Below, piece after piece: positions 1-64,000 of a stretch of DNA of 64,000 bases; positions within the stretch are counted from its first letter, which is position 1; each line of letters starts with the position of its first letter. The translations under genes and the position numbers were made by a program. Source of the DNA: Amycolatopsis sulphurea (lineage in GTDB: Bacteria > Actinomycetota > Actinomycetes > Mycobacteriales > Pseudonocardiaceae); the NCBI RefSeq assembly GCF_002564045.1, contig NZ_PDJK01000002.1, positions 806,001 to 870,000 on the forward strand, given 5' to 3'. The notes under the pieces were generated by a model, which was given only the letters and a program-made list of their open reading frames with translations, ran no database searches and had not been told where the DNA came from.

Positions 1-912
1 CGGGAGGAAGCCCGGCATTCCTTCGACGTGGTGGGCTCGCTGGCGTCGATAGTCGCCGTCGCGGGGCTGGTCTTCTACCTCCAGGAAGCGCCGGAACAGG
101 GGTGGGGCGCGCTGGTGCCGCTGATCAGCCTGGGCGTGGGACTGGCGGCCGCGGGCTGGTTCGTGCGCTGGGAGCTCCGCCGGCGGGCACCGCTGCTGGA
201 CGTCCGGCTGTTCCGCGAACGGGGGCTGACCAGCGGTTCCTTGGGGCTGCTCGCGGTCTTCGGGGTACAGGCGGGGATTTTCGTGGTGCTGTACCCGTTC
301 CTCCAGGCCGTACTCGGCTGGACGGGACTACTGTCCACAGTGGCGTTGATGCCGATGGCGTTGCTGATGATGGCCAGCTCCGGATTGGCCCCGCGCCTGG
401 CCGAACGCATCGGTGCGCGCGCGACCATGGCGACCGGCATTGCGCTCGCCGGCACCGGGCTCGCCCTCATCGCCGCGTTCGTCTCCGTGGACGGCGGTTA
501 CCCGGCTCTCCTGCCAGGCATGCTCGCGATGGGGCTGGGCATGGGGTTGTCGATGACTCCGGCCACCGAGGCGATCACCGGCGCGCTGCCGCGGGACCGC
601 CAAGGTGTGGCGTCCGCGCTCAACGACGTGACCCGCGAACTCGGTACGGCGCTGGGCGTCGCGCTGCTGGGCGCGTTGCTTTCCGCCGGCTACCGCAGCG
701 CTATCGACACCAAGCTCTCGGGCGTGCCCGCGAACGTCGCCGACGCCGCTCGCGAAGGAATTTCCAACGCTCTTCAAGCGTCCCACGAGCCGAGTCTGGT
801 GCACGCAGCGCAGGAGTCCTTCATCAGCGGCTGGCAAACCGCGATGTGGGCAGGAGTGGCCATCATGGCCGTGCTGTTCGCCTACATCCTGGCTCGCGGT
901 CCGAAGAAGTAG
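1..912 (+). CDS. MFS multidrug exporter, DHA2 (EmrB/QacA) type, C-terminal half
   Basis: Visible 303 codons of a proton-driven drug exporter of the major facilitator superfamily in the cytoplasmic membrane. The frame is open at base 1 (REEARHSFDVVG), so the N-terminal half lies outside the window and the GTG at 28 is internal. About seven hydrophobic helices are visible; the polar loop RWELRRRAPLLDVRLFR between two of them is typical of the 14-helix DHA2 group, where R-rich residues are followed by LLD. The protein ends with a short basic tail (ARGPKK). Substrate cannot be told from sequence. It converges with the permease gene, the two stop codons being 2 bp apart, so it belongs to an operon that lies to the left. 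Confidence 0.82.
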   Translation, partial: REEARHSFDVVGSLASIVAVAGLVFYLQEAPEQGWGALVPLISLGVGLAAAGWFVRWELRRRAPLLDVRLFRERGLTSGSLGLLAVFGVQAGIFVVLYPFLQAVLGWTGLLSTVALMPMALLMMASSGLAPRLAERIGARATMATGIALAGTGLALIAAFVSVDGGYPALLPGMLAMGLGMGLSMTPATEAITGALPRDRQGVASALNDVTRELGTALGVALLGALLSAGYRSAIDTKLSGVPANVADAAREGISNALQASHEPSLVHAAQESFISGWQTAMWAGVAIMAVLFAYILARGPKK

Positions 913-914
913 CC

Positions 915-2300
915 CTACGCGTGGCCGTCGTGGGAATCAGCAGCACGACGGCCACGCAACACGACATAGACCGCGAACGAAACCACGAAACCCGCGTAAT
1001 AAGCCAGATCCGCGCCATGCAGGGCGGCAGCCACCGGTCCTGTGTAGACAGTCGTGTGCATGAACGGCACCGCGGCGGTGAACCCGGCGCCGAACGCGAC
1101 CAGCGCGGCCCAGCCGCGGACCGGACGGTTCAGCTCGGCCGGCACCTCGACGCGGCGGCCACCCCGGGTGCGCCGCCGCCAGTCCGGTACCACCACGCCC
1201 AGGAACGGCGGGATCCAGTAGCTCACGAACAGCAGCACGTTCTCGAACTTCGCGGACAGATCGCCGCTGTGCATCCAGAGGATCAGGGCGAACGCCAGCA
1301 CCGTCACCACCACCGCGGACACCGGACGGCGCAGCCGCACCCCGACCGTCTGCAGAGCGAGAGAGCCGCTGTAGTCGTTCATCGCATTGGACGACACCGT
1401 GGCCAGCGCGATCACCAGCAGCGCCAGATCACCCGGCAGCCCGCCGCCGGCCAGCCCGGCCACCCCGGCGGCGGTCTGGTCGCCCAACGCGGCGCCGAGC
1501 GCGAGCCCGATGCCCTCGCCGAGCAGGTACGAAGCGACGAGGCCGAGCAGCGTGAACCAGAAGACCCCGGCGGGCCGGGTCGACGAAGGCAGGTAACGGC
1601 TGAAGTCGGCCGCGTAGGGTGCCCAGGAGATCGCCAGGCTGAGCGTGATCGTCGAGAACAGCACGACCCCGCCCGCGAGGTCGCCGCCCGTCGCGGAATC
1701 GGTGAACGTGATCGGGTGATCCAGCACCACTTTCACGGCCAGCGCGACGAAAGCGGCCACGAGCACCACGCTCATCACCGCCTGGACCCGGTGGATCACG
1801 GCGTAGCCGAACACCCCGAGCAGGCACTGCAGCACCAGCACGATCACCATCGCGGCCCAGAACGGCAGCCCGGTGAGTTCGGCCAGCGCCTCCCCGCCGA
1901 ACAACCCGACCAGCGCGTCCCACGCGATCGAGCCGAGCCACTGCACCAGCCCGGGCAGCACCACACCCCGGCCGAACGGCAACCGCGCGAGCGGCAGCTG
2001 CCCGGTACCGGTGTGCGGCCCCCAGGTGGACAGCCAGGCGACCGGCAGCGAGCCAAGCAGGGTGCCGATCACCGCGACGACGAACCCGGTGGTGAAACCG
2101 AGCCCGAGGCTGCCCCCGAGCGTCCCGGTGAACACCGCGGTCATGGTGAGGTTCGGCGCGAACCACACCCCGGCGAGCCGCCACGGCCTGCCGAACCGGT
2201 TCGCCTCCGGCACCGGCGCGATCCCCCGCGCCTCGATCGCGAGATCCCCGGTTCCCGACGGCATCCGTCCCCCGAAGACGTCCGCGTCGATCCCGCTCAT
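915..2300 (-). CDS. NCS1-family nucleobase permease (cytosine/purine type)
   Basis: Predicted membrane symporter of the nucleobase:cation symporter-1 family, importing a purine, cytosine or related compound. The 461-residue length and about 12 hydrophobic helices fit CodB-like members. Family-like features are the cytosolic N-terminus ending in IEARGIAPVPEANRFGRPW, the first helix with NLTMTAVFTGTLGG, and the segment SWAPYAADFSRYLP, which corresponds to the conserved helix of NCS1 carriers, followed by SSNAMNDYSGSL. The ATG start at 2300 is preceded by AAGGGG at 7 nt. No catabolic nucleobase gene is adjacent, so the substrate is not assigned. The 290 bp upstream, between it and the protease terminator, holds nothing else recognisable. 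Confidence 0.85.
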   Translation of the reverse strand: MSGIDADVFGGRMPSGTGDLAIEARGIAPVPEANRFGRPWRLAGVWFAPNLTMTAVFTGTLGGSLGLGFTTGFVVAVIGTLLGSLPVAWLSTWGPHTGTGQLPLARLPFGRGVVLPGLVQWLGSIAWDALVGLFGGEALAELTGLPFWAAMVIVLVLQCLLGVFGYAVIHRVQAVMSVVLVAAFVALAVKVVLDHPITFTDSATGGDLAGGVVLFSTITLSLAISWAPYAADFSRYLPSSTRPAGVFWFTLLGLVASYLLGEGIGLALGAALGDQTAAGVAGLAGGGLPGDLALLVIALATVSSNAMNDYSGSLALQTVGVRLRRPVSAVVVTVLAFALILWMHSGDLSAKFENVLLFVSYWIPPFLGVVVPDWRRRTRGGRRVEVPAELNRPVRGWAALVAFGAGFTAAVPFMHTTVYTGPVAAALHGADLAYYAGFVVSFAVYVVLRGRRAADSHDGHA

Positions 2301-2553
2301 CGCATTGCCCCTTACTCCCGGCTGTCCGGCGAGTGTCGTCCGCGGGTGGGCGCTGCGCCAGGCCCGTGTGGCCTTCCCGACTCCGCCGACCGGCCCCGAG
2401 ACGAGTCCCAGCCCGTGCCACGCCAGCCGGGTGGAGACCGCACGTACCCTTGCGGCTCAGGAGGTTCGCCGTGTCCACACCGGACGTCCGGCGTCCCTTT
2501 CGGGCGGTTCAACGGCCGGGATGGCGGCGTGCGCGAGTGCGCCCGGACAGCAA

Positions 2554-2591
2554 CCGGCCCCTTCCCAGACAGGAACCAGGAAAGGGGCCGG
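2554..2591 (-). terminator. Rho-independent-like hairpin after the S53 protease gene
   Basis: CCGGCCCCTT at 2554-2563 pairs with AAGGGGCCGG at 2582-2591 around a loop of about 18 nt, 3 bp after the protease stop codon. There is no long U tract, as is common for actinobacterial terminators. Confidence 0.6.
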
Positions 2592-2594
2592 AGT

Positions 2595-4574
2595 TCAGAC
2601 GAGCAGCAGGAACGGGAGACCGCTCGGCGAGCCGAGGCCGGTCACGTCGTCATAGCCGTTCGTCGTGTGGATCGTCAGGTTCGGGTAGTCCAGCACCCGC
2701 GCCGACGTGAGCAGGCCCGCGGAGGCGTCCACCCCGTTGACGAAGTCCACCCGCTGCACCGCGCCGTCCACGTGCTGCACGTCGTTGATCGCCGACGTGC
2801 GTGAGGTCAGCTGGTAGAGCACCGGGTTGATGAACCCGTGGTGGACGTGGTCGAGGCTGTCGGCCACCGCCATCACCCCGGCGAACACCGGCGACGCGAG
2901 GCTGGTGCCGCCGATCCGGTACTGGTCGTAGTACGCGCCGTCCGGGAAGGTCTGGGTCTGGCCCACCAGGAACCCCGTGTTCGGGTCGGCGATCGCGGAG
3001 ATGTCCGGGACCACGCGGCCCTTCGCGCCACCGGTCTGGTTCTTTGTGGACAGTGCGTCCGGCACGATGCCCTTCTGGTAGAAGGGCTGGCCGAACAGCT
3101 TGCTGGTGCCACCGCCCGCGCCACCGTTGAAGGCGCCGGGGAAGCCCGGGGTGTAGACGCCCTTGGTGAGCGTGGACTTGCCGGTCTCCCAGCCGGTTTC
3201 GAACAGCCGCCGGCCGTCCTTGCCGACCGCGAGCGAGGTGCCGCCGACCGCGGTCACCCACGGCGCGGAGGCGGAGAAGTCGGGCGAGGGCGAGCCCAGC
3301 CGGGCGACCTCATCGCCGTTGTCGCCGGAGGAGAAGTACACGCCGATGCCTTCGAGCACGGCCTGCAGTGAGATCTGGTTGAACGCCTTCACCTCGTCCG
3401 CCGGGATGTCCTCGCCGGTGTCACCGTAGGAGTTCGAGATGATGTCCGCCTTGTGCCCGGCGACCACGTAGTTCAGCGCGGTGTCCAGGGACAGGTCCTG
3501 GCAGTCCGCGCCGCCGACGTAGAGGATGTGCGCTCCGGGCGCGAGCCCGTGCGCGGCCTCGACGTCCAGCGTCTCCTCGCCGTACCAGCCGGAGGCGTCG
3601 CACTGGTCCGGCGCTTCCTGGCCCGGAGTCGGCGGGAAGATGTGCTGCTTGAACTGCGCCTTGGTCAGCGGGTGCGCCGGGTCGTTGCGCCGGGCGTACT
3701 CGGACGCGTCGGCGTAGATGGTCGGCGAGGCGAACGCGTCGACGATCGCGATCGTGGTGCCCTTGCCGTCCGCGCCGAGCCTCGCCGCCTGGTCCAGACC
3801 ATAGGCCGAGCGCAGCTGCGCGGGCATGTATCCGCACGGCGCGTAGGGCAGCTGCTTGCCTTGGTAGGCCGGGTCCGTGGTGTCGGTCTTCTCGCCGTAG
3901 TACGCGCTGCACGGGCCGGAGTTGCGGAACCCCTTCGACGGCGGCGCGGTGGACGGGCCAGCCGCTTGCTGGGTGACCGCCGCGTCGGGATTGGTCAAGC
4001 CGTCGGTGTGATCGGGCTTGAACAGCCTGGTGGCCTGGTCCACGCCGATCACGCCGAGCACCGCGCCGGACAGCGAGGCGGGCACGGACAGGTTCTTGTC
4101 CGCGGCCCGAAGCGTCTGCCCCTTCACCGAATACTTGCCGAGCTTGACCGCGAACGCGCGCTGCACCTGGTCGGCGGAGCCCGATGCGGTCACGTAAGCC
4201 CGGTTGTCCGGCACCACACCGAGGTGGAATCCGGCGCTGGAGAGCCAATTCCGCACCGCGGAGACCGTCTGGTCCGACGCGGCGAACCTGTCGCGCACCT
4301 GGTCCGGGCTGAGATACCGGCGGAAAGCCGGACTGTGCGGATCGGACACGGCCTGCGCCGCGGATTCCGCGCCGGACTGGTCGCGCAGATTCAGGTAGAC
4401 CCGGAAGTCCACAGTGGACGACGGTGGGGTGTCGGCGACCTTGGCCGCCGGATCGGCCCACTGCGGGTGCGATTGCGGAATGTCCGCCCGGCCCTGGGCC
4501 GAGGCCATCGCGGGCGTCGCGGTCAGGGCACCCGCCACCGCGAGCGACAGGAACACGATGAGACTTCTTCGCAC
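2595..4574 (-). CDS. Secreted S53 (sedolisin/kumamolisin-type) serine-carboxyl protease
   Basis: Predicted exported acid endopeptidase of 659 residues. The GTG at 4574 is chosen because GAGGGGAG lies just upstream and it begins directly with a signal peptide (RRSLIVFLSLAVAGAL, cleavage near AMASA). Residues about 50-200 look like the pro-kumamolisin activation domain; the peptidase domain follows after a Ser/Pro linker. The catalytic Glu and Asp lie in GEETLDVEAAH (near residue 331), the oxyanion Asp probably in SSGDNGD, and the nucleophile Ser in GGTSLASPVFAG (near 556). The C-terminal DVTGLGSPSG matches the calcium-site loop of the family. It is transcribed alone. Maturation by autocleavage of the prodomain is known for the family and inferred here. 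Confidence 0.9.
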   Translation of the reverse strand: MRRSLIVFLSLAVAGALTATPAMASAQGRADIPQSHPQWADPAAKVADTPPSSTVDFRVYLNLRDQSGAESAAQAVSDPHSPAFRRYLSPDQVRDRFAASDQTVSAVRNWLSSAGFHLGVVPDNRAYVTASGSADQVQRAFAVKLGKYSVKGQTLRAADKNLSVPASLSGAVLGVIGVDQATRLFKPDHTDGLTNPDAAVTQQAAGPSTAPPSKGFRNSGPCSAYYGEKTDTTDPAYQGKQLPYAPCGYMPAQLRSAYGLDQAARLGADGKGTTIAIVDAFASPTIYADASEYARRNDPAHPLTKAQFKQHIFPPTPGQEAPDQCDASGWYGEETLDVEAAHGLAPGAHILYVGGADCQDLSLDTALNYVVAGHKADIISNSYGDTGEDIPADEVKAFNQISLQAVLEGIGVYFSSGDNGDEVARLGSPSPDFSASAPWVTAVGGTSLAVGKDGRRLFETGWETGKSTLTKGVYTPGFPGAFNGGAGGGTSKLFGQPFYQKGIVPDALSTKNQTGGAKGRVVPDISAIADPNTGFLVGQTQTFPDGAYYDQYRIGGTSLASPVFAGVMAVADSLDHVHHGFINPVLYQLTSRTSAINDVQHVDGAVQRVDFVNGVDASAGLLTSARVLDYPNLTIHTTNGYDDVTGLGSPSGLPFLLLV

Positions 4575-4800
4575 GGCCAACTCCCCTCGTGAAGTGCGGC
4601 CGGGCTCCCCCGGTCGCCCGCCCGAGACTAGGTCGGCACCCGGCCCCACGGACCACGTCTCCTCCTCCGGTGCGGAACCGTTATCTGTCCCGGCGTGATT
4701 TCCGCACCGGGAATCCTATTCATCCGAAATTTCCTGGGGGAATTGTGGGGATCTCGGCGATAAATACGGATTCCAACTTCAGTCGGATGGCCCAGACCAC

Positions 4801-5091
4801 CCGGGGGCAAGGCAATGTTGGTCGAGGACCCGTGATCAGCAGAGAGCCGTGGCGGCCGCGTCATCATCGACGGCGCCTGCCCTCTTCGTCGATTGCGCCC
4901 GGCAGCGGGCGATGCGGAGGTGTTCGAGATACGCGACCACCTCGTGGTGTGCGCCAGCCCTGTCTCGGGTCTGTGAAGGGGCCCTTCACAGACTCAGAGT
5001 CTGTGAAGGGCCCCTTCACAGACCTCCACGGACCTTCACAGACCTCCGCCGTCTGCGCATGGCCCCTCACACCGACTTTGCCGATACCCTG
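4801..5091. mobile_element. MITE-like element, copy A (291 bp)
   Basis: Full-length copy of a dispersed element with imperfect terminal inverted repeats: the left end contains GGCAATGTTGGTCGAGG and the right end ACACCGACTTTGCCGATACC. It is flanked by CCCAGACCAC (4791-4800) and CCCAGACGAC (5092-5101), a 10-bp direct repeat with one mismatch that looks like a target-site duplication. Inside at 4971-5023 sits a nested palindrome made of two GTGAAGGG(G)CCCTTCAC units. No transposase is encoded, so any movement must be in trans. The rest of the interval 4575-5282 shows no gene. Confidence 0.75.
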
Positions 5092-5282
5092 CCCAGACGA
5101 CCCCCTCACCCCACCCGAACGATCACCGCGTTCACTCATTCCGGTGACGACGACAGCGGGGGATATGCCGACGAGAACCGGGCCGGTCGCCGCAACGGCG
5201 ACGTGGCGAACCGAGGGGGGTCCGCCGGACGTGCGGGGGGCGAATCCGGGATTCCGGCCGGTTCCGGGGCGACGATCACTCC

Positions 5283-6437
5283 GTGATCCGACACGGAATA
5301 CTGGCGATTCTGCTGGGCATGACGGCCGTGGTGCCGCACTCCGCCGGGGACAGCTGGCCGGTCGATTTGTCCACGGTGGACGGTGACGATTTCGGCGTTT
5401 CCTATGCAGGCGCACTGAGAGCGGACGGCGAGGCGGGGGAAAGACCGGGGGTGCAGGTGAGCACCGAACATCGGCTCTCCTCCCCCGCGGACCGGGTGCG
5501 CGCCCGGGTCGACGCGGACCGGCCCGCCGGGGTCGAGGTGGACGTGCGCGGGCGGATCGGCGAAGGCTGGACGGAATGGCTGCCGGCCGGAGAGCTGTTC
5601 CCACAAGCGGTACAGGTGGTGCAGGCCCGGATCTCGGTGTCCGGCCCGGCTGCGGTCCGCGCGGTCACGCTGTCCGCCGATCGGGTCGCTCGGGTGGAGT
5701 CCCCGCCCGGCGCGGCCGCGCTGGGTTACCGGATCTTCGCGACCAGAGAGGGGCTCGTCGGCGGCACCACGTCGAACGGGCACAAGATCGTCGAGCGTGA
5801 CCACTTCGTCTCGTTCCCTTCGACGAAGTCGGTGTCGCCCAAGGGAACCGGGAACTACACCGCCCGGGTCTGCCTGACCGACGGCACTCGCTGCGAGTAC
5901 GCGCCGGTGTGGGAGGTCGGACCATGGAACACGCACGACGACTACTGGAACCCGGCGGGCTCCCGCGCGCAGTTCCCGGAGCTGCCCCAAGGCGTGCCGG
6001 AGGCGCAGGCGGCCTACAACGACGGATTCAACGGCGGCAAGGACTCCCGCGGCCGCACGGTGCGCAACCCGGCCGGGGTCGACCTGGCCGACGGCACCTT
6101 CTGGGACGGGCTCGGGCTCACCGGCAACAGCTATGTCGACATAACCTACCTGTGGACCGGCGCCGCGACCGCGACCGGAATCGTGAGTACCACGGGCGCC
6201 CCGCTGAACCTCCGCCCGAACCCCGCCACGTCCGCGGCGGCGATCGGCTACGCGGCGAACTACGCGCAAATACCGATCGAGTGCTCCGTCTCCGGTCAGT
6301 CCGTCTCCGGCACGTACGGCACCAGCGCGGTCTGGGATCGGATCGGCCCCGGGCATTATCTGGCCGAGGCATATGTCCGCATCACCGGCGTGGTGCCATC
6401 ATGTGACGGGCTTGCCCGGGACCAGACGGGCGGGTGA
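5283..6437 (+). CDS. Secreted protein with C-terminal SH3-like domain, function unknown
   Basis: A 384-residue exported protein that I do not recognise as a named family. The GTG start at 5283 gives a signal peptide (IRHGILAILLGMTAVVPHSAG); no strong ribosome site precedes it. The middle (residues about 40-150) is a beta-rich region with repeated VRA/VDV strands. A segment near residues 185-265 contains AAYNDGFNGGKDSRG. The last 80 residues, with LNLRPNPATSAAAIGYA and a late pair of cysteines, resemble a bacterial SH3 domain of the cell-wall-binding kind. It stands alone between two MITE copies, and its end borders an 82-bp tandem repeat. A wall-associated role is inferred from the SH3-like tail only. 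Confidence 0.65.
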   Translation: MIRHGILAILLGMTAVVPHSAGDSWPVDLSTVDGDDFGVSYAGALRADGEAGERPGVQVSTEHRLSSPADRVRARVDADRPAGVEVDVRGRIGEGWTEWLPAGELFPQAVQVVQARISVSGPAAVRAVTLSADRVARVESPPGAAALGYRIFATREGLVGGTTSNGHKIVERDHFVSFPSTKSVSPKGTGNYTARVCLTDGTRCEYAPVWEVGPWNTHDDYWNPAGSRAQFPELPQGVPEAQAAYNDGFNGGKDSRGRTVRNPAGVDLADGTFWDGLGLTGNSYVDITYLWTGAATATGIVSTTGAPLNLRPNPATSAAAIGYAANYAQIPIECSVSGQSVSGTYGTSAVWDRIGPGHYLAEAYVRITGVVPSCDGLARDQTGG

Positions 6438-6444
6438 GCAACCG

Positions 6445-6690
6445 GTCAGCAGTGCTCCTGCGTGCGGCAAGCCCTCGGCACTCCAGCAAGCGGTCAGCAG
6501 CACCCCAGCGAGCGGCAGACCCTCGGGTCAGCAGTGCTCCAGCGCGCGGCAAGCCCTCGACACTCCAGCAAGCGGTCAGCAGCACCCCAGCGAGCGGCAG
6601 ACCCTCGGGTCAGCAGTGCTCCAGCGCGCGGCAAGCCCTCCACGCTCAGCAAGCGATCAGCAGCACCCCAGCGCGCAGCAGACCCCCGGC
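6445..6690. repeat. 82-bp tandem repeat, three copies
   Basis: Units start at 6445, 6527 and 6609 with GTCAGCAGTGCTCC and each holds two related sub-units (CGGCAAGCCCTC and CGGCAGACCCTCGG). The spacing of 82 bp is not a multiple of three, so a coding repeat is unlikely. Copies 1 and 2 are nearly identical; copy 3 is more diverged. It begins 8 bp after the stop of the preceding gene. Confidence 0.85.
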
Positions 6691-6879
6691 GCTCCAGCAA
6701 GCGGCAGGCCGTCGGCGCTCCTGCTTGCGCACGAAGACACGACGCCGGCGGTGCTCGACTTCACCATGTTCGCCCACACGCTGGCCCGCGCGACCCTCAC
6801 AGCCGTTTACGAGAACAAGGGCTGAGCGCACCTCGCTGCGGCCTCCGGCTGTGAAGGGTCCCTTCACGGTCTCAGCGTC

Positions 6880-7164
6880 CAGGGTCCCGGCAAAGTTGGG
6901 TCGAGGCCCCGTGATCAGCAGAGAGTGCCCTGGCTGCCGCGTCATCATCGACGACACCTGCCCTCTTCGTCGATCACGCCCGGCAGCAGGCGAACCGGAG
7001 GTGTTCGAGACACGCGACCACCTCGCACTGTGCGCCAGACCTGTCCCGAAGTCGGTGTGAGGGGCCCTTCACAGACTCAGAGTCCGTGAAGGGCCCCTTC
7101 ACGGACCTTCACGAACCTCCGCGGTCTGCGCAGGGCCCCTCACACCGACTTTGCTGACACCCTG
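6880..7164. mobile_element. MITE-like element, copy B (285 bp)
   Basis: Best full-length copy of the element. The left end is CAGGGTCCCGGCAAAGTTGG and the right end reads, on the other strand, CAGGGTGTCAGCAAAGTCGG, an inverted repeat of about 20 bp continuing imperfectly to about 30. It shares most of its interior with copy A. Flanks GTCTCAGCGTC and GACTCTGATTC match at 7 of 11 positions, possibly a decayed target duplication. Extra GTGAAGGG(G/T)CCCTTCAC palindromes lie just outside at 6851-6867 and 7177-7193. The element has no coding capacity for a transposase. Confidence 0.75.
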
Positions 7165-7198
7165 GACTCTGATTCCGTGAAGGGGCCCTTCACAGACT

Positions 7199-7360
7199 TC
7201 AGCGCGGCTTCAGCAGGTAGTCCACGACCGGGCGCAGAATCTGCAGCCTCCGATGGAGACCCAGCCCGTGCCCCTGGCGGGGCGCGGCGGCGGTCGCTGT
7301 GGCCACCAGCGACCGTTCGGCCCCGAGCATTCCCCGCATCACAAACCTTGCCTTCACCTC
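7199..7360 (-). pseudogene. Possible 3' remnant of an unrecognised gene
   Basis: The minus frame from about 7360 to the TGA at 7199 has coding-like third positions and a plausible C-terminus (RRLQILRPVVDYLLKPR), but no start with a ribosome site and no recognisable family. It ends next to the palindrome adjoining MITE copy B, so it may be the stump of a gene cut by rearrangement. Chance openness in high-GC DNA cannot be excluded. Confidence 0.25.
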
Positions 7361-7414
7361 GGGGGTTGTCCCAGTCGGCGCTGGTGCGGACAGGTAAGCG
7401 GGCCAAGCCGGAGC

Positions 7415-7441
7415 GCCCCTTCCGGCCAAGCCGGAAGGGGC
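7415..7441 (-). terminator. Hairpin terminator after the DUF4396 gene
   Basis: Perfect 11-bp stem: GCCCCTTCCGG (7415-7425), loop CCAAG, CCGGAAGGGGC (7431-7441). It lies 8 bp beyond the stop codon of the DUF4396 gene. Confidence 0.7.
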
Positions 7442-7449
7442 ACCCGCGG

Positions 7450-7899
7450 TCAGTGGTGGTGCACAACGGCGTGGCCCAGGCCGCGGCCGATCATCCACCT
7501 GTTCACCGGCACCGTGAGCACGAAGGCGACGGCTAGGGAGATCGCCAGCGAGAGCCAGAACAGCCCGCTGGCGAGCCCCGCGTCCATCGCCCCCGGGATG
7601 GCCACGACGACGGTGTTGTCGACGACCTCCATCACCGCGATGGACACCGTGTCCGCGGCGAGCGCGACCTTGAAGGCGGCCGAGACACCGAGGCCGGTCT
7701 TGAGCACCCCGCGCATGGTGAGCGCGTAACCGAAGACGAACGCGAGCGCGATCGAGAGCACCACCGTGGCCGCGTTGTGCAGCCCGAACGCGGTGCCGAG
7801 GACCATGCCCAGCACTTCGCCGATCGCACAGCCGGTGAGGCAGTGCAGCGTCGCTTGGACAGCGGTGGCCCAGGATGCGCCGTGGCGAGTTTCGTTCAT
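7450..7899 (-). CDS. DUF4396 membrane protein
   Basis: A 149-residue protein with four to five hydrophobic helices that matches the DUF4396 type: an N-terminal helix with HCLTGCAIGEVLGM, a helix containing FVFGYALTMRG, and a C-terminal VNRWMIGRGLGHAVVHHH. DUF4396 proteins commonly accompany copper or heavy-metal resistance genes. The conserved Cys/His of the first helix and the His-rich tail would suit metal contact, but that is inference. The ATG at 7899 lies 10 bp downstream of a CsoR-like palindrome, and a hairpin terminator follows, so it appears to be a single metal-regulated transcript sharing its operator type with the next two genes. Confidence 0.75.
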   Translation of the reverse strand: MNETRHGASWATAVQATLHCLTGCAIGEVLGMVLGTAFGLHNAATVVLSIALAFVFGYALTMRGVLKTGLGVSAAFKVALAADTVSIAVMEVVDNTVVVAIPGAMDAGLASGLFWLSLAISLAVAFVLTVPVNRWMIGRGLGHAVVHHH

Positions 7900-7908
7900 C
7901 GGCTCACC

Positions 7909-7925
7909 ATACCCCCTCGGGGTAT
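7909..7925. promoter_or_regulatory. CsoR-like (copper-sensing repressor) operator
   Basis: The 17-bp inverted repeat ATACCCCCTCGGGGTAT sits directly before the DUF4396 start. G/C-tract dyads flanked by ATAC/GTAT are the known operator style of CsoR/RcnR repressors. A second copy at 8946-8962 precedes the neighbouring gene pair. No csoR gene is in the window. Confidence 0.65.
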
Positions 7926-7930
7926 ATAGA

Positions 7931-8455
7931 TCAGCCCTGCAGGCCGCGCATCGTGGTGATTTCCGCCTCCTGGGCGTCGGCGATCCGCCGTGCCATCGCC
8001 TTCGCCCCGGCGTCCTGGCCCTGCGCCAGCTCGGTCCGGGCCATCTCGACCGCGCCGGTGTGGTGCTCGATCATCAGGCGGAGCCACTCACGGTCGTAGG
8101 CGGCGTCCTTCAGCCGATCGAGACCGCCGGTGTCGACCATTCCGGGCATGGCACCCTGCCCCATGGAACCGTGGTCCATCGGTTCCGCGCCCCAGTCCCG
8201 GAGCCACTGGGCGAGCTGGTCGATTTCCGGCTGCTGGGCCTGCTCGATCCGCTGCGCCAGCTCGCGGACCTTCGGATTCCCGGTGTGCCGCGGAACGCCC
8301 GAGGACATTTCCACCGCCTGCCGGTGATGCGGGATCATGCCCTGGGCGAACGTGACGTCGGCGGCGTTGTGGCTTTCCTGCGCACCGCTCGAACACGAGA
8401 CGAGCACGGCGGCGAATGCGGGAAGCACAAAGCCCGCGAAGATTGTGCGATTCAT
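7931..8455 (-). CDS. DUF305 lipoprotein, probable copper-binding envelope protein
   Basis: A 174-residue exported lipoprotein with two ferritin-like DUF305 repeats. The ATG at 8455 is preceded by GAAGGAAA and begins a lipoprotein signal (FVLPAFAAVLVSC, lipid-modified Cys near residue 21). The repeats carry the hallmark metal motifs: FAQGMIPHHRQAVEM in the first and WLRLMIEHHTGAVEMA in the second. A Met/His-rich linker (MDHGSMGQGAMPGM) lies between them. DUF305 proteins are usually found with copper efflux or oxidation genes; periplasmic-side copper binding is the likely role. It lies downstream of the membrane-protein gene (59 bp gap) and probably shares the operator at 8946. Confidence 0.85.
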   Translation of the reverse strand: MNRTIFAGFVLPAFAAVLVSCSSGAQESHNAADVTFAQGMIPHHRQAVEMSSGVPRHTGNPKVRELAQRIEQAQQPEIDQLAQWLRDWGAEPMDHGSMGQGAMPGMVDTGGLDRLKDAAYDREWLRLMIEHHTGAVEMARTELAQGQDAGAKAMARRIADAQEAEITTMRGLQG

Positions 8456-8514
8456 CGAATTTCCTTCACTGAGTAGTGCGAATGATTCGGAAATGGACGG
8501 ATTCCCCGTTCCGA

Positions 8515-8928
8515 TCAGATCCGCAGTACGCAGTGGGCGGCGAGCACTTCCCGACCGGCTCGCCACGGCGGGGCGCGAGCACCCGATCGCCCGCGGCCCG
8601 TTCCCGACGGCTGCGCCGCCGCTTCCCCGCCTCGGCGCACGAGGAACAGGGCCAGCAGCAGGCCGGCCGCCCCGAGCAGCACAGCCACGCACAGGTGCAG
8701 CATCGAATACACGCCGACGGGATCAGCGCCGACCCCGTATGACATCTCGTGACCGGACGACTCGTGGCCGGACGACATCACGTGCCCGGTCATCGTGACG
8801 TCCGCATGGCCGGCCCCGCCCGCAGCCCCGTGCGGCGCCGGGAGGTGGTGCATGGCCAGCACTCCGAGCACCAGCACCACGAACGCCAGCCGCCGGATCA
8901 GCGGTGACTGGCGCGACGGGGTGCCCAC
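8515..8928 (-). CDS. Small His/Met-rich membrane protein (DUF6153-like)
   Basis: Predicted two-helix membrane protein of about 137 residues. The first helix (RLAFVVLVLGVLAMHHLPAP) is followed by a His/Met-rich external segment (VTMTGHVMSSGHESSGHEM) suited to bind copper, then a second helix and a basic tail. The exact start is uncertain: an ATG at 8964 is in frame but overlaps the operator, so the GTG at 8928 is preferred. It resembles small actinobacterial DUF6153 proteins found beside DUF305 genes; the family name is from memory. It is probably the first gene of a two-gene copper-inducible unit with the DUF305 lipoprotein. Confidence 0.55.
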   Translation of the reverse strand: MGTPSRQSPLIRRLAFVVLVLGVLAMHHLPAPHGAAGGAGHADVTMTGHVMSSGHESSGHEMSYGVGADPVGVYSMLHLCVAVLLGAAGLLLALFLVRRGGEAAAQPSGTGRGRSGARAPPWRAGREVLAAHCVLRI

Positions 8929-8945
8929 CGGCTGACTGTAGCGCG

Positions 8946-8962
8946 ATACCCCGTATGGGTAC
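8946..8962. promoter_or_regulatory. Second CsoR-like operator
   Basis: ATACCCCGTATGGGTAC, a 17-bp dyad of the same form as 7909-7925, immediately upstream of the small membrane protein/DUF305 unit. Together the two sites suggest one repressor controlling both transcripts. Confidence 0.55.
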
Positions 8963-9095
8963 ATGACAGGCGCCCACCAGAGCTGCCCCGGCCGGGTGAT
9001 TGAACTCGCTTTCGTAACCCTTTGCGCACACCCGGTTGACCACCGTGAGCGGCGGCCCTTACCTTCAGCTGCCGGAAACAGGGACCCGAGGAACG

Positions 9096-10106
9096 GTGGG
9101 AATGCGAGGGCGGACGAAAACGCTCGTGTGCGGCGCGGCCGCCCTGCTGGGCGTAATGGTGGCTCTCGGCGGCTGTTCGGGAGATCCGGCCTCGGGCAGG
9201 ACCCGGGTGGTGTTCGTGCCGAAAGTCGGCGGAATCGCCTACTTCGACGCGATGAACGCAGGCGGCATGCAGGCCGCCCGCGAGTACGACCTGGAGTGGT
9301 CCACCCGCGCGCCCGCCACGGTGGCCCCGGCCGCGCAGATCGCGATCCTGCGGGACCTGATCAACGAGCATGTCGATGCCATCGCCGTCGCGCCCAATGA
9401 CCCGGCCTCGCTCGCCCCGGTCATCGCGGACGCCCGCGCGGAGGGCATCCACGTCCTCACCACCGACACCGACGCGCCCACGTCCAAGCGCGAGGTGTTC
9501 GTCAACCAGGCGACGCCCCAGGGCATCGGCACCGCCATGGTCGACGCGCTGATGGCCAAGACCGGCGAGGCAGGCGAGTTCGCCATCGTCTCGTGTGGGC
9601 CGAGCGCGGCGAACCTCAACAACTGGATCGACCACGAGACCGCGTACGCCGCACAACGCTATCCGAAGGCTCGCCTGGTCGAGACTGTGTACGCCGGCGA
9701 GGACGTCACTACCGCTACGAAGCTGGCGAAGCAGATCCTCGACCGGCATCCACACCTGACCGGAATGATCGGCCAGTGCACCACGTCCGCTCCGGCCGTT
9801 GCACAGGCCGTACGTGATCAGCAGAAGATCGGCCGCGTGTACACCGTCAGCACGGGTACGCCGCAGATGATGAAGCCGTACCTGCTCGACGGTTCGTGTT
9901 CCAAGACGGTGCTGTGGAACGTCGAGTCGCTCGGCTACCTCACCGCCTGGACCGCGAAGCGGCTCACCGACGGAACAGAGCTACGGCCCAGCAACGACGT
10001 GAGCCCGGAGCTGCCCGGCGTGAAGTACGACGCGCGCGATCACACGATCCTGCTCGGCGATCCCCTGCTGATCACTCAGGACAACGTGGACCAGTACAAG
10101 TACTGA
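9096..10106 (+). CDS. Sugar/autoinducer-2-type ABC binding lipoprotein (LsrB/RhaS-like)
   Basis: Solute-binding lipoprotein of 336 residues, periplasmic-binding-protein-like fold of the pentose/AI-2 class. The GTG at 9096 follows GAGGAAC; an ATG at 9102 is the alternative. The lipobox is VALGGC. The fold markers are clear: VVFVPKVGGIAYFDAMNAGG at the first strand, IAVAPNDPASLAPVI and HVLTTDTDAP in the N-lobe, and IGQCTTSAPAVAQAV in the C-lobe. LsrB and rhamnose-binding proteins have the same KVGGIAYF-type start, so the ligand is a sugar or furanone-like compound. No permease or ATPase gene is near, so it is an orphan receptor or serves a distant transporter. Confidence 0.8.
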   Translation: MGMRGRTKTLVCGAAALLGVMVALGGCSGDPASGRTRVVFVPKVGGIAYFDAMNAGGMQAAREYDLEWSTRAPATVAPAAQIAILRDLINEHVDAIAVAPNDPASLAPVIADARAEGIHVLTTDTDAPTSKREVFVNQATPQGIGTAMVDALMAKTGEAGEFAIVSCGPSAANLNNWIDHETAYAAQRYPKARLVETVYAGEDVTTATKLAKQILDRHPHLTGMIGQCTTSAPAVAQAVRDQQKIGRVYTVSTGTPQMMKPYLLDGSCSKTVLWNVESLGYLTAWTAKRLTDGTELRPSNDVSPELPGVKYDARDHTILLGDPLLITQDNVDQYKY

Positions 10107-10113
10107 CCCGGCT

Positions 10114-11658
10114 TCAGCGCACGTCGACGGTCACTGTCGCCGTCTTGGTGCGCGCGGGCAGCTTCGTCGTGTCGACCCGCAGGTACTCGCCGTCGTCCTG
10201 TTTGCCGTTCGGCAGGGTCTTGGCGTGCAGCGTGTACGGAGCCGCCGCGTTGGCCACGCCGTCGATGCCGAAGTCGTTGTCGTTGCTGATCACCAGCGTA
10301 CGTCCGCCGTCGGTGGTGGCGACACCCTCCACCTTGTCATGGCCGAAGAAGCCGCCGCTCGGATCCAGCTCGGTCACCAGTGCGCCGAGGTCGAGGGACA
10401 GCTTCTTCGCAGACGGCTTCACGCCCACCTTTGCGAGGTCCTTCATTGCTTCGTCCGTGGTGTCCTTACCCACGTACGCCTCAATGCTCTTCCCACCGTC
10501 GACGGACATCCCCTTCACGTCGGTCGCGCCGCGCAGGTCGATCTCGTACAGCTTCTTGTACGCACCCGGCTGGACCTTGCCGTCACGCTCGTCCACCAGG
10601 AACCGCGTCGGCGACAGCGCCGTGATCTCACTGACCGCGGTACCGGTGTCGGCCGGGTTGTCGAGCAGGTACAGATACTCGTGCGTGGCACGGGTTTTCA
10701 GGTCCACGGTGACGATCCGGAGCGTGGTCACGTTGCCGGGCTTCTTCGTGAGATCCGGCTGCTGCAGGGCCGACTGCATGATGCCGACCAGCGTACGGCC
10801 GTCCGGGGTGATGGTCAGCCCTTCCATTCCCTTGTTCGGCACGCGGTTCTTCAGCTCCGCGGGCAGCGAACCGTCGTAGGGCGAGAGCCGCTCGATCGCC
10901 CGGCCGTCCGCGCGGAAGTGCGTGATGAACGGGCCGTACTCGTCGGAAACCCAGAACGTTCCGTCCTGCAGCGCGACCAGCCCTTCCGGGTCGTAGCCGT
11001 TCGGCGAGGCGGGCAGCGGCTTGCCGTCGAGGTCGACGATCTTCTCCCCGGTGCTCGCGACGGTGTTGACCTGCCCGTTGTAGGGCGAGCCGTCCGCGGC
11101 GCGCAGCGGGATCCGCTTCTCCAGCACCGCTTTGCCGTTGACGAGCCGGAATTTGCCGATGGCCGGGTCGAACGACGGGATCGGTTCGACCTTGCCGCCG
11201 TCCGGCGCGTCCACGTTCGGGCCACGGTCGGTGAGGCCGTAGACCTCGTCGCGGGAACCCGGCACCGAGGTGACCGCGGAACCGTAGGCGCCGCCGGCGA
11301 TCGGCACACCGCCAATCGTCGCCAGCGGCGGCAGCGCGGTCGGGTAGAGGCTGACCGCGTCGGACACCGTGTACGTGAACGAATCCCGCCCGGTGAACCC
11401 GGCGGCCGGGGTGTAGTGGAACGAGCCGTCGGCGCCGACAGTCACCGTGCCGTGCGCGGCCGCAGTGTGCCGGACCACTGCGCCGGCACCGTGCGTACGC
11501 AGCAGGTCGCCCTGCAGCACCTGCCCGGACCGCACCCGGTAGGCGGCATCGTGGGTGTGCGGCCCGGAAGGCCCTCCGCCGTGCGCCTCGGCCGTCCCGC
11601 CGGCCGCCAAGGGCAGCACCAGGATCCCGGCGGCCACGCCGATTCTCACGCGCTTCAT
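10114..11658 (-). CDS. Secreted phytase-like esterase with N-terminal cadherin-like domain
   Basis: Exported protein of 514 residues. The ATG at 11658 has GGAGGAG 8 nt upstream and starts a signal peptide (RVRIGVAAGILVLPLAAG). Residues about 35-105 form a cadherin-like tandem-repeat domain (GADGSFHYTPAAGFTGRDSF). The rest is the beta-propeller named esterase-like activity of phytase, with VYGLTDRGPNVD, GYDPEGLVALQDGTFWVSDE, NKGMEGLTITPDGRTL and FLVDERDGK marking successive blades. Family members hydrolyse phosphate or carboxyl esters; the substrate here is unknown. It converges with the binding-protein gene, 7 bp between their stops, and appears to be monocistronic. Confidence 0.85.
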   Translation of the reverse strand: MKRVRIGVAAGILVLPLAAGGTAEAHGGGPSGPHTHDAAYRVRSGQVLQGDLLRTHGAGAVVRHTAAAHGTVTVGADGSFHYTPAAGFTGRDSFTYTVSDAVSLYPTALPPLATIGGVPIAGGAYGSAVTSVPGSRDEVYGLTDRGPNVDAPDGGKVEPIPSFDPAIGKFRLVNGKAVLEKRIPLRAADGSPYNGQVNTVASTGEKIVDLDGKPLPASPNGYDPEGLVALQDGTFWVSDEYGPFITHFRADGRAIERLSPYDGSLPAELKNRVPNKGMEGLTITPDGRTLVGIMQSALQQPDLTKKPGNVTTLRIVTVDLKTRATHEYLYLLDNPADTGTAVSEITALSPTRFLVDERDGKVQPGAYKKLYEIDLRGATDVKGMSVDGGKSIEAYVGKDTTDEAMKDLAKVGVKPSAKKLSLDLGALVTELDPSGGFFGHDKVEGVATTDGGRTLVISNDNDFGIDGVANAAAPYTLHAKTLPNGKQDDGEYLRVDTTKLPARTKTATVTVDVR

Positions 11659-11747
11659 CCGTTTACTCCTCCTCCGGCACCGTCCGGCGCCGGAGGAAGT
11701 CTTGATGCCCGAGTTGGACAACGGCCGTCTTCAAGACGACACCCGCG

Positions 11748-13190
11748 TTAACGAGCACGGCGTATCCGCGCGGCCACCGCCCCGGAACCGACCACGAGCA
11801 GGATCACGGCCAGCCCCCAGCGGCGCTGTTTCTGGATCCGCTTGCGCTTGGCCAAAGCCTTGTTCTGCACCTTCTTGGGGATCGGCTTCGCCTTGCCCGA
11901 AGGCGGCTGGTGCGGCGGTGAAACGGCAAGCGACGCCGACGGTGGCTCCGGTGCCGGCGACGGGGGTACCGGCGACGGCAGGGGTTGTAACGGTGGCGGG
12001 GCGGCCAGCACAGGCGGAACGGCCGGGGCTTCCGGCGCTTCCCCCTCTTCCGGCGGGCTTGGCGGCGGTGCCGGGGCCGGGGAGGCGGGTGGGGTCGCTG
12101 GGGTGGAAGGGATCGGTGTCGTCGGCGGGACGAGCGTATGTGGCGGAGTGGGTGTCGGGGTCGGCGTGGGGGACAGGGTAGGTGTGCTCGGCGGCGTCGG
12201 CGTAGGTGCCGGGGTAGGCGTAGGTGCGGGCGTAGGTGCGGGCGTCGGGGTAGGTGTGGGCGTCGGCGTGGGGGCCGGAGTAGGTGTGGGCGTGGGAGTA
12301 GGTGTGGGCCTGGGAGTTGGTGTGGGCGTCGGAGTCGGGGTAGGCGGCGCGGACGGCGTGAGGCAGCCCGCCCCGTCCGAACTCATCAGCGCCGGTCCGG
12401 TGCTGACCTCCACCGGCTGCCCGCCGGGCGGCAGCCGGTAGGTCACGCTGCGGTGGCCGATCCGGTTCGCGGTCGCGTACAGCTCGTTGTCCGGCCCGAA
12501 CACCACCGAGCCGTACGCCGAGGCCGCCGGGAACCGCGCGCCGGGCACCGGGCGTACCTGCCCGGTCGCCGGATTCACGGTGACCACCGTCGCGAGACCC
12601 GGGTAGGGAACCGAGACGCCGTACAGCAATCCGTCGGACGGGTTGTACGCCAGATCGTCCACTCCGGACGCCAGCAGCCACGGGTGCAGCAGCCGGGGCG
12701 GAGCGGCCGTGAGGTAGCCGGGGCTGCCCGGGTCGACGTCCACTGTGTACAGACTGGTCTCCCTCAGCACGTACCACGAGTTCCCGGACATCGCCCCGGC
12801 GACCGCACCGGTGACCCAGCTCCAGGTGCCGTGGTGCCCGTCGCGGCCCACCGGGCCGAGGTCGCGCACCCGCCCTTCGTCGTCGACCAGCACCGCGTGC
12901 GAGCCGTCCCGGAACGGGCCTTCGGCCACCCCGTAGGTCACCTCCTGCCGGGCGTGATAAGCGATCGCGTTGAGTTCGTGGCGGCTGGTGCCCAGCGGCT
13001 GCCGGGCGCCCGAGGGCAGGGTCAGCCGCACGATCGAAGAGGAGTGCCCGTCCGTGCTCTCCACCTGCAGCACCGGGCAGCTCGCGGGCGCCGCGGCAGC
13101 GCTGCGCCCGGGCGGGCCGAGCAGCCCGGTGGCCACGAGCAGCCCCGAGACGGCGGCCGAGACGGCCACCACGCTGAGGTACCGGCGCAC
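11748..13190 (-). CDS. Cell-surface beta-propeller protein with long Thr-Pro stalk and C-terminal membrane anchor
   Basis: A 480-residue exported protein. Order: signal peptide (residues 1-34), a beta-propeller-like domain to about residue 245 (repeats such as [16 protein letters not shown] and [18 protein letters not shown], similar to DUF6923 proteins), a Pro/Thr-Pro stalk of about 170 residues, a basic Lys/Arg patch ([11 protein letters not shown]) and a final transmembrane helix. The stalk is encoded by degenerate GTN-GGN-type repeats on the plus strand near 12170-12350. The design is that of a receptor or binding module held away from the membrane. It follows the DUF4239 gene by 3 bp, so the two are co-transcribed. 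Ligand unknown. Confidence 0.7.
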
Positions 13191-13193
13191 GGC

Positions 13194-13955
13194 TCAGCCG
13201 AGCCGGGTGACCGCGGCGGTGAACGCGTCCGGGTGCACGCTCGATCCGCCGGAGAACGGGTTCTGCAGCTGCAGGATCGCGTACAGCAGCAACGCGATGG
13301 TGCCGGCCAGGGTGGACACGATCACCAGGTGCGCGGCCATCCGCGTGCCGCCGAACAGGTTGGGCAGCAACATGAAGATGATGCCGCCGAGGATCAGCGC
13401 GAACCACATCACCGCGCCCACGCCCTGTTCCTCGGCACCGTTGAGCCGGTCCTGCCGGGACTGGTAGGTCTGCCAGAGCTGGTCGGTCGCCTCGTTCTTG
13501 CGGTCGGTCTCCCAGTCGTCGGAGGCGGACGCGGCGGCGACCACGCGGCGCATCTGGTCGAGCTGGGACCAGCCGGTGGCCGGGATCGGACTGTCGGCGG
13601 CCAGCTGCGGCCATTCCTGCTGTGCCACGGTGTTCACGTACGCGGTGGCGAGCGCGCGCACCTGCTCGCCGGTGTCGCCCGGCAGCGCCTCGGCGGCCCA
13701 GGTGGCCGCGACGAGGCTGTCCGCCTCGGTGTAGGAGTCTTCCCGCGCGCTCGACACCCCGTCGAACAGCGAGATCAGCACGAAGGCGACCAGTACCGCG
13801 TACAGCCCGCCGACAATGGTGAACACCTGACCGGCCGCGTCATTGTTGTCGCGCCGTCCTTCGTCCCAGCCGAAGCGCCGAACCAGGTAACCGATCACCG
13901 CGGCCACCACGGCCGCGCCGATCACCCAGAACACACCGGTCAGGTAGACGTTCAT
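13194..13955 (-). CDS. DUF4239 (bestrophin-like) membrane protein
   Basis: A 253-residue integral membrane protein. The ATG at 13955 has AAAGGACA upstream. Two N-terminal helices (NVYLTGVFWVIGAAVVAAVI and GQVFTIVGGLYAVLVAFVLI) frame a basic loop; then comes a helical extracytoplasmic region with LVAATWAAEALP, and two C-terminal helices beginning VMWFALILGGIIFMLLPNLF. This pattern is the DUF4239 family, described as bestrophin-like; channel activity has not been shown for it generally. It is translationally linked to the downstream surface protein (3 bp gap), so the two may act together in the membrane. Confidence 0.75.
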   Translation of the reverse strand: MNVYLTGVFWVIGAAVVAAVIGYLVRRFGWDEGRRDNNDAAGQVFTIVGGLYAVLVAFVLISLFDGVSSAREDSYTEADSLVAATWAAEALPGDTGEQVRALATAYVNTVAQQEWPQLAADSPIPATGWSQLDQMRRVVAAASASDDWETDRKNEATDQLWQTYQSRQDRLNGAEEQGVGAVMWFALILGGIIFMLLPNLFGGTRMAAHLVIVSTLAGTIALLLYAILQLQNPFSGGSSVHPDAFTAAVTRLG

Positions 13956-14458
13956 CCGTGTCCTTTCGATGAACCAGGGGAGAAATCGATCCGCGAGCCC
14001 GTGTTCCACGGCCGCGGCGGACGTGACGCTAGCCAGCCGATTGCCGACCGGACAACAGGCGGAGCGACGATTCAGCCGGGTGGCCGCGCGGGCCCCGCCG
14101 CGGTTCGCCGGTTTGGAGCAGTGCGACCCGCCGGAACCTACTGAAACCGTTACCCTCTAGCGAAAATCGCTCGTTTTCCAGCCACCGGAGAACCGGGGCG
14201 GGTTACGCCCGCCGACACACGGTGACCCGGACGGGCGGCCCGGCCATCGGCGGGCGCGGCGGATGTCCGGTAATCAGGCCCCGGCGGGCCGGCATCCGGC
14301 CCCGGCACCCGATCGTGTGATTGTCGGGCCCGGCCGTCTTGCTATGTTGATTCGCGGCGCCGCTGCCGTATCGCATTCCGCGAACCTCGACCTATCAATT
14401 TATCGACAGCAAATTCAGGTCCGCGCGCCGGACAATTCGACGTTAGGTGGTTTTCCCT
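13956..14458. other. Intergenic region upstream of the encapsulin operon
   Basis: A 503-bp gap between divergent units with no convincing gene. It holds a locally A/T-richer stretch at 14150-14180. A weak promoter-like pair lies at TTGTCG (14321-14326) and TATGTT (14343-14348), spaced 16 bp, which would give a leader of about 100 nt. Both shell genes and the cargo gene are presumably expressed from here. Confidence 0.35.
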
Positions 14459-15889
14459 GTGACCGTCACGGACCCCGTAGACACCGCTGGTTCCGGAAAT
14501 GCCCAGAATGCCGAACAACCGCAGCTGAGTCTCGGCCGGGCCGCGGCCCGCACCATCGCGACCACGACCAAGTCCGTTCCGCAGATGCAGGGGATCTCCT
14601 CGCGCTGGCTGCTGCGGGCGCTGCCCTGGGTCGAAGTCTCCGGCGGTGCGTACCGGGTCAACCGCCGGCTCAGCTACTCCGTCGGCGACGGCCGGGTCAC
14701 CTTCGTCACCACCGGCGATCAGGTCCGGGTGATCCCGCCGGAGCTGGGCGAGCTGGCCCCGCTGCGCGGGTACGAGGACGAGGAGGTGCTGGGCGAGCTG
14801 GCCGGCCGGTTCGTGCAGCACGAGTACCAGCCGGGCGACGCGCTGGTCGAGTTCGGGCACCAGGCCGACCAGGTCTACCTGATCGCGCACGGCAAGATCA
14901 GCAAGGCCGGCCCCGGTGCCTACGGGGACCACACCGTGCTCGGCACCCTCGCCGACGGCGACTACTTCGGCGAGGGCGTGCTGACCAGCGCGGACGGCAT
15001 CTGGGAGTACACCGCGCGGGCGATCACCGCGTGCACCGTGCTCGCCCTGCCGCGCAGCGAGCTCCAGGGTGTGCTGGACCGGTCCGAGACGTTGCGCGCG
15101 CACCTGGAGAGCCACGTCGCCAACGGCGAACTCGACTCCAACGACCACGGTGAAGCGGCCATCGACGTCGCCTCCGGCCACGACGGCGAACCGCAGCTGC
15201 CGGGCACGTTCGTGGACTACGACGCCTCACCGCGCGAGTACGAGCTGAGCGTGGCGCAGACCGTGCTGCGCGTGCACAGCCGGGTCGCGGACCTCTACAA
15301 CCAGCCGATGAACCAGATCGAGCAGCAGCTGCGGCTCACCATCGAGGCGCTGCGCGAGCGCCAGGAGCACGAGCTGGTCAACAACACCGACTTCGGCCTG
15401 CTGCACAACGCCGACTTCGCGCAGCGGGTGTCCACCCGCGCCGGCGCGCCCGGCCCGGACGACTTCGACGAGCTGCTTTCGCTGGTGTGGAAGGACCCCG
15501 GGTTCTTCCTGGCACACCCGAAGACGATCGCCGCGTTCGGCCGCGAGTGCAACCACCGCGGCGTGTACCCGGACTCGGTGGACCTCGGCGGGCACCAGGT
15601 GCCGGCCTGGCGGGGCGTGCCGATCCTGCCGTGCAACAAGATCCCGATCACCGGGACCCGGACCAGCTCGGTCCTGCTGATGCGGACCGGGGAACAGGAC
15701 CAGGGCGTGGTCGGGCTGCACCAGACCGGGCTGCCCGACGAGTACCAGCCGGGCCTGAACGTGCGGTTCATGGGGATCAGCGAGCAGGCGATCATGTCCT
15801 ACCTGGTGAGCGCGTACTACTCGGCCGCGGTGCTGGTGCCGGACGCGCTGGCGGTGCTGGAGAACGCCGAGATCGGCCGCGTGGACTGA
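14459..15889 (+). CDS. Family 2B encapsulin shell protein 1 (with cNMP-binding-like insert)
   Basis: A 476-residue HK97-fold capsid-like protein that self-assembles into a protein nanocompartment. The GTG at 14459 is chosen because AGGTGG lies 8 nt upstream. Order: short disordered N-arm; start of the shell domain ([20 protein letters not shown]); an inserted cyclic-nucleotide-binding-like domain at about residues 100-220, with PGDALVEFG and the cassette DYFGEGVL; then the rest of the HK97 fold ([79 protein letters not shown]). Such inserts define family 2B. It is the first gene of a shell-shell-cargo operon. Cyclic-nucleotide binding itself is not shown by sequence. Confidence 0.9.
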
Positions 15890-16042
15890 CATGCCCGGAC
15901 CGGCCACTCCCCCGCGCCCGCCGGAGGCGGCACCGCCGAAGCCCCCGGTTCTGTCCCCTTCGGTGTCCGGCCCGACCGGGCTGGGCACCACCGCCGCGCG
16001 CATTCCGCCGCGGCCCACCGGTGCCGAGAAACGAGGAACCGC

Positions 16043-17422
<1,380 letters not shown>

Positions 17423-17447
17423 TCCCGGTGGCCAGAGGAGAGAACCG

Positions 17448-18464
17448 ATGACGACGGCCGATGCCCCCGCCCGCACGGTCGCCCAGGTGCTGGACTGGAG
17501 CCGGAACAGCTGGGAACCGGCGATGCGGGCGGGGATCGACCGGCTGCCCGGCTCGATGCGGCGGATCGCGGGCTACCACTTCGGCTGGTGGGACGCCGGC
17601 GGCGGGCCGGTGCCGGGGCCTGCGGGCAAGGCGCTGCGTCCGGCGCTGGCCCTGCTCTGCGCGGAAGCGGCGGGCGGGGACCCGGCGGACGCGGTCGCCG
17701 CCGCCGTGGCGGTCGAGCTGGTGCACAACTTCTCGCTGCTGCACGACGACGTGATGGACCGGGACGAGACCCGGCGGCACCGCCCCACGGCGTGGACGGT
17801 GTTCGGCACCGGACCGGCCGTGCTCGCCGGGGACGCGCTGCTCTCGCTGGCTTTCGACGTGCTCTCCCCGGACGGTCCGGAGGCCGCGCGGCTGCTCAGC
17901 ACGGCGGTGCTGGATCTGCTGCACGGCCAGCACGAGGACGTCTCGTTCGAGCAGCGGGCCGAGGTGGGCACCGAGGAGTGCGTGCGGATGGCCCAGGGCA
18001 AGACGGCCGCGCTGCTGAGCGTGTCCTGCGCGCTCGGGGTGCTGGTCACCGGCGGGTGTCCGGAGCAGGTGAGCGGCTTCAGCCGGTTCGGCCGCTGTCT
18101 CGGGCTGGCCTTCCAGCACGTGGACGATCTGCTGGGCATCTGGGGCGATCCGGCGGTGACCGGGAAGCCGGTGTACTCGGATCTGCGCAGCCGCAAGAAG
18201 TCGCTGCCGGTGGTCGCGGCGCTCACCTCGGGCACCGCGGCCGGCCGTGAACTGGCCGCGCTGTACCGGGAACCCTTGCCAGACAACAGGCTCGCGCATG
18301 CCGCGTCCCTTGTGGACAGTGCGGGCGGCAGGCGATGGAGCCAGGCACAGGCGGACGGCCTGCTCGCCGACGCGCTGGCCGCGCTCGACACCGCGGGTCA
18401 GGCCCCGCGGGCGAGCACGGAACTCACCGCGGTGGCGCAGCTGATCACCCGCCGGGATCACTAG
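17448..18464 (+). CDS. Polyprenyl synthetase, predicted encapsulin cargo
   Basis: A 338-residue trans-isoprenyl diphosphate synthase that joins isopentenyl diphosphate to an allylic diphosphate. Both metal-binding motifs are intact: HDDVMDRDETRRHR (first Asp-rich motif) and VDDLLGIWGDPAVTGKP (second), with KALRPAL for substrate phosphate and SRKKSLPVVAAL near the end. The ATG at 17448 has GGAGAG upstream. It lies 25 bp after shell 2 in the same operon; polyprenyl transferases are known cargo of family 2B encapsulins, which supports encapsulation. The N-terminal 25 residues (MTTADAPARTVAQVLDW) precede the catalytic fold and could carry the loading signal. The chain length of the product cannot be read reliably. 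No terpene cyclase lies in this window's operon. Confidence 0.88.
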   Translation: MTTADAPARTVAQVLDWSRNSWEPAMRAGIDRLPGSMRRIAGYHFGWWDAGGGPVPGPAGKALRPALALLCAEAAGGDPADAVAAAVAVELVHNFSLLHDDVMDRDETRRHRPTAWTVFGTGPAVLAGDALLSLAFDVLSPDGPEAARLLSTAVLDLLHGQHEDVSFEQRAEVGTEECVRMAQGKTAALLSVSCALGVLVTGGCPEQVSGFSRFGRCLGLAFQHVDDLLGIWGDPAVTGKPVYSDLRSRKKSLPVVAALTSGTAAGRELAALYREPLPDNRLAHAASLVDSAGGRRWSQAQADGLLADALAALDTAGQAPRASTELTAVAQLITRRDH

Positions 18465-19381
18465 CCGCCGGGGCGGGTCAGCCCCGCCTCGCCGGCGCCG
18501 CGGGACAGGACGACGTGTTCGGTGTCCGACACGGCTTCCTGCCCCCGCGGCGTCGGAGGCGCGCTGGTGAGATCCCGCACCCGGATCGGCGGGCCGAGGT
18601 CGATCAGCGTCGGCAGGTACTCCGCCCGGTCCACCGTCCAGCGCCCGTTCGCGCGGGTGAAGTGGAACCGTGCGGCCACGCCCTCCTCGGTGGCGCCGCG
18701 GGGTTCGTCGTGCCGGGCGACCTCGTTGCCGAGCCCGAAGGCGACCCATTTCCCGGCCACCTTGGCGAACGGCTGCACCACGTGCGCGTGATGGCCGACG
18801 ATCAGGTCCAGATCCGGTGAGGCGAGCAGCCGGTCCGCCAGCCGCTGCTGTTCGCCGGTCACCTCGTGCCGGTATTCCACGCCCCAGTGCAGGCTCGCGA
18901 CGACCACCTCGGCACCGGCCTGTTTGGCCGCGTGCGCCGCGGCGAGGATCTCGTCCGCATCGATTTCGTTGGCCAGCCACGGTTTTCCGGACGGCCGCTC
19001 GATGCCGTTGAACCCGAAAGCGTAGGACAGCTGCGCGACCTTCACCCCGTGCACGTCGAGGATCAGCGGTGTGTCCGCTTCCTTTGCCGACCGCGCGGAA
19101 CCGGTATGGTTCATCCCGGCCGCGTCGAGCTTGTCGAGAGTGCGGGTGACTCCGGAGGCGCCCTGGTCGAGGGTGTGGTTGGACGCGGTGGAACAGGTGT
19201 CGTATCCGGTGTCCCGCAACGCATCCACGATCTCGGGCGGCGCGCTGAAGGACGGATAGCCGTGGTAGGGACCGCCTTCGGGCGCCAGCGGTGTCTCCAG
19301 GTGGCAGATCGCCAGATCGGCGCTGGAGACCAGCGGTTTGACCCCGGCGAGGTGACCGGCGACCCCGCGATCACCGGGCGA
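18461..19381 (-). pseudogene. CapA-family (poly-gamma-glutamate synthesis-type) phosphoesterase, 5'-truncated
   Basis: The frame encodes the C-terminal part of a CapA-like metallophosphoesterase: LAICHLETPLAPEGG, STASNHTLDQGASG, VASLHWGVEY, LIVGHHAHVVQP and VAFGLGNEVA are family signatures. Reading upstream the frame meets TGA at 19382-19384, just after SPGDRGVAGHLAG; the usual opening segment with GD(V/I)ML and any signal peptide are absent. The only late start (GTG at 19228) would remove the first metal-site region. It is therefore judged a decapitated gene. The 5' break is next to a plus-strand gene stump and MITE copy C. Its 3' end overlaps the cargo gene's stop codon by 4 bp, convergently. 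Confidence 0.7.
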
Positions 19382-19462
19382 TCAACCCAGCTGAGCAAGG
19401 AGATCCAGGCACACGGCGGGGTCGGCCCCGCCGCGGACGCCGTCGAGACCTTCTTGTCCTGA
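19361..19462 (+). pseudogene. Possible 3' stump of a glycosyltransferase gene
   Basis: The plus frame ends with LSKEIQAHGGVGPAADAVE then FLS and TGA at 19462. This resembles the C-terminal helix of MGT-type glycosyltransferases. Upstream the frame is the antisense of the CapA remnant, so only about 30 codons remain. If correct, it marks a deletion junction that joined the end of one gene to the middle of another. Confidence 0.3.
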
Positions 19463-19477
19463 CGGCCGCGGCCCGGG

Positions 19478-19589
19478 CTGTGAAGGGGCCCTTCACAGAC
19501 TCTGAGTCCGTGAAGGGCCCCTTCACAGACCTTCACAGACCTCCGCGGTCTGCGCAGGGCCCCTCACACCGACTTTGCCGACACCCTGG
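19478..19589. mobile_element. MITE-like element, copy C (partial, right half)
   Basis: Contains the nested GTGAAGGGGCCCTTCAC pair and the right terminal repeat (CACACCGACTTTGCCGACAC) of copies A and B, but lacks the left half. The aminotransferase reading frame runs into it and uses the TGA inside the terminal repeat as its stop. Confidence 0.65.
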
Positions 19590-20721
19590 ACGTGGCAGCA
19601 GGCGCCGGGCGCGGTTTCCGGGGCCGGGTAAGCGTTTCCAGCGCCGAACGCAGGTGGTCGGCGGCCTCGGCCGGGGTCGACGCGTGCGGGGACAGCCGGA
19701 CGTGCTCGCGGCGGACGGTCGCCGTGATCCCGGCCGAGGTCAGCGCCGCGCCCACCTGTTCGGCGGGGAATTCGGGCAGGGTGAAGGCGAGAATCCCGGC
19801 CCGGCGCCCGGTCGCCGACACGATCTCCGCACCGCACGAGCGCAGCGTCTGCGCCAGCTCGCCGACGCGTTCGGCGATCCGGCCCGCGATCGCGGTCACC
19901 CCGGCCTCCTCGGCCAGTTCGAGCGCCGCGGCGAACGCACCGGAGGTGATCGGGCTGAGGTGGGAGATCGACCAGCTCGCCGCGGTCGGATCGGCCGGGT
20001 GGATCTCGTCGTCGAACAGGCCCGGATCCCGCGCGCCGGTCCAGCCGGACAGGATCGGGTCCATCCGCTCCAGCGCGCGGTCGGACAGCACCGCGAAACC
20101 CGTGCCCCAGCCCGCACGCAGCCACTTCTGGCCACCGGCCACGAGCACGTCCGCGACCGCCCAGGGCGCTTCGATCACGCCGAAGCCCTGGATGCCGTCC
20201 ACGATCAGCAGCCGGTCGCCGACGACCTCGCGCAGCGCGCCCAGATCCGCGCGGTAGCCGGTGCGGAAATCCACCGCGCTCACCGAGACCACGGTGGTCT
20301 CCGGCGTGAGCGCGGCCGCTACCCGATCCGGCGTCACGTGACCGCCCGCCAGCCGTCGTACGCGGATCCGGCCGGCCTGCTCCGCGCGAGCCCACGGATA
20401 GGTGTTGGCCGGAAACTCCGCCGCGGAGACCAGCACCTCGCCGTGGCTGTTGAACGCCGCCTGGAACAGCCCGAGGCTGGTGTGCGGGATCAGCACGGTG
20501 TGGTCGGTGTCGCTGCCGGACAGCCGCGCGACCGCCGCCTTGGCCCGGATCTCCTGCCGCATCAGTTCATCCACAGTGGACGGACCGGCCTTCGTCGCGG
20601 AGGCCAGCAGGCTTGCCGTGGTGTCCAGCACCGCGTGCGAAGGCGGGCCGAACCGGGCGAAGTCCAGGTATCCGGTGGACTGGCCGAACTGGAGCAGGTA
20701 GCGGGGTGAAATCCGGGTCAC
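19564..20721 (-). CDS. PLP-dependent aminotransferase class V-fold enzyme
   Basis: A 385-residue enzyme of the aminotransferase class V/cysteine-desulfurase fold. The PLP lysine is in VAGGQKWLRAGWG (near residue 198), the cofactor Asp in LLIVDGIQGFGV, and SLGLFQAAFNS forms the phosphate/glycine-rich region. The substrate is unknown; kynureninase-like or isopenicillin-epimerase-like members look similar. It starts at 20721 with GTTCCTTCCG (read in reverse) giving a GGAAGG-type site. The last residues (SRVSAKSV) are encoded by MITE copy C, so the native C-terminus has been replaced by a short element-derived tail; the catalytic domain is intact. It is transcribed divergently from the PPOX gene. 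Confidence 0.8.
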   Translation of the reverse strand: MTRISPRYLLQFGQSTGYLDFARFGPPSHAVLDTTASLLASATKAGPSTVDELMRQEIRAKAAVARLSGSDTDHTVLIPHTSLGLFQAAFNSHGEVLVSAAEFPANTYPWARAEQAGRIRVRRLAGGHVTPDRVAAALTPETTVVSVSAVDFRTGYRADLGALREVVGDRLLIVDGIQGFGVIEAPWAVADVLVAGGQKWLRAGWGTGFAVLSDRALERMDPILSGWTGARDPGLFDDEIHPADPTAASWSISHLSPITSGAFAAALELAEEAGVTAIAGRIAERVGELAQTLRSCGAEIVSATGRRAGILAFTLPEFPAEQVGAALTSAGITATVRREHVRLSPHASTPAEAADHLRSALETLTRPRKPRPAPAATSRVSAKSV

Positions 20722-20964
20722 GGAAGGAACCGCCGGGGGCGCTCGTGCGCGGGTGCGCCCGGCGGCCCCGCCTGCAGCCTGCCGAGCAGGACGCCCAGCC
20801 AGGCACGGGGACCAAGCGGCGACATGCGAAAACCTCCCAGAGCAGCAAGAGCGTCGTGGCGCACGGAACGCTACAACCAGCAGTTGAACAGATCAACTGA
20901 CTGTTGAAGCTTGCCTTGCCGGTACGCCCTCAGCCGAGACCGGTGCCTCGGCTAGCGTTCCCCC

Positions 20965-21357
20965 ATGCACCTCGACCGCGGCGACTCCTTCCGCCAGTTC
21001 TGGACCGAACGCCGGCTCTGCTCGCTGACCACCGTGCGCCCGAACGGAACCCCGCACGTGGTCACGGTGGGCGTCACGGTGGACTTCGACCAGGGCGTGG
21101 CCCGCGTGATCGCCTCCGGCACCTCGTACAAGGCACGACTGGCCCGCGCCGCGGGCGACGCCGGGCTGGCCGCGGCCGTATGCCAGTTCGAGGGCCGCAC
21201 TTGGTCCACTTTGGAGGGCCGGATTCGCTTGCGCGAGAGCGCGGACGCGGTCCGCGACGCGGAGGAGCGCTACGCCCGCCGTTACCGGGAACCCAGGCCG
21301 AATCCGCACCGGGTGGTGCTGGAACTCACCGTGACACGCATCCTGGGGAACGCGTAG
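20965..21357 (+). CDS. PPOX-class flavin/F420-dependent oxidoreductase
   Basis: A 130-residue split-barrel protein of the pyridoxamine-phosphate-oxidase-like superfamily, F420-dependent subgroup (TIGR03618-like). Typical segments are RLCSLTTVRPNGTPHVVTVG at the first strands, VIASGTSYKARLARAAGDAG for cofactor phosphate contacts and LEGRIRLRESADAV. The ATG at 20965 has no clear ribosome-binding site and the upstream run is short, so a leaderless message is possible. It converges with the monooxygenase gene, the stops being 3 bp apart. The substrate is unknown; such enzymes reduce or oxidise small cofactors or xenobiotics. Confidence 0.8.
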   Translation: MHLDRGDSFRQFWTERRLCSLTTVRPNGTPHVVTVGVTVDFDQGVARVIASGTSYKARLARAAGDAGLAAAVCQFEGRTWSTLEGRIRLRESADAVRDAEERYARRYREPRPNPHRVVLELTVTRILGNA

Positions 21358-21360
21358 CCG

Positions 21361-22944
21361 TCAGCGTTGAAGAACGGCGGTCAGCGCATTCTCCAACGCG
21401 CGCTCCGGGTCGGCCACGGTGGTCCGGCTGCGCCAGGCGATGACCGAATCCGGCCGGACGAGCACGGCACCGGCCGCGTCGACGCCGTAGCGAGTACGCC
21501 AGAAGCCGCCGGGATCGTCCAGCTCAGCCCCGATCCGGTGCGCATCCAGCTCGACGCCCAGCCGCCCCGCGACCTTGGCCGCCGCGTCCGTCCATTCCGG
21601 ACCGTCGCCGTCGGCGAGGAGCACGAAACCCTTGCCGAACAGCCGGTGGACGGACAGCTCCGACCCGTCCCGGGTGAGCGGGACGTGCGGCGCGCGAGTG
21701 CCGGGGCGGCCGGTCGGTTCGGCCGGATTCTCCTGGAGACCGTGGTCGTCGCCGGGTTCGGCACACACCGCCGCCGAGTGGTACCGGAACCCCAGCATCT
21801 CCCCGATGGTCGGGATCGGCTGCGATTCGTCGACGGCCGAGAGCACCCGCCCCTCGGCGACTGTAGCCAGCTCGACCTCGCGTTCGACGGTGACGGTGAC
21901 GACCGGCCGCCGTTCGGTCTCGTAGGTGTCCAGCAGCGCGGGACCAGCCTGCCCGGACAGCACCAGCGCGAGCCGCCACGCGAGGTCGTAACCGTCCTGG
22001 ATGGCCAGGTTGCCGCCCTGCCCGCCGACCGGCGGGCAGGCGTGCGCCGCGTCTCCGGCCAGCAGCACGCGTCCGGCCCGGAACCGCTCGGCGACCTTGT
22101 GGTTCAGCGCGAACGGGCGGGCGTTGCGGATCCGGCACTCCAGCTCGGGCACACCCACCGCGCGGCGGACCCGCTCCAGGCACAGTTCCTCGGTGAAGAG
22201 GGCCTCGGTCTCGCCCTGGTCAGGGCGGTAGTCGACCCACAGCGTGTTCGTGCCCTCGCCGTCGTGGATCAGGCTCATTCCGCTGCCCCGGATACTGACC
22301 ACGGTGAACCGATCCGCCTCGTAATAGTCCGACAGGTCGGCATCGAAGGTGACCACGTAGACGTATCCGACCTCGCCACCACCCCCGACCGGGATGCCGA
22401 GCGCGGTACGGATGGGGCTGGCGTGCCCGTCCGCAGCGACCAGGTAGTCGGCGCGGACGGAGTACTCGCGTCCGCTGGACACCTCCCGCAAGGTCGCCGT
22501 GACCAGCTCGCCGTCCTGTTCCCAGCGCACGAGTTCAGTGCCATAGCGCAGGTCGGCGCCGAAATCCTCGGCACGGGCGCGCAGCACCTTTTCGACCTTC
22601 GCCTGCGGCAGAGTGCACGGCGAGGCCGGGGTCAACGCCCTCAGCGCCGCGAGAATCGCTTCCCGATCAACCTCCGGGGCGGTGGCCTCGATCAGGCTGG
22701 GGCCGGCCATGACCTGCAGGTACCCCGGGCCGGCCTGTTCGGCACGCAGGTCGCCGGTGACACCGGGGATGGTGTCGAGCAGCTCCCACGTGCGCGGGTT
22801 GAGCCCCCACGCTTTCGGCAGCGTCGCAGTGGTCGGGCGGCGCTCCACCAGCAATGGCTTCACCCCACGCGCGGCCAGCCCGAGCGCAGTGCTCAGACCG
22901 GTGTAGGCGCCACCCACGATGAGTACGGGAACGTGCTCGTCCAT
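21361..22944 (-). CDS. FAD-dependent aromatic monooxygenase (PheA/TfdB type)
   Basis: A 527-residue class A flavoprotein hydroxylase that would hydroxylate an aromatic or polyketide-like substrate with NAD(P)H and oxygen. The FAD-binding start is VLIVGGAYTGLSTALGLAARG, cited here as VGGAYTG: the usual GxGxxG has Ala at the second Gly. The NADPH-site motif is YLVAADGHASPIRTALG and the FAD ribityl motif is VLLAGDAAHACPPVGGQG. The C-terminal thioredoxin-like domain (from about residue 400) ends GAVLVRPDSVIAWR. It starts at 22944 after AGGGGTGAT. The TetR gene lies just upstream on the same strand and probably controls it. Confidence 0.87.
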   Translation of the reverse strand: MDEHVPVLIVGGAYTGLSTALGLAARGVKPLLVERRPTTATLPKAWGLNPRTWELLDTIPGVTGDLRAEQAGPGYLQVMAGPSLIEATAPEVDREAILAALRALTPASPCTLPQAKVEKVLRARAEDFGADLRYGTELVRWEQDGELVTATLREVSSGREYSVRADYLVAADGHASPIRTALGIPVGGGGEVGYVYVVTFDADLSDYYEADRFTVVSIRGSGMSLIHDGEGTNTLWVDYRPDQGETEALFTEELCLERVRRAVGVPELECRIRNARPFALNHKVAERFRAGRVLLAGDAAHACPPVGGQGGNLAIQDGYDLAWRLALVLSGQAGPALLDTYETERRPVVTVTVEREVELATVAEGRVLSAVDESQPIPTIGEMLGFRYHSAAVCAEPGDDHGLQENPAEPTGRPGTRAPHVPLTRDGSELSVHRLFGKGFVLLADGDGPEWTDAAAKVAGRLGVELDAHRIGAELDDPGGFWRTRYGVDAAGAVLVRPDSVIAWRSRTTVADPERALENALTAVLQR

Positions 22945-23049
22945 CTCTGATCACCCCTGCCTCGAGCTGCCTGGCATTCGCTGCCATATGACCCAAGCTG
23001 CCAGAAGACAGTCACTGCCACAACACCCGGCAGGGTGACGCACGTCTGA

Positions 23050-23667
23050 TCAGCGAGGTGCCGGTGCTCGGGAAAGTGGTGCCGGCAGCGGCACTTTCCC
23101 GGCTCTCAGCAGCTCAAGTCCCTTCTCGGTCGTGTCCCGCAGATCGATCCGCCCGTCGCTTTCGGACCACTCCCGGAAGGCGAGGGTGAACACCGCACTC
23201 GCGTGCGCCACTGCCAGTTCCGCGATGAACGGGGCGTCCGGACCACCGATCCGAGCGGCGATGGCCTGCCTCAGCTCCCTTTCGTGAACCACCCGGATAT
23301 ACACGAACTGGGCCTGCACCGACCGCACCTGTCCGATCACCTCGGCGGCGGCCTGCAGGTGCGCGGGGTTCTCCGCGTGCATCCGCAGGTCACTCTCCAG
23401 TACGACCCGCAGCAGCTCGGGCACCTCGGTGCCCTCCGGACAGGCGTGGAGCGCGGCCTGCGCCGCCTCGAACATCTTGGTGAAGCCGCCCAGCACCAGC
23501 GCTTCCTTGGTCGGGAAGTGGCGGTACACCGTCCGGGCACCGACCTCGGCGGCGGCCGCGATCTCCTCGACCGAAGTCGCCGTGAACCCCTTCCGGCCGA
23601 ACAGCGCGAATGCCGCGTCGGCGATCATCGCCCTGGTCCGGTCCTTCTTGACCTCACGCAACGACAT
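23050..23667 (-). CDS. TetR-family transcriptional regulator
   Basis: A 205-residue repressor with an N-terminal helix-turn-helix (AMIADAAFALFGRKGFTATS, then VEEIAAAAEVGARTVYRHF) and a helical ligand-binding C-domain. The ATG at 23667 has GAGGAGG 4 nt upstream. The 105-bp gap to the FAD monooxygenase and the same orientation point to joint regulation of a xenobiotic or antibiotic-modifying activity. No clear operator palindrome was identified in the 180 bp upstream. Confidence 0.88.
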   Translation of the reverse strand: MSLREVKKDRTRAMIADAAFALFGRKGFTATSVEEIAAAAEVGARTVYRHFPTKEALVLGGFTKMFEAAQAALHACPEGTEVPELLRVVLESDLRMHAENPAHLQAAAEVIGQVRSVQAQFVYIRVVHERELRQAIAARIGGPDAPFIAELAVAHASAVFTLAFREWSESDGRIDLRDTTEKGLELLRAGKVPLPAPLSRAPAPR

Positions 23668-23850
23668 GTGCCCTCCTCGATCCGCCCCGCGAGCCTAATC
23701 CGACCACAGTCACGGCCTCATGGCTTCGTAGCAACGGTTACGTGCCGGGTGGGCGTCGGCCTACTTTGGTCGGATTGGTAACGCCACCGTTCGGCGTCCA
23801 TCGGCGCGCTGTGACCGGCTCGGTGACGTCCTGAGGGGGATGGACGGGGA

Positions 23851-24453
23851 CTACAGCCAGTCGTGCTCGCGGGCGTGGCGGGCGGCTTCGTGACGGGTCC
23901 GGGTCTGCGTCTTCTGCATCGCGTTCGACAGGTAGTTCCGCACCGTGCCCTCGGCCAGGTGCAGCTGCTTCGCGATCTCCGCGACGGCGAACCCTTCCGC
24001 GGTCCCGCGCAGCACGTCCAGCTCGCGGTCGGTCATCGGGCAGTCGTCGACCACGGCGAGCGCCGAGACGTCCGGGTCGATCCAGCGCCGGCCCTCGTGC
24101 AGCACCTTGATCACCGACGTGATGTGCGCCGGTTCCGCCGATTTGCTGACGAATCCCTGCACCCCGAGCTTCAGCGCCTTGCGGAGCACGCCGGGCCGCG
24201 CGTGCCGGGTCAGCATCAGGATCACCTGCCCCGGCCGGGCACGCCGGATCTCGGCGACCGCGCCGAGCCCGTCCAGCCCGGGCATCTCCAGATCGATCAC
24301 CAGCACATCCGGCTGGTGCTCCAAGGTGACCCGCGCGGCGGAGGCGCCGTCCTCGGCTTCGGCGAGCACCGTGATGTCGCCCTCCAGCGGCAGCAACGCG
24401 GCAAGCGCCTTGCGCAGCAACGCCTCGTCGTCGGCGAGCACCACCGTGATCAT
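23851..24453 (-). CDS. NarL/LuxR-type response regulator (DesR-like)
   Basis: A 200-residue two-component regulator. Receiver domain: acidic pocket ADDEALLRK, phospho-acceptor Asp in VLVIDLEMPGLDG (near residue 54), and FVSKSAEPAHI with the conserved Lys. The C-terminal LuxR helix-turn-helix is MTDRELDVLRGTAEGFAVAE followed by IAKQLHLAEGTVRNYLSNAM. Its start overlaps the stop of the histidine kinase gene by 4 bp (ATGA), so the two are translationally coupled. The target is unknown; DesKR-type pairs often sense membrane state. Confidence 0.9.
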   Translation of the reverse strand: MITVVLADDEALLRKALAALLPLEGDITVLAEAEDGASAARVTLEHQPDVLVIDLEMPGLDGLGAVAEIRRARPGQVILMLTRHARPGVLRKALKLGVQGFVSKSAEPAHITSVIKVLHEGRRWIDPDVSALAVVDDCPMTDRELDVLRGTAEGFAVAEIAKQLHLAEGTVRNYLSNAMQKTQTRTRHEAARHAREHDWL

Positions 24454-25649
24454 CGGGGGTCCTCTCCGGTCATCATCGGCACCGTGCCCGGGGCGACCCG
24501 CGGGAACCCGGCGGCGGTCAGGAAACGGCCTGCCTGCTGGGCCACCTTCAGCTCCCCTCCGTCGTCCGCGACGCGCTGACTGAGCGTGGAAAGCCCGCGC
24601 AATTCGGGAGACCCTTCTTCCTGTGCACCGTCGTTCACAATGGATATCCCCGACGCGGACAGGACAATGTGCACCTGGCGGGCCTGCGCGTGCCGCAGGA
24701 TGTTGGTCGTGGTCTCGCGCAGCACCTGGCCGAGCAGCTCCCCCGGCCGCGGCTCGACCCCGGGCTCCCGCACGATGCGCACGTGGATGCCCGCCGCCTC
24801 AAAGAGGTTCTTCGCGTTCTCCAGCTCGGTGGCCAGGTTGAGCCGCCGCTGCGCGTAGGCGAGTTCCTTGGTCTGCATGATGGTGTCCCCGACCAGGGCG
24901 TGCACCTCCCGCAGTTCCTCCTGCGCCCGGTAGAGATCCCGGTGCAGCAGCTTCTCCGCCAGCGTGACCTTCAGCTTCACCACGTGCAACGTGTGCCCCT
25001 GGATGTCGTGCAGATCGCTGGCGAACCGCATCCGCTCCCGCATCACCGCCAGCTCCGCCTCGCGTTCCCTGGCCACGTCCAGCTCCTGCACCAGGTCGTA
25101 GAACTTCTTGGCCCCGGACAACACCGCGGCCGCCAGCATGGTGACGCCGGTGGGGATCACCACGTACTGGACCAGCAGCTTGCTGGTGTCGCCCGGGTGG
25201 ACAAGGACGTGCAGCAGCCCGAACACCCCGACGAAGCAGATCATGCCGACGGCCACCGCCCCGCGGCGCTGCCGCAGCTCCGGGATGATCAGCGAGCAGG
25301 CGATGTTGAACCCGTAGAAGGCGGTGGGCGTGCTCATCACCAGTGAGCCGGCCGCCCACACCGCCGCCGAGACCCCGAGGCAGGCGAACGAGAAGACTGA
25401 CACCTTCCGCGGCGACCAGTCCACCAGGACGGCGAGCCCGGCGAGCAGCCCGCAGGACAGCACCAGGATCTGCCACCAGTTCCGGCCCTCGAGCACCACC
25501 AGCATCACCCCGACCACGGCGAGCGGCGGAATGAGCGTGGCGATGTTCAACCGCCACAGCCGTTCCTCCGTCTCCGGACGGCGTCTGCCCAGGACGCGGG
25601 ACAGGCTGGACATGGCGGACTCTCCGGGTCGGGTGGCTGGCTTGGTCAT
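24450..25649 (-). CDS. Sensor histidine kinase (DesK/HisKA_3 type)
   Basis: A 399-residue membrane kinase with about six N-terminal helices (residues 25-170), a coiled linker (VQELDVAREREAELAVMRER), the HisKA_3 dimerisation box FASDLHDIQGHTLHVVKLK with the phosphorylatable His in DLHDIQGHTL, and a HATPase domain (RETTTNILRHAQA, N-box; SIVNDG). The G-boxes are short, as in DesK. The ATG at 25649 fits GAGGA at 6 nt; an ATG two codons earlier is too close. Its partner is the overlapping response regulator. The sequence after LSTLSQRVADDGGEL ends within the ATPase fold, slightly shorter than usual. Confidence 0.87.
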   Translation of the reverse strand: MTKPATRPGESAMSSLSRVLGRRRPETEERLWRLNIATLIPPLAVVGVMLVVLEGRNWWQILVLSCGLLAGLAVLVDWSPRKVSVFSFACLGVSAAVWAAGSLVMSTPTAFYGFNIACSLIIPELRQRRGAVAVGMICFVGVFGLLHVLVHPGDTSKLLVQYVVIPTGVTMLAAAVLSGAKKFYDLVQELDVAREREAELAVMRERMRFASDLHDIQGHTLHVVKLKVTLAEKLLHRDLYRAQEELREVHALVGDTIMQTKELAYAQRRLNLATELENAKNLFEAAGIHVRIVREPGVEPRPGELLGQVLRETTTNILRHAQARQVHIVLSASGISIVNDGAQEEGSPELRGLSTLSQRVADDGGELKVAQQAGRFLTAAGFPRVAPGTVPMMTGEDPR

Positions 25650-25658
25650 CAGCATTCC

Positions 25659-25826
25659 TCAGGTCCGATTCCACCACCAGTGACGCTGTGTCATGTCCTT
25701 TGCCCGGGTCGGCGGCAGGCAACCGGGGCAGAACGAGCGTGCCACGAGTGTGTCCGGCAACGCTGTGCGGTACCGCCGTCCGGCGTCAAGCCAGTCGAGC
25801 GCTGCGTCGTAGCGGACCCACGGCAT
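25659..25826 (-). CDS. Small ORF between acyl-CoA synthetase remnant and kinase
   Basis: A 55-codon frame whose ATG overlaps the TGA of the preceding remnant (TGATG) and whose own TGA overlaps the kinase ribosome site. It contains a CPGC pair (ARSFCPGCLPP) and a Trp/His cluster. No family is recognised. The tight coupling argues for translation; the lack of similarity and the decayed neighbour argue against function. Confidence 0.3.
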   Translation of the reverse strand: MPWVRYDAALDWLDAGRRYRTALPDTLVARSFCPGCLPPTRAKDMTQRHWWWNRT

Positions 25827-26239
25827 CAGACACGCCTGCTGTGCCCCTGCCAGTACGGCTCCCGCACTTTCCGCTTGAGGATCTTGCCGGTCTCGTTGCG
25901 CGGCAACGCTTCCCGCACGTCCACCGTGCACGGGCACTTGTAGTGCGCCAGCCGTTCGCGGCAGTACTCGATCAGCTTCTCCGCGTCCACCTGCGCCCCC
26001 GGCACGGCCGTGACGACCGCCTTGACCTGCTCGCCCCAGCGGTCGTCGGGCACCCCGATCACGGCCACCTCGGCCACCCCGGGGAATTCCGCCACCACCC
26101 GCTCCACCTCGGGAGAACAGACGTCCCAGGTCCACGTGCGGTCGCCGAAGACGAGCGCTGGATCGTCACCACGCTCGGTGGCCCATCGGGACAGCACCTC
26201 GCCGAGGACACGGAACTGCGGGCGAACGTCTGCGGGCAT
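25826..26239 (-). pseudogene. Acyl-CoA synthetase (AMP-binding) gene with internal deletion
   Basis: The 137-codon frame joins the first 35-40 residues of an ANL-superfamily ligase (VLGEVLSRWATERGDDPALV, FGDRTWTWD) directly to its last 95 (PEVERVVAEFPGVAEVAVIG, VPDDRWGEQVKAVV, ALPRNETGKILKRKVRE). The whole AMP-binding core, including the P-loop-like TSGTTG motif and about 350-380 residues, is missing in frame after TWDVCS. The catalytic C-domain Lys (GKILK) remains. It cannot form acyl-adenylates. MITE copy D has inserted exactly at its start codon, which is duplicated on both sides of the element. Confidence 0.8.
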
Positions 26240-26412
26240 CAGGGTGTCGGCAAAGTCGGTGTGGAGGACCCTGCGCAGCTGCGAAGGGCTGTGAAGGGGC
26301 CCTTCACGGACTCTGAGTCCGTGAAGGTGCCCTTCACGGACCCGAAACCGGTCGGGCAGCCACGGCTCTCTCTGCTGATCACGGGCCCTCGACCAACTTT
26401 GCCGGAGCCCTG
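26240..26412. mobile_element. MITE-like element, copy D (173 bp) with 11-bp target duplication
   Basis: Starts CAGGGTGTCGGCAAAGTCGG and ends, on the other strand, CAGGGCTCCGGCAAAGTTGG. It is flanked by the perfect 11-bp direct repeat TCTGCGGGCAT (26229-26239 and 26413-26423), clear evidence of transposition. The interior holds one GTGAAGGGGCCCTTCAC pair and the GCTGATCACGGGCCCTCGAC segment, but lacks about 110 bp present in copies A and B. It is oriented opposite to copies A-C. Confidence 0.85.
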
Positions 26413-26483
26413 TCTGCGGGCATGACGAAGTCCCTTCTGGACACCAGAGAAGGATCTATGATGTGTCGCCCGAACCAAGATCG

Positions 26484-27686
26484 TCAAGCTGTGAACTGAG
26501 TTAACAAGCCTTCGACGCTCCGTACCACCACGTGGGCAGCGGCTCGTTCGGCCAGTGGCCGGTCCGATCGTTCTGCCTCATGCCGCCAGCGAAGCACCGC
26601 GTCGAGTCCGGCTTCGTAAACCTCGCCGGGATCGGTGCCGGCTTCGAGACCGAGCCGTTCCTCGGGCGCCGTACCCTGCGCGCCGAGCAGCTGCGTCGCT
26701 TCTTCCGCCGGTTCGCCGGACAGCGCGGTCCGCCCACCCCGGATGTCGGCGATCAGGCGTAGCTCGCGGAAATCGTGCGCAGTCACGGAGAAGCGTTCGA
26801 CGCGGGCGGCCAGCCGGTCACTGTGGGGGCGAGGTTCGGCCTGCAGCACTGTCTCCAGACAGATCACGGCGGTCCGCGCGCGCAACGCGTCGGCGCGCGC
26901 GGCGAAACAGCCGGCGATCGTGTCCCTCAGTTCTCCCAGTCCGCTGCGGCGGACAAGCTCCGTCGACAGCTTCGGCCTGGTGTCACAACCCGTGCGAATC
27001 AGCGTGAGCGCGAGCTTCACACCAAAGAGGCCGAATCGCGTGACGAGAGAACGCCGGGTCTCTGCAGATACCGGCCCGGGGAAGGCAGGATCTACGAACG
27101 CGTCGACGGAAAGCAGGTGCCGTTCCAGCTCTTCGCGTGGCACCGCCGCGAAGGCGGCCAAGAGTTCGAATTCGTCGTTGGTGGACGCGCGTGCGCCGTA
27201 CGCGAGCTGCGCGGCTACAGCGATTACGCCTTGAAATCCGCTGCACAGCGGATCCTCGCGCCATGCGCGTCGTGCGAGCTGCTTCGCGGTGAGCAACGCG
27301 TCGATCCGTCCCGCGCCCGTCTCGTCAGAGCGCGCAAGCACCAGCACCATTTCAACGGCTGTCTGCCGCGCGAACGTCGAAGTCGCTGTCGGACGAAGCG
27401 TCGCCAACTCGTCCGGATCAAGGTGACGAAGCAGCCGTATGGACGCGTCGGTGAGCTTCGTCGGCGAAGGATCGTCAACCAGTTCGAGATCGCGAAGCGC
27501 CCGAGACGGCCAATCGCCGAGGGCTGCCGTGAGCGTGGATTTCCCCGTGCCCGCAGCGCCAGTGATACCCACACGTAACGGTTCGTCGAGATGGTCCAGC
27601 GCTTCGCGCAACAGAGCGGACGCACGTCGGCTGTCTCGATAGCACGCGTACGCGTCAGCCAGCAGCGCGCGAACGTCTTCGGTCAC
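26484..27686 (-). CDS. iniC: IniC-like P-loop GTPase
   Basis: A 400-residue P-loop protein that forms a pair with the next gene, as IniC does with IniA in mycobacteria. Walker A is GITGAAGTGKST (residues 39-50). The region after it (LELVDDPS) takes the place of the G3 motif, while a canonical NKxD is not evident, so this partner may bind nucleotide weakly. The rest is helical (LLRHLDPDELATLRP, VICLETVLQAEPRP). The start at 27686 overlaps the iniA-like stop by 4 bp (ATGA), indicating coupling and probably complex formation. In mycobacteria the iniBAC operon responds to cell-wall synthesis inhibitors; the same trigger is inferred here. Confidence 0.75.
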   Translation of the reverse strand: MTEDVRALLADAYACYRDSRRASALLREALDHLDEPLRVGITGAAGTGKSTLTAALGDWPSRALRDLELVDDPSPTKLTDASIRLLRHLDPDELATLRPTATSTFARQTAVEMVLVLARSDETGAGRIDALLTAKQLARRAWREDPLCSGFQGVIAVAAQLAYGARASTNDEFELLAAFAAVPREELERHLLSVDAFVDPAFPGPVSAETRRSLVTRFGLFGVKLALTLIRTGCDTRPKLSTELVRRSGLGELRDTIAGCFAARADALRARTAVICLETVLQAEPRPHSDRLAARVERFSVTAHDFRELRLIADIRGGRTALSGEPAEEATQLLGAQGTAPEERLGLEAGTDPGEVYEAGLDAVLRWRHEAERSDRPLAERAAAHVVVRSVEGLLTQFTA

Positions 27687-29455
27687 GCAGAAAGCTCCTT
27701 CGGTGCCCGTCCGGCCCGCAAGCCGAGTTCGCCCGCACGCTGGTGCAAGCCGGCCAGCCGGTCGATCTCGCGGCGCAACCGCGCGGTCCGGCGTTCCCGC
27801 TCGGCCGAACCGGCGATGATCGTCTCGCGCTCCCGTGCCAGCTCGTCGGCCAGATCCTCGGCGAGCGCGGTGAAATGGTCACGCAGCTTCCGCTGGACGT
27901 GCCGGATCGCATCCCGGCACTCCTTGCTGAACCGGAGGAAAACGTCGTCGACATGGCGTTGAGCGGTCATCTTCGCCACCGCCTGACGACGTTGCCGCCG
28001 CATCCCGCCCTCGTCGCTGATCGTCTTCGCGGCGAACGCCACCCCCGCGCCGAGCGAGATCGGGTTGATCAGCGGCAGTCCCGCCAGCCCGGTCACCAGG
28101 CCGAACATCAGCACCCCGCCGTAGGAACCGCGCAGCCCGGTGAACGCCTTCTGGCCGATCTTGAACCGTTCGATGCGCGGCTGCCGGACCTCCGCGATCC
28201 GGTCCGCGCCGGATTCGGGCGGCGTGACCCGATCCAGGTCGTACTGCACACCGAACGTCGCGGCCACCGCCTGCGCGATCCACTCCGCGCGCTCGGCAGT
28301 GAAGGTGTACGTGGTTTCGACGGCTTCCGCGAGCGCGCGGTCCAGCCACGGACCGAACTCGTCCCACACCTTCACCGGGTCACCGCGGTCGAAGGTCTCG
28401 TCGATCGTCTCCACGATCCGCCGGGTGCGCTCCCGAAGGTCGTACTCGGCGTCCGACTGCAGATCCGCGATCTCGTCGGAGAGCAGGTTCTGCCAGCGGC
28501 CGTTGCGGCGGCGCAGCTCGTCGGCCCGGCGCTGCGCGCGGTTGAGCAGCGTGGCCTGGTCGACGCCCACTTCCTGCCCGGCCTCCTCCGCGCGCAGCCG
28601 CAGCGCCTCCACCAGCTCGGCCGCCGCCGCCCGCACGCTCACCGCGGCCACCAGCGCCGACCGGTTCTCCGGCGGCCGCGACACCTGGCCGGCGATCCAG
28701 CCGAGCAGCTCCGGGAACCCGGACCGGGTGTTGAGCTCCTGGTCTCCCGCCTTCGCCGCGGCGAACCGGACCGTCGAGGACACCGGCAGCACCGCCGCGT
28801 CGATTCCGGACTCGGACAGCGCCGCACGATTCCGCTCCGCGACCGCCCGCCAGCCGGGACAGGCGTCGATCTTGGTCAACGCCACCACGACGTGCGGGCA
28901 CCAGGTGCGGACGTGATGCGCCAAGGCGAGTTCGGCCGCGCCGAGCACCGTGGTCGCGTCCGAGACGAGCACCACCGCGTCGGCCTCGGCCAGCACATCC
29001 AGCGCGGCCGCAGTACGCGGCGAACGGGGATCCCCGACAGCCGGCGTATCGACCAGCACCAGCCCCGCGGACAGCAGATCCCGCGGAACCCCGACCTCGA
29101 CCCTGCGCAGCGAACCGGCCGGCCGCGCGCCGACCTCCCCCGTCAACCGCTCGACCGGCACCGGAATGCGTTCGTCTGCACGCCCGACGAGCGTCGCACC
29201 AGGCTCAGCCGCGTAGCCGACTTCAACCGGCACTGCCGGAGTAGCCGCGTCGCCGACCGCGCAGACCGGCGCGTTCAGCACCGCGTTGACGAGATTGCCC
29301 TTGCCCTGCTTCGCGAACCCGAGCACGGCGATCCGGGTACCACCGGGCGCACGGTCGCGACGTCGGCGCAACCGCTGCACCAAGTCCGCACGGCCGTGCG
29401 TACGGCAGGCGTCCAAAGCCTCATCGAGTACTTCGAGCCAAGCAGGAGCCGTCAC
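27683..29455 (-). CDS. iniA: IniA-like dynamin-family GTPase
   Basis: Bacterial dynamin-like protein of 590 residues; mycobacterial IniA remodels and cuts membranes using GTP. The GTG at 29455 is chosen, with GGGGAG 11 nt upstream. G1 is GFAKQGKGNLVNAVL, where the Ser/Thr normally following GK is Gly; G3 is DTPAVGDP and G4 is LTKID. A long helical neck follows, with a coiled coil about residues 265-350. A hydrophobic hairpin (MFGLVTGLAGLPLINPISLG, about residues 445-465) is the likely membrane-inserting paddle. The C-terminus is a basic coiled coil. It is the middle gene of iniB-iniA-iniC, 110 bp after iniB and overlapping iniC. Confidence 0.82.
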   Translation of the reverse strand: MTAPAWLEVLDEALDACRTHGRADLVQRLRRRRDRAPGGTRIAVLGFAKQGKGNLVNAVLNAPVCAVGDAATPAVPVEVGYAAEPGATLVGRADERIPVPVERLTGEVGARPAGSLRRVEVGVPRDLLSAGLVLVDTPAVGDPRSPRTAAALDVLAEADAVVLVSDATTVLGAAELALAHHVRTWCPHVVVALTKIDACPGWRAVAERNRAALSESGIDAAVLPVSSTVRFAAAKAGDQELNTRSGFPELLGWIAGQVSRPPENRSALVAAVSVRAAAAELVEALRLRAEEAGQEVGVDQATLLNRAQRRADELRRRNGRWQNLLSDEIADLQSDAEYDLRERTRRIVETIDETFDRGDPVKVWDEFGPWLDRALAEAVETTYTFTAERAEWIAQAVAATFGVQYDLDRVTPPESGADRIAEVRQPRIERFKIGQKAFTGLRGSYGGVLMFGLVTGLAGLPLINPISLGAGVAFAAKTISDEGGMRRQRRQAVAKMTAQRHVDDVFLRFSKECRDAIRHVQRKLRDHFTALAEDLADELARERETIIAGSAERERRTARLRREIDRLAGLHQRAGELGLRAGRAPKELSA

Positions 29456-29565
29456 GACGAAGAAGTCTCCCCTAGGCACAGGGAGTATCGGAAGCCGGTA
29501 GGTGGCTCCGCAAGCTGAGTTACGCCCACGAAGCCACCTCCGGCGCGCCGCTACTCAGCGTACGT

Positions 29566-30495
29566 TCAGAAGGAAAGGTGCAGCTCGCCGCTGTGCGAGG
29601 TTTCGGCGCCGGCGTGCAGGTCCGAGCCGGGGCCCTGGTGTGCGACATCCGGAACCTGCGAGACGGTGTCGTGGACGGCGCCAACCCCCGCGTCAGCGCC
29701 GTGCTGCGAGGACTCGCTCCCCCAGTCCGGTGCGGTGTGCGTAAGCGCCTGGACCTGGTGCGTCGCAGCGTCCGCGACGTGGTTCACGCCCTGCGCGCTG
29801 AGCGCCCCCGACAAGCTGCCGACGTTCTGGGTCGCCGTGCCGGCCAAGTCGCTGCCGTGCCCAGCCACGCCACCGCCGGCGTCGGTGAGGTGACCCGCGG
29901 CCTGAGCCGCGTCGACGGCGCCTGGAGACGCTGGGGTCGCTGGAGCCGCAGCACCAACCTCGCCGACCGCATGCTGAACCTGGCCGACCGCACCAGCGGC
30001 CCGCGCGACCGGCGCGGCGTCCAGTCCGTGAGACAGATCGCCACCAAGCCCGAACACACTGCCCGGCTGCTGCGCGAGTGCGGCGGCCGACGCTGCCGCG
30101 TTCTGCAGCTCACCGTTCTGGATCTCACTGTTCTGCAGCTCACCGGCCCCGGGCACCGACGGCAGGTCGCCTGCCGAAGGCAGCGAAGGTTCGCCGACCG
30201 CGGGAAGGCCGAGCGACGCGGTGAGCGCGTGCAGCTGGTCGATGGCACCCTGCGGTCCATCCACGGCGGCACCGGTCAGGTCACCCGCCGCGGGCACCTG
30301 TCCGAGCGCGGCCGGGCTGCCGGCCGGAACGTAGTCGAGCACCAGCGAGAGAACCTCCCGCACGTCGGCGGCGCTGATGTCGCCCAGCCCGGCGGCGGCG
30401 AGCGCCGACTGCGGGTCCTGGCCGAATGCGGCCAGCGCGGCGGGATCGCGGAGCAGGGTGAGCGTGAAGTCGTGCAGGGTCTGCACCGGGTTCAT
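29566..30495 (-). CDS. iniB: IniB-like protein with Gly/Ala-rich tail
   Basis: A 309-residue protein whose first 60 residues form the IniB N-terminal domain (TLHDFTLTLLRDPAALAAFG, then DPQSALAAAGLGDISAADVR). The remainder is low-complexity, Ala/Gly/Val/Gln-rich with repeated QNSEIQNGELQNAA and HQVQAL-like pieces, like the glycine-rich tail of mycobacterial IniB. The ATG at 30495 has GGAG 9 nt upstream. There is no signal peptide. It heads the iniBAC-like operon and is divergent from the Hsp70-like gene, with a 300-bp shared promoter region (30496-30797) that contains GTTTACACCC but no clear consensus promoter. Confidence 0.8.
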   Translation of the reverse strand: MNPVQTLHDFTLTLLRDPAALAAFGQDPQSALAAAGLGDISAADVREVLSLVLDYVPAGSPAALGQVPAAGDLTGAAVDGPQGAIDQLHALTASLGLPAVGEPSLPSAGDLPSVPGAGELQNSEIQNGELQNAAASAAALAQQPGSVFGLGGDLSHGLDAAPVARAAGAVGQVQHAVGEVGAAAPATPASPGAVDAAQAAGHLTDAGGGVAGHGSDLAGTATQNVGSLSGALSAQGVNHVADAATHQVQALTHTAPDWGSESSQHGADAGVGAVHDTVSQVPDVAHQGPGSDLHAGAETSHSGELHLSF

Positions 30496-30797
30496 GGCGG
30501 GGATCTCCACTTGTCGTGTTTACCGGGACACCCGGACCTCCCCGGCCAGGCTGGCGGTCAAGGTAGGCCGGGGACACCCCTGCTCACATCGGGGTTTACA
30601 CCCAGTCGCGCCTCGCTCAGCCGTTAGGGGGTCGATATGAGATCGTTAGGGAGGTAGGGACTCGGACACGCGGAACCCGGTCGGGTTAAATCCCCTCCCA
30701 CCCTTGCCCGGCCCTCTCGTCCGAGTGAGGATGCTGTACCCGTTCCGTGATTGCGCCCTCTGACCCGGCCATGCAGCGACGAAGGGAGGAAGCGGCG

Positions 30798-32324
30798 GTG
30801 CCCCACGTGCTCGGCATCGACATCGGCCCGGCCCGGACCCACGCCGCGACCCGGCGCAGGCAGGGCGGGCAGTGGACCGCTCCGGAACCGTTGTGGCTGG
30901 GCGAAACCACCCCCGCGACCGCGACCGCGCTCTTCCTCGACGACGAGGGCTACCTGATCACCGGCGACGCGGCCGTCCAGGAAGGGGCCGCGATTCCATC
31001 CCGCCTGACGACCGGCTTCCACCGCCGCATCGGCGACGACGTCCCGGTTTTCGTCGGCGGTACCCCGTTCACCCCGGAATCCTTGACCACGGTCGTGGTG
31101 GAGGGCGTCGCCGACCTCGCGGGCAACGGCCCACCCCGGCACCTCGTTGTCACCCACCCGGGTGACTGGGGCGGGTACCGCCGCGAACTCCTGCGTCGCA
31201 CACTGACCGGCGCCGGCTTCCCCGCGGTGACCCTCGTACCGAGCGCCGTCGCCGCCTTGCACGCCCACCTCCCGGACCCCGGCCAGGGCGAACGAACCGC
31301 CGCAGTATGCGAATTCGGCCCCGACGGCGTCACCGTCACCCTGGCCACGTCGTCGGCTACCACCAGCTGGTTCTCCCGCAACAGCACCGAAGGCGTCGCC
31401 CCGACGGCTGCGGTAAGCAGCGCATTCTCCTTGGCACAGAGCGCAAACGTCGCCCCCGACGCCCTGTCCGGCATCGTCTTCTGCGGCGACCCCGGCCCCG
31501 GCGCGCTCCCGGGACGGCTGCCCTGCCCGGTTTTCGTCGGGCCGCAACCGGCCCTCACCGCAGCGCTGGGCGCCGCCGCCCTGGCCGCACACCGGACCGC
31601 TACGCCCACCCAGCAGCACCGCGTCTCCCAGCGCTCCACCGGTCCGCGCCCCGGCACTGCCCAGACCGGCTCCTCCGTCGATCACCCGAATGCCCCAGCC
31701 CAGAACGACGATCTCCCCGCCCGGCCCAGCACACTCGTCGACGATCGCCCGGGCACCACGCACCGCCAGACCGGCGACCTCGCCGAGCCGAACCCCCGCG
31801 CAGCCAAGAAGACCGGCTCCCCCACCGAAAAACGCCCTGCCCTACCGGCCGACGACACCGACCAACGCGCCCGCACCGCCCGGCAACCCGGCGACACCGC
31901 GGACAAGCGGCCCCGAAAGACCGGCAAGCCCGCCGACCGGCCCACCGCCGTTGCCCAGCACCATTCCGGCGCCCTCACCCCGCACCGCGCCGGTACCCCC
32001 GCACAGCCCGAACCGGCGGCCGCGGAGACCATCCTGCTCCCGCGCGTCGACGACCCCGCCGATCTCCCCGAACGGCCCGAACGGCCGCCGGTCGAGATCA
32101 CCCCGTTCGAATTGCCCGAGCCGGAAGGTTTCGCGAAGCTCTTCCGCCGCTGGCGTCCGCTCGTCGCCACGGCCGCGGTGCTCGCGATCGCCGCGTCGGT
32201 CGTGATCGCCATCCTCACGTCGCACCCCGCGACAGCCGACCGGCAACCCGGCTCTCCCCCTCCCCCTGCCCCGAGTTCGTGCAACCGCCCGGCCACGGCT
32301 CCCACCGGTGAAGGTCACTGTTGA
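30798..32324 (+). CDS. Hsp70/actin-fold ATPase-like membrane protein
   Basis: A 508-residue protein. The GTG at 30798 is chosen for GGGAGG 8 nt upstream. Residues 1-275 are an Hsp70-like nucleotide-binding fold: HVLGIDIGPARTHAA (phosphate 1), LVVTHPGDWGGYRRELLRRT, AVCEFGPDGVTVTLA (phosphate 2) and GIVFCGDPGPG (adenosine). No substrate-binding domain follows; instead there is a Pro/Thr/basic linker of about 160 residues, a transmembrane helix (VATAAVLAIAASVVIAILTS) and a short external tail with one Cys. The orientation is cytosolic ATPase with a C-terminal anchor. It overlaps the LuxR gene by 4 bp and is divergent from iniBAC, suggesting a sensing role for that envelope-stress locus. Confidence 0.72.
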   Translation: MPHVLGIDIGPARTHAATRRRQGGQWTAPEPLWLGETTPATATALFLDDEGYLITGDAAVQEGAAIPSRLTTGFHRRIGDDVPVFVGGTPFTPESLTTVVVEGVADLAGNGPPRHLVVTHPGDWGGYRRELLRRTLTGAGFPAVTLVPSAVAALHAHLPDPGQGERTAAVCEFGPDGVTVTLATSSATTSWFSRNSTEGVAPTAAVSSAFSLAQSANVAPDALSGIVFCGDPGPGALPGRLPCPVFVGPQPALTAALGAAALAAHRTATPTQQHRVSQRSTGPRPGTAQTGSSVDHPNAPAQNDDLPARPSTLVDDRPGTTHRQTGDLAEPNPRAAKKTGSPTEKRPALPADDTDQRARTARQPGDTADKRPRKTGKPADRPTAVAQHHSGALTPHRAGTPAQPEPAAAETILLPRVDDPADLPERPERPPVEITPFELPEPEGFAKLFRRWRPLVATAAVLAIAASVVIAILTSHPATADRQPGSPPPPAPSSCNRPATAPTGEGHC

Positions 32325-34843
32325 ACGCACTGCTGGCGAATACCGACACTGTGCACCCTGCCGCCCACCGTCTGCTCGCGGAGCACGACGCGTCCGTGAG
32401 CCCGGTGCGCCTGGTCGTCGTCGCCCCCGGCGGCTACGGCAAAACCGCCCTCCTCGGCGCGCTGGACCGCGGCTACCGAGCAGCCGGGGTGACCGCGACC
32501 GTGGTCGACGACGCGGACCAGCTCGACGACGAAGATCTCGCCAAGCTCACCGTCCTGGCTTCGTCCGCCGAAGGTCCCGTCGTGGTGGCCCACCGCCCGA
32601 ACCCGCGCGCCGACGCGTTGCGCGGCCTCGGCGAGACGTTCTTGCTTCCCCCCTTGGACGTCGACGAGGTCGCCGAACTCGCGCGCCACCTGACCGGCCG
32701 CGCGGTGGACCCCGACGCTGCCCTCGCGCTGCACACTGGCACCGGCGGCGTCCCGAGGCTCGTCGAACGCGTCGTGACGGACCGGCTGGAAGCCTTCCGC
32801 AGCGAATTGGCCGACCTGGCCGAGGACGTCCTCCACTACCTGATCGCGTCCGAAGCCGGAGCAAGCCGCAACCTGGATTTGTTGTGCGCACTGCTGAATT
32901 GCTCACCCGACGCGTTGCCGGCAGTCGTGGACGGCGCCCGCGCCACTGGCCTGCTCGACCACGAAGACGCCTTGCTGCCCGTAGCCGCACAAGCCGTGCG
33001 CGGCTACGCACCCCCCGCGCGGCGCCTGGCTGTCGTACAGCAACTGGTGGAAGCCCAGCTACGACAAGGCCTGCCGATCCTGGACCTCGCACGCTCGTTG
33101 CTGGACGCAGGCAGCTCCGGTGCTTCGGCGGCCACCGCATTCGCCACCGCCGCCCAAGAAGCCCTATCCAGTGACACAATCCTGGCCGCGCGGCTCTTCG
33201 AGGCCGCCGCCGACGCAGGCGCCCGCGACGCGACGACCACTATCGGCTGGGCCCGAGCCGCCGCGTTGTCCGGAGATTTGGACACCGCCCTCCGCCTCGG
33301 CGACGGCATGCTGTCCGGCGACGACCCGGAATCCCGTGCCGCAGGAGCGGAAATAGCCGCGACGGTCCTCGCCCACCGAGGCGAACTGGCCCGGAGCGCA
33401 GAGCTGTACCACTGGGCCGCGACCCTCACTCCGCACGACGCTCGTCCGTCCGGCGCCACACACAACCCGGCGCACGATGCTGATCGGCAGCGTCCCTTCC
33501 ACGCTGAAGACCCCGCATCCCGTTCTCCACAAGAGTTTCCGGTAAACGACCGATGGGCAGGTCCCGGCGCCGTCACCGCGTTCGCCGCGATCGCCCTCGT
33601 CGGCACAGGGCAACGCGGTGAAGGCCAGTCACTCGCGAAAGCACCGGCGCCCGGAGTCGCGCCGACCTTGTTCACCGGCGCCGTGGCGCGGACCGCGAAC
33701 GGCATCGTGGAATCGGTGACCGGGTACGGAACCGAAGCGTTGCCCGAACTCGTCGGCGCCGCGACAATGCTCGAACCCGCCTTCGCCGGATCGCCCTTGC
33801 CGGACAGCCCCGCCGCGCTGGCCGCGCTCGCCGGACTGCATTCAGGCGAGCTGGCACTGGCGGAATCGGTACTGGACCGGGCTCTTTCCCACGGCGTCGG
33901 CGGTGCCTTGCTCGCGCCCCGCCATCGCCTCCTGCTCGGTTGGGTGGCCATGACCGGCGGTGATCTCGCCACGGCAGCCGAACACCGCGACGCCGCCGCG
34001 GGCATGAAGCTGGAAGCCCGCGACGAACTGTTTTTCGCCACGCTGGAACTCGGCCTGGCCCGGCGGGCGAGCGACCTCGCCGGCCTGCAACGCTCGTGGG
34101 ATCGCGCGTACCAGGCATCGATGCGCCAGCAGGTGGATCTCTTCACTCTGCTGCCGCTGGGCGAGCTGGCGATCGCGGCCGCCCGGACCGGCGCGCAGGC
34201 CAAAATCCGGCACCGGCTCGAACGCGCGCACGCCATGCTCGACCACCTCGATAACCCTCCTTTGTGGACAGTCTCGCTACACTGGCACGAACTGCATGCG
34301 GCGATCACCTCGGAGGACCGGCCCGGCGCCGAACGCCACCTGTCGGCACTGACCCGGTTCGCCGGCTCCGGACGCTATCCCGCGGCCCTGGCCGACGCCG
34401 CGAAGTGCTGGCTCGCCGTGATCAGCGGCAGCTTCGACCCCCGCGAGACGGCCGAGGCCGCCGCGGAACTCCACGAACTCGACCTCTGCTGGGATTCCTC
34501 CCGCCTGGCCGGGCAGGCCGCGATCCGCACCTCCGACCGCAAGGCGATGGTCCAGCTCCTGGAAGCCGCCCGCCAATTCCAAGGCACCGCGGGCCGTCCC
34601 GAATCTGCCACCGCGGTGGCCGGCACCGCCCATGGACTGAGTGCCTTGAGCGAGCGGGAACTGGAGGTCGCCCGGCTCGTCGTGGACGGCCTGACCTACA
34701 AGCAAGCCGGCAGCAAGCTGTTCATCTCGGGCAAGACCGTCGAGCACCACATGGCCCGCATCCGCGGCAAACTCGGCTCCGCGGACCGGCGGGAGCTCCT
34801 GTCCACCCTGCGCGAGCTGCTCGACAAGCCCACCAACCCCTGA
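32321..34843 (+). CDS. Large LuxR-family regulator with N-terminal ATPase (IniR-like)
   Basis: An 840-residue STAND/LAL-type regulator. The TTG at 32321 overlaps the previous stop (TTGA), with GAAGG 6 nt upstream. Walker A is VVVAPGGYGKTALLGALDRG and the Walker B-like acidic strand is ATVVDDADQLDDEDL. A long helical-repeat region (residues 250-760) follows, and a C-terminal LuxR helix-turn-helix (LSERELEVARLVVDGLTYKQ, FISGKTVEHHMARIR). Size and position beside iniB match mycobacterial IniR (Rv0339c), which activates iniBAC. Control of the divergent iniB promoter is therefore likely. It converges with pstB, 32 bp between stops. Confidence 0.8.
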   Translation: MNALLANTDTVHPAAHRLLAEHDASVSPVRLVVVAPGGYGKTALLGALDRGYRAAGVTATVVDDADQLDDEDLAKLTVLASSAEGPVVVAHRPNPRADALRGLGETFLLPPLDVDEVAELARHLTGRAVDPDAALALHTGTGGVPRLVERVVTDRLEAFRSELADLAEDVLHYLIASEAGASRNLDLLCALLNCSPDALPAVVDGARATGLLDHEDALLPVAAQAVRGYAPPARRLAVVQQLVEAQLRQGLPILDLARSLLDAGSSGASAATAFATAAQEALSSDTILAARLFEAAADAGARDATTTIGWARAAALSGDLDTALRLGDGMLSGDDPESRAAGAEIAATVLAHRGELARSAELYHWAATLTPHDARPSGATHNPAHDADRQRPFHAEDPASRSPQEFPVNDRWAGPGAVTAFAAIALVGTGQRGEGQSLAKAPAPGVAPTLFTGAVARTANGIVESVTGYGTEALPELVGAATMLEPAFAGSPLPDSPAALAALAGLHSGELALAESVLDRALSHGVGGALLAPRHRLLLGWVAMTGGDLATAAEHRDAAAGMKLEARDELFFATLELGLARRASDLAGLQRSWDRAYQASMRQQVDLFTLLPLGELAIAAARTGAQAKIRHRLERAHAMLDHLDNPPLWTVSLHWHELHAAITSEDRPGAERHLSALTRFAGSGRYPAALADAAKCWLAVISGSFDPRETAEAAAELHELDLCWDSSRLAGQAAIRTSDRKAMVQLLEAARQFQGTAGRPESATAVAGTAHGLSALSERELEVARLVVDGLTYKQAGSKLFISGKTVEHHMARIRGKLGSADRRELLSTLRELLDKPTNP

Positions 34844-34875
34844 AGGCTCCGCTGACGCGCCGGGAACTCCACGTG

Positions 34876-35694
34876 TCAGCCGAACCGTCCGTGGACGTAA
34901 TCGGCGGTACGCGAGTCGACGGGTGAGTCGAACACCTGGCTCGTGTCGCCGTGTTCGACGATCGCGCCAGGGGTGCCCTCCTCGGCGAGGAAGAACGCGC
35001 ACTGGTCCGATACCCGCTGCGCCTGCTGCATGTTGTGCGTGACGATGACGATGGTGACCTCGCTGGTCAGGTCCGCGATCGTCTCCTCGATCCGGCGGGT
35101 CGAGGTCGGGTCGAGCGCCGAGCACGGTTCGTCCATCAGCAACACCGTGGGCCGCACGGCGAGCGACCGCGCGATGCACAGCCGTTGCTGCTGCCCACCG
35201 GACAAGGCGCCGCCGGGTTGCCGGAGCCGGTCGCGCACTTCCCGCCACAGTCCCGCGCGGGTCAGGCATTCCTGCACCAGATCGTCGCGTTCGTCCCGGC
35301 GCACCTTGGTTCCGGTGAGCTTGAGACCGGCCGTCACGTTGTCGTAGATGGACATCGCGGGGAACGGGTTGGGCTTCTGGAACACCATCCCGATGTGACG
35401 GCGAACCTCGGTCAGCTTCCATACCGAGTCGTAGATGTCGACTTCCCCCAGCAGCACCTCGCCGGCCAGCGAAGCGCCCGGGATCAGCTCGTGCATCCGG
35501 TTCAGGGTGCGCAGGAACGTGGACTTGCCGCAGCCGGACGGGCCGATCAGCGCGGTGACCGACTGCGCGGGCATCGTCAGCGACACCCGGTCGAGCACCT
35601 TGTGGTCGCCGAACCACGCCGACACCGCGCGGGCCTCCAGCGTCGCGGCGTCGTTTTCGGCCTCGACGGCGTCGAAGGGCTGCGTGATGGTCAC
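34876..35694 (-). CDS. pstB: Phosphate-type ABC transporter ATPase PstB
   Basis: A 272-residue ABC ATPase of the PstB family that powers the PstCA channel. Motifs: Walker A GPSGCGKSTFLRTLNRMHE, Q-loop VFQKPNPFPAMSIYDNV, signature LSGGQQQRLCIARSLA, Walker B VLLMDEPCSALDP and H-loop IVIVTHNMQQA. The family-typical ELIPGA and FPAMSIYDNV are present. The GTG at 35694 is preferred because GGAGG lies 5 nt upstream; an ATG at 35706 has no such site. It is the last gene of the 14.5-kb array and is separated from pstA by nine envelope genes, which is abnormal for Pst operons, where pstB follows pstA. The transported ligand need not be phosphate. Confidence 0.87.
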   Translation of the reverse strand: MTITQPFDAVEAENDAATLEARAVSAWFGDHKVLDRVSLTMPAQSVTALIGPSGCGKSTFLRTLNRMHELIPGASLAGEVLLGEVDIYDSVWKLTEVRRHIGMVFQKPNPFPAMSIYDNVTAGLKLTGTKVRRDERDDLVQECLTRAGLWREVRDRLRQPGGALSGGQQQRLCIARSLAVRPTVLLMDEPCSALDPTSTRRIEETIADLTSEVTIVIVTHNMQQAQRVSDQCAFFLAEEGTPGAIVEHGDTSQVFDSPVDSRTADYVHGRFG

Positions 35695-35708
35695 TTCTTC
35701 CTCCATGG

Positions 35709-36626
35709 TCACAACAGGTTCGGCAGCAGCGAAGCGATCGAGTCGGCGACTGCGAGGCCCAGCGCACCCAGCACGGGCACCCCGATCACCCACGCCGGCC
35801 ACATACCGAGCCGCTGATGCGTGTAGACCACGCCGCCCGCCGACAGCAGCATGACCAGCGCCCAGCCGACAACCGGGATCAGCGCCCCCTCGTCACCGGC
35901 CATCAGCTGCTCCGAGTCGGGCAGCGCGTAAGCGGGCAGCCTGCCGCTGGCCTCAACGGCAGGGGTGATCAGCTGGGCGTCCACGCGCAGCACATCGCTC
36001 GGCAGGTAAGGCGGTCCGTCGGCGGTGACCAGCGTGAGCCTGCCGTCGGTCTTGCCGGGCGCGGCGACCTGCGGGTCGTTCGCGTGCCGTACGCCGATCA
36101 CCCGGAACTGGTGCATGCCCTGGCCGGTGGTCACGGTGATCGGATCACCACGCTTGAGCTCCCCGATCCTCTGGAACGGCCCGCCGTACGCGGCCCGCCG
36201 GGCCAGCACGACGCTGACCCCGACCTGTCCCGGCAGCACGGTGTCACGCAGGTGCCCGGGGCCGGATTTCAGTGCGCCGGGCGAAGTTCCCTCGCCCACC
36301 ACTTCTTCCACACCCAGCTGGGGAATCGAGAGCACCGCGACCGGCGTGCCGGACGGGAGCAGGCGCCCGTCCGAATCCAGCGAGGCGACCGGCGCGGTCG
36401 CGTTGGCGAGCCGGTCGCGGAACTCGGCGAAGTTCCGGTCCTGGTCCCGATTGTGCTGCAGCCCCCCGATCAGGACGAGCTGCGCCAGCAGGCTCAGCGC
36501 GAGCACCCCGAGGATCGTCAACGCGTGCGCGGCGATCCGCGTCCCCGCCCGTCCAGGGGGCGCGGATCCGCCGGGTTGTTCGGGCGCGCTTGGCGGGGCG
36601 GGCGGGGCCGGGTCGGTAACGGTCAT
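35709..36626 (-). CDS. Sortase-fold protein lacking catalytic Cys and His (pseudo-sortase)
   Basis: A 305-residue membrane protein: N-terminal Pro-rich tail, helix (ALTILGVLALSLLAQLVLIG), sortase beta-barrel (residues about 85-225) and two C-terminal helices, similar to class E/actinobacterial sortases. The catalytic Cys of TLxTC is Ala: LTLVTADGPPY, codon GCC. The His of the AGHR/YG motif is Arg: VVLARRAAYGGPF. The partner Arg (DVLRVDAQL) remains. It therefore cannot transpeptidate by the known mechanism. The start ATG at 36626 overlaps the stop of an LASTG-protein gene (ATGA). Its two neighbours carry LASTG tails, so it may bind sorting signals or act as scaffold; that is inference. Confidence 0.8.
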   Translation of the reverse strand: MTVTDPAPPAPPSAPEQPGGSAPPGRAGTRIAAHALTILGVLALSLLAQLVLIGGLQHNRDQDRNFAEFRDRLANATAPVASLDSDGRLLPSGTPVAVLSIPQLGVEEVVGEGTSPGALKSGPGHLRDTVLPGQVGVSVVLARRAAYGGPFQRIGELKRGDPITVTTGQGMHQFRVIGVRHANDPQVAAPGKTDGRLTLVTADGPPYLPSDVLRVDAQLITPAVEASGRLPAYALPDSEQLMAGDEGALIPVVGWALVMLLSAGGVVYTHQRLGMWPAWVIGVPVLGALGLAVADSIASLLPNLL

Positions 36627-37426
36627 TCCGGCCACGCCGATCGCGCGACCTCGCGCCGGCGTCGCGTCACCAGCACGGCGAGAACGCCGGCACCGAGCAA
36701 CCCGAGCCCGGCGAGCGTGAGCAGTCCGGCCGGGACTCCAGTGCTGGCCAGCTTCTTGTCACCAGGGTTGCTGGGGGTGTCGCCGCCCGAACCGGGGGGC
36801 GTCGTGTCCGTCGGCGCGACGCCGCCGGGATCCGTGCTGGTGTCCGACTCGGTCGTGCTCGTGGTGGTCTCCGGGTCCGAGGTCGGCGGCTCGGTGGGCG
36901 TGGTGGTGCTGGTCTTTCCGCTGGAACTGGTCGTGGTCGTGGTGGTGGTCGGCGGCGAGGCGGGATCCGTGACCGTGTAGTGCGTCGCGTCGGTGAACCA
37001 CAGCGGCATCGTGAAAGTGCCCTTCACCTCCTGCGAGAACCCGTCCACGCAGTGGGCCACGATGTCGTAGCGGCCCGGCTGCACCGTGCCCTGGTGGTCG
37101 ACGGCGATGTCCTTGAAGGACAGTCCTTGGAAGATGGGGAAACCGGCGTCGTGCGCGATGCCGACATCTGTGGTCGTGGTCCCGATCAGGCCGGGCTCGA
37201 ATACCCCGGGACCGTAGATGAACAGGTTGTACGAGTCGGCGTCGGACGGGCACCCCGCCGAGGTCGTGTAGTGCGGCGCGTTGACATCTGTGCCCTTCTT
37301 GGCGATGTCCTCGACGGTCAGCGTGCCGAGCGTGGCCGCCGGCACCGCGGCCTGGGCGACCCCGAACATGGTGCCGGCCGCGGCGAGCAGGCTGAGCAGG
37401 GCCAGGGCGGCTCCGCGCTTACGCAT
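36623..37426 (-). CDS. LASTG-tailed surface protein 1 with shared Cys domain
   Basis: A 267-residue exported protein. The ATG at 37426 has GGAAGG upstream. Order: signal peptide (RGAALALLSLLAAAGTMFGV), an about 120-residue domain shared with three neighbours (TSAGCPSDADSYNLFIYGPG, IGTTTTDVG, FQGLSFKDIAVD, HCVDGFSQEVKGTF, WFTDATHY), a Thr/Ser/Pro stalk, then a sorting signal: LASTG, hydrophobic helix and RRRREVAR tail. The two Cys of the domain (SAGCP and HCVD) likely form a disulfide outside the membrane. LASTG is an LAxTG motif of class E sortases. The gene overlaps both neighbours, so strict co-translation is likely. Confidence 0.82.
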   Translation of the reverse strand: MRKRGAALALLSLLAAAGTMFGVAQAAVPAATLGTLTVEDIAKKGTDVNAPHYTTSAGCPSDADSYNLFIYGPGVFEPGLIGTTTTDVGIAHDAGFPIFQGLSFKDIAVDHQGTVQPGRYDIVAHCVDGFSQEVKGTFTMPLWFTDATHYTVTDPASPPTTTTTTTSSSGKTSTTTPTEPPTSDPETTTSTTESDTSTDPGGVAPTDTTPPGSGGDTPSNPGDKKLASTGVPAGLLTLAGLGLLGAGVLAVLVTRRRREVARSAWPE

Positions 37427-38579
37427 GACGTTCCTTCCGGTTGCGGCGGGCGAACAACACAGTGACGATGCCGGCGCCGAGCAGCCCGACCCCGGCCAGC
37501 GCGAGGTAGCCGACGGGGACACCGGTGCTGGCCAGGCCCGGCCTGTCGATCGTGGTGCCGACCGTCTGCGCCCCGGCGCCACCGCTGGTGTTTGTTCCGG
37601 TGCCGTCGGGGGCGAGCGCGCTGGTGCTCGAACCCGTCGTTGTGGTGGTCTCGCTCGACGACGACGTGGTGTCGCTGGTCGAGGTCGTGCTGGAGGTGCT
37701 GGTAGCGGACGCCGACGTGCCCGTACTGGACGTGGCCGTCGAGGTGCTGGGGCGCGTCGTGGTCGTCGTGGTGCTGGAGGACGGCGGTGTGCTGGTGGGT
37801 GTCGTGGTCGGCTCGGTCGGAGTCGTGGACGACGTGGAGGTCGTGATCGTCGTCGTAGTAGTCGTTGGCTCAGTCGTCGTGGTCGTCGGCTCCGTTGTGG
37901 TGGGCTCCGTGGTGGTCGGCTCCGTTGTAGTCGGCTCCGTCGTCGTGGTGGTCGTGGTCGGCTCGGTTGTCGTGGTGGTCGTCGTCGGCGGAGTCGTCGT
38001 GGTCGGCTCCGTTGTCGAGGTTGTCGCAGTCGGCTCGGTCGTGGTGCTCGTCGGCTGAGTCGTGGTAGTCGGCTCGGTCGTCGTGCCGGTCGTGGTGGTC
38101 GTCGTCGTGGGCGGCGCAGCGGGGTCGGTGTCCTGGTAATGCGTTGCGTCGGTGAACCACAGCGGCATCGTGAAAGTGCCGATGACCTCCTGCGAGAACG
38201 AGTCCACGCAGTTGACGACCACGTCGTAGCGACCGGCCTGCACGGTCGTCTGGTGATCGGTCGCGATGTCCTTGAACGACAGGCCCTGGAAGATCGAGAA
38301 GCTCGACGTGTGCGAAAGACCCACGTCGGTCGTCGTCGTCCCGATCAGGCCGGGGGCGAAGCCACCCGGTCCGTGGACGTAGAGGTTGTACCCGTCGGCC
38401 GTGTCGGGGCAGCCCGCGGAGGTCACGTAGACAGGGGCGTGCACATCCCGCCCGGTGGCCGGCGACGCGGACAGCGAGCCGAGGGTGGCCTCGGGTGTGG
38501 CCGCCGCCGCGACGGTCACCGCGGTGCCGGCGATCACCAGCAGGCCGAGCCCGGCGAGTGCCACCTGGCGCTTTCTCAT
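37419..38579 (-). CDS. LASTG-tailed surface protein 2 with long Thr-rich stalk
   Basis: A 386-residue paralogue of surface protein 1. Signal peptide (RQVALAGLGLLVIAGTAVTV), the shared domain (TSAGCPDTADGYNLYVHGPG, IGTTTTDVGLS, FQGLSFKDIATD, NCVDSFSQEVIGTF, WFTDATHYQDTDP), a stalk of about 180 residues made largely of TTTTEPT repeats, then LASTGVPVGYLALAGVG and a basic tail. The start ATG at 38579 has AGGAG 9 nt upstream. The long, probably glycosylated stalk would carry the domain beyond the outer layer, whereas the short stalk of protein 1 keeps it near the membrane. The gene overlaps protein 1 by 8 bp. Confidence 0.82.
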   Translation of the reverse strand: MRKRQVALAGLGLLVIAGTAVTVAAAATPEATLGSLSASPATGRDVHAPVYVTSAGCPDTADGYNLYVHGPGGFAPGLIGTTTTDVGLSHTSSFSIFQGLSFKDIATDHQTTVQAGRYDVVVNCVDSFSQEVIGTFTMPLWFTDATHYQDTDPAAPPTTTTTTTGTTTEPTTTTQPTSTTTEPTATTSTTEPTTTTPPTTTTTTTEPTTTTTTTEPTTTEPTTTEPTTTEPTTTTTEPTTTTTTITTSTSSTTPTEPTTTPTSTPPSSSTTTTTTRPSTSTATSSTGTSASATSTSSTTSTSDTTSSSSETTTTTGSSTSALAPDGTGTNTSGGAGAQTVGTTIDRPGLASTGVPVGYLALAGVGLLGAGIVTVLFARRNRKERHA

Positions 38580-38601
38580 CTTCTTCGTCTCCTAGGGTGG
38601 A

Positions 38602-39276
38602 TTACTCGGGCCGGGACCGGCGTCTGCGCATGACCACCGCGAGGACCACGGCGGCCACGGCGAGCGCGATCGCGGCGACGAACAGGAACGGCTGCAGCCA
38701 ACCGTCCATCGTGGACTGATCGGGCTTTCCCGCGGCGATCGGCGCCGTGCTGCTCGTCGCGTGTCCGTCGCCGGAACCGGTTCCCGCGGCACCGGGCGCG
38801 ACGGTGCCCGGCGCGGCACTGCCCTCGGGCGCGCTGGGCGGCGGCATCTCCAGCTCCGCGCGCGGCGACATCGTGTTGGGGCCCTTGGCATCGCCGAGCG
38901 CGGCGTAGCGGCCCGGCGCGGAAACCCGGATGGTGCCGGCGAACTCGACCTTGTGCTCCTGCGAGAACGAGTCGACGCAGTACACCGACACCTGGTAGTC
39001 ACCGGTGAACGTGGTGTTGGCGTCCGCCGCGAAGTCGTGCAGCGTCTCCGACGGGTACACGTCGAAGCCCTGCTTGCGCGACATACCGGCGCTGGTGGTC
39101 GCGGTGATGACCACTCCGTCCTTCGGCAGACCGTGGCCACGCATGACGGCGTTGTAAGCGTCCGCGCCCGCGGGGCACCCACCGCTGGTGTGCAGCTTCA
39201 TCGGAGCGGCGTCGGCGCTGTCTCCCGGCGTGACAACCAGGCCCGCCGTGCGCAGGGGCTCATTCGGCGTCAGCAT
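38602..39276 (-). CDS. Membrane-tailed protein with shared Cys domain but no signal peptide
   Basis: A 224-residue protein holding a divergent copy of the shared domain (HTSGGCPAGADAYNAVMRG, ITATTSAGMS, YCVDSFSQEHKVEF), a Pro/Ser-rich linker and one C-terminal helix (FLFVAAIALAVAAVVLAVVM) with a basic RRRRSR end. The ATG at 39276 has GGAGGAGG upstream and the frame is closed by TGA just before, so no signal peptide can be added. Mature-domain homologues start at the same point only after their signal. It overlaps the DUF916 gene by 17 bp in another frame. Export by an unknown route, an error, or a cytosolic role are all possible. Confidence 0.7.
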   Translation of the reverse strand: MLTPNEPLRTAGLVVTPGDSADAAPMKLHTSGGCPAGADAYNAVMRGHGLPKDGVVITATTSAGMSRKQGFDVYPSETLHDFAADANTTFTGDYQVSVYCVDSFSQEHKVEFAGTIRVSAPGRYAALGDAKGPNTMSPRAELEMPPPSAPEGSAAPGTVAPGAAGTGSGDGHATSSTAPIAAGKPDQSTMDGWLQPFLFVAAIALAVAAVVLAVVMRRRRSRPE

Positions 39277-40291
39277 GGTCGGTCACCTCCTCCGGCTCGG
39301 CGGAGGTGCCGCGACGACGGCGGCGACGACGCAGGATCCAGAACACGATGGCCAGCACCAGCACCACAAACACGGCGAGGTACAGCCACGGGATCGCGGC
39401 GACCGTCGCGCTTTCCTCCGCGGCCGGAGCGCTCGGATCAGCCTGTCCCGGTACGGCAAGGGGATCGACGTGCACGGTGCCGGTGAGCCACCCCGCGGGC
39501 AGCAGGCCGCCGACCTTCGTGCTCATCTTCATCGACGAGCCGGGCAGCAGCTCCGGAATCGCGGCCAGTTCAGGAGCGTCCACAGTGGACCCCCAGGGCG
39601 TGGACACCTTCGCCCACTGCTTGCCGGAGAGCCGCACGTTGCCGGTGTTGCGCACGACGTAGCTCATCGTCGCCTCACCACGGCCCAGCAGGCTGCCGTG
39701 ATAGTCGACGGAAAGATCAGTGATCGAGAGGGCCGGGTGCAACTCACCGCTGACCCGCGCGTAGATCCGCGCGCCCACACGCTGCTCGACGGCGAGCTTC
39801 TGACCGTTGGCCTGGGTCTGCTCGGTGGCCAGCGACGCGACGATGCCACCGGCGTGGTCACCCGGCGTGGCGTTCGCGGGAATGGTGACGGTGAAGGGCA
39901 CGATCGCCGTCGACCGCGCGGGCACCGACACCGAGTCCTTGCCCGGCACCGCCCAGAGGCCCAGCTCAAGTGGTTTCCGCTTCGCGGCGAGCAGATCGAA
40001 GCCGCCCTCCGGGGTGTTGAAGGCGTCGCTGGCGTAGATCCGCAGTTCTACCGGCGACGCGCCCACATTGGACACCGCGAGGTAGTCGGTGATGCGAGCG
40101 CCTGGGGTCGCGCTGTAGGTGAAGGCGTTGCGCTGGTCGGGAGCCTTCGCCGTGGCGGGCCGGACACCAAAGGTGACCCGGTCGCCGGACGGCGGCGCCG
40201 GCGACTGCTGCGCCAACGCAGCCGGAGACACGCCGAGAAAGGCGAGCAGGAGCAAGCCGGTGGCAAGCACACGCGGCAGAATGCGGATCAT
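39260..40291 (-). CDS. DUF916-type WxL-partner protein (peptidoglycan-binding), membrane anchored
   Basis: A 343-residue exported protein. The ATG at 40291 has GGAAGG upstream; signal peptide LPRVLATGLLLLAFLGVSPA. The region to about residue 160 matches the WxL-protein peptidoglycan domain/DUF916: YLAVSNVGASPVELRIYASD, SVPARSTAIVPFTVTIPANA, and PGDHAGGIVASL. The second half (YHGSLLGRGEATMSYVVRNT) is the host-binding-like Ig domain of such proteins. A C-terminal helix and Arg-rich tail anchor it. In Firmicutes, these proteins pair with WxL proteins and LPXTG proteins in surface complexes; here a WxL-like gene lies directly upstream and LASTG genes downstream, the same trio. Confidence 0.82.
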   Translation of the reverse strand: MIRILPRVLATGLLLLAFLGVSPAALAQQSPAPPSGDRVTFGVRPATAKAPDQRNAFTYSATPGARITDYLAVSNVGASPVELRIYASDAFNTPEGGFDLLAAKRKPLELGLWAVPGKDSVSVPARSTAIVPFTVTIPANATPGDHAGGIVASLATEQTQANGQKLAVEQRVGARIYARVSGELHPALSITDLSVDYHGSLLGRGEATMSYVVRNTGNVRLSGKQWAKVSTPWGSTVDAPELAAIPELLPGSSMKMSTKVGGLLPAGWLTGTVHVDPLAVPGQADPSAPAAEESATVAAIPWLYLAVFVVLVLAIVFWILRRRRRRRGTSAEPEEVTDHADAE

Positions 40292-40309
40292 AAGGGACCT
40301 TCCACGGGT

Positions 40310-40347
40310 GGTTCCCCTGGCTGGGAACGAGCCCAGCCAGGGGAACC
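40310..40347. promoter_or_regulatory. Perfect 16-bp hairpin in the DUF916 leader
   Basis: GGTTCCCCTGGCTGGG (40310-40325), loop AACGAG, CCCAGCCAGGGGAACC (40332-40347). It lies 18 bp upstream of the DUF916 start codon, within the leader of that gene, where it could act as terminator, attenuator or RNA-stability stem. Confidence 0.6.
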
Positions 40348-40401
40348 GGATACGGCGAATCAAGTGGCCGGAGAAGCGGTGAAGCCGCTTGCCGTGGCCA
40401 T

Positions 40402-40454
40402 CGGCTTGCACCGGCGCGGGTCAGGTTCGGCTACCCGCGCCGGCACGCAAGCCG
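40402..40454 (-). terminator. Long hairpin after the WxL-like gene
   Basis: CGGCTTGCACCGGCGCGGGT pairs with ACCCGCGCCGG-CAC-GCAAGCCG, about 19 bp with a small bulge, 4 bp beyond the stop of the WxL-like gene. There is no U tract. It may give partial termination so that the upstream genes (pstC to WxL) are expressed more than the downstream ones. Confidence 0.6.
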
Positions 40455-40458
40455 TTCC

Positions 40459-42042
40459 TTAAATCGCGGTGAGGGTCAGCACCGCGGTGTAGGTGCCGGC
40501 GACAGTGGACGTCGGCACGTTCAGGGCCAGGCCCGCGCCCAGGTGCGCGGTACCGTTGCCGCCACCGGGGGCGGCGGTGGCCATGGTGCGGGAGCCGGTC
40601 AGGCCGACACCGGCCGGCGCGGCCGCACCGGGGGCGAGGGCGGCGGCGGGGTTGACCGCCGGACCGGCCGTGATGTTCTGCGCGGCCAGCTTGTCGACCA
40701 CGGCGGGGGTCCAGCCGAGGTTGGCGCCGTTGATCGAGTGCGACTGGCCGTCGCCGAAGTCGGTCACCTGGCCGGACACGTTCCAGCCGGGGTTACCGGC
40801 GCGGGTGTCGGCGACGGTGACCGGGTTGAGGTCGCCCGCGGTCTGCAGCATCGAAGCGTCCGGCAGCATGGTGGGCGAGGGCAGCGTCACGTTCTGGTTC
40901 GCCACGCTGATCAGCAGCTCACCGGCGGTGACCGTGGTGGTGATGTTCTCCGAGGTCGCGACACCCGCGAAGGTGTTCACGGTCAGCGGAACCTGGGCCG
41001 ACTCCGAGGCGAGGAACACCGCGGGGTCGGCCGGCACGAACTTCGCGGTGAACGAGTGCGCACCCACGGCGAGGGTGGCGGTGTTCAGCGTGGCCGTGCC
41101 ACCGGAGAGCGCCACCGGGCTGCCGAGGTTCGCGCCGTTGTCGGTGAACTGGATGGCACCGGCCGCCGCGCCCGGCGTGACCGTCGCGCTCAGGGCGACC
41201 GGCTGGAACTGGGTCGCGCTGCCGCTCGGGGTCACCGCGAGGGCGGTGGTGGTGGCCGTCGCCGGCCGCGTCTGCACGGCGTAGGTGACCGCCTGCGAGG
41301 TGGAGCCCTGGATGTTCTGCGACGCGCCGGTGAACACCGCGGTGAGCGAGTGCGAACCGACCGTCAGCGCAGACGTGTTCAGCGTGGCGACACCGTTGTT
41401 CACGGCCACGGGCGAGCCGAGGTTTGCGGCGCCGTCCTTGAACTGCACCGTGCCACCGGCCGAGGCCGGGGTGACATTCGCGGTCAGGGTGACCTGGTCG
41501 CCCTGGAAGGCCGGCGAGGCCGGGGTGACCGACAGCGACGTGGTCGTGGTGACCGGCTGGTTCGGGTCGACCGAGGTGTAGTGCGTGGCGTCGGTGAAGT
41601 ACACCGCCGTCGTGAAGGTGCCCTGCACCTCCAGCGAGAACGAGTCGACACAGTTGATCGTGACGTCGTACTCACCGGGGACCACGGTGGTCTGGTTGTC
41701 GAGGGCGATGTCCTTGAAGGACAGGCCCTGCTGCACCGGGAAGCCCGACGTCGTAGAGAAGTTGACGCTCGTGGTCGTGGTGCCGATGAAGCCGCCGGCC
41801 CAGGCGCCCGGGCCCTTGACGAACATGTTGTACCCGTCGGCCGTGGTGGGGCAGCCCGCCGAGGTGGTGTACACCGGGGCGGTGATGTCCAGTCCGTTGG
41901 CCGGGGACACGGTGGCGGTGCCGACAGTGCCGGGCGCCGGGGCCGCGGAGGCGGCAGGCACGGTGCCCAGGGCGCCGGCCAGCGTGGCGGCCAGGACGAC
42001 CCCGCCCGCCGCGACGCGGCGGAGGATGCTCTTGGCGTTCAT
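40459..42042 (-). CDS. Ig-repeat surface protein with WxL-like C-terminal domain
   Basis: A 527-residue exported protein. Signal peptide to about residue 34 (VPAASAA), the shared Cys domain (TSAGCPTTADGYNMFVKGPG, QGLSFKDIALDNQTTVVPGE, NCVDSFSLEVQG), two Ig-like repeats of about 95 residues (each with VTLTANVTP or VALSATVTP and a TVGSHS/AVGAHS hairpin), then a WxL-like domain from residue 355: ISVANQNVTLPSP, GNPGWNVSGQVTDFGDG, GANLGWTPAVV and the terminal strand VPTSTVAGTYTAVLTLTA. WxL domains attach non-covalently to peptidoglycan. There is no LAxTG tail or membrane helix. With the DUF916 partner next door, wall attachment is likely. The call of WxL rests on pattern, not alignment. Confidence 0.78.
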   Translation of the reverse strand: MNAKSILRRVAAGGVVLAATLAGALGTVPAASAAPAPGTVGTATVSPANGLDITAPVYTTSAGCPTTADGYNMFVKGPGAWAGGFIGTTTTSVNFSTTSGFPVQQGLSFKDIALDNQTTVVPGEYDVTINCVDSFSLEVQGTFTTAVYFTDATHYTSVDPNQPVTTTTSLSVTPASPAFQGDQVTLTANVTPASAGGTVQFKDGAANLGSPVAVNNGVATLNTSALTVGSHSLTAVFTGASQNIQGSTSQAVTYAVQTRPATATTTALAVTPSGSATQFQPVALSATVTPGAAAGAIQFTDNGANLGSPVALSGGTATLNTATLAVGAHSFTAKFVPADPAVFLASESAQVPLTVNTFAGVATSENITTTVTAGELLISVANQNVTLPSPTMLPDASMLQTAGDLNPVTVADTRAGNPGWNVSGQVTDFGDGQSHSINGANLGWTPAVVDKLAAQNITAGPAVNPAAALAPGAAAPAGVGLTGSRTMATAAPGGGNGTAHLGAGLALNVPTSTVAGTYTAVLTLTAI

Positions 42043-42072
42043 GTGTTCTGGAGTCCTTTCGGGGAATCCGGA

Positions 42073-43068
42073 TCAGGGGGTGTGGATGCTGGTGTCACCG
42101 CAGTTCGGGTTGATGCCGAACCCGTATTTGGTGATCACGCCGGTGTTGGCGCAGATGGCCGAGCCGCTGCCGGAGAAGACCGTGTTGTACGGGGCCGTGG
42201 TGAGGGCGGCGTTCGGCACGACGTTGTACACGTCCCGCTTGAACGTGGAGGCGGTGTTCAGGTCGGTCGGGTTGACGCCGTTGAACGTGGCGAGCATGGC
42301 CTTGCCGTGCACGTCCGCCACCACGCCGTAGACCTGGGACTGGTACTGCGCGATCGAGTAAGGCGCGATGTTCGCCGGCTCGGTCAGGTAGGTCCCGGTG
42401 TTCTCTTCGATCGGGTTGTTGTTGACGTCCTTGTCCTTCACGCAAGGGAAGGTCGTCGTGTAGTCGGCCGCGTTGGTGAGGCCGAGGCTCTGCAGGAAGA
42501 ACGCCCGCGTGCCCGAGCCGAACTGCGGCAGCAGCGGCTTGTAGGTGGTGCCGACACCCGGCGCGGTGCAGTTGTAGATGCTCTTCAGCTGCGCCGTGGT
42601 CAGCTTCTTGGTGATCGAGCTGTCCGAGCGGACGGCATAGGTGACCGCGTCGACCGCGAAGGGCACGTAGGTCAGGTTCGCACCCGGGAAGCTCGCCGAG
42701 TTGTTCGCCGAGGAACGGGCGTACTGCAGGCAGTTGTTGCCCGCGTTCTGCGAGTTGACCAGTGCGGTCACGCCGGCCCCGGAGCTGGCCGGACGCGCGA
42801 TCGTGCAGTTGGGGTTGGTCGCCGGGTCCTTGGTCGTGATGTTCGTCGAGCCGACCGCGTCGTAGGAGCCGAGCACCTTGGTGCCGTTCACGGTGATGGC
42901 GTCCGCCAGCCCGTTCATCACGCCCTGCGTGGTGTCGGAACCGGTGCCGGCGATGTCACGGTAGGTGGGGGTGCCCGACGGGTCGGCCTGCGCGGCGCCG
43001 CCCATGGCGAGCACCGCGGACAGCGCGACCAGTCCCGCAACCAGGACTTTGCTTCGTTTTCCTGTCAC
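42073..43068 (-). CDS. Secreted PstS-like binding protein
   Basis: A 331-residue exported PBP of the phosphate-binding class. The GTG at 43068 has AAGGA 8 nt upstream; signal peptide VLVAGLVALSAVLAMGGAAQA. Ligand-loop candidates are IAGTGSDTTQGVMNGL (like the PstS SGS(T/A) loop), ARPASSGAGVTAL and QFGSGTRAFFLQSLG. It has several Cys (NCTIARP, NNCLQYA, NCTAPG, FPCVKD, ICANTG, NPNCGD), indicating disulfides. No lipobox or membrane helix: it is free or held by partners. It sits between the WxL-like gene (30 bp) and the large PBP gene (155-bp gap with GC-rich dyads but no gene). Confidence 0.75.
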   Translation of the reverse strand: MTGKRSKVLVAGLVALSAVLAMGGAAQADPSGTPTYRDIAGTGSDTTQGVMNGLADAITVNGTKVLGSYDAVGSTNITTKDPATNPNCTIARPASSGAGVTALVNSQNAGNNCLQYARSSANNSASFPGANLTYVPFAVDAVTYAVRSDSSITKKLTTAQLKSIYNCTAPGVGTTYKPLLPQFGSGTRAFFLQSLGLTNAADYTTTFPCVKDKDVNNNPIEENTGTYLTEPANIAPYSIAQYQSQVYGVVADVHGKAMLATFNGVNPTDLNTASTFKRDVYNVVPNAALTTAPYNTVFSGSGSAICANTGVITKYGFGINPNCGDTSIHTP

Positions 43069-43223
43069 TTCAAGTATCCTTTTCGCAGCAGGATTCCTCC
43101 GGGCGGTTGCCCGGCTGTGTCGTCCGGCGCGGTAGCGGCGCCGGAGTCGTGCGGGAATGTCATCCGGCCTGGCCGGCGGGCGGGAGCTGCCACTCCTGGT
43201 CCCGGCCGGCCGGGGGCATCACC

Positions 43224-45626
43224 TCACCTCCCCCTCCGCCCGCTCAGCCGCAGCAGGGCGGGACCGCCCCCTGCCGCGAGCGCACCGACCGCCAGCAGCA
43301 CGACCAGTACCCAGCGCACGATCCCGACCGGGGAGGCGGGGGTGGGACTCGACTGGGTGGCTTGCTGCTGCGCGATGGTCTTGGTGGGGACAGCCGCCTT
43401 CACCGGTCCCGGGCCGCCGGCCGGTGCGGCCGCCTTGTCCGGGGCGGCGGTCCCGGCGTCCGCCAGCGCGGATGTCCCGCTGTTGTCCGCTGTACCCCCG
43501 GAACCCGGCGCGTTGCCTGCCCCGCCGGCTGCCTGGTCCGGCGTGCCGACCGGCTTGCCTGCGAGGCCGGCGATCTTGGTCGCCGCGTCCCGCGCCTGCC
43601 GGCGCAGGTCATCCGGCAGCGGCACGTAACCGTCGGGCAGCTGACCGGGCTCGATACCCGGGGTCTGCCCATCGCCCACCGCGTAGCGGATGAAGTTCGC
43701 GTAGTCGGCGCCCGCCGCAGTGTCCAATGCGGACGGTGCAGTGGTGGCGTAGCTGAGGTTCGTCAGCGGGTAGGCCGCGGCGGCCGTCGAAGTCGGGTTC
43801 GGCACCTTCACCCCGTCGACGCCGCTGTCCTTCATGGCGGCGACACCGGCGAGCAGGGCATCGGCGGTCGGCGCGACATACGCACCCGAGGAGTTCCGCA
43901 GTTTCGCCATCGGCAGGCCGTAGCGCACCGCGGTGGCCGTGTCGGTAATCGCGATGAGGCGGCGAGCCCCCACCGGATCCCGGCTCACCGACGCGAGGTT
44001 CTTGGTGCCGTCCGGGTTCCGGAGGTTGGTCGGCTCCTTGCCGAGCGAGTCACCCCGGCTGGCCGCCCGCGCCGCGTCGTGCATGTCGTTGGCGAGCGGG
44101 TGCCGTTCGAGGGCGCAGGTCTCGGTCAGGTCGGCGCCAAAGCAGGAAAGATCCGACTTCGGGAACGTGGGCACCGGCAGGGTCATGCCCTTGTAGTGGG
44201 GGTTGACGGTCATACCCCACTTGTCCGGCTTGCCGTCGAGGAAGGCGCGCGCGTCCGGATCGGCGTTGATCCAGCTCCACAGCACTGCGGTCTGGTCGTA
44301 GTCCACAGTGGACACAAGAGCGTCGACGGTCGCGATCGTCTTGAGACTGTCCGCCAGGTCCCCGTTGGCCTCCCGGAAATCCGGGTCGAGGGTGAGACTG
44401 ACCTGATTGTCCGCCAGGTAGTCCGCAGGCCCCGGCAACGCGCCCCGGTAGGACTGGGTGAGCAGCTTGGCCACCAGCCTGGGTGTCAGGTTCAGCTCCA
44501 TGACCTGCTCGCCATCGCGCTGCCACACCGAAGGCGCCGCGCCGCTGCCCGAACCGCCGGACTGCCGCTCGATCATGAACGCGATGGACAGCCCGGAAAG
44601 CGCGACCGGCGCGTAGACCAGTGGCCGGGCGGCCTCACCGGGCGGCACGGGATCGGTGATGAAGTTGAGGCCGGGCTTGTCCGACTGCAGCACTCCCCGC
44701 GCCACCTGGTCGGGCAGCTGCGTGTAGCCGAAGACCTTCCCACTGCCGGCACACAGTTTCGGCTGCCAGCGCAGCACTGCCTCGGCCATGAACTCGTGCC
44801 CGGTCGTGGACCGCTCCGCGGCGCCGAGCGGGCAAGCCGAACCGACCGGCTGGAAGTCCAACCGCACCTGAAGCCGGTGCGACCAGTTCGTGGTCGACAA
44901 CGGTGACGAGTCGAGCCAGCTGTGGGTGTAGCTGGTGCCGGCGACCTGGCCGTTGACCTCTTTGTCGCTACGCGGCACCACCACCAGCCAGCAGTGCCGT
45001 GGTTTCCCAGTGGTCTGGTCCACCACGCCACAGCCGAGACCGTAGGCCTCGGTGTTGGTCTGCACCTCGAAGTCGAGGTCGCCACCGCCATCGAGCCGCG
45101 TCTTGGCGAGCGGTACCTCGTTGGTCGTGCCGGCCGTGAAGAAGTCTCCGGGGGAAGTCGTCGTCGCCCCGGTCACCGAGCGGAACGGCACCGTGACCGC
45201 CGCCGCGCCCGGCGTCCGGTCGAACGGGTCTTCCAGCGGGTCGATCAGGCTGCCGTAGCTGAGCTGCCGGTTACGCAGAAACGCCCCGGACGCGGGATTG
45301 AGCTGTGAGGCGAGCCCCCCGTACTGGCACTGCTCGCGGTCGGGCCCGGCCGGGTCGTCGCCCCAGCATTGCATGACCTGCAGGAAGTTGGTGTAGAAGT
45401 TGCCTTCCGGTCCGGTCGGGGCTCCGCCGGTCCAGCTGAGGTGCACGGTCTGGTTGATGAGGTTCGTGGTCTGGCCGACCGTGACCTTCAGGCTCGCGAA
45501 GTCCCCGGTGCCGGAGACGGTGACCGCGGTGCCGGCGGGCGCGGCCTCTGCCGGCCCGAGCGCGAGCCCGACGCCGGCGACGGCCAGCACGGCCGCCAGC
45601 ATCAGTCGCAGGATCCGGGTGATCAC
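43224..45626 (-). CDS. Large membrane-anchored PstS-like protein (800 aa)
   Basis: Exported protein with signal peptide (LRLMLAAVLAVAGVGLALGP), a beta-rich N-terminal part (VGQTTNLINQTVHLSWTGGA, YTNFLQVMQCWGDD), a PBP-like region (residues 320-690: LSGLSIAFMIERQSG, LAKLLTQSYRGAL-type helix, LVSTVDYDQTAVLWSWINAD, AYPLTNLSYATT), an Ala/Gly/Pro linker and a C-terminal helix (IVRWVLVVLLAVGALAAGGG) with a short basic end. PstS proteins are usually about 350 residues; the N-terminal extension is unlike them. The start overlaps the pstS stop by 4 bp (ATGA). It may link ligand capture to the surface complex; the ligand is unknown. Confidence 0.72.
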   Translation of the reverse strand: MITRILRLMLAAVLAVAGVGLALGPAEAAPAGTAVTVSGTGDFASLKVTVGQTTNLINQTVHLSWTGGAPTGPEGNFYTNFLQVMQCWGDDPAGPDREQCQYGGLASQLNPASGAFLRNRQLSYGSLIDPLEDPFDRTPGAAAVTVPFRSVTGATTTSPGDFFTAGTTNEVPLAKTRLDGGGDLDFEVQTNTEAYGLGCGVVDQTTGKPRHCWLVVVPRSDKEVNGQVAGTSYTHSWLDSSPLSTTNWSHRLQVRLDFQPVGSACPLGAAERSTTGHEFMAEAVLRWQPKLCAGSGKVFGYTQLPDQVARGVLQSDKPGLNFITDPVPPGEAARPLVYAPVALSGLSIAFMIERQSGGSGSGAAPSVWQRDGEQVMELNLTPRLVAKLLTQSYRGALPGPADYLADNQVSLTLDPDFREANGDLADSLKTIATVDALVSTVDYDQTAVLWSWINADPDARAFLDGKPDKWGMTVNPHYKGMTLPVPTFPKSDLSCFGADLTETCALERHPLANDMHDAARAASRGDSLGKEPTNLRNPDGTKNLASVSRDPVGARRLIAITDTATAVRYGLPMAKLRNSSGAYVAPTADALLAGVAAMKDSGVDGVKVPNPTSTAAAAYPLTNLSYATTAPSALDTAAGADYANFIRYAVGDGQTPGIEPGQLPDGYVPLPDDLRRQARDAATKIAGLAGKPVGTPDQAAGGAGNAPGSGGTADNSGTSALADAGTAAPDKAAAPAGGPGPVKAAVPTKTIAQQQATQSSPTPASPVGIVRWVLVVLLAVGALAAGGGPALLRLSGRRGR

Positions 45627-47212
45627 GGGTCCTCCCCATGGACGTAGTTTCTGCGCCGCAGCACCCGTGCCAGCACGGGCGGGGCGATGATCAGGCCGAG
45701 GAACAGCACGACGGCCAGGGTGGCGAACAGCGCCCAGGTCGCGTCGTCCTTCAGGTTCAGGGAAACCGGCTGGGCCAGCGCTCCGGACGACCCGTTGCTC
45801 GCGGACACCGGCAGGCCCGTGTTGGGATCGATCGCGGCGGGACCCCCGGCCCCGGGCGCATCCGCCGGTGCCGCGTCACCGGCGGGTGTCCCGTCCGGAT
45901 TGGTCGCGCCGGGCCCGTTGGGCGTGCCGCTGCCGTTGGCCGCGGTGCCGCCGCGGACCGGAGTGGGCGTCTTGGCGCCGCCGGTGCCCTCGGTGCACTG
46001 CGTCACGCCGATCTTGTCGCAGCTCTTCGGGAAGGGCGCGGTCTTGGCGAGCAGGTTGGTGCCGTCCGCCGAGAACGTCGGGTTGTTGCATTTGCGGATG
46101 TCCGTGGGCTTCTTCGTCGAACCCGGGATCCGCGCCACCTGATTCAGACCGGCTTGCACGAGGTTGATCGGCAGCGGCGAATAGCCCAGGTTGTCCGCCT
46201 GTTGCTGCCCCTCGCAGAGGAAGTAGTAGGCGAAGTCCGACAGCGTTTTCCCCTTCACCTGGGTAAAAGGAGAGGCCGTCGTGGTCGGCAGGATCATGTA
46301 GCTGTAGCTGGACAACGGGTAGGTGCGCGAATCGTTGTTGTGGTAGACGCCGCCCAGCTCCTGGGTGAGGTCCGGCCTGATCCCCGCCCCCAGCAGCGCC
46401 ACCGCGACACTGGGCGCCTTCGGTTCGATGTAGTACCCGGCCTTGTTGAGCACCTTGGCGATCGGGAAACCCGCGTTGCGCGCGTAGGAGTACTCGACGT
46501 AGGTGATCGCACCTTCGCTCTGGTCCTGCCGGGTGTAGTTGGTCACGCCCAGCGAGCCCGACTGGCCGATCATGGGCGAGACCAGCGGGAAAAAGGAGGT
46601 GAAACCGCACGGCGCGGCCCGTCCGGCACGGCGGCAGAACGCGTCCCACATCCCGCCGTACTCGCTGGCCATGTAGGCGGTGAACTGCGCGGTGGTGCCC
46701 GAACCGTCCGACCGGACCACCGGGATGATCTTGCGTGCGGGCAGCGCCAGCCCCGGGTTGTCCGCCTTGATCGCGGGGTCGGCCCAGTTAGTGATCGTGC
46801 CGGTGAAGATCCCGGTCAGCGTCTTGCCCGACAGCCGCAGGTTCGTCACCCGCGTGTTGCCGATCTTCAGGTTGTACATGAAGGCCGTGCCGCCGGCGAC
46901 GATCGGCATGTAGGCGAACCCGCGCGCCGGGTTCGCGTCCAGCACGCCGCCATCGGTGAGGCCGTAGGGGATCTCCGACACCGCGAAGTCGACCTGACCG
47001 TTGCGGAAGTCGTTGCGGCCGGCCGTGGAACCGGTCGCGGAGAAGTTGATCCGCATGCCGTACTGCTCGACGTTCTTGCGCCATTGGTCGAGCGCGTTCG
47101 AACTCCACGTCGACCCGGAGCCGCTGATCGGCACGTACCCCTGCGCCATCGCGGGCTGCTGTCCGACGAACAGCAGCACGAGCACGGCCGCCAGCGCGGC
47201 GAAGCGCTTCAC
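45623..47212 (-). CDS. pstS: Membrane-anchored PstS phosphate-binding protein
   Basis: A 529-residue PBP; the GTG at 47212 overlaps the pstA stop (GTGA) and has GGAGAGG upstream. Signal peptide FAALAAVLVLLFVGQQPAMA. PstS ligand loops are visible: PISGSGSTWSSNALDQW, SATGSTAGRNDFRNGQVD, and VRSDGSGTTAQFTAYM. Instead of a lipobox, the mature domain is followed by a Gly/Pro/Ala linker and a C-terminal helix (ALFATLAVVLFLGLIIAPPV) that anchors it to the membrane. Most PstS of actinobacteria are lipoproteins of about 370 residues, so the anchor and 150-residue tail are atypical. An in-frame extension upstream of the GTG is the pstA antiframe, not coding. Confidence 0.85.
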   Translation of the reverse strand: MKRFAALAAVLVLLFVGQQPAMAQGYVPISGSGSTWSSNALDQWRKNVEQYGMRINFSATGSTAGRNDFRNGQVDFAVSEIPYGLTDGGVLDANPARGFAYMPIVAGGTAFMYNLKIGNTRVTNLRLSGKTLTGIFTGTITNWADPAIKADNPGLALPARKIIPVVRSDGSGTTAQFTAYMASEYGGMWDAFCRRAGRAAPCGFTSFFPLVSPMIGQSGSLGVTNYTRQDQSEGAITYVEYSYARNAGFPIAKVLNKAGYYIEPKAPSVAVALLGAGIRPDLTQELGGVYHNNDSRTYPLSSYSYMILPTTTASPFTQVKGKTLSDFAYYFLCEGQQQADNLGYSPLPINLVQAGLNQVARIPGSTKKPTDIRKCNNPTFSADGTNLLAKTAPFPKSCDKIGVTQCTEGTGGAKTPTPVRGGTAANGSGTPNGPGATNPDGTPAGDAAPADAPGAGGPAAIDPNTGLPVSASNGSSGALAQPVSLNLKDDATWALFATLAVVLFLGLIIAPPVLARVLRRRNYVHGEDP

Positions 47213-48363
47213 TGATCCTCTCCGTTCCGTTCGTTGATGCGCGCGATGAACCGTTCCCGGTCCGACATCGACGCGCGTTCGCGGCGTGCCCGCTGCCCGC
47301 GGGACAACTCGCCCGCGGGTCGCCCGCCGAGCACCCGTGCGAGCACGAACAGCACCAGCACGAGCAGCATCAGCACCGCCGCCGCACCGAACCCGCGTGC
47401 CTTCATCGCCTCCTCGGGCGAGGTGACGAGGCTGAAGGTGGCCAGGGGCAAGGAGATCATCGGGCCGCTGGTCGGGTCGGTGTTGAGGTAGGCGGTGAAG
47501 CCTGCGGTGATCAGCACCGGCGAGGTCTCGCCGATGCCGCGCGCGGTGCCCAGCAGGACCGCGGTCGTCAGGCCGGACCGGGCCGTGGGCAGCACGACAT
47601 GCCAGACCGTGCGCAGCTGGCCGGCACCCAGCGCGAGGGAGGCCTCGCGCAGCGAGCCCGGCACCATCCGCAGCACCACGTCGGCCGCGCGGATCACGAT
47701 CGGCAGCATCATCACGCTGATCGCGCAGCCCGCCGCGAGCCCGGACCGCTCCAGTCCCAGCGCGAGGATCAGCGCGGCGTACACGAACAGCCCGGCGATG
47801 ATCGACGGCAACGCGGTCATCGCGTCCGTCACCGTGCGCACCAGCCGGGCGAACGTCCCCCTGGCCTCGTTGAGGAACACCGCGCACGTGACACCGAGCG
47901 GGATCACGATCGCGAGCGCGATCGCGATCTGCTCGAGCGTGCCGACCACCGCATGCAGAATTCCGCCCTGCGTCAGCGGATCGAGCGGGCCGGCGGTCGC
48001 CATGTCCTCGGTGAAGAAGTTGAGGTGCCGCAGCGCCGTGATGCCGCGCACCAGCGGGTAGCCGACGATCACGATGAGCCCGGCCAGTGCGACGAACGCC
48101 AGGCTGCACACGAGCACGCGGGCCAGCCGGTCGCGCACCGTCAGCGCGTTCTCCTCGAACGAGGTCAGCAACCCGTACAGGGCAAGGAACATGACCCATG
48201 CGATGACCAGGAATCCGATCACACCGCCGAATGGCGCGAGCCGGGTGAACACCAGCCACGTCACAGCGAGCGCGGCAGCGCCGGCGCCGATCAGCGCGAC
48301 GACGTCGCCGCGATCCGCGGTGCCCGTCGAGCGGCGTCTCTCGCAACCATCCACAGTGGACAT
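47209..48363 (-). CDS. pstA: Phosphate-type ABC permease PstA
   Basis: A 384-residue inner-membrane permease with about eight helices, two of them an extra N-terminal pair before the six-helix core. PstA markers: LTQGGILHAVVGTLEQIAIA, IPLGVTCAVFLNEARG, VTDAMTALPSIIAGLFVYAA, and the EAA loop LREASLALGAGQLRTVWHVV followed by LPTARSGL and GETSPVLITAGFTAYLN. The C-terminal 40 residues are a charged cytosolic tail (RGQRARRERASMSDRERF). The ATG at 48363 lies 3 bp after the pstC stop. It pairs with PstC to form the channel. The charged tail is longer than usual. Confidence 0.88.
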   Translation of the reverse strand: MSTVDGCERRRSTGTADRGDVVALIGAGAAALAVTWLVFTRLAPFGGVIGFLVIAWVMFLALYGLLTSFEENALTVRDRLARVLVCSLAFVALAGLIVIVGYPLVRGITALRHLNFFTEDMATAGPLDPLTQGGILHAVVGTLEQIAIALAIVIPLGVTCAVFLNEARGTFARLVRTVTDAMTALPSIIAGLFVYAALILALGLERSGLAAGCAISVMMLPIVIRAADVVLRMVPGSLREASLALGAGQLRTVWHVVLPTARSGLTTAVLLGTARGIGETSPVLITAGFTAYLNTDPTSGPMISLPLATFSLVTSPEEAMKARGFGAAAVLMLLVLVLFVLARVLGGRPAGELSRGQRARRERASMSDRERFIARINERNGEDQ

Positions 48364-48366
48364 GAC

Positions 48367-49380
48367 TCACGCCTCGCTTTCCCGGCCGGAGCGGCTGCGC
48401 GCGATGATCGCCGACGCGCCGAAGTTGACGACAAGAGTGAGTGCGAACAGGGCGAGGCCCGCGGCCATCAGCGCGGAGAGCCCGAACGGACTCGCCGCGC
48501 CCCACTGTTGCGCGATCAGCGCGGACACCGAGTTGGCGCCGCTCTGCAGGATGTGCGGCTGGATCGCGAACACCGGCGCGATGATCATGTACACCGCGAT
48601 CGTCTCCCCCAGCGCCCGGCCGAGCGCCAGCATCGTCCCGCCGATCATCCCGCCACGCGCGAACGGCAGCACGACGGAACGGATCATGCCCCACTTGGTG
48701 GCGCCCAGCGCGTACGCGCCCTCCCGTTCACCGGGCGGCGCCTGGGAAAACGACTCACGCATCACCGAGCACGCGGTCGGCATCACCATCATGCCGACGA
48801 TGAGCCCGGCGAAGAAAGTCGAGCTGGCGAACACCGTCTCGGTGCTCAGCGGGTCGTTCGCGTCGTATCCGTCCACTGTGAACAGCGGGATCCACGCGAG
48901 TCTCTGCGAGATCCACCGCGGCACTTCGAGCAGGTTCCACTGCAGGAAAACGGCGCCGAACAGGCCGTACACCACACTGGGCACCGCGGCCATCAGGTCG
49001 ACCAGGCTGACCAGCAGCCGCTTCACCCCGCCCGGTGCGTACTCGGAGATGAACAGCGCCACCCCGAAGGCCAGCGGGAACGCCACGCACAGGGCGACGC
49101 CGGCGATCAGCACCGTGCCGGTGATCACCGCCGCGATGCCGAAGTTGCCCGAGTCCGGCTGCCACGCCTGCGTCGTGAGGAAGCCCCACCCGACCTTGCG
49201 CAACGCACCGAATCCGTTGGTCAGCAAGAAGATCCCGACCGTCACCATGATCACCAGGACGAGCAGCCCGGCGATCCGCAGCAGTCCGCGGAAGGCGAGG
49301 TCAGTGCCTCCCGGCGGCGCGACGCGGCGCCGCGACTCCTTCTCCGCAGGCGGGGTCGGCGACGTGAGCAAGCTGGTCAT
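48367..49380 (-). CDS. pstC: Phosphate-type ABC permease PstC
   Basis: A 337-residue permease with six core helices. PstC markers: WQPDSGNFGIAAVITGTVLI, LFISEYAPGGVKRLLVSLVD, MAAVPSVVYGLFGAVFL, EAA-like loop VPPGEREGAYALGATKWGMI (here QAPPGEREGAYALGATKW) and ALGRALGETIAVYMI. The ATG at 49380 is preceded by GAGGGG. It is the first gene of the array. The 131-bp upstream region holds a weak PHO-box-like repeat but no other gene. Its order (pstC-pstA-pstS, then envelope genes, pstB last) differs from the usual pstSCAB. Confidence 0.88.
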   Translation of the reverse strand: MTSLLTSPTPPAEKESRRRVAPPGGTDLAFRGLLRIAGLLVLVIMVTVGIFLLTNGFGALRKVGWGFLTTQAWQPDSGNFGIAAVITGTVLIAGVALCVAFPLAFGVALFISEYAPGGVKRLLVSLVDLMAAVPSVVYGLFGAVFLQWNLLEVPRWISQRLAWIPLFTVDGYDANDPLSTETVFASSTFFAGLIVGMMVMPTACSVMRESFSQAPPGEREGAYALGATKWGMIRSVVLPFARGGMIGGTMLALGRALGETIAVYMIIAPVFAIQPHILQSGANSVSALIAQQWGAASPFGLSALMAAGLALFALTLVVNFGASAIIARSRSGRESEA

Positions 49381-49461
49381 CGGCGCACCCCTCTCACTCT
49401 CTTAACGGCCGATTCACACGACTGGGTAAGGAAATCCAGTAAAGGAGGACAACTGGCCGCC

Positions 49462-49483
49462 GGATCATTAACTACGGACGAAC
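49462..49483 (-). promoter_or_regulatory. Weak PHO-box-like direct repeat upstream of pstC
   Basis: On the minus strand it reads GTTCGTCCGTA followed by GTTAATGATCC, two 11-nt units resembling the actinobacterial PhoP consensus GTTCACC at 5 and 4 of 7 positions. It lies about 80-100 bp before the pstC start. The match is poor, so phosphate control is possible but not supported strongly. Confidence 0.25.
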
Positions 49484-49511
49484 AGGACCAGCGGTGGCGC
49501 ATTTCCGAAGA

Positions 49512-49877
49512 TTAGGTGCCAGTGCGGTCGAAAGAAACCGCGCGAAGATCAGCCACGTCCTGTACTTTCCCGGCAAGATCCTGGAATGCCGAACCCGCGT
49601 CGGAAGCCCGGATACGGCGTTGGTACTGACGGCCCGACACGGCCAGGTCGGCGGAGCCGGCCCGCAGCTGCCACCGCCACAGCCCCTGCCCGGTACGCAC
49701 GGTCAGGATGCTCGCGGTGTCCACCACCCTGATCAGTTCCTTCAACGACACCATGCACGCGCCCGGGTCGGGAAAGTCCTCGGCCGATCGCGCGATACTG
49801 CGATTGTTCGCCGACAGGAAACGCCACAGGACACGATCGGACTCGGCCCGGAAAATCTGAAAACGGGCGGCTGCCAT
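49512..49877 (-). CDS. DUF1508/YegP-like small protein
   Basis: A 121-residue protein with a YegP-like alpha-beta fold: the first strand (ARFQIFRAESDRVLWRFLSA) and the turn NNRSIARSAEDFPDPGACMV followed by the helix SLKELIRVVDTAS, then a second strand pair (LWRWQLRAGSADLAVSGRQY) with a helix, fit two DUF1508 half-repeats. Its role is unknown; such proteins are often stress-related. It is transcribed in the same direction as the Pst array, with its stop 131 bp before the pstC start, but is probably a separate unit. The ATG at 49877 has AAAAGAG upstream. Confidence 0.6.
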   Translation of the reverse strand: MAAARFQIFRAESDRVLWRFLSANNRSIARSAEDFPDPGACMVSLKELIRVVDTASILTVRTGQGLWRWQLRAGSADLAVSGRQYQRRIRASDAGSAFQDLAGKVQDVADLRAVSFDRTGT

Positions 49878-50031
49878 GTCTACTCTTTTCGCTGAGAGCC
49901 CCCCGACCTGCCGCGTAAGATTCCGTTGCGTTGGTGGACATAGGGGAAATGGCAGTCGTCCAGCGCGTGGTGAGCCGATTCACGAGGGATGAACGCGGCA
50001 ATCTTGCCGGATCGGGCGAACCGGTCTTTCG

Positions 50032-51174
50032 TTACGAGGTCGCGGCGGCCGTTACCGGATCGTTTTGTACGGTGGCAGGCTCCTCGCCCGGCTCCGTCGT
50101 CGCGGTGGTCGCCGGTGCCGTCGTCGTAACCGGCGGCGTCGTGACCGGCGGCGGGGTCGTGGACGGAGCCGGCTGCGGAGTCGTGCTCCCCGGCGGCGGA
50201 GTACTCGTCGGCCGAGGCTCGGTGCCCGTGGGGATGCTCGTGGCGGTGGACGTGGGGATGGTCGTGCTCGGGTTCGTGGTCACCGGGACTGCGGTGGTCG
50301 CGACAGGCGGTACCGGGACCGGCAGCTGGATCGCCCCCGGTGCGGGCAGCGCGAGCGGCGCTTCCGGGCTGGCCGGCGTGCCCGTCGGACCGACCGGGAG
50401 CGCGCTCCGGGCGTAGGCGTCGGCCCACAGCAGGACCGTGGCCACATAGGAGTCCGAGTGGTTGTACCGGAACACGGCCTCGGCGCGTTGCCGCGGGTCC
50501 GAGGTGTCCTGGCCACCCGCACACAGGTAGCGGGCCGCAGCAGCCGTCGCGTCGTAGATGTTGCTCGGATCCACACGGCCGTCGCCGTTGCCGTCCACGG
50601 CGTAGCTCCGCCACGTGGACGGAATGAACTGCATCGGCCCCACCGCGCGGTCCCACCGGCTGTCGCCGTCGTACCTGCCGCCATCGGTGTCAGCGATCGC
50701 CGCGAAACCCGTGCCGTTGAGTACCGGCCCCAGGATCGGCGACAGCGTCGTCCCCGCCGCGTCGACCTGCCCGCCGTGCGCGTGGTTGGACTCGATGCGC
50801 CCAATGCTCGCCAGCAGCGACCACTGCAGGTGACAGCCTGCCGGCGCCCGGCTGGCCGCCTGCACGTATGCGTCGAACGCGGCCGCAGCGATACCGAGCG
50901 GCCCAGACGGCGGGATGGCGGACGATCCCGCGGCGCCTGCCGGCGCATCGGGACCGGCCGGGTCGGCGAGGAGTTCACTGGGCACGACCGTAATCGGCAG
51001 GCTACCGTCCACCCCGACCGGATTCCCTTGGCTGTCAACGGGTTCCGGTGCACTCACGGGCAGGACCGCCAGCGGGCCGGCCGCGTGCAAGCCGATCACT
51101 CCGCTGGTCGGCACGACCAGCGGAAGCGCCAGCAGCGGAACCAAGACCGACCGACGTAGCCCACGCATGTGCAC
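50032..51174 (-). CDS. Secreted lytic transglycosylase with Pro/Thr-rich C-terminus
   Basis: Peptidoglycan-cleaving enzyme of about 380 residues. The GTG at 51174 has GGAGG 5 nt upstream (the ATG at 51168 is the alternative). A signal peptide (RSVLVPLLALPLVVPTSG) is followed by a linker and the transglycosylase fold, with the catalytic Glu in LLASIGRIESNHA, and VGPMQFIPSTWRSYAVDGNG and ATAAAARYLCAGG typical of the MltB-like/SLT-2 actinobacterial group. The last 110 residues are a Pro/Thr/Ala-rich stalk with no anchor. A role in wall turnover is likely. It precedes no obvious partner; the gene stands alone. Confidence 0.85.
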   Translation of the reverse strand: MHMRGLRRSVLVPLLALPLVVPTSGVIGLHAAGPLAVLPVSAPEPVDSQGNPVGVDGSLPITVVPSELLADPAGPDAPAGAAGSSAIPPSGPLGIAAAAFDAYVQAASRAPAGCHLQWSLLASIGRIESNHAHGGQVDAAGTTLSPILGPVLNGTGFAAIADTDGGRYDGDSRWDRAVGPMQFIPSTWRSYAVDGNGDGRVDPSNIYDATAAAARYLCAGGQDTSDPRQRAEAVFRYNHSDSYVATVLLWADAYARSALPVGPTGTPASPEAPLALPAPGAIQLPVPVPPVATTAVPVTTNPSTTIPTSTATSIPTGTEPRPTSTPPPGSTTPQPAPSTTPPPVTTPPVTTTAPATTATTEPGEEPATVQNDPVTAAATS

Positions 51175-51212
51175 TGCATCCTCCTCACAACAGCCCTTTG
51201 GCGGACTCGTTT

Positions 51213-51485
51213 CTAAATGCACTCCCCGGACATTCGGGAGCGCACGGGTAAACAACGGACATCGCGGACCTGACCGTTGGAGACGGTCACCTCGGCCACC
51301 GCGACCGCGCGGGCGAACTCGCGCCTCGGAACGACGGGGGTGAGCCCCCGATGTCGATGTCGGACGCCGGTACGGCTCGCCGTCGTGGGGACCGTGAACT
51401 CCTCGCTGCCCTTGACGACTTCGCCGCTCCGCATGTCCACGATGCCGATGGCGTAAAGAATCCGAGTCCGCTGCAGGAATGACAT
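51213..51485 (-). CDS. Small hypothetical ORF upstream of the transglycosylase
   Basis: A 90-codon frame with strongly GC-biased third positions (ILYAIGIVDMRSGEVVKGSE, FARAVAVAEVTVSNGQVRDV) and no recognised family. There is no clear ribosome site at the ATG (51485), and another coding-like frame (VDWVLLVNVIPAADSDS) overlaps its start, which could mean a frameshifted older gene. The stretch 51486-51785 upstream shows no other gene. Confidence 0.35.
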   Translation of the reverse strand: MSFLQRTRILYAIGIVDMRSGEVVKGSEEFTVPTTASRTGVRHRHRGLTPVVPRREFARAVAVAEVTVSNGQVRDVRCLPVRSRMSGECI

Positions 51486-51785
51486 TGACCAACAGCACCC
51501 AGTCCACCATCCACCCGATAGGGGAGACGCACGCCGGTTCGGAAACCGCCGAGGCGGATCGTGCGCTGGGCGCGGTTACGAGCCGAGGAAGACGAGTCCT
51601 GTGGCTGTGACCTCGTCAACCAACCGCAGTCACACGATGATGCCGGCACCGGGCGTCGGCATCATCGCCGTGTTCGGCGGCTACTTCCTTTCGCCCACAC
51701 GGATCCGCACCGAACACTGTGGACAGTTGTGCCATCAACCTTCACCCGCGACGCGAGCAGCTCCGGCTACGTTGGCGAACGCGGC

Positions 51786-52409
51786 TCACCCGCGGACGTG
51801 GATCCCCAACGTCGTGACAAGCACCGCGGCCTGTTCAGGCGATACGATCGCGCCGGCCACCTTCGCCCGCACCGGATCGAGTGCGGAAAGATCACTCCCC
51901 CGCAGCTCGGCCCGTGTGAAGTCGACGTCCCGCAGCTCCGCCCCGGACAAGTCCGCGTCCGCGAACACCGCACCGGCACAGTTCGCCGCGGTGAGATCCA
52001 CCTCCCGCAACCGCACGCCCTGAAACGTGACGCCATGCAGATCCGCACCGCGCAGATCCACGAACGACCAGTCCCCACCGAGCACACGCAACGGCCGCAG
52101 GTCGCACTCCCGGAACCGGCTGCCCATCAGCTTGCACCCGGTGAATTCGGCGTCGAACAGGTTGCACCGTGTGAACATGCACCCGGTGAACGCAGAATCG
52201 ATGTGCCCCGAAGCGTTGAACCGCACGTTCCCGAACACGCAGTCGGTGAACGTCGTCCCGCGCGTCACGCCCTCGGTGAAGTCGATCTCGTGGAACTCAC
52301 ACCGCACGAAGCGCCGCGCGGCAATTTCGTCCGCGTACCAGTCCTGCCGGCGATACGTACGTTCGTCCACCGTCTCGACCGCGGGCAGCTCCGCATCGTG
52401 TTCAGCCAC
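51786..52409 (-). CDS. Pentapeptide-repeat protein
   Basis: A 207-residue right-handed quadrilateral beta-helix protein. About twenty A(D/N)LXX/F-type repeats run from residue 35 to 190: CEFHEIDFTE, CVFGNVRF, CMFTRCNLFDAEFTGCKLMG, SRFRECDLRPL, DLRGADLHGVTF, VDLTAANCAGAVFADADLSG, AELRDVDFTRAELRGSDLSA. Some members (MfpA/Qnr) mimic DNA and protect gyrase; this one is of similar length but the function cannot be assigned from repeats alone. The ATG at 52409 has a weak upstream site. No partner gene is adjacent. Confidence 0.85.
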   Translation of the reverse strand: MAEHDAELPAVETVDERTYRRQDWYADEIAARRFVRCEFHEIDFTEGVTRGTTFTDCVFGNVRFNASGHIDSAFTGCMFTRCNLFDAEFTGCKLMGSRFRECDLRPLRVLGGDWSFVDLRGADLHGVTFQGVRLREVDLTAANCAGAVFADADLSGAELRDVDFTRAELRGSDLSALDPVRAKVAGAIVSPEQAAVLVTTLGIHVRG

Positions 52410-52656
52410 CCACCAAGCCTAACCTGCGCGCGGGACACGGTCCGGAGGCAACGCAGCTGCCGCCCTGACGCGGTCCGCACTCACCCGAAAGCAGGATTCC
52501 CGGCTGCCCTGGACACCACCGCACATCGCAGCCCGGCCCTGCCCCCAGCCACCTCCCGTTCTTCCCTACGCGTATCCGGTTCAATGCTCTCCGCGACGCG
52601 GCGGCGAACACCACAGCCCGGCAGCGACCGGATCGTGCCCGCCCTACGATGGCCGG

Positions 52657-53733
52657 ATGAGCGAAAGCCGATGGTTCGACGCCTGGGTGCCCTGGCCCGA
52701 ACTCTCGGGCCTGGCTGCAGCCGCAAGCCGGGCCTTGCTGCCGAACGTGCCCGCGGCCCCGGCCGCCGCCGTTCGCCTGGTCACCGAACAACTCGTCGGC
52801 CGACGCCTGACCACGACGGTGGAGGGCCACAAGGTCGGCCTCACCCTGACCGAACTCGACTACCCGGCCGATTCACTGCGGCTCGCGACCGGCCGGGTCG
52901 GCGATGTGCGCATCGTCGCCGAAGACGTCGACTGGCCGGCGCCCTCTTCCCCGGCGGCCCCCTCAGCGGAACACCAGCACGACCCGGCCGGACGGTCGTC
53001 CATGTCCGGAACATCCGGCGCCACCTCCGGTCCGGCACGCAAAACCACCACTGCCCCGAGTATCCGACCCGAGAACGTCGCCGACGAAACGCCGGCCGCG
53101 AGCGACCGAGCCAGTATCGACACCCAGTCATCGCCGAAGACCACAGATCGGCCAGCCTCGGACCAGCGTGGCCCCGCCGCGCCAGCCGAGCCGGCGGTTG
53201 ATCCTGCGGTGGAACGCATTCCGCTGCGCCGCGTGACCCTATGGGCCAAAGACGTGCGATTGCGCGGGCTGCCCTCTCCCGCAGTCGTGCCCACCTCGGT
53301 GGAGCTGCACATCGCAGTGAGCGGAGACGTGGTACGGGAACGAGTCGCCCGAACCCGGCCGGACGTGATCGCCACGCCGCACGCGGAAGGCTTCCGGTTG
53401 CGGTGGCGGAAGCATCCGCGGTGGGGACACCTGACTCTCGTCGCCGGAATCGAGAAATCCAGTGTCGTACTGACGCCCACCACACTCCACATCGGACGGT
53501 GGACGACTCGGCTCGCCCGCCGGATCCGGCCGATCGTGCTGCCACTCCCGGATCTGCCGAAAGGCCTGCGGCTGACCGGAGTCCACCCGGACGAGAACGA
53601 ACTCGTCCTGGCCACCGCAGCCGACGAATGGCCCGGACAGCTCGCCCGGATCCCCTTGCCCGACATACTGAACTGGCTGACCACGGTCGCCATGACCCTG
53701 ACACTGCCTGGATTCGCACGTTTCCTCCCCTGA
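52657..53733 (+). CDS. DUF2993-like (LmeA-type) lipid-binding protein, cytosolic form
   Basis: A 358-residue protein. The N-terminal segment (VRLVTEQLVGRRLTTTVEGH, then LTLTELDYPADSLRLA) and the C-terminal half (LPSPAVVPTSVELHIAVSGD, TPHAEGFRLRWRKHPRWGHL, LPKGLRLTGVHPDENELVL) resemble the two halves of DUF2993 domains, known from the mycobacterial phospholipid-binding LmeA. A disordered Pro/Ser/Thr insert of about 85 residues splits them. There is no signal peptide or membrane helix, unlike LmeA. The ATG at 52657 has CGGATG context and a weak site. Assignment is tentative. Confidence 0.5.
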   Translation: MSESRWFDAWVPWPELSGLAAAASRALLPNVPAAPAAAVRLVTEQLVGRRLTTTVEGHKVGLTLTELDYPADSLRLATGRVGDVRIVAEDVDWPAPSSPAAPSAEHQHDPAGRSSMSGTSGATSGPARKTTTAPSIRPENVADETPAASDRASIDTQSSPKTTDRPASDQRGPAAPAEPAVDPAVERIPLRRVTLWAKDVRLRGLPSPAVVPTSVELHIAVSGDVVRERVARTRPDVIATPHAEGFRLRWRKHPRWGHLTLVAGIEKSSVVLTPTTLHIGRWTTRLARRIRPIVLPLPDLPKGLRLTGVHPDENELVLATAADEWPGQLARIPLPDILNWLTTVAMTLTLPGFARFLP

Positions 53734-54199
53734 ACCAAAAGCGGCACACCCACCGCCCTGTCTTGAGGCCGGTTGCGAGCAAGTGCACCCGCCCGACTCC
53801 TCCAGAGTGCACGAACACGCGTTCGAACGCATCACTCTTTCGGTGCCGATCATCTCCGGCGGCATCAACGAGGGATTCCGGCAGCCAGAGGTTCACTATC
53901 CACAATGGACCGAACGGGCCTCTGTAGCACCGCTTTCCCGGCAAGGCCGGCTCGCAGCGCGAAACCCGTCGCCCAGAAGAATCACTCGATCAGGCAGTAT
54001 TGATCGAGGAAAATCGTTGCTGCACAACAAAAGTCAGAAAATGAGCCGGATCGCAGCCGGTCTGCGCGGCTACTCTCGAAATCGAGCACCACACCGTCTC
54101 CGAGGGGTACGACCAATGAACGCCTTTACCAGCCGATCCCGAAGATCCAGCGCACGAAACGTCTCGACCGCCGCGCGGCGGCGGTCCGTACGGACCGCT
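53734..54199. other. Intergenic region without recognisable gene
   Basis: A 466-bp stretch between the DUF2993-like gene and the cNMP-kinase gene, both of which end towards it. Codon bias is inconsistent, no frame has a plausible start, and no strong hairpin or repeat copy was seen. Confidence 0.4.
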
Positions 54200-55627
54200 T
54201 CAGATCGAGGCCTGTTCCTCCACCGGCAGGCAGATCTCGAACCGCGTGTCGCCGGGCACCGAAGTCACCTTGATGTCGCCCGAATGCCGGTCCGCGATGA
54301 TGCGCCACGAGATGTCCAGCCCGAGCCCGGTTCCCTCGCCCACGCCCTTAGTGGTGAAGAACGGCTCGAAAATGCGCTGCCGCACCTCTTCCGGGATGCC
54401 CGGACCGGTGTCGCCGATCTCCACTCGGATCTGTTGCCCGATCTGCCAGGTACGCAAAGTCAACGTGCCCTGCCCGCCCATCGCGCACACGGCGTTGTCG
54501 ATGATGTTGGTCCACACCTGGTTCAGCTCGGCGGCGTAGGCCGGTATCCGGGCGATCGAGCGGTCGTATTCCTTGACCACCCGGATTCCTTCGCCCAGCT
54601 TGCCGGACATCATCACCAGCGTGGAATCGAGCCCCTCGTGGACGTCGATGAACTGGTGCGGGGCACGATCCATCTGCGAGTACTGCTTCGCGGCGCCGAC
54701 GAGGGTCGAGACCCGGCTGGTGGAATCCTCGATCTCCCCCATGAGCATCTCGGTTTCGAGAGCGTAGGCGAGCCAGCGGATCGCCCCGTCGAGCAGTCCT
54801 TTGCCGACCGATTCCAGTACGTGGTCCAGATTCTCGGCAGTGAGCCCGGCGGCGACGAAGATGTTGGCCAGGTCCCAGCCTTGGTCGATCTCGCGCTCGT
54901 CGAACCAGTCGCCGATCTCGTCCTCGCGGTCGGCCTGCTGCATCGCGCTGAGTTTCGGCGCGTCGGCGACCTGTTTCACGAGCCGCTCCTGGACATCGAG
55001 CAGCAACTCGAGCAGATCGGGGTCGATGTCCTTCTTCGCCAGGATCGCCAGCTTGTGCCGCATCCCGCCGACCCGCTCGCGCAGCGCCGCGGTGGCCCGC
55101 ACCGCGGCCGCGGCGGGGTTGTTCAGCTCGTGCATGAGCCCGGCGGAGAGCTCGCCGAGCGCGACCAGGCGGCGCCGCGAGGACACGAGCGCGTCGTTGT
55201 TGCGCCAGCCGAGGTACATGCCCTCCAGCAGATGCGCGGCCATCGGGAACCAACGACGGAACTCCACCGCGAACTCGGCGGCGGGCAAGGTGAGGAAGGT
55301 CAGGTCACTCACCGCGTAGATAGTCGCGCTGTAGGTCGCCTCGCTGTTCTCGTGGGCGAGGAACTGGGTTGCCCCGCAATAGGACCCCCGCTGATCGGAT
55401 CGCTTGGTCTCGACTTCGGCGCCGGCCACCTGCCGGGTCATCCGCAACGCACCGCCGAGCAGCACGTAGAAGCAGGTCGCCGGGTCGCCCTCGCGGAACA
55501 CCACGGAGTCACCCTTGAACTCCTCGACCGCGGCGTGCTCTTCGATCCAGCCGAGCTGCTCTTCGGAAAGGTGCTCGAACAGGAACAGGCTGCGCAATTC
55601 CTTGCGCGACAGTGCGGGCTCGGTCAC
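54200..55627 (-). CDS. Histidine kinase with N-terminal cyclic-nucleotide-binding domain
   Basis: A soluble 475-residue kinase. Residues 1-140 are a CRP/cNMP-type domain (LFLFEHLSEEQLGWIEEHAA, FREGDPATCFYVLLGGALRM), with a cassette that differs from the canonical one (DQRGSYCGATQFLA). Then comes a dimerisation region whose His box is LGELSAGLMHELNNPAAAA, a helical stretch, and an HATPase (N-box NQVWTNIIDNAVCAMG, G1 VEIGDTGPGIPEE, G2 GEGTGLGLDI). The start overlaps the next gene's stop by 4 bp, so it is paired with the response regulator-reductase fusion. It may couple a ligand or redox signal to the fused regulator. Confidence 0.87.
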   Translation of the reverse strand: MTEPALSRKELRSLFLFEHLSEEQLGWIEEHAAVEEFKGDSVVFREGDPATCFYVLLGGALRMTRQVAGAEVETKRSDQRGSYCGATQFLAHENSEATYSATIYAVSDLTFLTLPAAEFAVEFRRWFPMAAHLLEGMYLGWRNNDALVSSRRRLVALGELSAGLMHELNNPAAAAVRATAALRERVGGMRHKLAILAKKDIDPDLLELLLDVQERLVKQVADAPKLSAMQQADREDEIGDWFDEREIDQGWDLANIFVAAGLTAENLDHVLESVGKGLLDGAIRWLAYALETEMLMGEIEDSTSRVSTLVGAAKQYSQMDRAPHQFIDVHEGLDSTLVMMSGKLGEGIRVVKEYDRSIARIPAYAAELNQVWTNIIDNAVCAMGGQGTLTLRTWQIGQQIRVEIGDTGPGIPEEVRQRIFEPFFTTKGVGEGTGLGLDISWRIIADRHSGDIKVTSVPGDTRFEICLPVEEQASI

Positions 55628-57276
55628 TGTTCCTCCAGGTAACGGTGGACCAGGGTGACGGCCATGGCTCCTTCGCCGACGGCGGAGGCCACCCGTTTCA
55701 CCGACTGCGAGCGGACGTCACCCGCGACGAACACCCCGGGTACGGACGACTCCAGGTAGTGCGGATCCCGGTCGAGAACCCAGCCGGCCGGACGACGGCC
55801 GTCCTCGATCAGATCCGGGCCGGTCCGGACGAAGCCATGCCCGTCACGCAGCATCGCGTCCCCCAGCCATCCCGTGCGCGGGGCGGCCCCGATGAAGATG
55901 AAGAGGTGCCCGGTGTCGAGTGTCTCAGTCGCACCGTTTTCGCAGACCGTGATGGATTCGAGGTGGTCGTTGCCATGAGCTTTGACCACAGTGGTGTGCG
56001 TTCGCACGTGGACGTTGTCCAGGGCCGCGAGCTGCTCGATGAGGTAGTGCGACATCGACGACTCCAGGGAACCGCCGCGTACGAGCAGCGTGACATCGGC
56101 AGCATGCCGGGAGAAGAACACCGCGGCCTGTCCGGCGGAGTTCGCACCACCGACGATGTAGATGTGCTCGCCCTCGCACTCGGGTGCTTCGGTGGCCGCG
56201 GAGCCGTAGTAGACACCTCGGCCGGTCAGCTCCTCGATGCCGTCGGCTTCGAGCGAACGGTAGGTGACTCCGCTGGCGAGGATCACCGAATGCGCGGCGA
56301 TCTCAGAGCCGTCGCCGAAGGTGACCACACGGCTCGACCCTCGCGCCTCCAGGCCGGTGACGTCCCTCGCGGTGAGCACCTCGGCGCCGAACTTCTGCGC
56401 TTGACGACGGGCCCGGTCGGTGAGCTGGGCTCCGGACACCCCGTCCGGGAAGCCGAGATAGTTCTCGATCCGCGAGCTGGTGCCCGCCTGGCCCCCGGTG
56501 GCCTTCCGCTCCACCAGCACCGTGCGGAGGCCCTCCGACGCGCCGTACACGGCGGCGCCCAGCCCAGCCGGACCGCCGCCGATCACCACGAGGTCATAGA
56601 AGTCTTGCGCCGGGCGAGTGGACAGGCCGACGGCGTCGGCGATCTCACCGCCGGAAGGCTGTTTGAGCACCGTGCCGTCCGGGGTGACCACCACCGGAAT
56701 GTCGGCCGCACAGGCGCCGGCGGCCTGCAGGATGCGACCGGCCTCCTCGTCGTCCACGGAATACCACCGATAGGGCACCGCATTGCGAGCGAGGAAGTCC
56801 CGCATCCGGAACGACGGCGCCGAATAGCGGTGACCGATCAGCTTCGTCTCCTCCACCGGGCGGTCGCCGACCGCCAGCCACGCCTCCACCAGCGAGTCGA
56901 TGACCGGGTACAGCTTCTCCTCCGGCGGGTCCCACGGTTTGAGCAGGTAATGGTCGACATCCACCACGTTGATGGCCTGGATCGCCGCGTCGGTGTCCGC
57001 GTAGGCGGTCAGCAGGGCGCGGCGGGCGTTGGGGAACAGATCCATCGCCTTCTCCAGGAAGACGATGCCGTCCATATGCGGCATGCGGTAGTCCGCGAGA
57101 ATGGCCGCGACCGCGTCGCCTCGCAGCTTGATCTCGCGAAGCGCGTCGAGCGCGTCGGCCCCCGAATCGGCGCGGATCACGCGGTAGTCCTTGCCGTAGC
57201 GGCGGCGCAGGTCCCGCGCGACCGACCGCGATACAGCGGGGTCGTCGTCCACGGTCATCAGGATCGGCTGGCTCAC
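55624..57276 (-). CDS. Response regulator fused to thioredoxin-reductase-like FAD enzyme
   Basis: A 550-residue fusion. Residues 1-125 form a receiver (TVDDDPAVSR, phospho-Asp in ILADYRMPHMDG, LLKPW), residues 135-210 a thioredoxin/glutaredoxin-like linker (FLARNAVPYRWYSVD), and 215-550 an FAD/NAD(P)H domain (VVIGGGPAGLGAAVYGASEG, GGQAGTSSRIENYLGFP, IYIVGGANSAGQAAVFF, GVFVAGDVRSQSVKRVASAV). The CXXC of true thioredoxin reductases is absent: the site reads VYYGSAATEAPEC. So it cannot reduce thioredoxin by the known route; it may oxidise NAD(P)H or sense redox state under control of phosphorylation. NCBI names similar fusions response regulator/thioredoxin-disulfide reductase. Confidence 0.88.
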   Translation of the reverse strand: MSQPILMTVDDDPAVSRSVARDLRRRYGKDYRVIRADSGADALDALREIKLRGDAVAAILADYRMPHMDGIVFLEKAMDLFPNARRALLTAYADTDAAIQAINVVDVDHYLLKPWDPPEEKLYPVIDSLVEAWLAVGDRPVEETKLIGHRYSAPSFRMRDFLARNAVPYRWYSVDDEEAGRILQAAGACAADIPVVVTPDGTVLKQPSGGEIADAVGLSTRPAQDFYDLVVIGGGPAGLGAAVYGASEGLRTVLVERKATGGQAGTSSRIENYLGFPDGVSGAQLTDRARRQAQKFGAEVLTARDVTGLEARGSSRVVTFGDGSEIAAHSVILASGVTYRSLEADGIEELTGRGVYYGSAATEAPECEGEHIYIVGGANSAGQAAVFFSRHAADVTLLVRGGSLESSMSHYLIEQLAALDNVHVRTHTTVVKAHGNDHLESITVCENGATETLDTGHLFIFIGAAPRTGWLGDAMLRDGHGFVRTGPDLIEDGRRPAGWVLDRDPHYLESSVPGVFVAGDVRSQSVKRVASAVGEGAMAVTLVHRYLEEQ

Positions 57277-57372
57277 ACAGAACAGCCTACGACTCCGCCA
57301 CGCCCCTGGCGGCGACCAGCAAAAGACCAGGCCCGCACCCGCCAGGGCGTGCGCAGGCTATCCGGATGGTGG

Positions 57373-59049
57373 CTACGGGTAACTCGCCACGTTCACCGGC
57401 TTCGAGCCGTCCGGAGTCTCCTCGCCGAGGTCATTGATCACGTGCGTGATGGTGCCTTGATGGTTGAGCGACACCGTCACCATGTTGTGAAACCGGACAC
57501 CCGGGGTCTCCGGCGCCTCGAACGCATGCTCCCCGGCCACCGACGGGTCGGCGCTGAAGAAGCAGTAGCTGCCCAGCCCCCAGGCCTCGTGCCTGGTCAC
57601 GTCCGGGGCGACCCGGTAGGCGGGGTGGCCGTTCGTCGAACCGTTCCGCCAACCGGCCTGGTCAGGGACGTCGTAGGGCATTTCGTTCTGGAAGAAGTAG
57701 GTGCGCCCGCCTTCGCCGTTCCAGTCCACCTCGGTCTTCTGAAAGTGCTCGACGAACAAGCCATAGGTGATCACGTCGTCGCCGTTCACCACCATCCCGG
57801 TGTCCGCGGTGTTGATGTCCCAGCCGACGTAGCGCACGTCCGCCGCGTGATCGGCACGCCAGATCCACATGTGGTCGCAGATGACGTTGTTGCTGTTGAT
57901 GACGAGGCTCGTGGTCGCCTTGCCCGCCGCCGCGCCGCCGACCCGGAAGAACACGTCGTGCAAGGAGGTCGGGTCCGCCGCGTGGTCGGCTCGCGAGCCG
58001 GGCTGCCCGACCTGCATGAGCGTGTCCGAGTTCGTGGTGCCGGCGTCGAACAGCAGGCCCGCGACCTTCACACCGTCTACGTCGTCCACGTTCATCGCGG
58101 TGATCCCGTCGTCCGGGACGAATGTGGCGATGCCGAGGCCGAGCACCACGGTGTTGGGCCGGGTCACGTGCAAGGGCTGGTCAAGGTGGTACACCCCCGG
58201 AGTGACCAGCAGGTTCTTGCCCGCAGCCAGTGCCGCGTTCATCTCCAGCGCGGTCGCGCCCGGCTTCGCGATGTGGAACTGGTCGACCGGAAGAGAGGTA
58301 CCGGGCGTGGCACCGTTCGCCCAGGTCACACCCGAAGTCTCCGTGCGCAGCGCGGGCACGAAGACCTCATAGTCCCCGGCGTCGTCGAGGTAGAGGAACG
58401 GCTTCTCCCGCACCACTGGCGTGCGGTCGACGGTGGTGTACGGCGGCGTCGGAAAGGTCCCCGCCGGCGCCCCCTCAACCCCCACGAACACCATGTTCCA
58501 GTTGGCCCCGTGCCAGCTGCCGAACTGGGAATCCCGCGAGATCCACTGCTGCTGCGAACCCGAACGGACCTGGCCGTCGATCTTCGTGTCGGAGATCCAG
58601 CCGCCGCTGGACCAGCCTCCGTCGTCGAGCAGAAGGTCACCGTGGAGGTGCATCCGGCGGTACGGGCTGGCCTGCGAGACCGCCCAGCGATCCGCTCCCC
58701 CGGCCGGGTTCACCGACAGGTTCTCCGCACCGCGCCAGAAGTTCTGGGTGGCGTTGTTCGGCGGAAGCCACTCGGCCTCGACGTGCACCGCACCGTTGAT
58801 GGTGACCTCGCCGGGCGTGCTGCCGAGGCCGAGCACCTGGGTGTAGAAGCCGACGTTCACGTCGTTGGCGTAGGTGCCCGGTTTGAACATGACGGCGTAC
58901 CGCTCGCTACCGAACTGGTTCCTCTCCTGCTGCGAGAAGATGCCATCCAATCTGCACTGAATGATCTCGCTCGACATCGACGGATCGAAGATCACGACGT
59001 TCGGCCCCAAGTCCGGCTGCGCAGCCTTCGGAGAAGTTGTGCCACCCAC
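57373..59049 (-). CDS. Beta-helix-like secreted-type protein lacking its signal peptide
   Basis: About 558 residues of a protein type seen in Streptomyces as large secreted proteins, sometimes labelled coagulation factor 5/8 type or adenylyl cyclase. The body is beta-helix-like with repeated segments (GGWISDTKIDGQVRSGSQQQ, ITAMNVDDVDGVKVAGLLFD, HMWIWRADHAADVRYVGWDI, NTADTGMVVNGDDVITYG). The GTG at 59049 opens at VGGTTSPKAAQPDLG, which looks like the start of the mature protein; the upstream frame (to 59205) has no hydrophobic signal sequence. Loss of the 5' end by rearrangement is likely, so the product may be cytosolic or not made. The 3' end (VNVASYP) is complete. Confidence 0.6.
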   Translation of the reverse strand: MGGTTSPKAAQPDLGPNVVIFDPSMSSEIIQCRLDGIFSQQERNQFGSERYAVMFKPGTYANDVNVGFYTQVLGLGSTPGEVTINGAVHVEAEWLPPNNATQNFWRGAENLSVNPAGGADRWAVSQASPYRRMHLHGDLLLDDGGWSSGGWISDTKIDGQVRSGSQQQWISRDSQFGSWHGANWNMVFVGVEGAPAGTFPTPPYTTVDRTPVVREKPFLYLDDAGDYEVFVPALRTETSGVTWANGATPGTSLPVDQFHIAKPGATALEMNAALAAGKNLLVTPGVYHLDQPLHVTRPNTVVLGLGIATFVPDDGITAMNVDDVDGVKVAGLLFDAGTTNSDTLMQVGQPGSRADHAADPTSLHDVFFRVGGAAAGKATTSLVINSNNVICDHMWIWRADHAADVRYVGWDINTADTGMVVNGDDVITYGLFVEHFQKTEVDWNGEGGRTYFFQNEMPYDVPDQAGWRNGSTNGHPAYRVAPDVTRHEAWGLGSYCFFSADPSVAGEHAFEAPETPGVRFHNMVTVSLNHQGTITHVINDLGEETPDGSKPVNVASYP

Positions 59050-59150
59050 GGGGTAAGTCTGAACGATTACGCGTCGGCTGCAGTACAGACGTACTACCGC
59101 GGGGGACGCCGACCTGTCGCCGAACCACCGACCACCCCCGAGGCCGTGCC

Positions 59151-59366
59151 CTACCTCCGGGTCACGAACCACGTCCCGCCGACCGGCGCGGGAACAACCC
59201 ACCACTGCTGGTCAACGCCACGTCCGTCGCCCGAGACATACGTCTCCCTCGCCCGCACCGGAGCAGCCCGTTGCCTTCCACCCGCCTGCGCTGTCCACCA
59301 CCACGCGCATCTGCCGGTCGCCATCACCCATACGGTGAGATCGCCAGCTCTGCGCGTTTGTCCCAA
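59151..59366 (-). CDS. Possible small Trp-rich ORF
   Basis: The frame has coding-like third positions and a Trp-rich sequence (CAWWWTAQAGGRQ, DQQWWVVPAPVGGTWFVTRR), but no clear ribosome site and no known family. The region 59050-59642 otherwise shows no gene. It could be a remnant of the upstream part of the neighbouring gene. Confidence 0.3.
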   Translation of the reverse strand: MGQTRRAGDLTVWVMATGRCAWWWTAQAGGRQRAAPVRARETYVSGDGRGVDQQWWVVPAPVGGTWFVTRR

Positions 59367-59642
59367 CTCAGCTGTACAGCTGCACTACCGCATTCGCGGC
59401 CCGGCCGACTTCCTGCACCCAGATACCCTTGACACTCTAAGTAACGTATTCCTACCCAATGTCACCACCTGCGAACGACGCTCCAGTGGCCAGTCGGGAG
59501 GCCATGCCTGGTTGAAGCAAGTCATGAACATCCCGTTTACCTGCCACGTCACTGTCCGACACCGGCCAGCAGACCCCGCCCGAAGCCGCGCAGGCGCGGG
59601 GTGTACTGTCTTCCCTACGAGATGCGGAGGAAACTTCGCTTC

Positions 59643-59715
59643 GGGGCTATGGCGCAGCTGGTAGCGCACCTCACTGGCAGTGAGGGGGTCAGGGGTTCGA
59701 GTCCCCTTAGCTCCA
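59643..59715 (+). tRNA. tRNA-Ala (anticodon GGC)
   Basis: The 73-nt cloverleaf has acceptor GGGGCTA/TAGCTCC with one G-U pair, D-arm GCGCAGCTGGTAGCGC, anticodon arm CTCACTGGCAGTGAG (anticodon GGC, decoding GCC/GCT), T-arm CAGGGGTTCGAGTCCCCTT and discriminator A. The CCA is not fully encoded (ACCG follows). It is followed by a terminator. The genes beyond it are toxin-like and decayed, so it may mark an island border. Confidence 0.95.
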
Positions 59716-59727
59716 CCGTGACGAAAC

Positions 59728-59768
59728 ACCGCCCTCTGGATGTAAAAGTCCAGGCAGGGCGGTTTTTT
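59728..59768 (+). terminator. Rho-independent terminator after tRNA-Ala
   Basis: ACCGCCCT ... AGGGCGGT hairpin with an inner TGGA/TCCA pair, followed directly by TTTTTT. It ends the tRNA transcript 13-53 nt beyond the gene. Confidence 0.85.
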
Positions 59769-60039
59769 CGTGATACCTCATCATGAGTTTTGCCTCCCCT
59801 GACTTCAGCTACCGTCCAGTAGCTGGAGCAACCTTGGAGCAAGCCCTGACCCCATTTCGCATCGGTGCACAACAGTGCTCCAGAACATGTCGCCGACCCG
59901 GGTGATCTCCTGAAGGTTCTTCAGCGTGCAGCGAGCCGTGTTCGGTGCGTTATTGCGCACAGGCAACGGAGATAGTCACAAGCCGACTTTGCCTGCATCA
60001 CCGACGTCAGCTCCGGTCATTCGTCACCGCCTACGGCAG
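59769..60039. other. Gene-free stretch between tRNA terminator and NB-ARC remnant
   Basis: Codon bias is weak and no frame is convincing. Minus-strand text such as TTGCTCCAAGGTTGCTCC (59830-59850) is internally repetitive. No direct repeat of the tRNA 3' end was seen in the window, so no attachment site pair is claimed. Confidence 0.35.
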
Positions 60040-60740
60040 TTACGACATCGCCGCCAGCGCGAGCGGCAGATACCCCAGGTCCCGCGACAGGTCGTCGCAT
60101 CTTGCCGAACCTGCGGCTGGTCGCCGAGGACCGCCTCCAAGCAGGAGCGAGCCTCGGTTTAACCGGAAACTCCGACCTCCACCCAATGCCTGCCGCGGCC
60201 CCACAACGCCGCGTCCTTCCGCCGAGTGGTCACCAGCACCTGCCCGGCCGCAACCGCCGGAGGCCACAGGCCCTGCAAGTCCGCCGGGCATTGCACGTCG
60301 TCGAGGACCCACCAGACATCTGCGGTCATTGGCGGCCAGCCACTGCAGCAACCGCACCGCGCCCAGTTCCGGGGCCGGGTCTTCCACTCCGGTCACATCG
60401 GCGGCCAACCGCGCGTACGCGGACACGATCGCTTCACGGGAACTGGCGGCAACCCACACCAGCAGGTCCACTTCGCCGGAAGCCTAGGCTCACTCGGAGA
60501 ACTCCGCGGCCAGCTGGATCTTGCCCACGCCGCCGAGCCCGGTCAGCACGCACACGGCTGGACTGCCAGACGTCGAGAGCCCGCAGCGCCCCGATTCGGA
60601 TGCCGGTCGATCGCCCGGAACTGCTGCCGTCGCTGAAATGCGCCCGCCAGCGGCGGCACCACTCCGAACCGGTACCGCTCCGACGAATATCCCCGACGCG
60701 AACAGGCAAAGAGGGCACCGACATGACGAACGGACGGCAG
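60040..60740 (-). pseudogene. NB-ARC/STAND ATPase (TPR-type) gene, frameshifted remnant
   Basis: Pieces of one NB-ARC protein lie in successive frames on the minus strand: FGVVPPLAGAFQRRQQF, then VLTGLGGVGKIQLAAEFSE (P-loop, with Ile for the usual Thr after GK), then DLLVWVAASSREAIVSAYAR, then DVWWVLDDVQCPADLQGLWP and VLVTTRRKDAALWG, and LGYLPLALA near the end. At least three frameshifts or in-frame stops separate them, so the gene is dead. The usual C-terminal repeats are missing. It is typical debris of accessory regions. Confidence 0.7.
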
Positions 60741-60870
60741 CGGTTCGCCGCCACCCAGCCATCTTCCCCAACGGGCCCCGGCGGTGGCGGTCGTAATGCT
60801 CTTGCAACAGGTTCGTCTGCCTATGACACCGGGCGACGGGTGGCCGCCGCACGCGCCATCGCGTGCCGCC

Positions 60871-61308
60871 CTATCCACCCGTTTCGATTCCTCTTTCACC
60901 GTCGAGGGGCCGCACCGTCGCTGAAAGCCCAGTGGCATAGAAATCCAGGGACATCAAAGTGGTGCCGAGGGAAAATCCGGCTCTTCTCTCGAACCCAGGT
61001 CGAGTATCTCGCCAGGCTCTCAACTCGGTTAGCAGCGCATGTCCGTATGCCGGATCGACTTCGAGCGGAAGCTCCGGTTCAAGGCTGAAAACGCTGACAT
61101 CGGAGAACAACAGAGTCAACCTCGCTTCGCCGGACCCGTTCTCCAGTCCGAACTCGACCTCCAGGTCTATCGACCTGGAGCCCACGACGAGACCCAGCCG
61201 GTCGACATGCGCGCCGTTGCGCAGGTCCACCGAGCCCCATCCGTCAAGCACTACATCGGTTTGCCCCAGCTCGCTCAACGGCTGAAGTCCGTCGTACCTC
61301 ACGTCCAT
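60871..61308 (-). CDS. Probable immunity protein for the RHS toxin
   Basis: A 145-residue cytosolic protein with no recognised family; acidic, beta-rich (VDLRNGAHVDRLGLVVGSRS, ARLTLLFSDVSVFSLEPELP). It begins 10 bp after the RHS gene's stop, and that stop overlaps its ribosome site (GGAAGCAGGG before the ATG at 61308), so the two are translationally coupled. Small acidic genes directly after RHS/polymorphic toxin genes usually encode the cognate immunity protein. Function is inferred from position only. Confidence 0.6.
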   Translation of the reverse strand: MDVRYDGLQPLSELGQTDVVLDGWGSVDLRNGAHVDRLGLVVGSRSIDLEVEFGLENGSGEARLTLLFSDVSVFSLEPELPLEVDPAYGHALLTELRAWRDTRPGFERRAGFSLGTTLMSLDFYATGLSATVRPLDGERGIETGG

Positions 61309-61317
61309 CCCTGCTTC

Positions 61318-64000
61318 CTACCGCCGCAGATGCCGGTAAACACGGGCAATGTCCCGCCATCCCATAGAACGAACCGGGCCTTTGCTGCCCCAGCCGGTCG
61401 GATTCCGATGATTCCGCCCTTGCAGGTACATGTGCGGTGTCGGAATATCACGTTTGACCTTCTTCTCGTGGTGCGTCTTTCCATAAAGGTCGTTGTGATA
61501 CCAGCCTTTTCGTGTCTCCACGACCACGCGTGACTTGCCCTTGTTCATCGTGTGCGCGATTCTCAAGGCAACCTTCGCCTTCGCTGCGGAGTTTACGCGA
61601 GAGACCGCCCGGCTGACGAACTTGACCGCGGATACCGCGCGGCCGACCCATCGGGCGGCACCGCCGCTCAGGGCATTGGCCGCAAAAGAAGCAGCCGCTC
61701 TCCAGTTTCCTTGAACGGCGTTGCCGACCGCAGCTACTCCACTGGCTACAGCTCCGATCGGCCCCGGGATGTTGGAAACGGCCGCAGCGATGCTGGTGAC
61801 GACGTTGACGGCCGCGCTGAGCCATCCCCACATCGTTCCGTCGAGGTCGGTTGCGTTGATGGGGTCGCCTGCGACGTAGTCGTAGTCGTTGGCAGAGCCG
61901 CCCTCTACGGGGTCGACCGAGAGGAACCGGCCGAGCAGCGGGCTGTACGGCCGGGCTCCCATCTGAACCAGCGACAACGCGCCGGCGTGTTCGTAGGGGC
62001 GCTGGTACTGGCCCAGCCAGCCGTAGTCCATCGAGCCCGGCGAGTTGTCCGGCACATTCTGCGTGTCCACCGCACCCGACGGAGCCAAGGGCTGGCCGTA
62101 GGGGTCGTAGGAGCGCAGGTCGCCCACCTGATGTCCTGCGATGTCAGTGGTGAGGACCAGGTCGCCGCGGACAGAAGGGTGGTCGTAAGCGGAGGTGAAT
62201 CTGCCGTCGTTGCCGAGCTTGCTGGTGTACAACACGCCGCCGGGCAACGAGAGCGACAAGGACGTGAGGCGGTTGTCGGCGTTCAGGGTCAGATCAGGAG
62301 AATCGCCGTCGCCGGTGAAGCCGTATCGGGTGACGGTGTTGTTGTCGCAGTCGCGGGGATCGCGACGAATGATGCGGTTGGTTGCGTCGCGGGTGTAGGC
62401 GATGTCGGCGTTGAGCGCCGGAGTCAGCCCGGTGGTACGTACCCCGGTGTTGCGGCCAGAGCCGTCCCAGGTGAGCGTGGTGGTGCTGCCGTCTGCGGCT
62501 TTCCAGCTGGTGGTGTTGCCGTCGGTGTCGTAGGTGAACCCGGTCAGCGAGGTGGCGCCTTCGGTGGCGAGGAGCCGGTCGGCGTCGTCGTAGCAGTACC
62601 GGGTTTCCGCGGTGCCAGAGGCGGTTTGGTCGAGCAGGCGCACCCGGTTGGTGTTGAGGCCCGCGTTGGCCTGGGTTCCGACCGGGCAGGTCGCGGATGC
62701 GGTGGAGGTGTAGTCGTAGGTGTAGTGGTGGCCGGTGACGTAGGCCTCGGTCAGGCGTCCCGCGCCGTCGTACACGTAGTTGGGCGCGTTGGCCCGGGCA
62801 TCGGTGCCGCCGAGGGACTCGTCGATAATCGTGCCCGCCGCGGTGCGGCCAACCTGGGACACGATGTGCTTGTTGTCGCTGGTTTTCCAATCCAGTGACA
62901 ACAGCCGGGCTGCGTTGTCCTTGCCGAGCGCGCTGAGACTCGTGCCGTTGGCGTAGGTAGCCGAAGCCAGTTCTCCTGCGTTGTCGTAGGCCACGCTGGC
63001 GAGGACGACGCCGTCCAGCTTCTGAGTTTGGACTCGCCCGGCATCGTCGTAGGCATAGATCAGCGTGTGCGGTGCGTCAGCACTATTGGGTGGGGTAATA
63101 GTGCTGGATGTGACGCGGCCGACCTGGTCGTAGCTGGTGGTGGTCCGAACGCCGTTGACGTCGGTGTAGGCGACGACGCGCCCGAGCACGTCGACGGTGG
63201 TGGTGATAGTGCCCTGCTCGTCGGAGACCGAACTGGTGAGCGGGTCTCCGCCGACCCCGTAATCGTGCTTCACCGTTCCGGCCGCAGAGGTCGCCGACGA
63301 GGGGGCGCGCTCCTCGACGGGCCGGTCGCGGTTGTCGTAGGTCGTGCAAGTCCAGTCGCCGCCAGTGGACTCGGCGACCACACGCCCAGTCGCGTCGTAG
63401 ACCTGTTCGTCGACACGAGCCGGTCCGCTCGCCGGGGCGGCTGAGGTGACGAGTTTCGCAAGACCGCCTTGGCTGACCGGGGCGCTGCCCGCGACGCAGG
63501 GGTTGGCGCGGGTTTCGGTGTCGCCGTAGTAGGCGTAAACGGTCTTGGCGCCGGTGGCCATGGTCTTGCTGGTCTTGCGCAGGTAACCGGTACCGGGTGT
63601 TTCGTAGCCAACCGAGCCGTTGATCTTCAGTCCGGCCGGGTTGCCCTGTCCGGACGTGGCCAGGCCGTAGACAGGGTCGAGGCCGCTCTCGCCGAACCGC
63701 GTCGTGCCGACCTTGTCGGGCACTCCGTCCGATTCTGACGCGGTCTTCGATGTGGTCAGCCCGTAGCGCGGGCGCAGCGCCGTTCCGGGGACGAGTTCTT
63801 CGGCTTTGCCGGGTGCGATCCAGTTGAGGTCGAGTTTGGCGTAGCCGCCGTTGTCGTAGTAGTCGATGCGGATCTTCTTGGCCTGGCCTGGGGCGTCGCT
63901 GTGGACGGTCGCTTCGCGCCAGGCGGGGTTGCTGATCTGCCAGTAATCCATCACGAGCTGGTCGTCGATCCACATGCGGATGCCGTCGTCGACGTTGGCC
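61318..64000 (-). CDS. RHS/YD-repeat polymorphic toxin, partial (5' end outside window)
   Basis: The visible 893 codons begin in a PA14-type domain (VDDGIRMWIDDQLVMDYW at the window edge; the N-terminus is outside). Then come YD repeats (YDATGRVVAE, YDNAGELASATYANGTSL, YTYDYTSTASATC, FTYDTDGNTTSWKA) and the RHS core end (YGQPLAPSGAVD, GARPYSPLLGRFLSVDPVEG, NDYDYVAGDPINATDLDG). After it lies a variable tail of about 170 residues with a hydrophobic Ala-rich stretch (a pore-like linker) and a basic C-terminus (ETRKGWYHNDLYGKTHHEKK, KRDIPTPHMYLQGRNHRN). The His-rich end suggests a nuclease toxin, but no named family is recognised. An immunity gene follows. It is likely secreted for contact-dependent competition. 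Confidence 0.85.
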   Translation of the reverse strand, partial: ANVDDGIRMWIDDQLVMDYWQISNPAWREATVHSDAPGQAKKIRIDYYDNGGYAKLDLNWIAPGKAEELVPGTALRPRYGLTTSKTASESDGVPDKVGTTRFGESGLDPVYGLATSGQGNPAGLKINGSVGYETPGTGYLRKTSKTMATGAKTVYAYYGDTETRANPCVAGSAPVSQGGLAKLVTSAAPASGPARVDEQVYDATGRVVAESTGGDWTCTTYDNRDRPVEERAPSSATSAAGTVKHDYGVGGDPLTSSVSDEQGTITTTVDVLGRVVAYTDVNGVRTTTSYDQVGRVTSSTITPPNSADAPHTLIYAYDDAGRVQTQKLDGVVLASVAYDNAGELASATYANGTSLSALGKDNAARLLSLDWKTSDNKHIVSQVGRTAAGTIIDESLGGTDARANAPNYVYDGAGRLTEAYVTGHHYTYDYTSTASATCPVGTQANAGLNTNRVRLLDQTASGTAETRYCYDDADRLLATEGATSLTGFTYDTDGNTTSWKAADGSTTTLTWDGSGRNTGVRTTGLTPALNADIAYTRDATNRIIRRDPRDCDNNTVTRYGFTGDGDSPDLTLNADNRLTSLSLSLPGGVLYTSKLGNDGRFTSAYDHPSVRGDLVLTTDIAGHQVGDLRSYDPYGQPLAPSGAVDTQNVPDNSPGSMDYGWLGQYQRPYEHAGALSLVQMGARPYSPLLGRFLSVDPVEGGSANDYDYVAGDPINATDLDGTMWGWLSAAVNVVTSIAAAVSNIPGPIGAVASGVAAVGNAVQGNWRAAASFAANALSGGAARWVGRAVSAVKFVSRAVSRVNSAAKAKVALRIAHTMNKGKSRVVVETRKGWYHNDLYGKTHHEKKVKRDIPTPHMYLQGRNHRNPTGWGSKGPVRSMGWRDIARVYRHLRR

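Follow-up and report, generated by a model that had tools for sequence, protein, structure and literature searches.

In the 64,000-nucleotide stretch of DNA analysed here (the window), an iniR-like gene beside iniBAC is directly preceded by a gene for a protein that keeps the fold of an Hsp70 nucleotide-binding domain and has lost its catalytic residues, and the same gene pair recurs across the host's taxonomic family. The best explanation, which we hold tentatively and with somewhat less than even confidence, is that this catalytically dead, often membrane-anchored pseudo-Hsp70 serves as a dedicated partner gating the MalT-like STAND activator IniR, for which it is a candidate sensor or tether. 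Such a partner would bear on the route by which envelope damage reaches the regulator. IniR of M. marinum and M. tuberculosis has been reported to activate iniBAC and to respond to trehalose, and in the accessible text of that study Boot et al. place sensing outside the inner membrane, since trehalose probably need not cross it (PMC5760070). IniR itself looks like a soluble STAND protein.

The features of the locus are collected in Table 1. The pseudo-Hsp70 gene and iniR are co-directional, and both diverge from iniB-iniA-iniC; the "divergent pair" of the original prediction is thus divergent from iniBAC only. The genes lie where that prediction had placed them, and its 4-bp overlap is present as a TTGA (32321-32324) shared by the pseudo-Hsp70 stop and the iniR start. 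For the pseudo-Hsp70, the conserved start codon is GTG at 30798, preceded by GGGAGG, and a longer frame from 30747 was rejected. An IniB N-terminal domain (73 bits, cut-off 40) and a dynamin-like IniA are both present. The iniC-like product retains its N-terminal P-loop, and its G domain is about 80 residues shorter, so that an IniC with a full G domain was not found; in the window's genus 394-397 aa of the protein are matched against a median of 475, and in all eight members G1 is the sole motif found.

Table 1. Features of the iniBAC, pseudo-Hsp70 and iniR locus, in window coordinates
Feature	Position	Strand	Remarks
iniC-like gene	26484..27686	-	overlaps iniA by 4 bp
iniA, dynamin-like GTPase	27683..29479	-	Dynamin_N at gathering score; phmmer 3.6e-89 to M. 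smegmatis IniA 6j72
iniB, ATG at 30495	29566..30495	-	NCBIfam IniB_NTERM 1.3e-20
Candidate IniR operator	30624..30659	+	TTAGGG 30624-30629, TTAGGG 30646-30651, TAGGG 30655-30659
Pseudo-Hsp70 gene, GTG start, 508 aa	30798..32324	+	ribosome-binding GGGAGG 30784-30789
Hsp70 nucleotide-binding-domain fold, residues 1-270	30801..31610	+	without DnaK residues ~189-219 and 224-287
Conserved C-terminal peptide RPPVEITPFELP, candidate docking motif	32082..32117	+	R and P invariant in 42/42
Predicted membrane helix, residues 451-473	32151..32219	+	one helix predicted
Tail, 34 aa, presumably outward, Pro/Ser/Thr-rich	32220..32321	+	two cysteines, in 8/8 members of genus
IniR-like STAND activator, TTG start	32321..34843	+	NF038181 match; P-loop NTPase, helical-repeat domain, LuxR HTH

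The regulator shows the expected traits of an IniR, namely a P-loop NTPase, MalT-like helical repeats, a LuxR HTH (34643-34801) and an arm divergent from iniB. It matches NF038181 at 5.1e-116 with 389 bits, below the curated cut-off of 750, which is passed by none of the 100 genomes of the host's taxonomic family. Its structural model is that of a STAND protein with helical repeats, a NOD NTPase carrying sensor repeats (mean pLDDT 88.5), and the best PDB match is the STAND protein 6mfv (3.1e-07).

The Hsp70 relationship of the upstream product becomes visible through structure and through its family. The AlphaFold model of the window protein aligns with Hsp70 nucleotide-binding domains at Z 28.6 (3d2e_B; rmsd 2.4 over 260 residues), and the profile of the family matches DnaK 2v7y at 7.2e-52. 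By sequence, the window protein gave no match to any Pfam family at E up to 1, PF00012 included; 35 of the 42 aligned family members do match PF00012. The DnaK residues missing from the window protein correspond to most of the second lobe. As originally predicted, the substrate-binding domain is absent and a single membrane helix is predicted: past residue 270 only a low-confidence linker, the helix and the 34-residue tail follow. The anchor proved not to be general, however. A helix is predicted in about 91 of the 127 iniR-adjacent copies, a count too high by at least one, since the helix of L050 is a strand of the nucleotide-binding domain, and it is absent in about 36, including all seven of f15. 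The C-terminal peptide occurs in anchored and unanchored forms alike, and its motif, RPx[hydrophobic]x[hydrophobic], was found in 111 of the 127 copies.

The protein had been proposed to act as an ATPase, a claim that its active site does not bear out. The catalytic Lys is lost in 126 of the 127 iniR-adjacent copies, one copy keeping it, and in the window's genus K70, D194 and T199 of DnaK are replaced by H, E and G in all eight members. There, the sequence of the Gly-rich phosphate loop is G-P-D or G-T-D-like, and Glu or Asp occupies the position of the adenosine-site glycine. The catalytic Lys is kept in all six Hsp70s from loci with iniR behind iniC, as well as at all three loci from other families of the class that cover the stretch (L215, L217, L218). 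Loss of the enzyme thus accompanies coupling to iniR. Because its catalytic residues are lost, the protein is probably not an ATPase; a catalytically dead fold retained beside one regulator fits a binding partner.

Conservation of the neighbourhood, which the original prediction had offered as a check, favours a link with the regulator. Among the 100 genomes, the Hsp70-like gene lies directly upstream of iniR on the same strand in 72 of 96 IniR loci, far more often than would a single neighbour drawn by chance from thousands of genes. Gene-order classification of the fetched set together with the window gave the pairing in 80 of 101 loci, and the upstream copy is present at all 48 of the non-slow-type mycobacterial loci whose upstream sequence reaches far enough. 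The two frames are usually coupled start to stop, with an NTGA overlap of 4 bp in 56 of 127 cases and a start within 30 nt in 58 more (114/127 together).

Several observations nevertheless speak against a partner role. IniR of slow-type mycobacteria seems to manage with no Hsp70 beside it: a copy is found upstream of iniR at none of 17 loci and beyond iniC at 14 of 15. This grouping follows species names, growth rates and higher IniR identity, and the loci compared come from species other than M. marinum, M. tuberculosis and BCG. IniR likewise seems to do without one at second iniR-iniB loci that lack iniA (L031, L033, L089, L090, L127). The copies without a membrane helix count against it too, as do mycobacterial copies away from iniR, which are also degenerate (61 rows). 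No fusion of the pseudo-Hsp70 with IniR was found in the loci compared, and no frame there matches both profiles.

The Hsp70-like gene is, moreover, tied to iniA/iniC as tightly as to iniR. It accompanies 91 of the 92 fetched loci carrying iniA/iniC, a figure that includes four loci whose Hsp70 falls just outside the fetched stretch; the earlier suggestion that absence from most iniBAC loci would speak against a link thus finds no such absence. This close tracking argues against the partner role and leaves a second reading open, the main rival, which we consider somewhat unlikely: the protein could serve the dynamin-like IniA/IniC machine at the membrane as an accessory, acting in its assembly, membrane placement or disassembly. 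Only the promoter region and the regulator would then be shared, and the place beside iniR would reflect operon layout. Consistent with this, the Hsp70 is absent at six f1 loci and one f11 locus that have iniR without iniA, and the surviving slow-type mycobacterial copy is the one beyond iniC. Where iniR sits behind iniC, an intact Hsp70 remains divergent from iniB or follows iniC, and two further families of the class show the same arrangement; that the Hsp70 stays intact and divergent from iniB while iniR lies elsewhere also weakens the case for a partner. An accessory of the membrane machine leaves unexplained, however, both the start-to-stop coupling with iniR and the loss of catalytic residues in the iniR-coupled copies.

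Nucleotide binding without hydrolysis offers another function for the fold. In BCG, promoter activity of iniBAC has been correlated with an ATP surge (PMC6104191), and the Hsp70 fold could report such a surge, elicited by cell-wall drugs, to IniR. The nucleotide-site glycines are retained in most families, which would suit a gauge of this kind, but the altered phosphate loop and adenosine-site glycine, with the second lobe mostly gone, make binding doubtful in the window's genus. BCG, outside the loci compared, is moreover a slow grower, and slow-type loci lack the upstream copy. Taken together, we regard an ATP gauge as improbable. That an ordinary Hsp70 chaperone sits there by chance, folding IniR or other proteins, is very improbable and was rejected: the fold and the intact relatives at other iniBAC loci would suit it, but the substrate-binding domain is missing and the catalytic Lys and phosphate-loop Asp and Thr are lost, in the window's genus with most of the second lobe.

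The region between iniB and the Hsp70 gene contains TTAGGG boxes arranged as direct repeats at 22 and 8 bp. TTAGGG has only two copies in the window, both in these boxes, and GTTAGGGNNNTAGGG was found once in 6.86 Mb. The boxes are conserved in 125 of 130 loci, and 247 direct repeats were found against 7.4 expected. On sequence grounds, they are a new candidate IniR operator.

If the pseudo-Hsp70 is a partner of IniR, the two would be produced in step from the arm divergent from iniBAC, and the pseudo-Hsp70 would keep IniR resting near the membrane, probably holding it through the Hsp70 fold and the RPPVEITPLxLP-type peptide that immediately precedes the membrane helix. On a report of damage from the envelope or from the IniB/IniA/IniC machine, the pseudo-Hsp70 may release or license IniR, which would then assemble on the TTAGGG direct repeats and drive both iniBAC and its own arm. 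The contact between the two proteins, its sign, the signal and binding of the repeats by IniR are inferred. Partner control has a precedent in the STAND class, since MalT is held inactive by its partner protein MalY (PMC10427625), which supports this reading of IniR. A more specific version, possible though on the doubtful side, is that IniR receives its signal through the dead Hsp70 fold, which is membrane-anchored in many lineages and would be the regulator's missing subunit. Either damage beyond the membrane or the condition of the IniBAC machine would thereby be converted into activation of a cytoplasmic STAND regulator, and the pseudo-Hsp70 would have arisen from an active, iniBAC-tied Hsp70 on coupling to iniR. 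If true, control of a STAND protein by a pseudo-Hsp70 would put the Hsp70 fold to an unusual use. The conserved partner gene, the candidate docking peptide and the candidate operator make the question of IniR sensing directly testable in M. smegmatis; studies in slow-type mycobacteria, which lack the iniR-adjacent copy, may miss the pseudo-Hsp70.

The link had been thought undescribed for mycobacteria, which is nearly right: a dnaK-like gene beside (downstream of) iniR in M. smegmatis appears in Boot et al. 2017, with no role assigned in the accessible text (PMC5760070). It probably belongs to the same gene family, M. smegmatis lying outside the loci compared. Among the open-licence papers listed, no proposed role for an Hsp70-like gene at iniBAC/IniR and no TTAGGG operator were found. 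With the mycobacterial iniBAC-IniR system (PMC5760070), the window shares divergent iniR and iniB arms, a dynamin-like IniA, an IniB N-terminal domain and a STAND/LuxR regulator. It differs in the pseudo-Hsp70 inserted between iniB and iniR and translated with iniR, in the lower NF038181 score of its IniR and in the shortened G domain of iniC. Compared with the nucleotide-binding domain of Hsp70/DnaK, the fold is common to both, whereas the window protein is without the substrate domain and the catalytic residues, has mostly lost the second lobe in its genus and has gained a membrane helix. The boxes of MalT are direct repeats. E. coli MalT, with its inhibitory partners MalY and MalK, resembles IniR as a STAND activator with helical repeats, a LuxR HTH, direct-repeat boxes and proposed partner control; by analogy, the candidate partner here would instead be a protein of Hsp70 fold whose gene shares the operon with iniR.

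The window carries iniB, iniA and an iniC-like gene, divergent from an Hsp70-like gene and a gene for an IniR-like regulator. The genes and coordinates of the original prediction were correct, and the sequence TTGA forms the 4-bp overlap joining the Hsp70-like and IniR-like genes. Their predicted link, for which neighbourhood conservation had been proposed as a check, is conserved in the family. IniR was identified at a threshold of at least 200 bits in 78 of 100 family genomes, at 96 loci. The Hsp70-like gene lies directly upstream of iniR, on the same strand and within 2 kb, at 72 of these loci and within 20 kb at 15 more; at the other nine, several on short contigs, none was listed within 20 kb. 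A family-profile match at 2.9e-108 or better was found in 73 of the 78 IniR genomes and none better than 7.7e-99 in the 22 genomes without IniR, a co-occurrence that is partly by construction because such loci supplied the sequences for the profile. The five remaining IniR genomes are four of the window's genus, with a sequence-divergent yet adjacent copy, and one that is 74% complete.

Features of the iniBAC locus and its surroundings (window positions, except for locus L090)
Feature	Position	Strand	Remarks
iniB	ATG at 30495	-	passes NCBIfam IniB N-terminal model
iniA		-	adjoins iniC-like gene; match to solved M. smegmatis IniA 6j72, 3.6e-89
iniC-like gene	26484-27686	-	4-bp overlap with iniA
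GTTAGGGNNNTAGGG	30645-30659		single occurrence in 6.86-Mb genome
Hsp70-like gene	GTG 30798 to stop 32324	+	
IniR-like gene	TTG at 32321	+	best NCBIfam match IniR, under model's cut-off
PstB-like phosphate ABC ATPase gene	34876-35802		convergent with iniR; 342.3 against curated PstB cut-off of 343.2, about one bit short
Class E-type sortase gene beside two Thr-rich surface proteins	35709-38633		LASTG-type C-terminal signal
Second pair in fetched locus L090	8616-9443		with iniR 6001-8313

In 100 fetched IniR loci (one per genus where possible, second copies and other families of the order) plus the window, the Hsp70-like gene was directly upstream of iniR on the same strand in 80, elsewhere in the stretch in 9 and absent in 12. 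Among 80 named mycobacterial loci, taken as best matches to a slow-type query, an upstream copy occurs at 48/48 evaluable non-slow-type loci versus 0/17 evaluable slow-type loci (grouped by species names, growth rates and higher IniR identity); the gene lies beyond iniC in 14 of 15 evaluable slow-type loci. An NTGA overlap is shared by 56 of the 127 adjacent pairs compared, and in 58 more the start lies within 30 nt of the stop. Some mycobacteria (L115, L116, L118, L122, L149, L164, L171 and others) have two or three copies around iniBAC, placed before iniR, after iniR and beyond iniC, and outward tails that are Pro/Thr-rich and longer, at roughly 120-200 residues.

The Hsp70-like gene is linked to the dynamins as tightly as to iniR. 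It is present at 91 of 92 fetched loci with iniA/iniC (exception, L126), a count that takes in L064, L065, L068 and L073, where profile-match coordinates place the copy just beyond the fetched stretch, and L065 is known from iniC alone. At seven loci having iniR without iniA (six in f1, one in f11), no Hsp70-like gene was found. Outside the order, IniR occurs in 5 of 74 genomes of the same class, and four of these loci were fetched: L215 and L218 have iniR behind iniC and the Hsp70-like gene transcribed divergently from iniB, L217 has the Hsp70-like gene after iniC, and L216 is truncated on this side. Such linkage would fit an accessory of the IniA/IniC dynamins, the main alternative role, which appears less likely than a partnership with IniR.

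The window protein has no Pfam match. An alignment of this protein and 41 relatives from fetched loci matched DnaK at 7e-52, and 35 of the 42 members matched PF00012. Its AlphaFold model has a pLDDT mostly above 90 over residues 1-270 and a helix at 451-473; over its first 267 residues it matches nucleotide-binding domains of Hsp70 (Foldseek, 3.5e-14; structural alignment, Z 28.6, rmsd 2.4, 260 residues). The substrate domain is absent, and residues ~189-219 and 224-287 of the genome's own DnaK, most of the second lobe, have no counterpart in the eight proteins of the window's genus. The original prediction called this protein an ATPase, which it probably is not, judging from its residues: in an alignment with DnaK, one of the 127 adjacent copies (L034) keeps the catalytic lysine. 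Phosphate-loop residues are lost too, with phosphate-2 Asp to Glu and Thr to Gly in 8/8 members of the genus, where the adenosine-site Gly is also Glu or Asp (8/8). A function as ATP gauge, which the nucleotide-binding fold might suggest, is unlikely. The lysine is retained in 6/6 copies at loci with iniR elsewhere, and the motifs are intact in relatives from further such loci and from three loci beyond the order, L215 being cut so that the first two motifs alone are visible. However, 61 mycobacterial copies without iniR as a direct neighbour are likewise degenerate, which counts against a simple rule; they grouped with adjacent mycobacterial ones in the tree. An active Hsp70 that belonged to iniBAC first and decayed after coupling to iniR is an attractive, unrooted reading. 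The window's iniC-like protein keeps the P-loop, and its match is ~80 residues shorter than in other IniC-like proteins. The same shortening is seen across the genus, with the P-loop as the only remaining motif, so that IniC partner and Hsp70 have both decayed there.

The membrane anchor, predicted as part of the system, proved not to be a general feature, since hydropathy detects a helix in 91 of the 127 adjacent copies: 8/8 in the window's genus, 61/62 in mycobacteria, 4/4 in f16, 18/45 in other f1, 0/7 in f15 and 0/1 in f3. The window's outward tail of 34 residues is too short for the usual sensor domain; its two cysteines are kept in 8/8 members of the genus. Anchored and unanchored forms share a short RPPVEITPLxLP-type peptide, a candidate docking element; all 42 rows of the alignment keep its Arg-Pro. 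A relaxed version, RPx[hydrophobic]x[hydrophobic], occurs in 111/127 adjacent copies and was not found in L035, L076 and L081, the three intact copies with tail sequence.

Between iniB and the Hsp70-like gene, TTAGGG occurs on the Hsp70 strand at 125 of 130 loci, with 247 copies versus 7.4 expected (at most 12 in 20 shuffles); on the opposite strand there are 5 versus 3.7 expected. The boxes are commonly spaced by 8 or 22-25 bp in f1 and by 15 or 17-18 bp in mycobacteria. The window has only two TTAGGG in 64 kb, both in this region. Slow-type mycobacteria that have no adjacent Hsp70 also carry boxes between iniB and iniR (23/28 iniB genes divergent from iniR). Boxes are missing at the second-copy loci L031, L033, L089 and L127, L090 having one; their distribution thus tracks IniR and the main iniBAC locus rather than Hsp70. 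These repeats are a candidate operator to which IniR would bind, and Boot et al. (PMC5760070) describe a strong IniR peak directly before iniBAC. The five second iniR-iniB pairs lack iniA, iniC and Hsp70, include the window's genus and possibly form a separate IniR-like circuit. Two other conserved words on the Hsp70 strand of the intergenic region, perhaps promoter parts, are ATCGGGG (38/50 other f1 loci, 7/7 f15, 8/8 window genus) and GGTACGAA (20/50 other f1 loci, 7/7 f15).

A dead enzyme that is produced in step with a STAND regulator, bears a conserved peptide and in many cases has a membrane helix finds its best, if tentative, explanation as a partner that would hold or license IniR; we infer the interaction, its sign and its signal. 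As the gene tracks iniA/iniC, the protein may report the state of the IniA/IniC membrane machine to IniR, as MalK does for maltose transport. MalK is the subunit of the maltose uptake system that binds MalT. The iniBAC-IniR system is already known, and Boot et al. (PMC5760070) mention the Hsp70-like neighbour of iniR once, for M. smegmatis. The open-licence literature searched yielded no mention of family-wide conservation of this gene, of catalytic-residue loss, of a role or of the TTAGGG repeats. The predicted structure of IniR, that of a STAND protein that combines a LuxR domain with helical repeats, resembles MalT; MalY keeps MalT inactive (PMC10427625), and the maltose uptake system binds it (discussion of Boot et al., PMC5760070).

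Follow-up and report, generated by a model that had tools for sequence, protein, structure and literature searches.

The window, a 64,000-nucleotide stretch of the Amycolatopsis sulphurea genome, carries on its reverse strand an overlapping pair of genes, one for a response regulator (RR) that also has the makeup of a flavoprotein and one for a soluble histidine kinase (HK). RR starts with GTG. The GTG start of HK lies over the TGA stop of RR so that four bases (GTGA) are shared at the junction, CAGTGACCGAG; the 3′ end of RR reads GAGGAACAGTGACCGAG, including the TGA stop within this overlap. The genes and the domains predicted in their products are as follows.

55624..57276, minus strand: RR, response regulator and Cys-less glutaredoxin (Grx)-thioredoxin reductase (TrxR)-like flavoprotein; 550 aa, AlphaFold2 mean pLDDT 87.8
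56902..57276, minus strand: receiver (REC) of RR, aa 1-125; PF00072, with D10 D11 D12, D62, T90 and K113
56635..56850, minus strand: glutaredoxin-fold domain of RR without CPxC, aa 143-214; AlphaFold2 model and family profile
55627..56604, minus strand: TrxR-like FAD/NAD(P)H domain of RR, aa 225-550; PF07992 and structure match to 5mh4
56176..56211, minus strand: former CXXC site of RR, aa 356-367, YYGSAATEAPEC; alignments
54200..55627, minus strand: HK, soluble histidine kinase; 475 aa, model mean pLDDT 87.2
55268..55525, minus strand: cNMP-fold input domain of HK, aa 35-120; PF00027, no canonical phosphate-binding-cassette Glu/Arg
54665..55180, minus strand: DHp region of HK, aa 150-321; H166 helix, four-helix insertion (~203-274) and second DHp helix
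54218..54532, minus strand: HATPase_c catalytic domain of HK, aa 366-470; PF02518, 82.6 bits

Pfam matches of both proteins bear out the position and content that a first-pass annotation had assigned to this pair, each member of which occurs in a single copy in the A. sulphurea genome. RR has only two further relatives encoded there, a conventional TrxB that matches it at 34% across the flavin domain and one oxidoreductase at 32%; HK likewise has two, kinases that match it just at the C-terminal part. No recognizable partner gene lies 3′ of HK, where a convergent gene with no match in Pfam is found; 5′ of RR is a gene for a large protein, again with no Pfam match. Also in the window are a tRNA-Ala (GGC) gene at 59643-59717 (plus strand) and, upstream at 61318-63975 (minus strand), the gene for a large YD-repeat/RHS-like protein, so named by eye from the translation.

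Domains of the two proteins

Conservation counts for RR refer to 81 aligned rows drawn from the best 80 of at least about 590 relatives. The receiver (Pfam Response_reg, aa 7-118, 49.3 bits) has its catalytic residues D10, D11, T90 and K113 in all 81 rows and D62 in 80 of them, and the C-terminal half of the protein matches Pyr_redox_2 (Pfam, aa 227-536, 114.7 bits). A receiver joined to an NAD(P)H/FAD domain is what the first-pass annotation had described; both are indeed present, but a third domain (aa 143-214) had been overlooked. In the AlphaFold2 model this region folds as beta-alpha-beta-alpha-beta-beta-alpha, and its profile matches, at 71 bits, the N-terminal domain of the relative L095, a domain that is Glutaredoxin by Pfam and close to mycoredoxin by NCBIfam. 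At the Grx active site RR reads APSF (aa 153-156) against CPDC in L095, and column counts find CPxC at this site in none of the 81 rows.

Within the flavin domain, RR reads GSAAT where the TrxB of the same genome and L095 have CATC. The whole protein has three cysteines only (189, 367 and 445), so that no CXXC is possible anywhere in it, and the earlier observation that the thioredoxin reductase CXXC has been replaced is confirmed. Every aligned relative except the outgroup L095 lacks CXXC at both the TrxR and the Grx site, while a stray CxxC occurs elsewhere in the core in 8 of the 81 rows. Judged from these alignments, the dithiol loss is double, at the Grx and TrxR sites alike, and common to the whole family. 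Other residues are now fixed at the old TrxR active site, with Y357 and E363 in 81/81 rows and Y356 and G358 in 80/81; such invariance or near invariance argues for a function that has changed rather than decayed.

Cofactor motifs have fared differently from the dithiols. The alignments retain the FAD motifs (GxGxxG, GGQAG.SS.IENYLGFP and GDVR..S.KRVASAVGEG) and the NAD(P) Rossmann motif; in place of the NADPH motif HRRxxxR, RR has VRGGSLESSMS, with one Arg of the three kept (R400). Against the NCBIfam equivalog TIGR01292 (cut-off 343.45), RR scores 205.5 bits and fails, whereas the TrxB of the same genome passes with 400.1.

The predicted structure of RR lies close to the Lactococcus lactis TrxR entry 5mh4 (Z 36.5, rmsd 1.6), a flavin-reducing (FR) conformer, and to 1f6m (rmsd 2.0), likewise FR; rmsd rises to 7.4 for the flavin-oxidizing (FO) entry 5mjk and to 7.6 for 1tde, also FO, the labels of 5mh4 and 5mjk being those of the entry titles. 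The model thus matches FR far better than FO TrxRs, although this orientation may reflect predictor bias. Together with the PF07992 match, the structural match to TrxR agrees with the earlier view that the output is a flavoprotein fold and not a DNA-binding one. Nothing in RR suggests a membrane helix (maximum KD19 = 1.36).

In HK, the input domain matches cNMP_binding (PF00027, aa 35-120) at 43.8 bits, above the cut-off of 27.5. The CRP-like input domain anticipated for this kinase is therefore present as a fold, but its cassette region reads RGSYCGATQFL..EATYSAT, without the Glu and Arg (GE...R) that go with cyclic nucleotides. Judged from alignments, HK and the sequences closest to it lack these residues of the phosphate-binding cassette, which some remoter homologues (L056 and L059, for example) do have. 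A cNMP fold without the cassette Glu/Arg makes cAMP sensing unlikely here; with the pocket Glu and Arg absent from the aligned sequences throughout the window clade, it was rejected as the function of HK, and the input in this clade is probably not a cyclic nucleotide.

The cNMP fold runs, in the model, into a long helix carrying H166, the first of a series at 126-197, 202-220, 227-243, 249-258, 263-273 and 278-320. Aligned family members also have the four-helix insertion that separates the DHp helices. HisKA gives a weak match (aa 157-222) below the Pfam cut-off; the kinase motifs are complete, with H166 in GLMHELNNP (the H-box, which is conserved), NIIDNA (N-box), DTGPGIP (G1) and GEGTGLGL (G2). 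By hydrophobicity, HK has no likely membrane helix either (maximum KD19 = 1.32), in keeping with the prior description of the kinase as soluble.

Relatives, architectures and neighbors

A genome scan found at least about 590 genome stretches encoding RR relatives. The best 80 come from about 10 phyla, with Cyanobacteria, Acidobacteriota, Chloroflexota, Deinococcota, Betaproteobacteria, Verrucomicrobia, Gemmatimonadetes, Actinomycetota, one Bacteroidetes MAG and one archaeal MAG among the sources. Within the 74 of these loci that had enough sequence, HK lies directly downstream of RR in 54; a further 10 have it at another place in the locus, and 10 others have no such kinase within reach. To judge from these genomes, the RR/HK architecture is widespread and not peculiar to A. 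sulphurea, and the pair, conserved in about 10 phyla, is not a chance association.

Several individual loci extend this picture. In Rubrobacteraceae-type loci (L049, L050, L051, L118 and L128), one RR is followed by three consecutive family kinases, an arrangement that suggests several inputs to one flavoprotein. At L060, the RR relative has its nearby family kinase about 3 kb upstream, and this kinase apparently carries a receiver-like sequence where the cNMP domain would be. Homologues of RR and the kinase also occur in a Nitrososphaeraceae (archaeal) metagenome bin (L167), where contamination is possible.

Among Actinomycetota, 69 of 296 genomes have a match at E < 1e-60, and the 60 loci examined in this phylum present three architectures on the Cys-less Grx-TrxR core. 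In architecture A the receiver retains its catalytic residues and an HK adjoins it. Architecture B has a degenerate receiver, with T90 replaced in nearly all cases and D62 in many, and no HK; architecture C carries a cNMP domain in cis, also without HK. An HK is adjacent in 24 of the 25 Actinomycetota loci with an intact REC triad and in 0 of the 19 with a degenerate one (Fisher p 1.4e-11, on points that shared clades make non-independent). This retention of the triad with the kinase and its loss in the kinase-less sister group, along with the operon overlap, upholds the proposed coupling of kinase and regulator.

A quick tree of the core accounts for the architectures with just 2 changes, the minimum number; support at its deep forks is modest. 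L095, a glutaredoxin/mycoredoxin-TrxR fusion that retains both dithiols (CPDC and CATC), may show what the ancestor of the Cys-less core looked like; it sits on a long branch in an unsure position, and for this reason the sequence of events is a matter of interpretation.

A universal third operon partner was sought and rejected. Only a small UBP-type zinc-finger gene (zf-UBP, PF02148) recurs: it follows HK in Streptomyces and Tsukamurella and is found near all three core architectures in a minority of loci, with none adjoining the window pair; one zf-UBP is located at another place in the A. sulphurea genome. Such genes lie right after or near the kinase gene at L101:9101-9454 and L103:7452-7802 and in L038, L040-L044, L106, L109, L124, L159 and L183, and near the cNMP-type core in L078, L082, L090 and L091. 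No other clearly recurrent neighbor was found among the loci compared.

Proposed mechanism and its alternatives

The sequences show the catalytic sets of HK and REC to be complete, their linkage conserved, the cofactor motifs kept and the dithiols lost. The best explanation, to which we give an even chance, is a dedicated two-component system in which phosphorylation switches an FAD/NAD(P)H core that uses non-dithiol chemistry. The cNMP-fold domain of HK would sense a cytoplasmic signal; HK would autophosphorylate at H166 and pass the phosphate to D62 of the receiver, a transfer deduced from the conserved catalytic residues, the operon overlap and the co-conservation of the two proteins. Once phosphorylated, the receiver would pack in another way on the Cys-less Grx-TrxR-like core, thereby switching the FAD/NAD(P)H state of the latter. 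With both dithiols gone, the core cannot act as a thioredoxin or glutaredoxin reductase. Most likely, NAD(P)H would donate a hydride to FAD, which would hand it on to an acceptor that is not a dithiol; if the model is a guide, the NAD(P) domain would be held in the flavin-reducing orientation. For RR itself, we infer FAD binding, non-dithiol chemistry and the gating by phosphorylation that the first-pass annotation had suggested. The single Arg kept of the three in HRRxxxR and the 10 of 74 loci without HK count against this explanation.

The same core occurs under a cis cNMP domain in sister families, so that receiver plus kinase would be a swapped-in regulatory input. This swapping of regulatory domains around a single core suggests that cNMP-in-cis and kinase-plus-receiver control the same activity. 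A more general account, advanced tentatively and with rather less confidence than the switch itself, is that the two dithiols of an ancestral Grx-TrxR fusion were lost a single time, that a new conserved active site, YYGA...E, was acquired, and that the fusion became a switched non-thiol NAD(P)H flavoenzyme; the switch would be phosphorylation or a ligand, and control would be interchangeable between a cis cNMP domain and a cNMP-fold kinase acting via a receiver.

The thiol-less core could also be a non-catalytic sensor, in which the FAD/NAD(P)H redox state of the flavin domain sets phosphorylation or dephosphorylation of REC and the signal exits by protein-protein contacts. Cofactor motifs conserved without a dithiol would suit such a role, and tandem kinases beside one RR in several lineages suggest a hub. 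A report on Salmonella (PMC9584953) describes thioredoxin docking with response regulators by way of surface residues, and the Cys-less Grx fold could by comparison be a docking module. However, the core is also found without a nearby kinase and with a cis cNMP domain, where it is itself likely the output, and no universal downstream partner gene accompanies it; a sensor is possible but on balance unlikely.

We consider it decidedly less probable that the core is a catalytically dead scaffold serving only for dimerization or binding, its FAD structural or absent. The disappearance of both dithiols and of two of the three NADPH-phosphate Arg residues would be understandable in that case, but near-invariant FAD and NAD(P) motifs across about 10 phyla, and new invariant residues (Y357 and E363, as above) at the old active site, would not. 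Still less credible is a single-Cys thiol enzyme working through Cys367, four residues past E363, in the manner of single-Cys flavoprotein peroxidases or CoA-disulfide reductases: C367 is present in 71 of the 81 rows, but Tyr replaces it in 9, and Actinomycetota relatives have other residues there, such as V, F, H, Y or M. That kinase and flavoprotein are not partners and adjoin incidentally might be argued from the 10 loci that lack a kinase within reach, but adjacency in 54 of 74 loci over many phyla, the 4-base overlap in the window pair and the breakdown of the REC triad at loci without the kinase make this very improbable.

Significance and known systems

Most response regulators switch transcription, while the one described here would switch a flavoprotein; if the switched-flavoprotein reading is true, a two-component system exerts direct post-translational control of redox metabolism. 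Domain exchange, with a cNMP domain in cis or a cNMP-fold kinase in trans, means that the logic linking input to output can be tested directly. A literature search, with subscription journals mostly outside its range, found no experimental study of the RR/HK system, and a review of Deinococcus thiol reductases mentions neither cNMP, receiver nor histidine kinase.

Public annotation calls the relatives either “FAD-dependent oxidoreductase” or “cyclic nucleotide-binding domain-containing thioredoxin-disulfide reductase.” Both types of entry share the RR core, and the second is the cNMP-in-cis sister architecture. The name “thioredoxin-disulfide reductase” is misleading because the aligned relatives have no CXXC and RR falls below the TIGR01292 cut-off; in some records, then, proteins so named lack the dithiol needed for that reaction.

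RR has the fold of TrxB, with both the FAD and the NAD(P) domain (Z up to 36.9), and differs from it in having no CXXC, an HRRxxxR motif reduced to one Arg, and fused REC and Grx-like domains. The L095 fusion has the same Grx-then-TrxR order, with both parts clearly homologous to those of RR, but it still carries CPDC and CATC and lacks any regulatory domain. TrxR-like ferredoxin-NADP reductases (FNRs) have a TrxR fold without CXXC, and RR resembles them in this; the structural match is weaker (Z <= 29.2), and the RR chain stops at the last TrxR helix, with no C-terminal extension over the flavin such as these FNRs have. AhpF also places an N-terminal Trx-fold part before a TrxR domain, with redox cysteines in both (PMC8945050), whereas RR has them in neither. 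Membership of RR in the FNR or AhpF groups is not favored, their features being weaker or missing.

Enzymatic output is already known among response regulators, and a thioredoxin-reductase-type RR fusion has previously been named in passing, from unfinished metagenomic samples (Galperin et al. 2018, PMC5847659). The available part of that account does not include the Cys-less Grx domain, the CXXC loss, the cNMP-fold kinase or the spread of RR/HK across phyla; it has in common with the present system the fusion of REC to a TrxR-like enzyme domain and the thought that the enzyme is thereby placed under environmental control.
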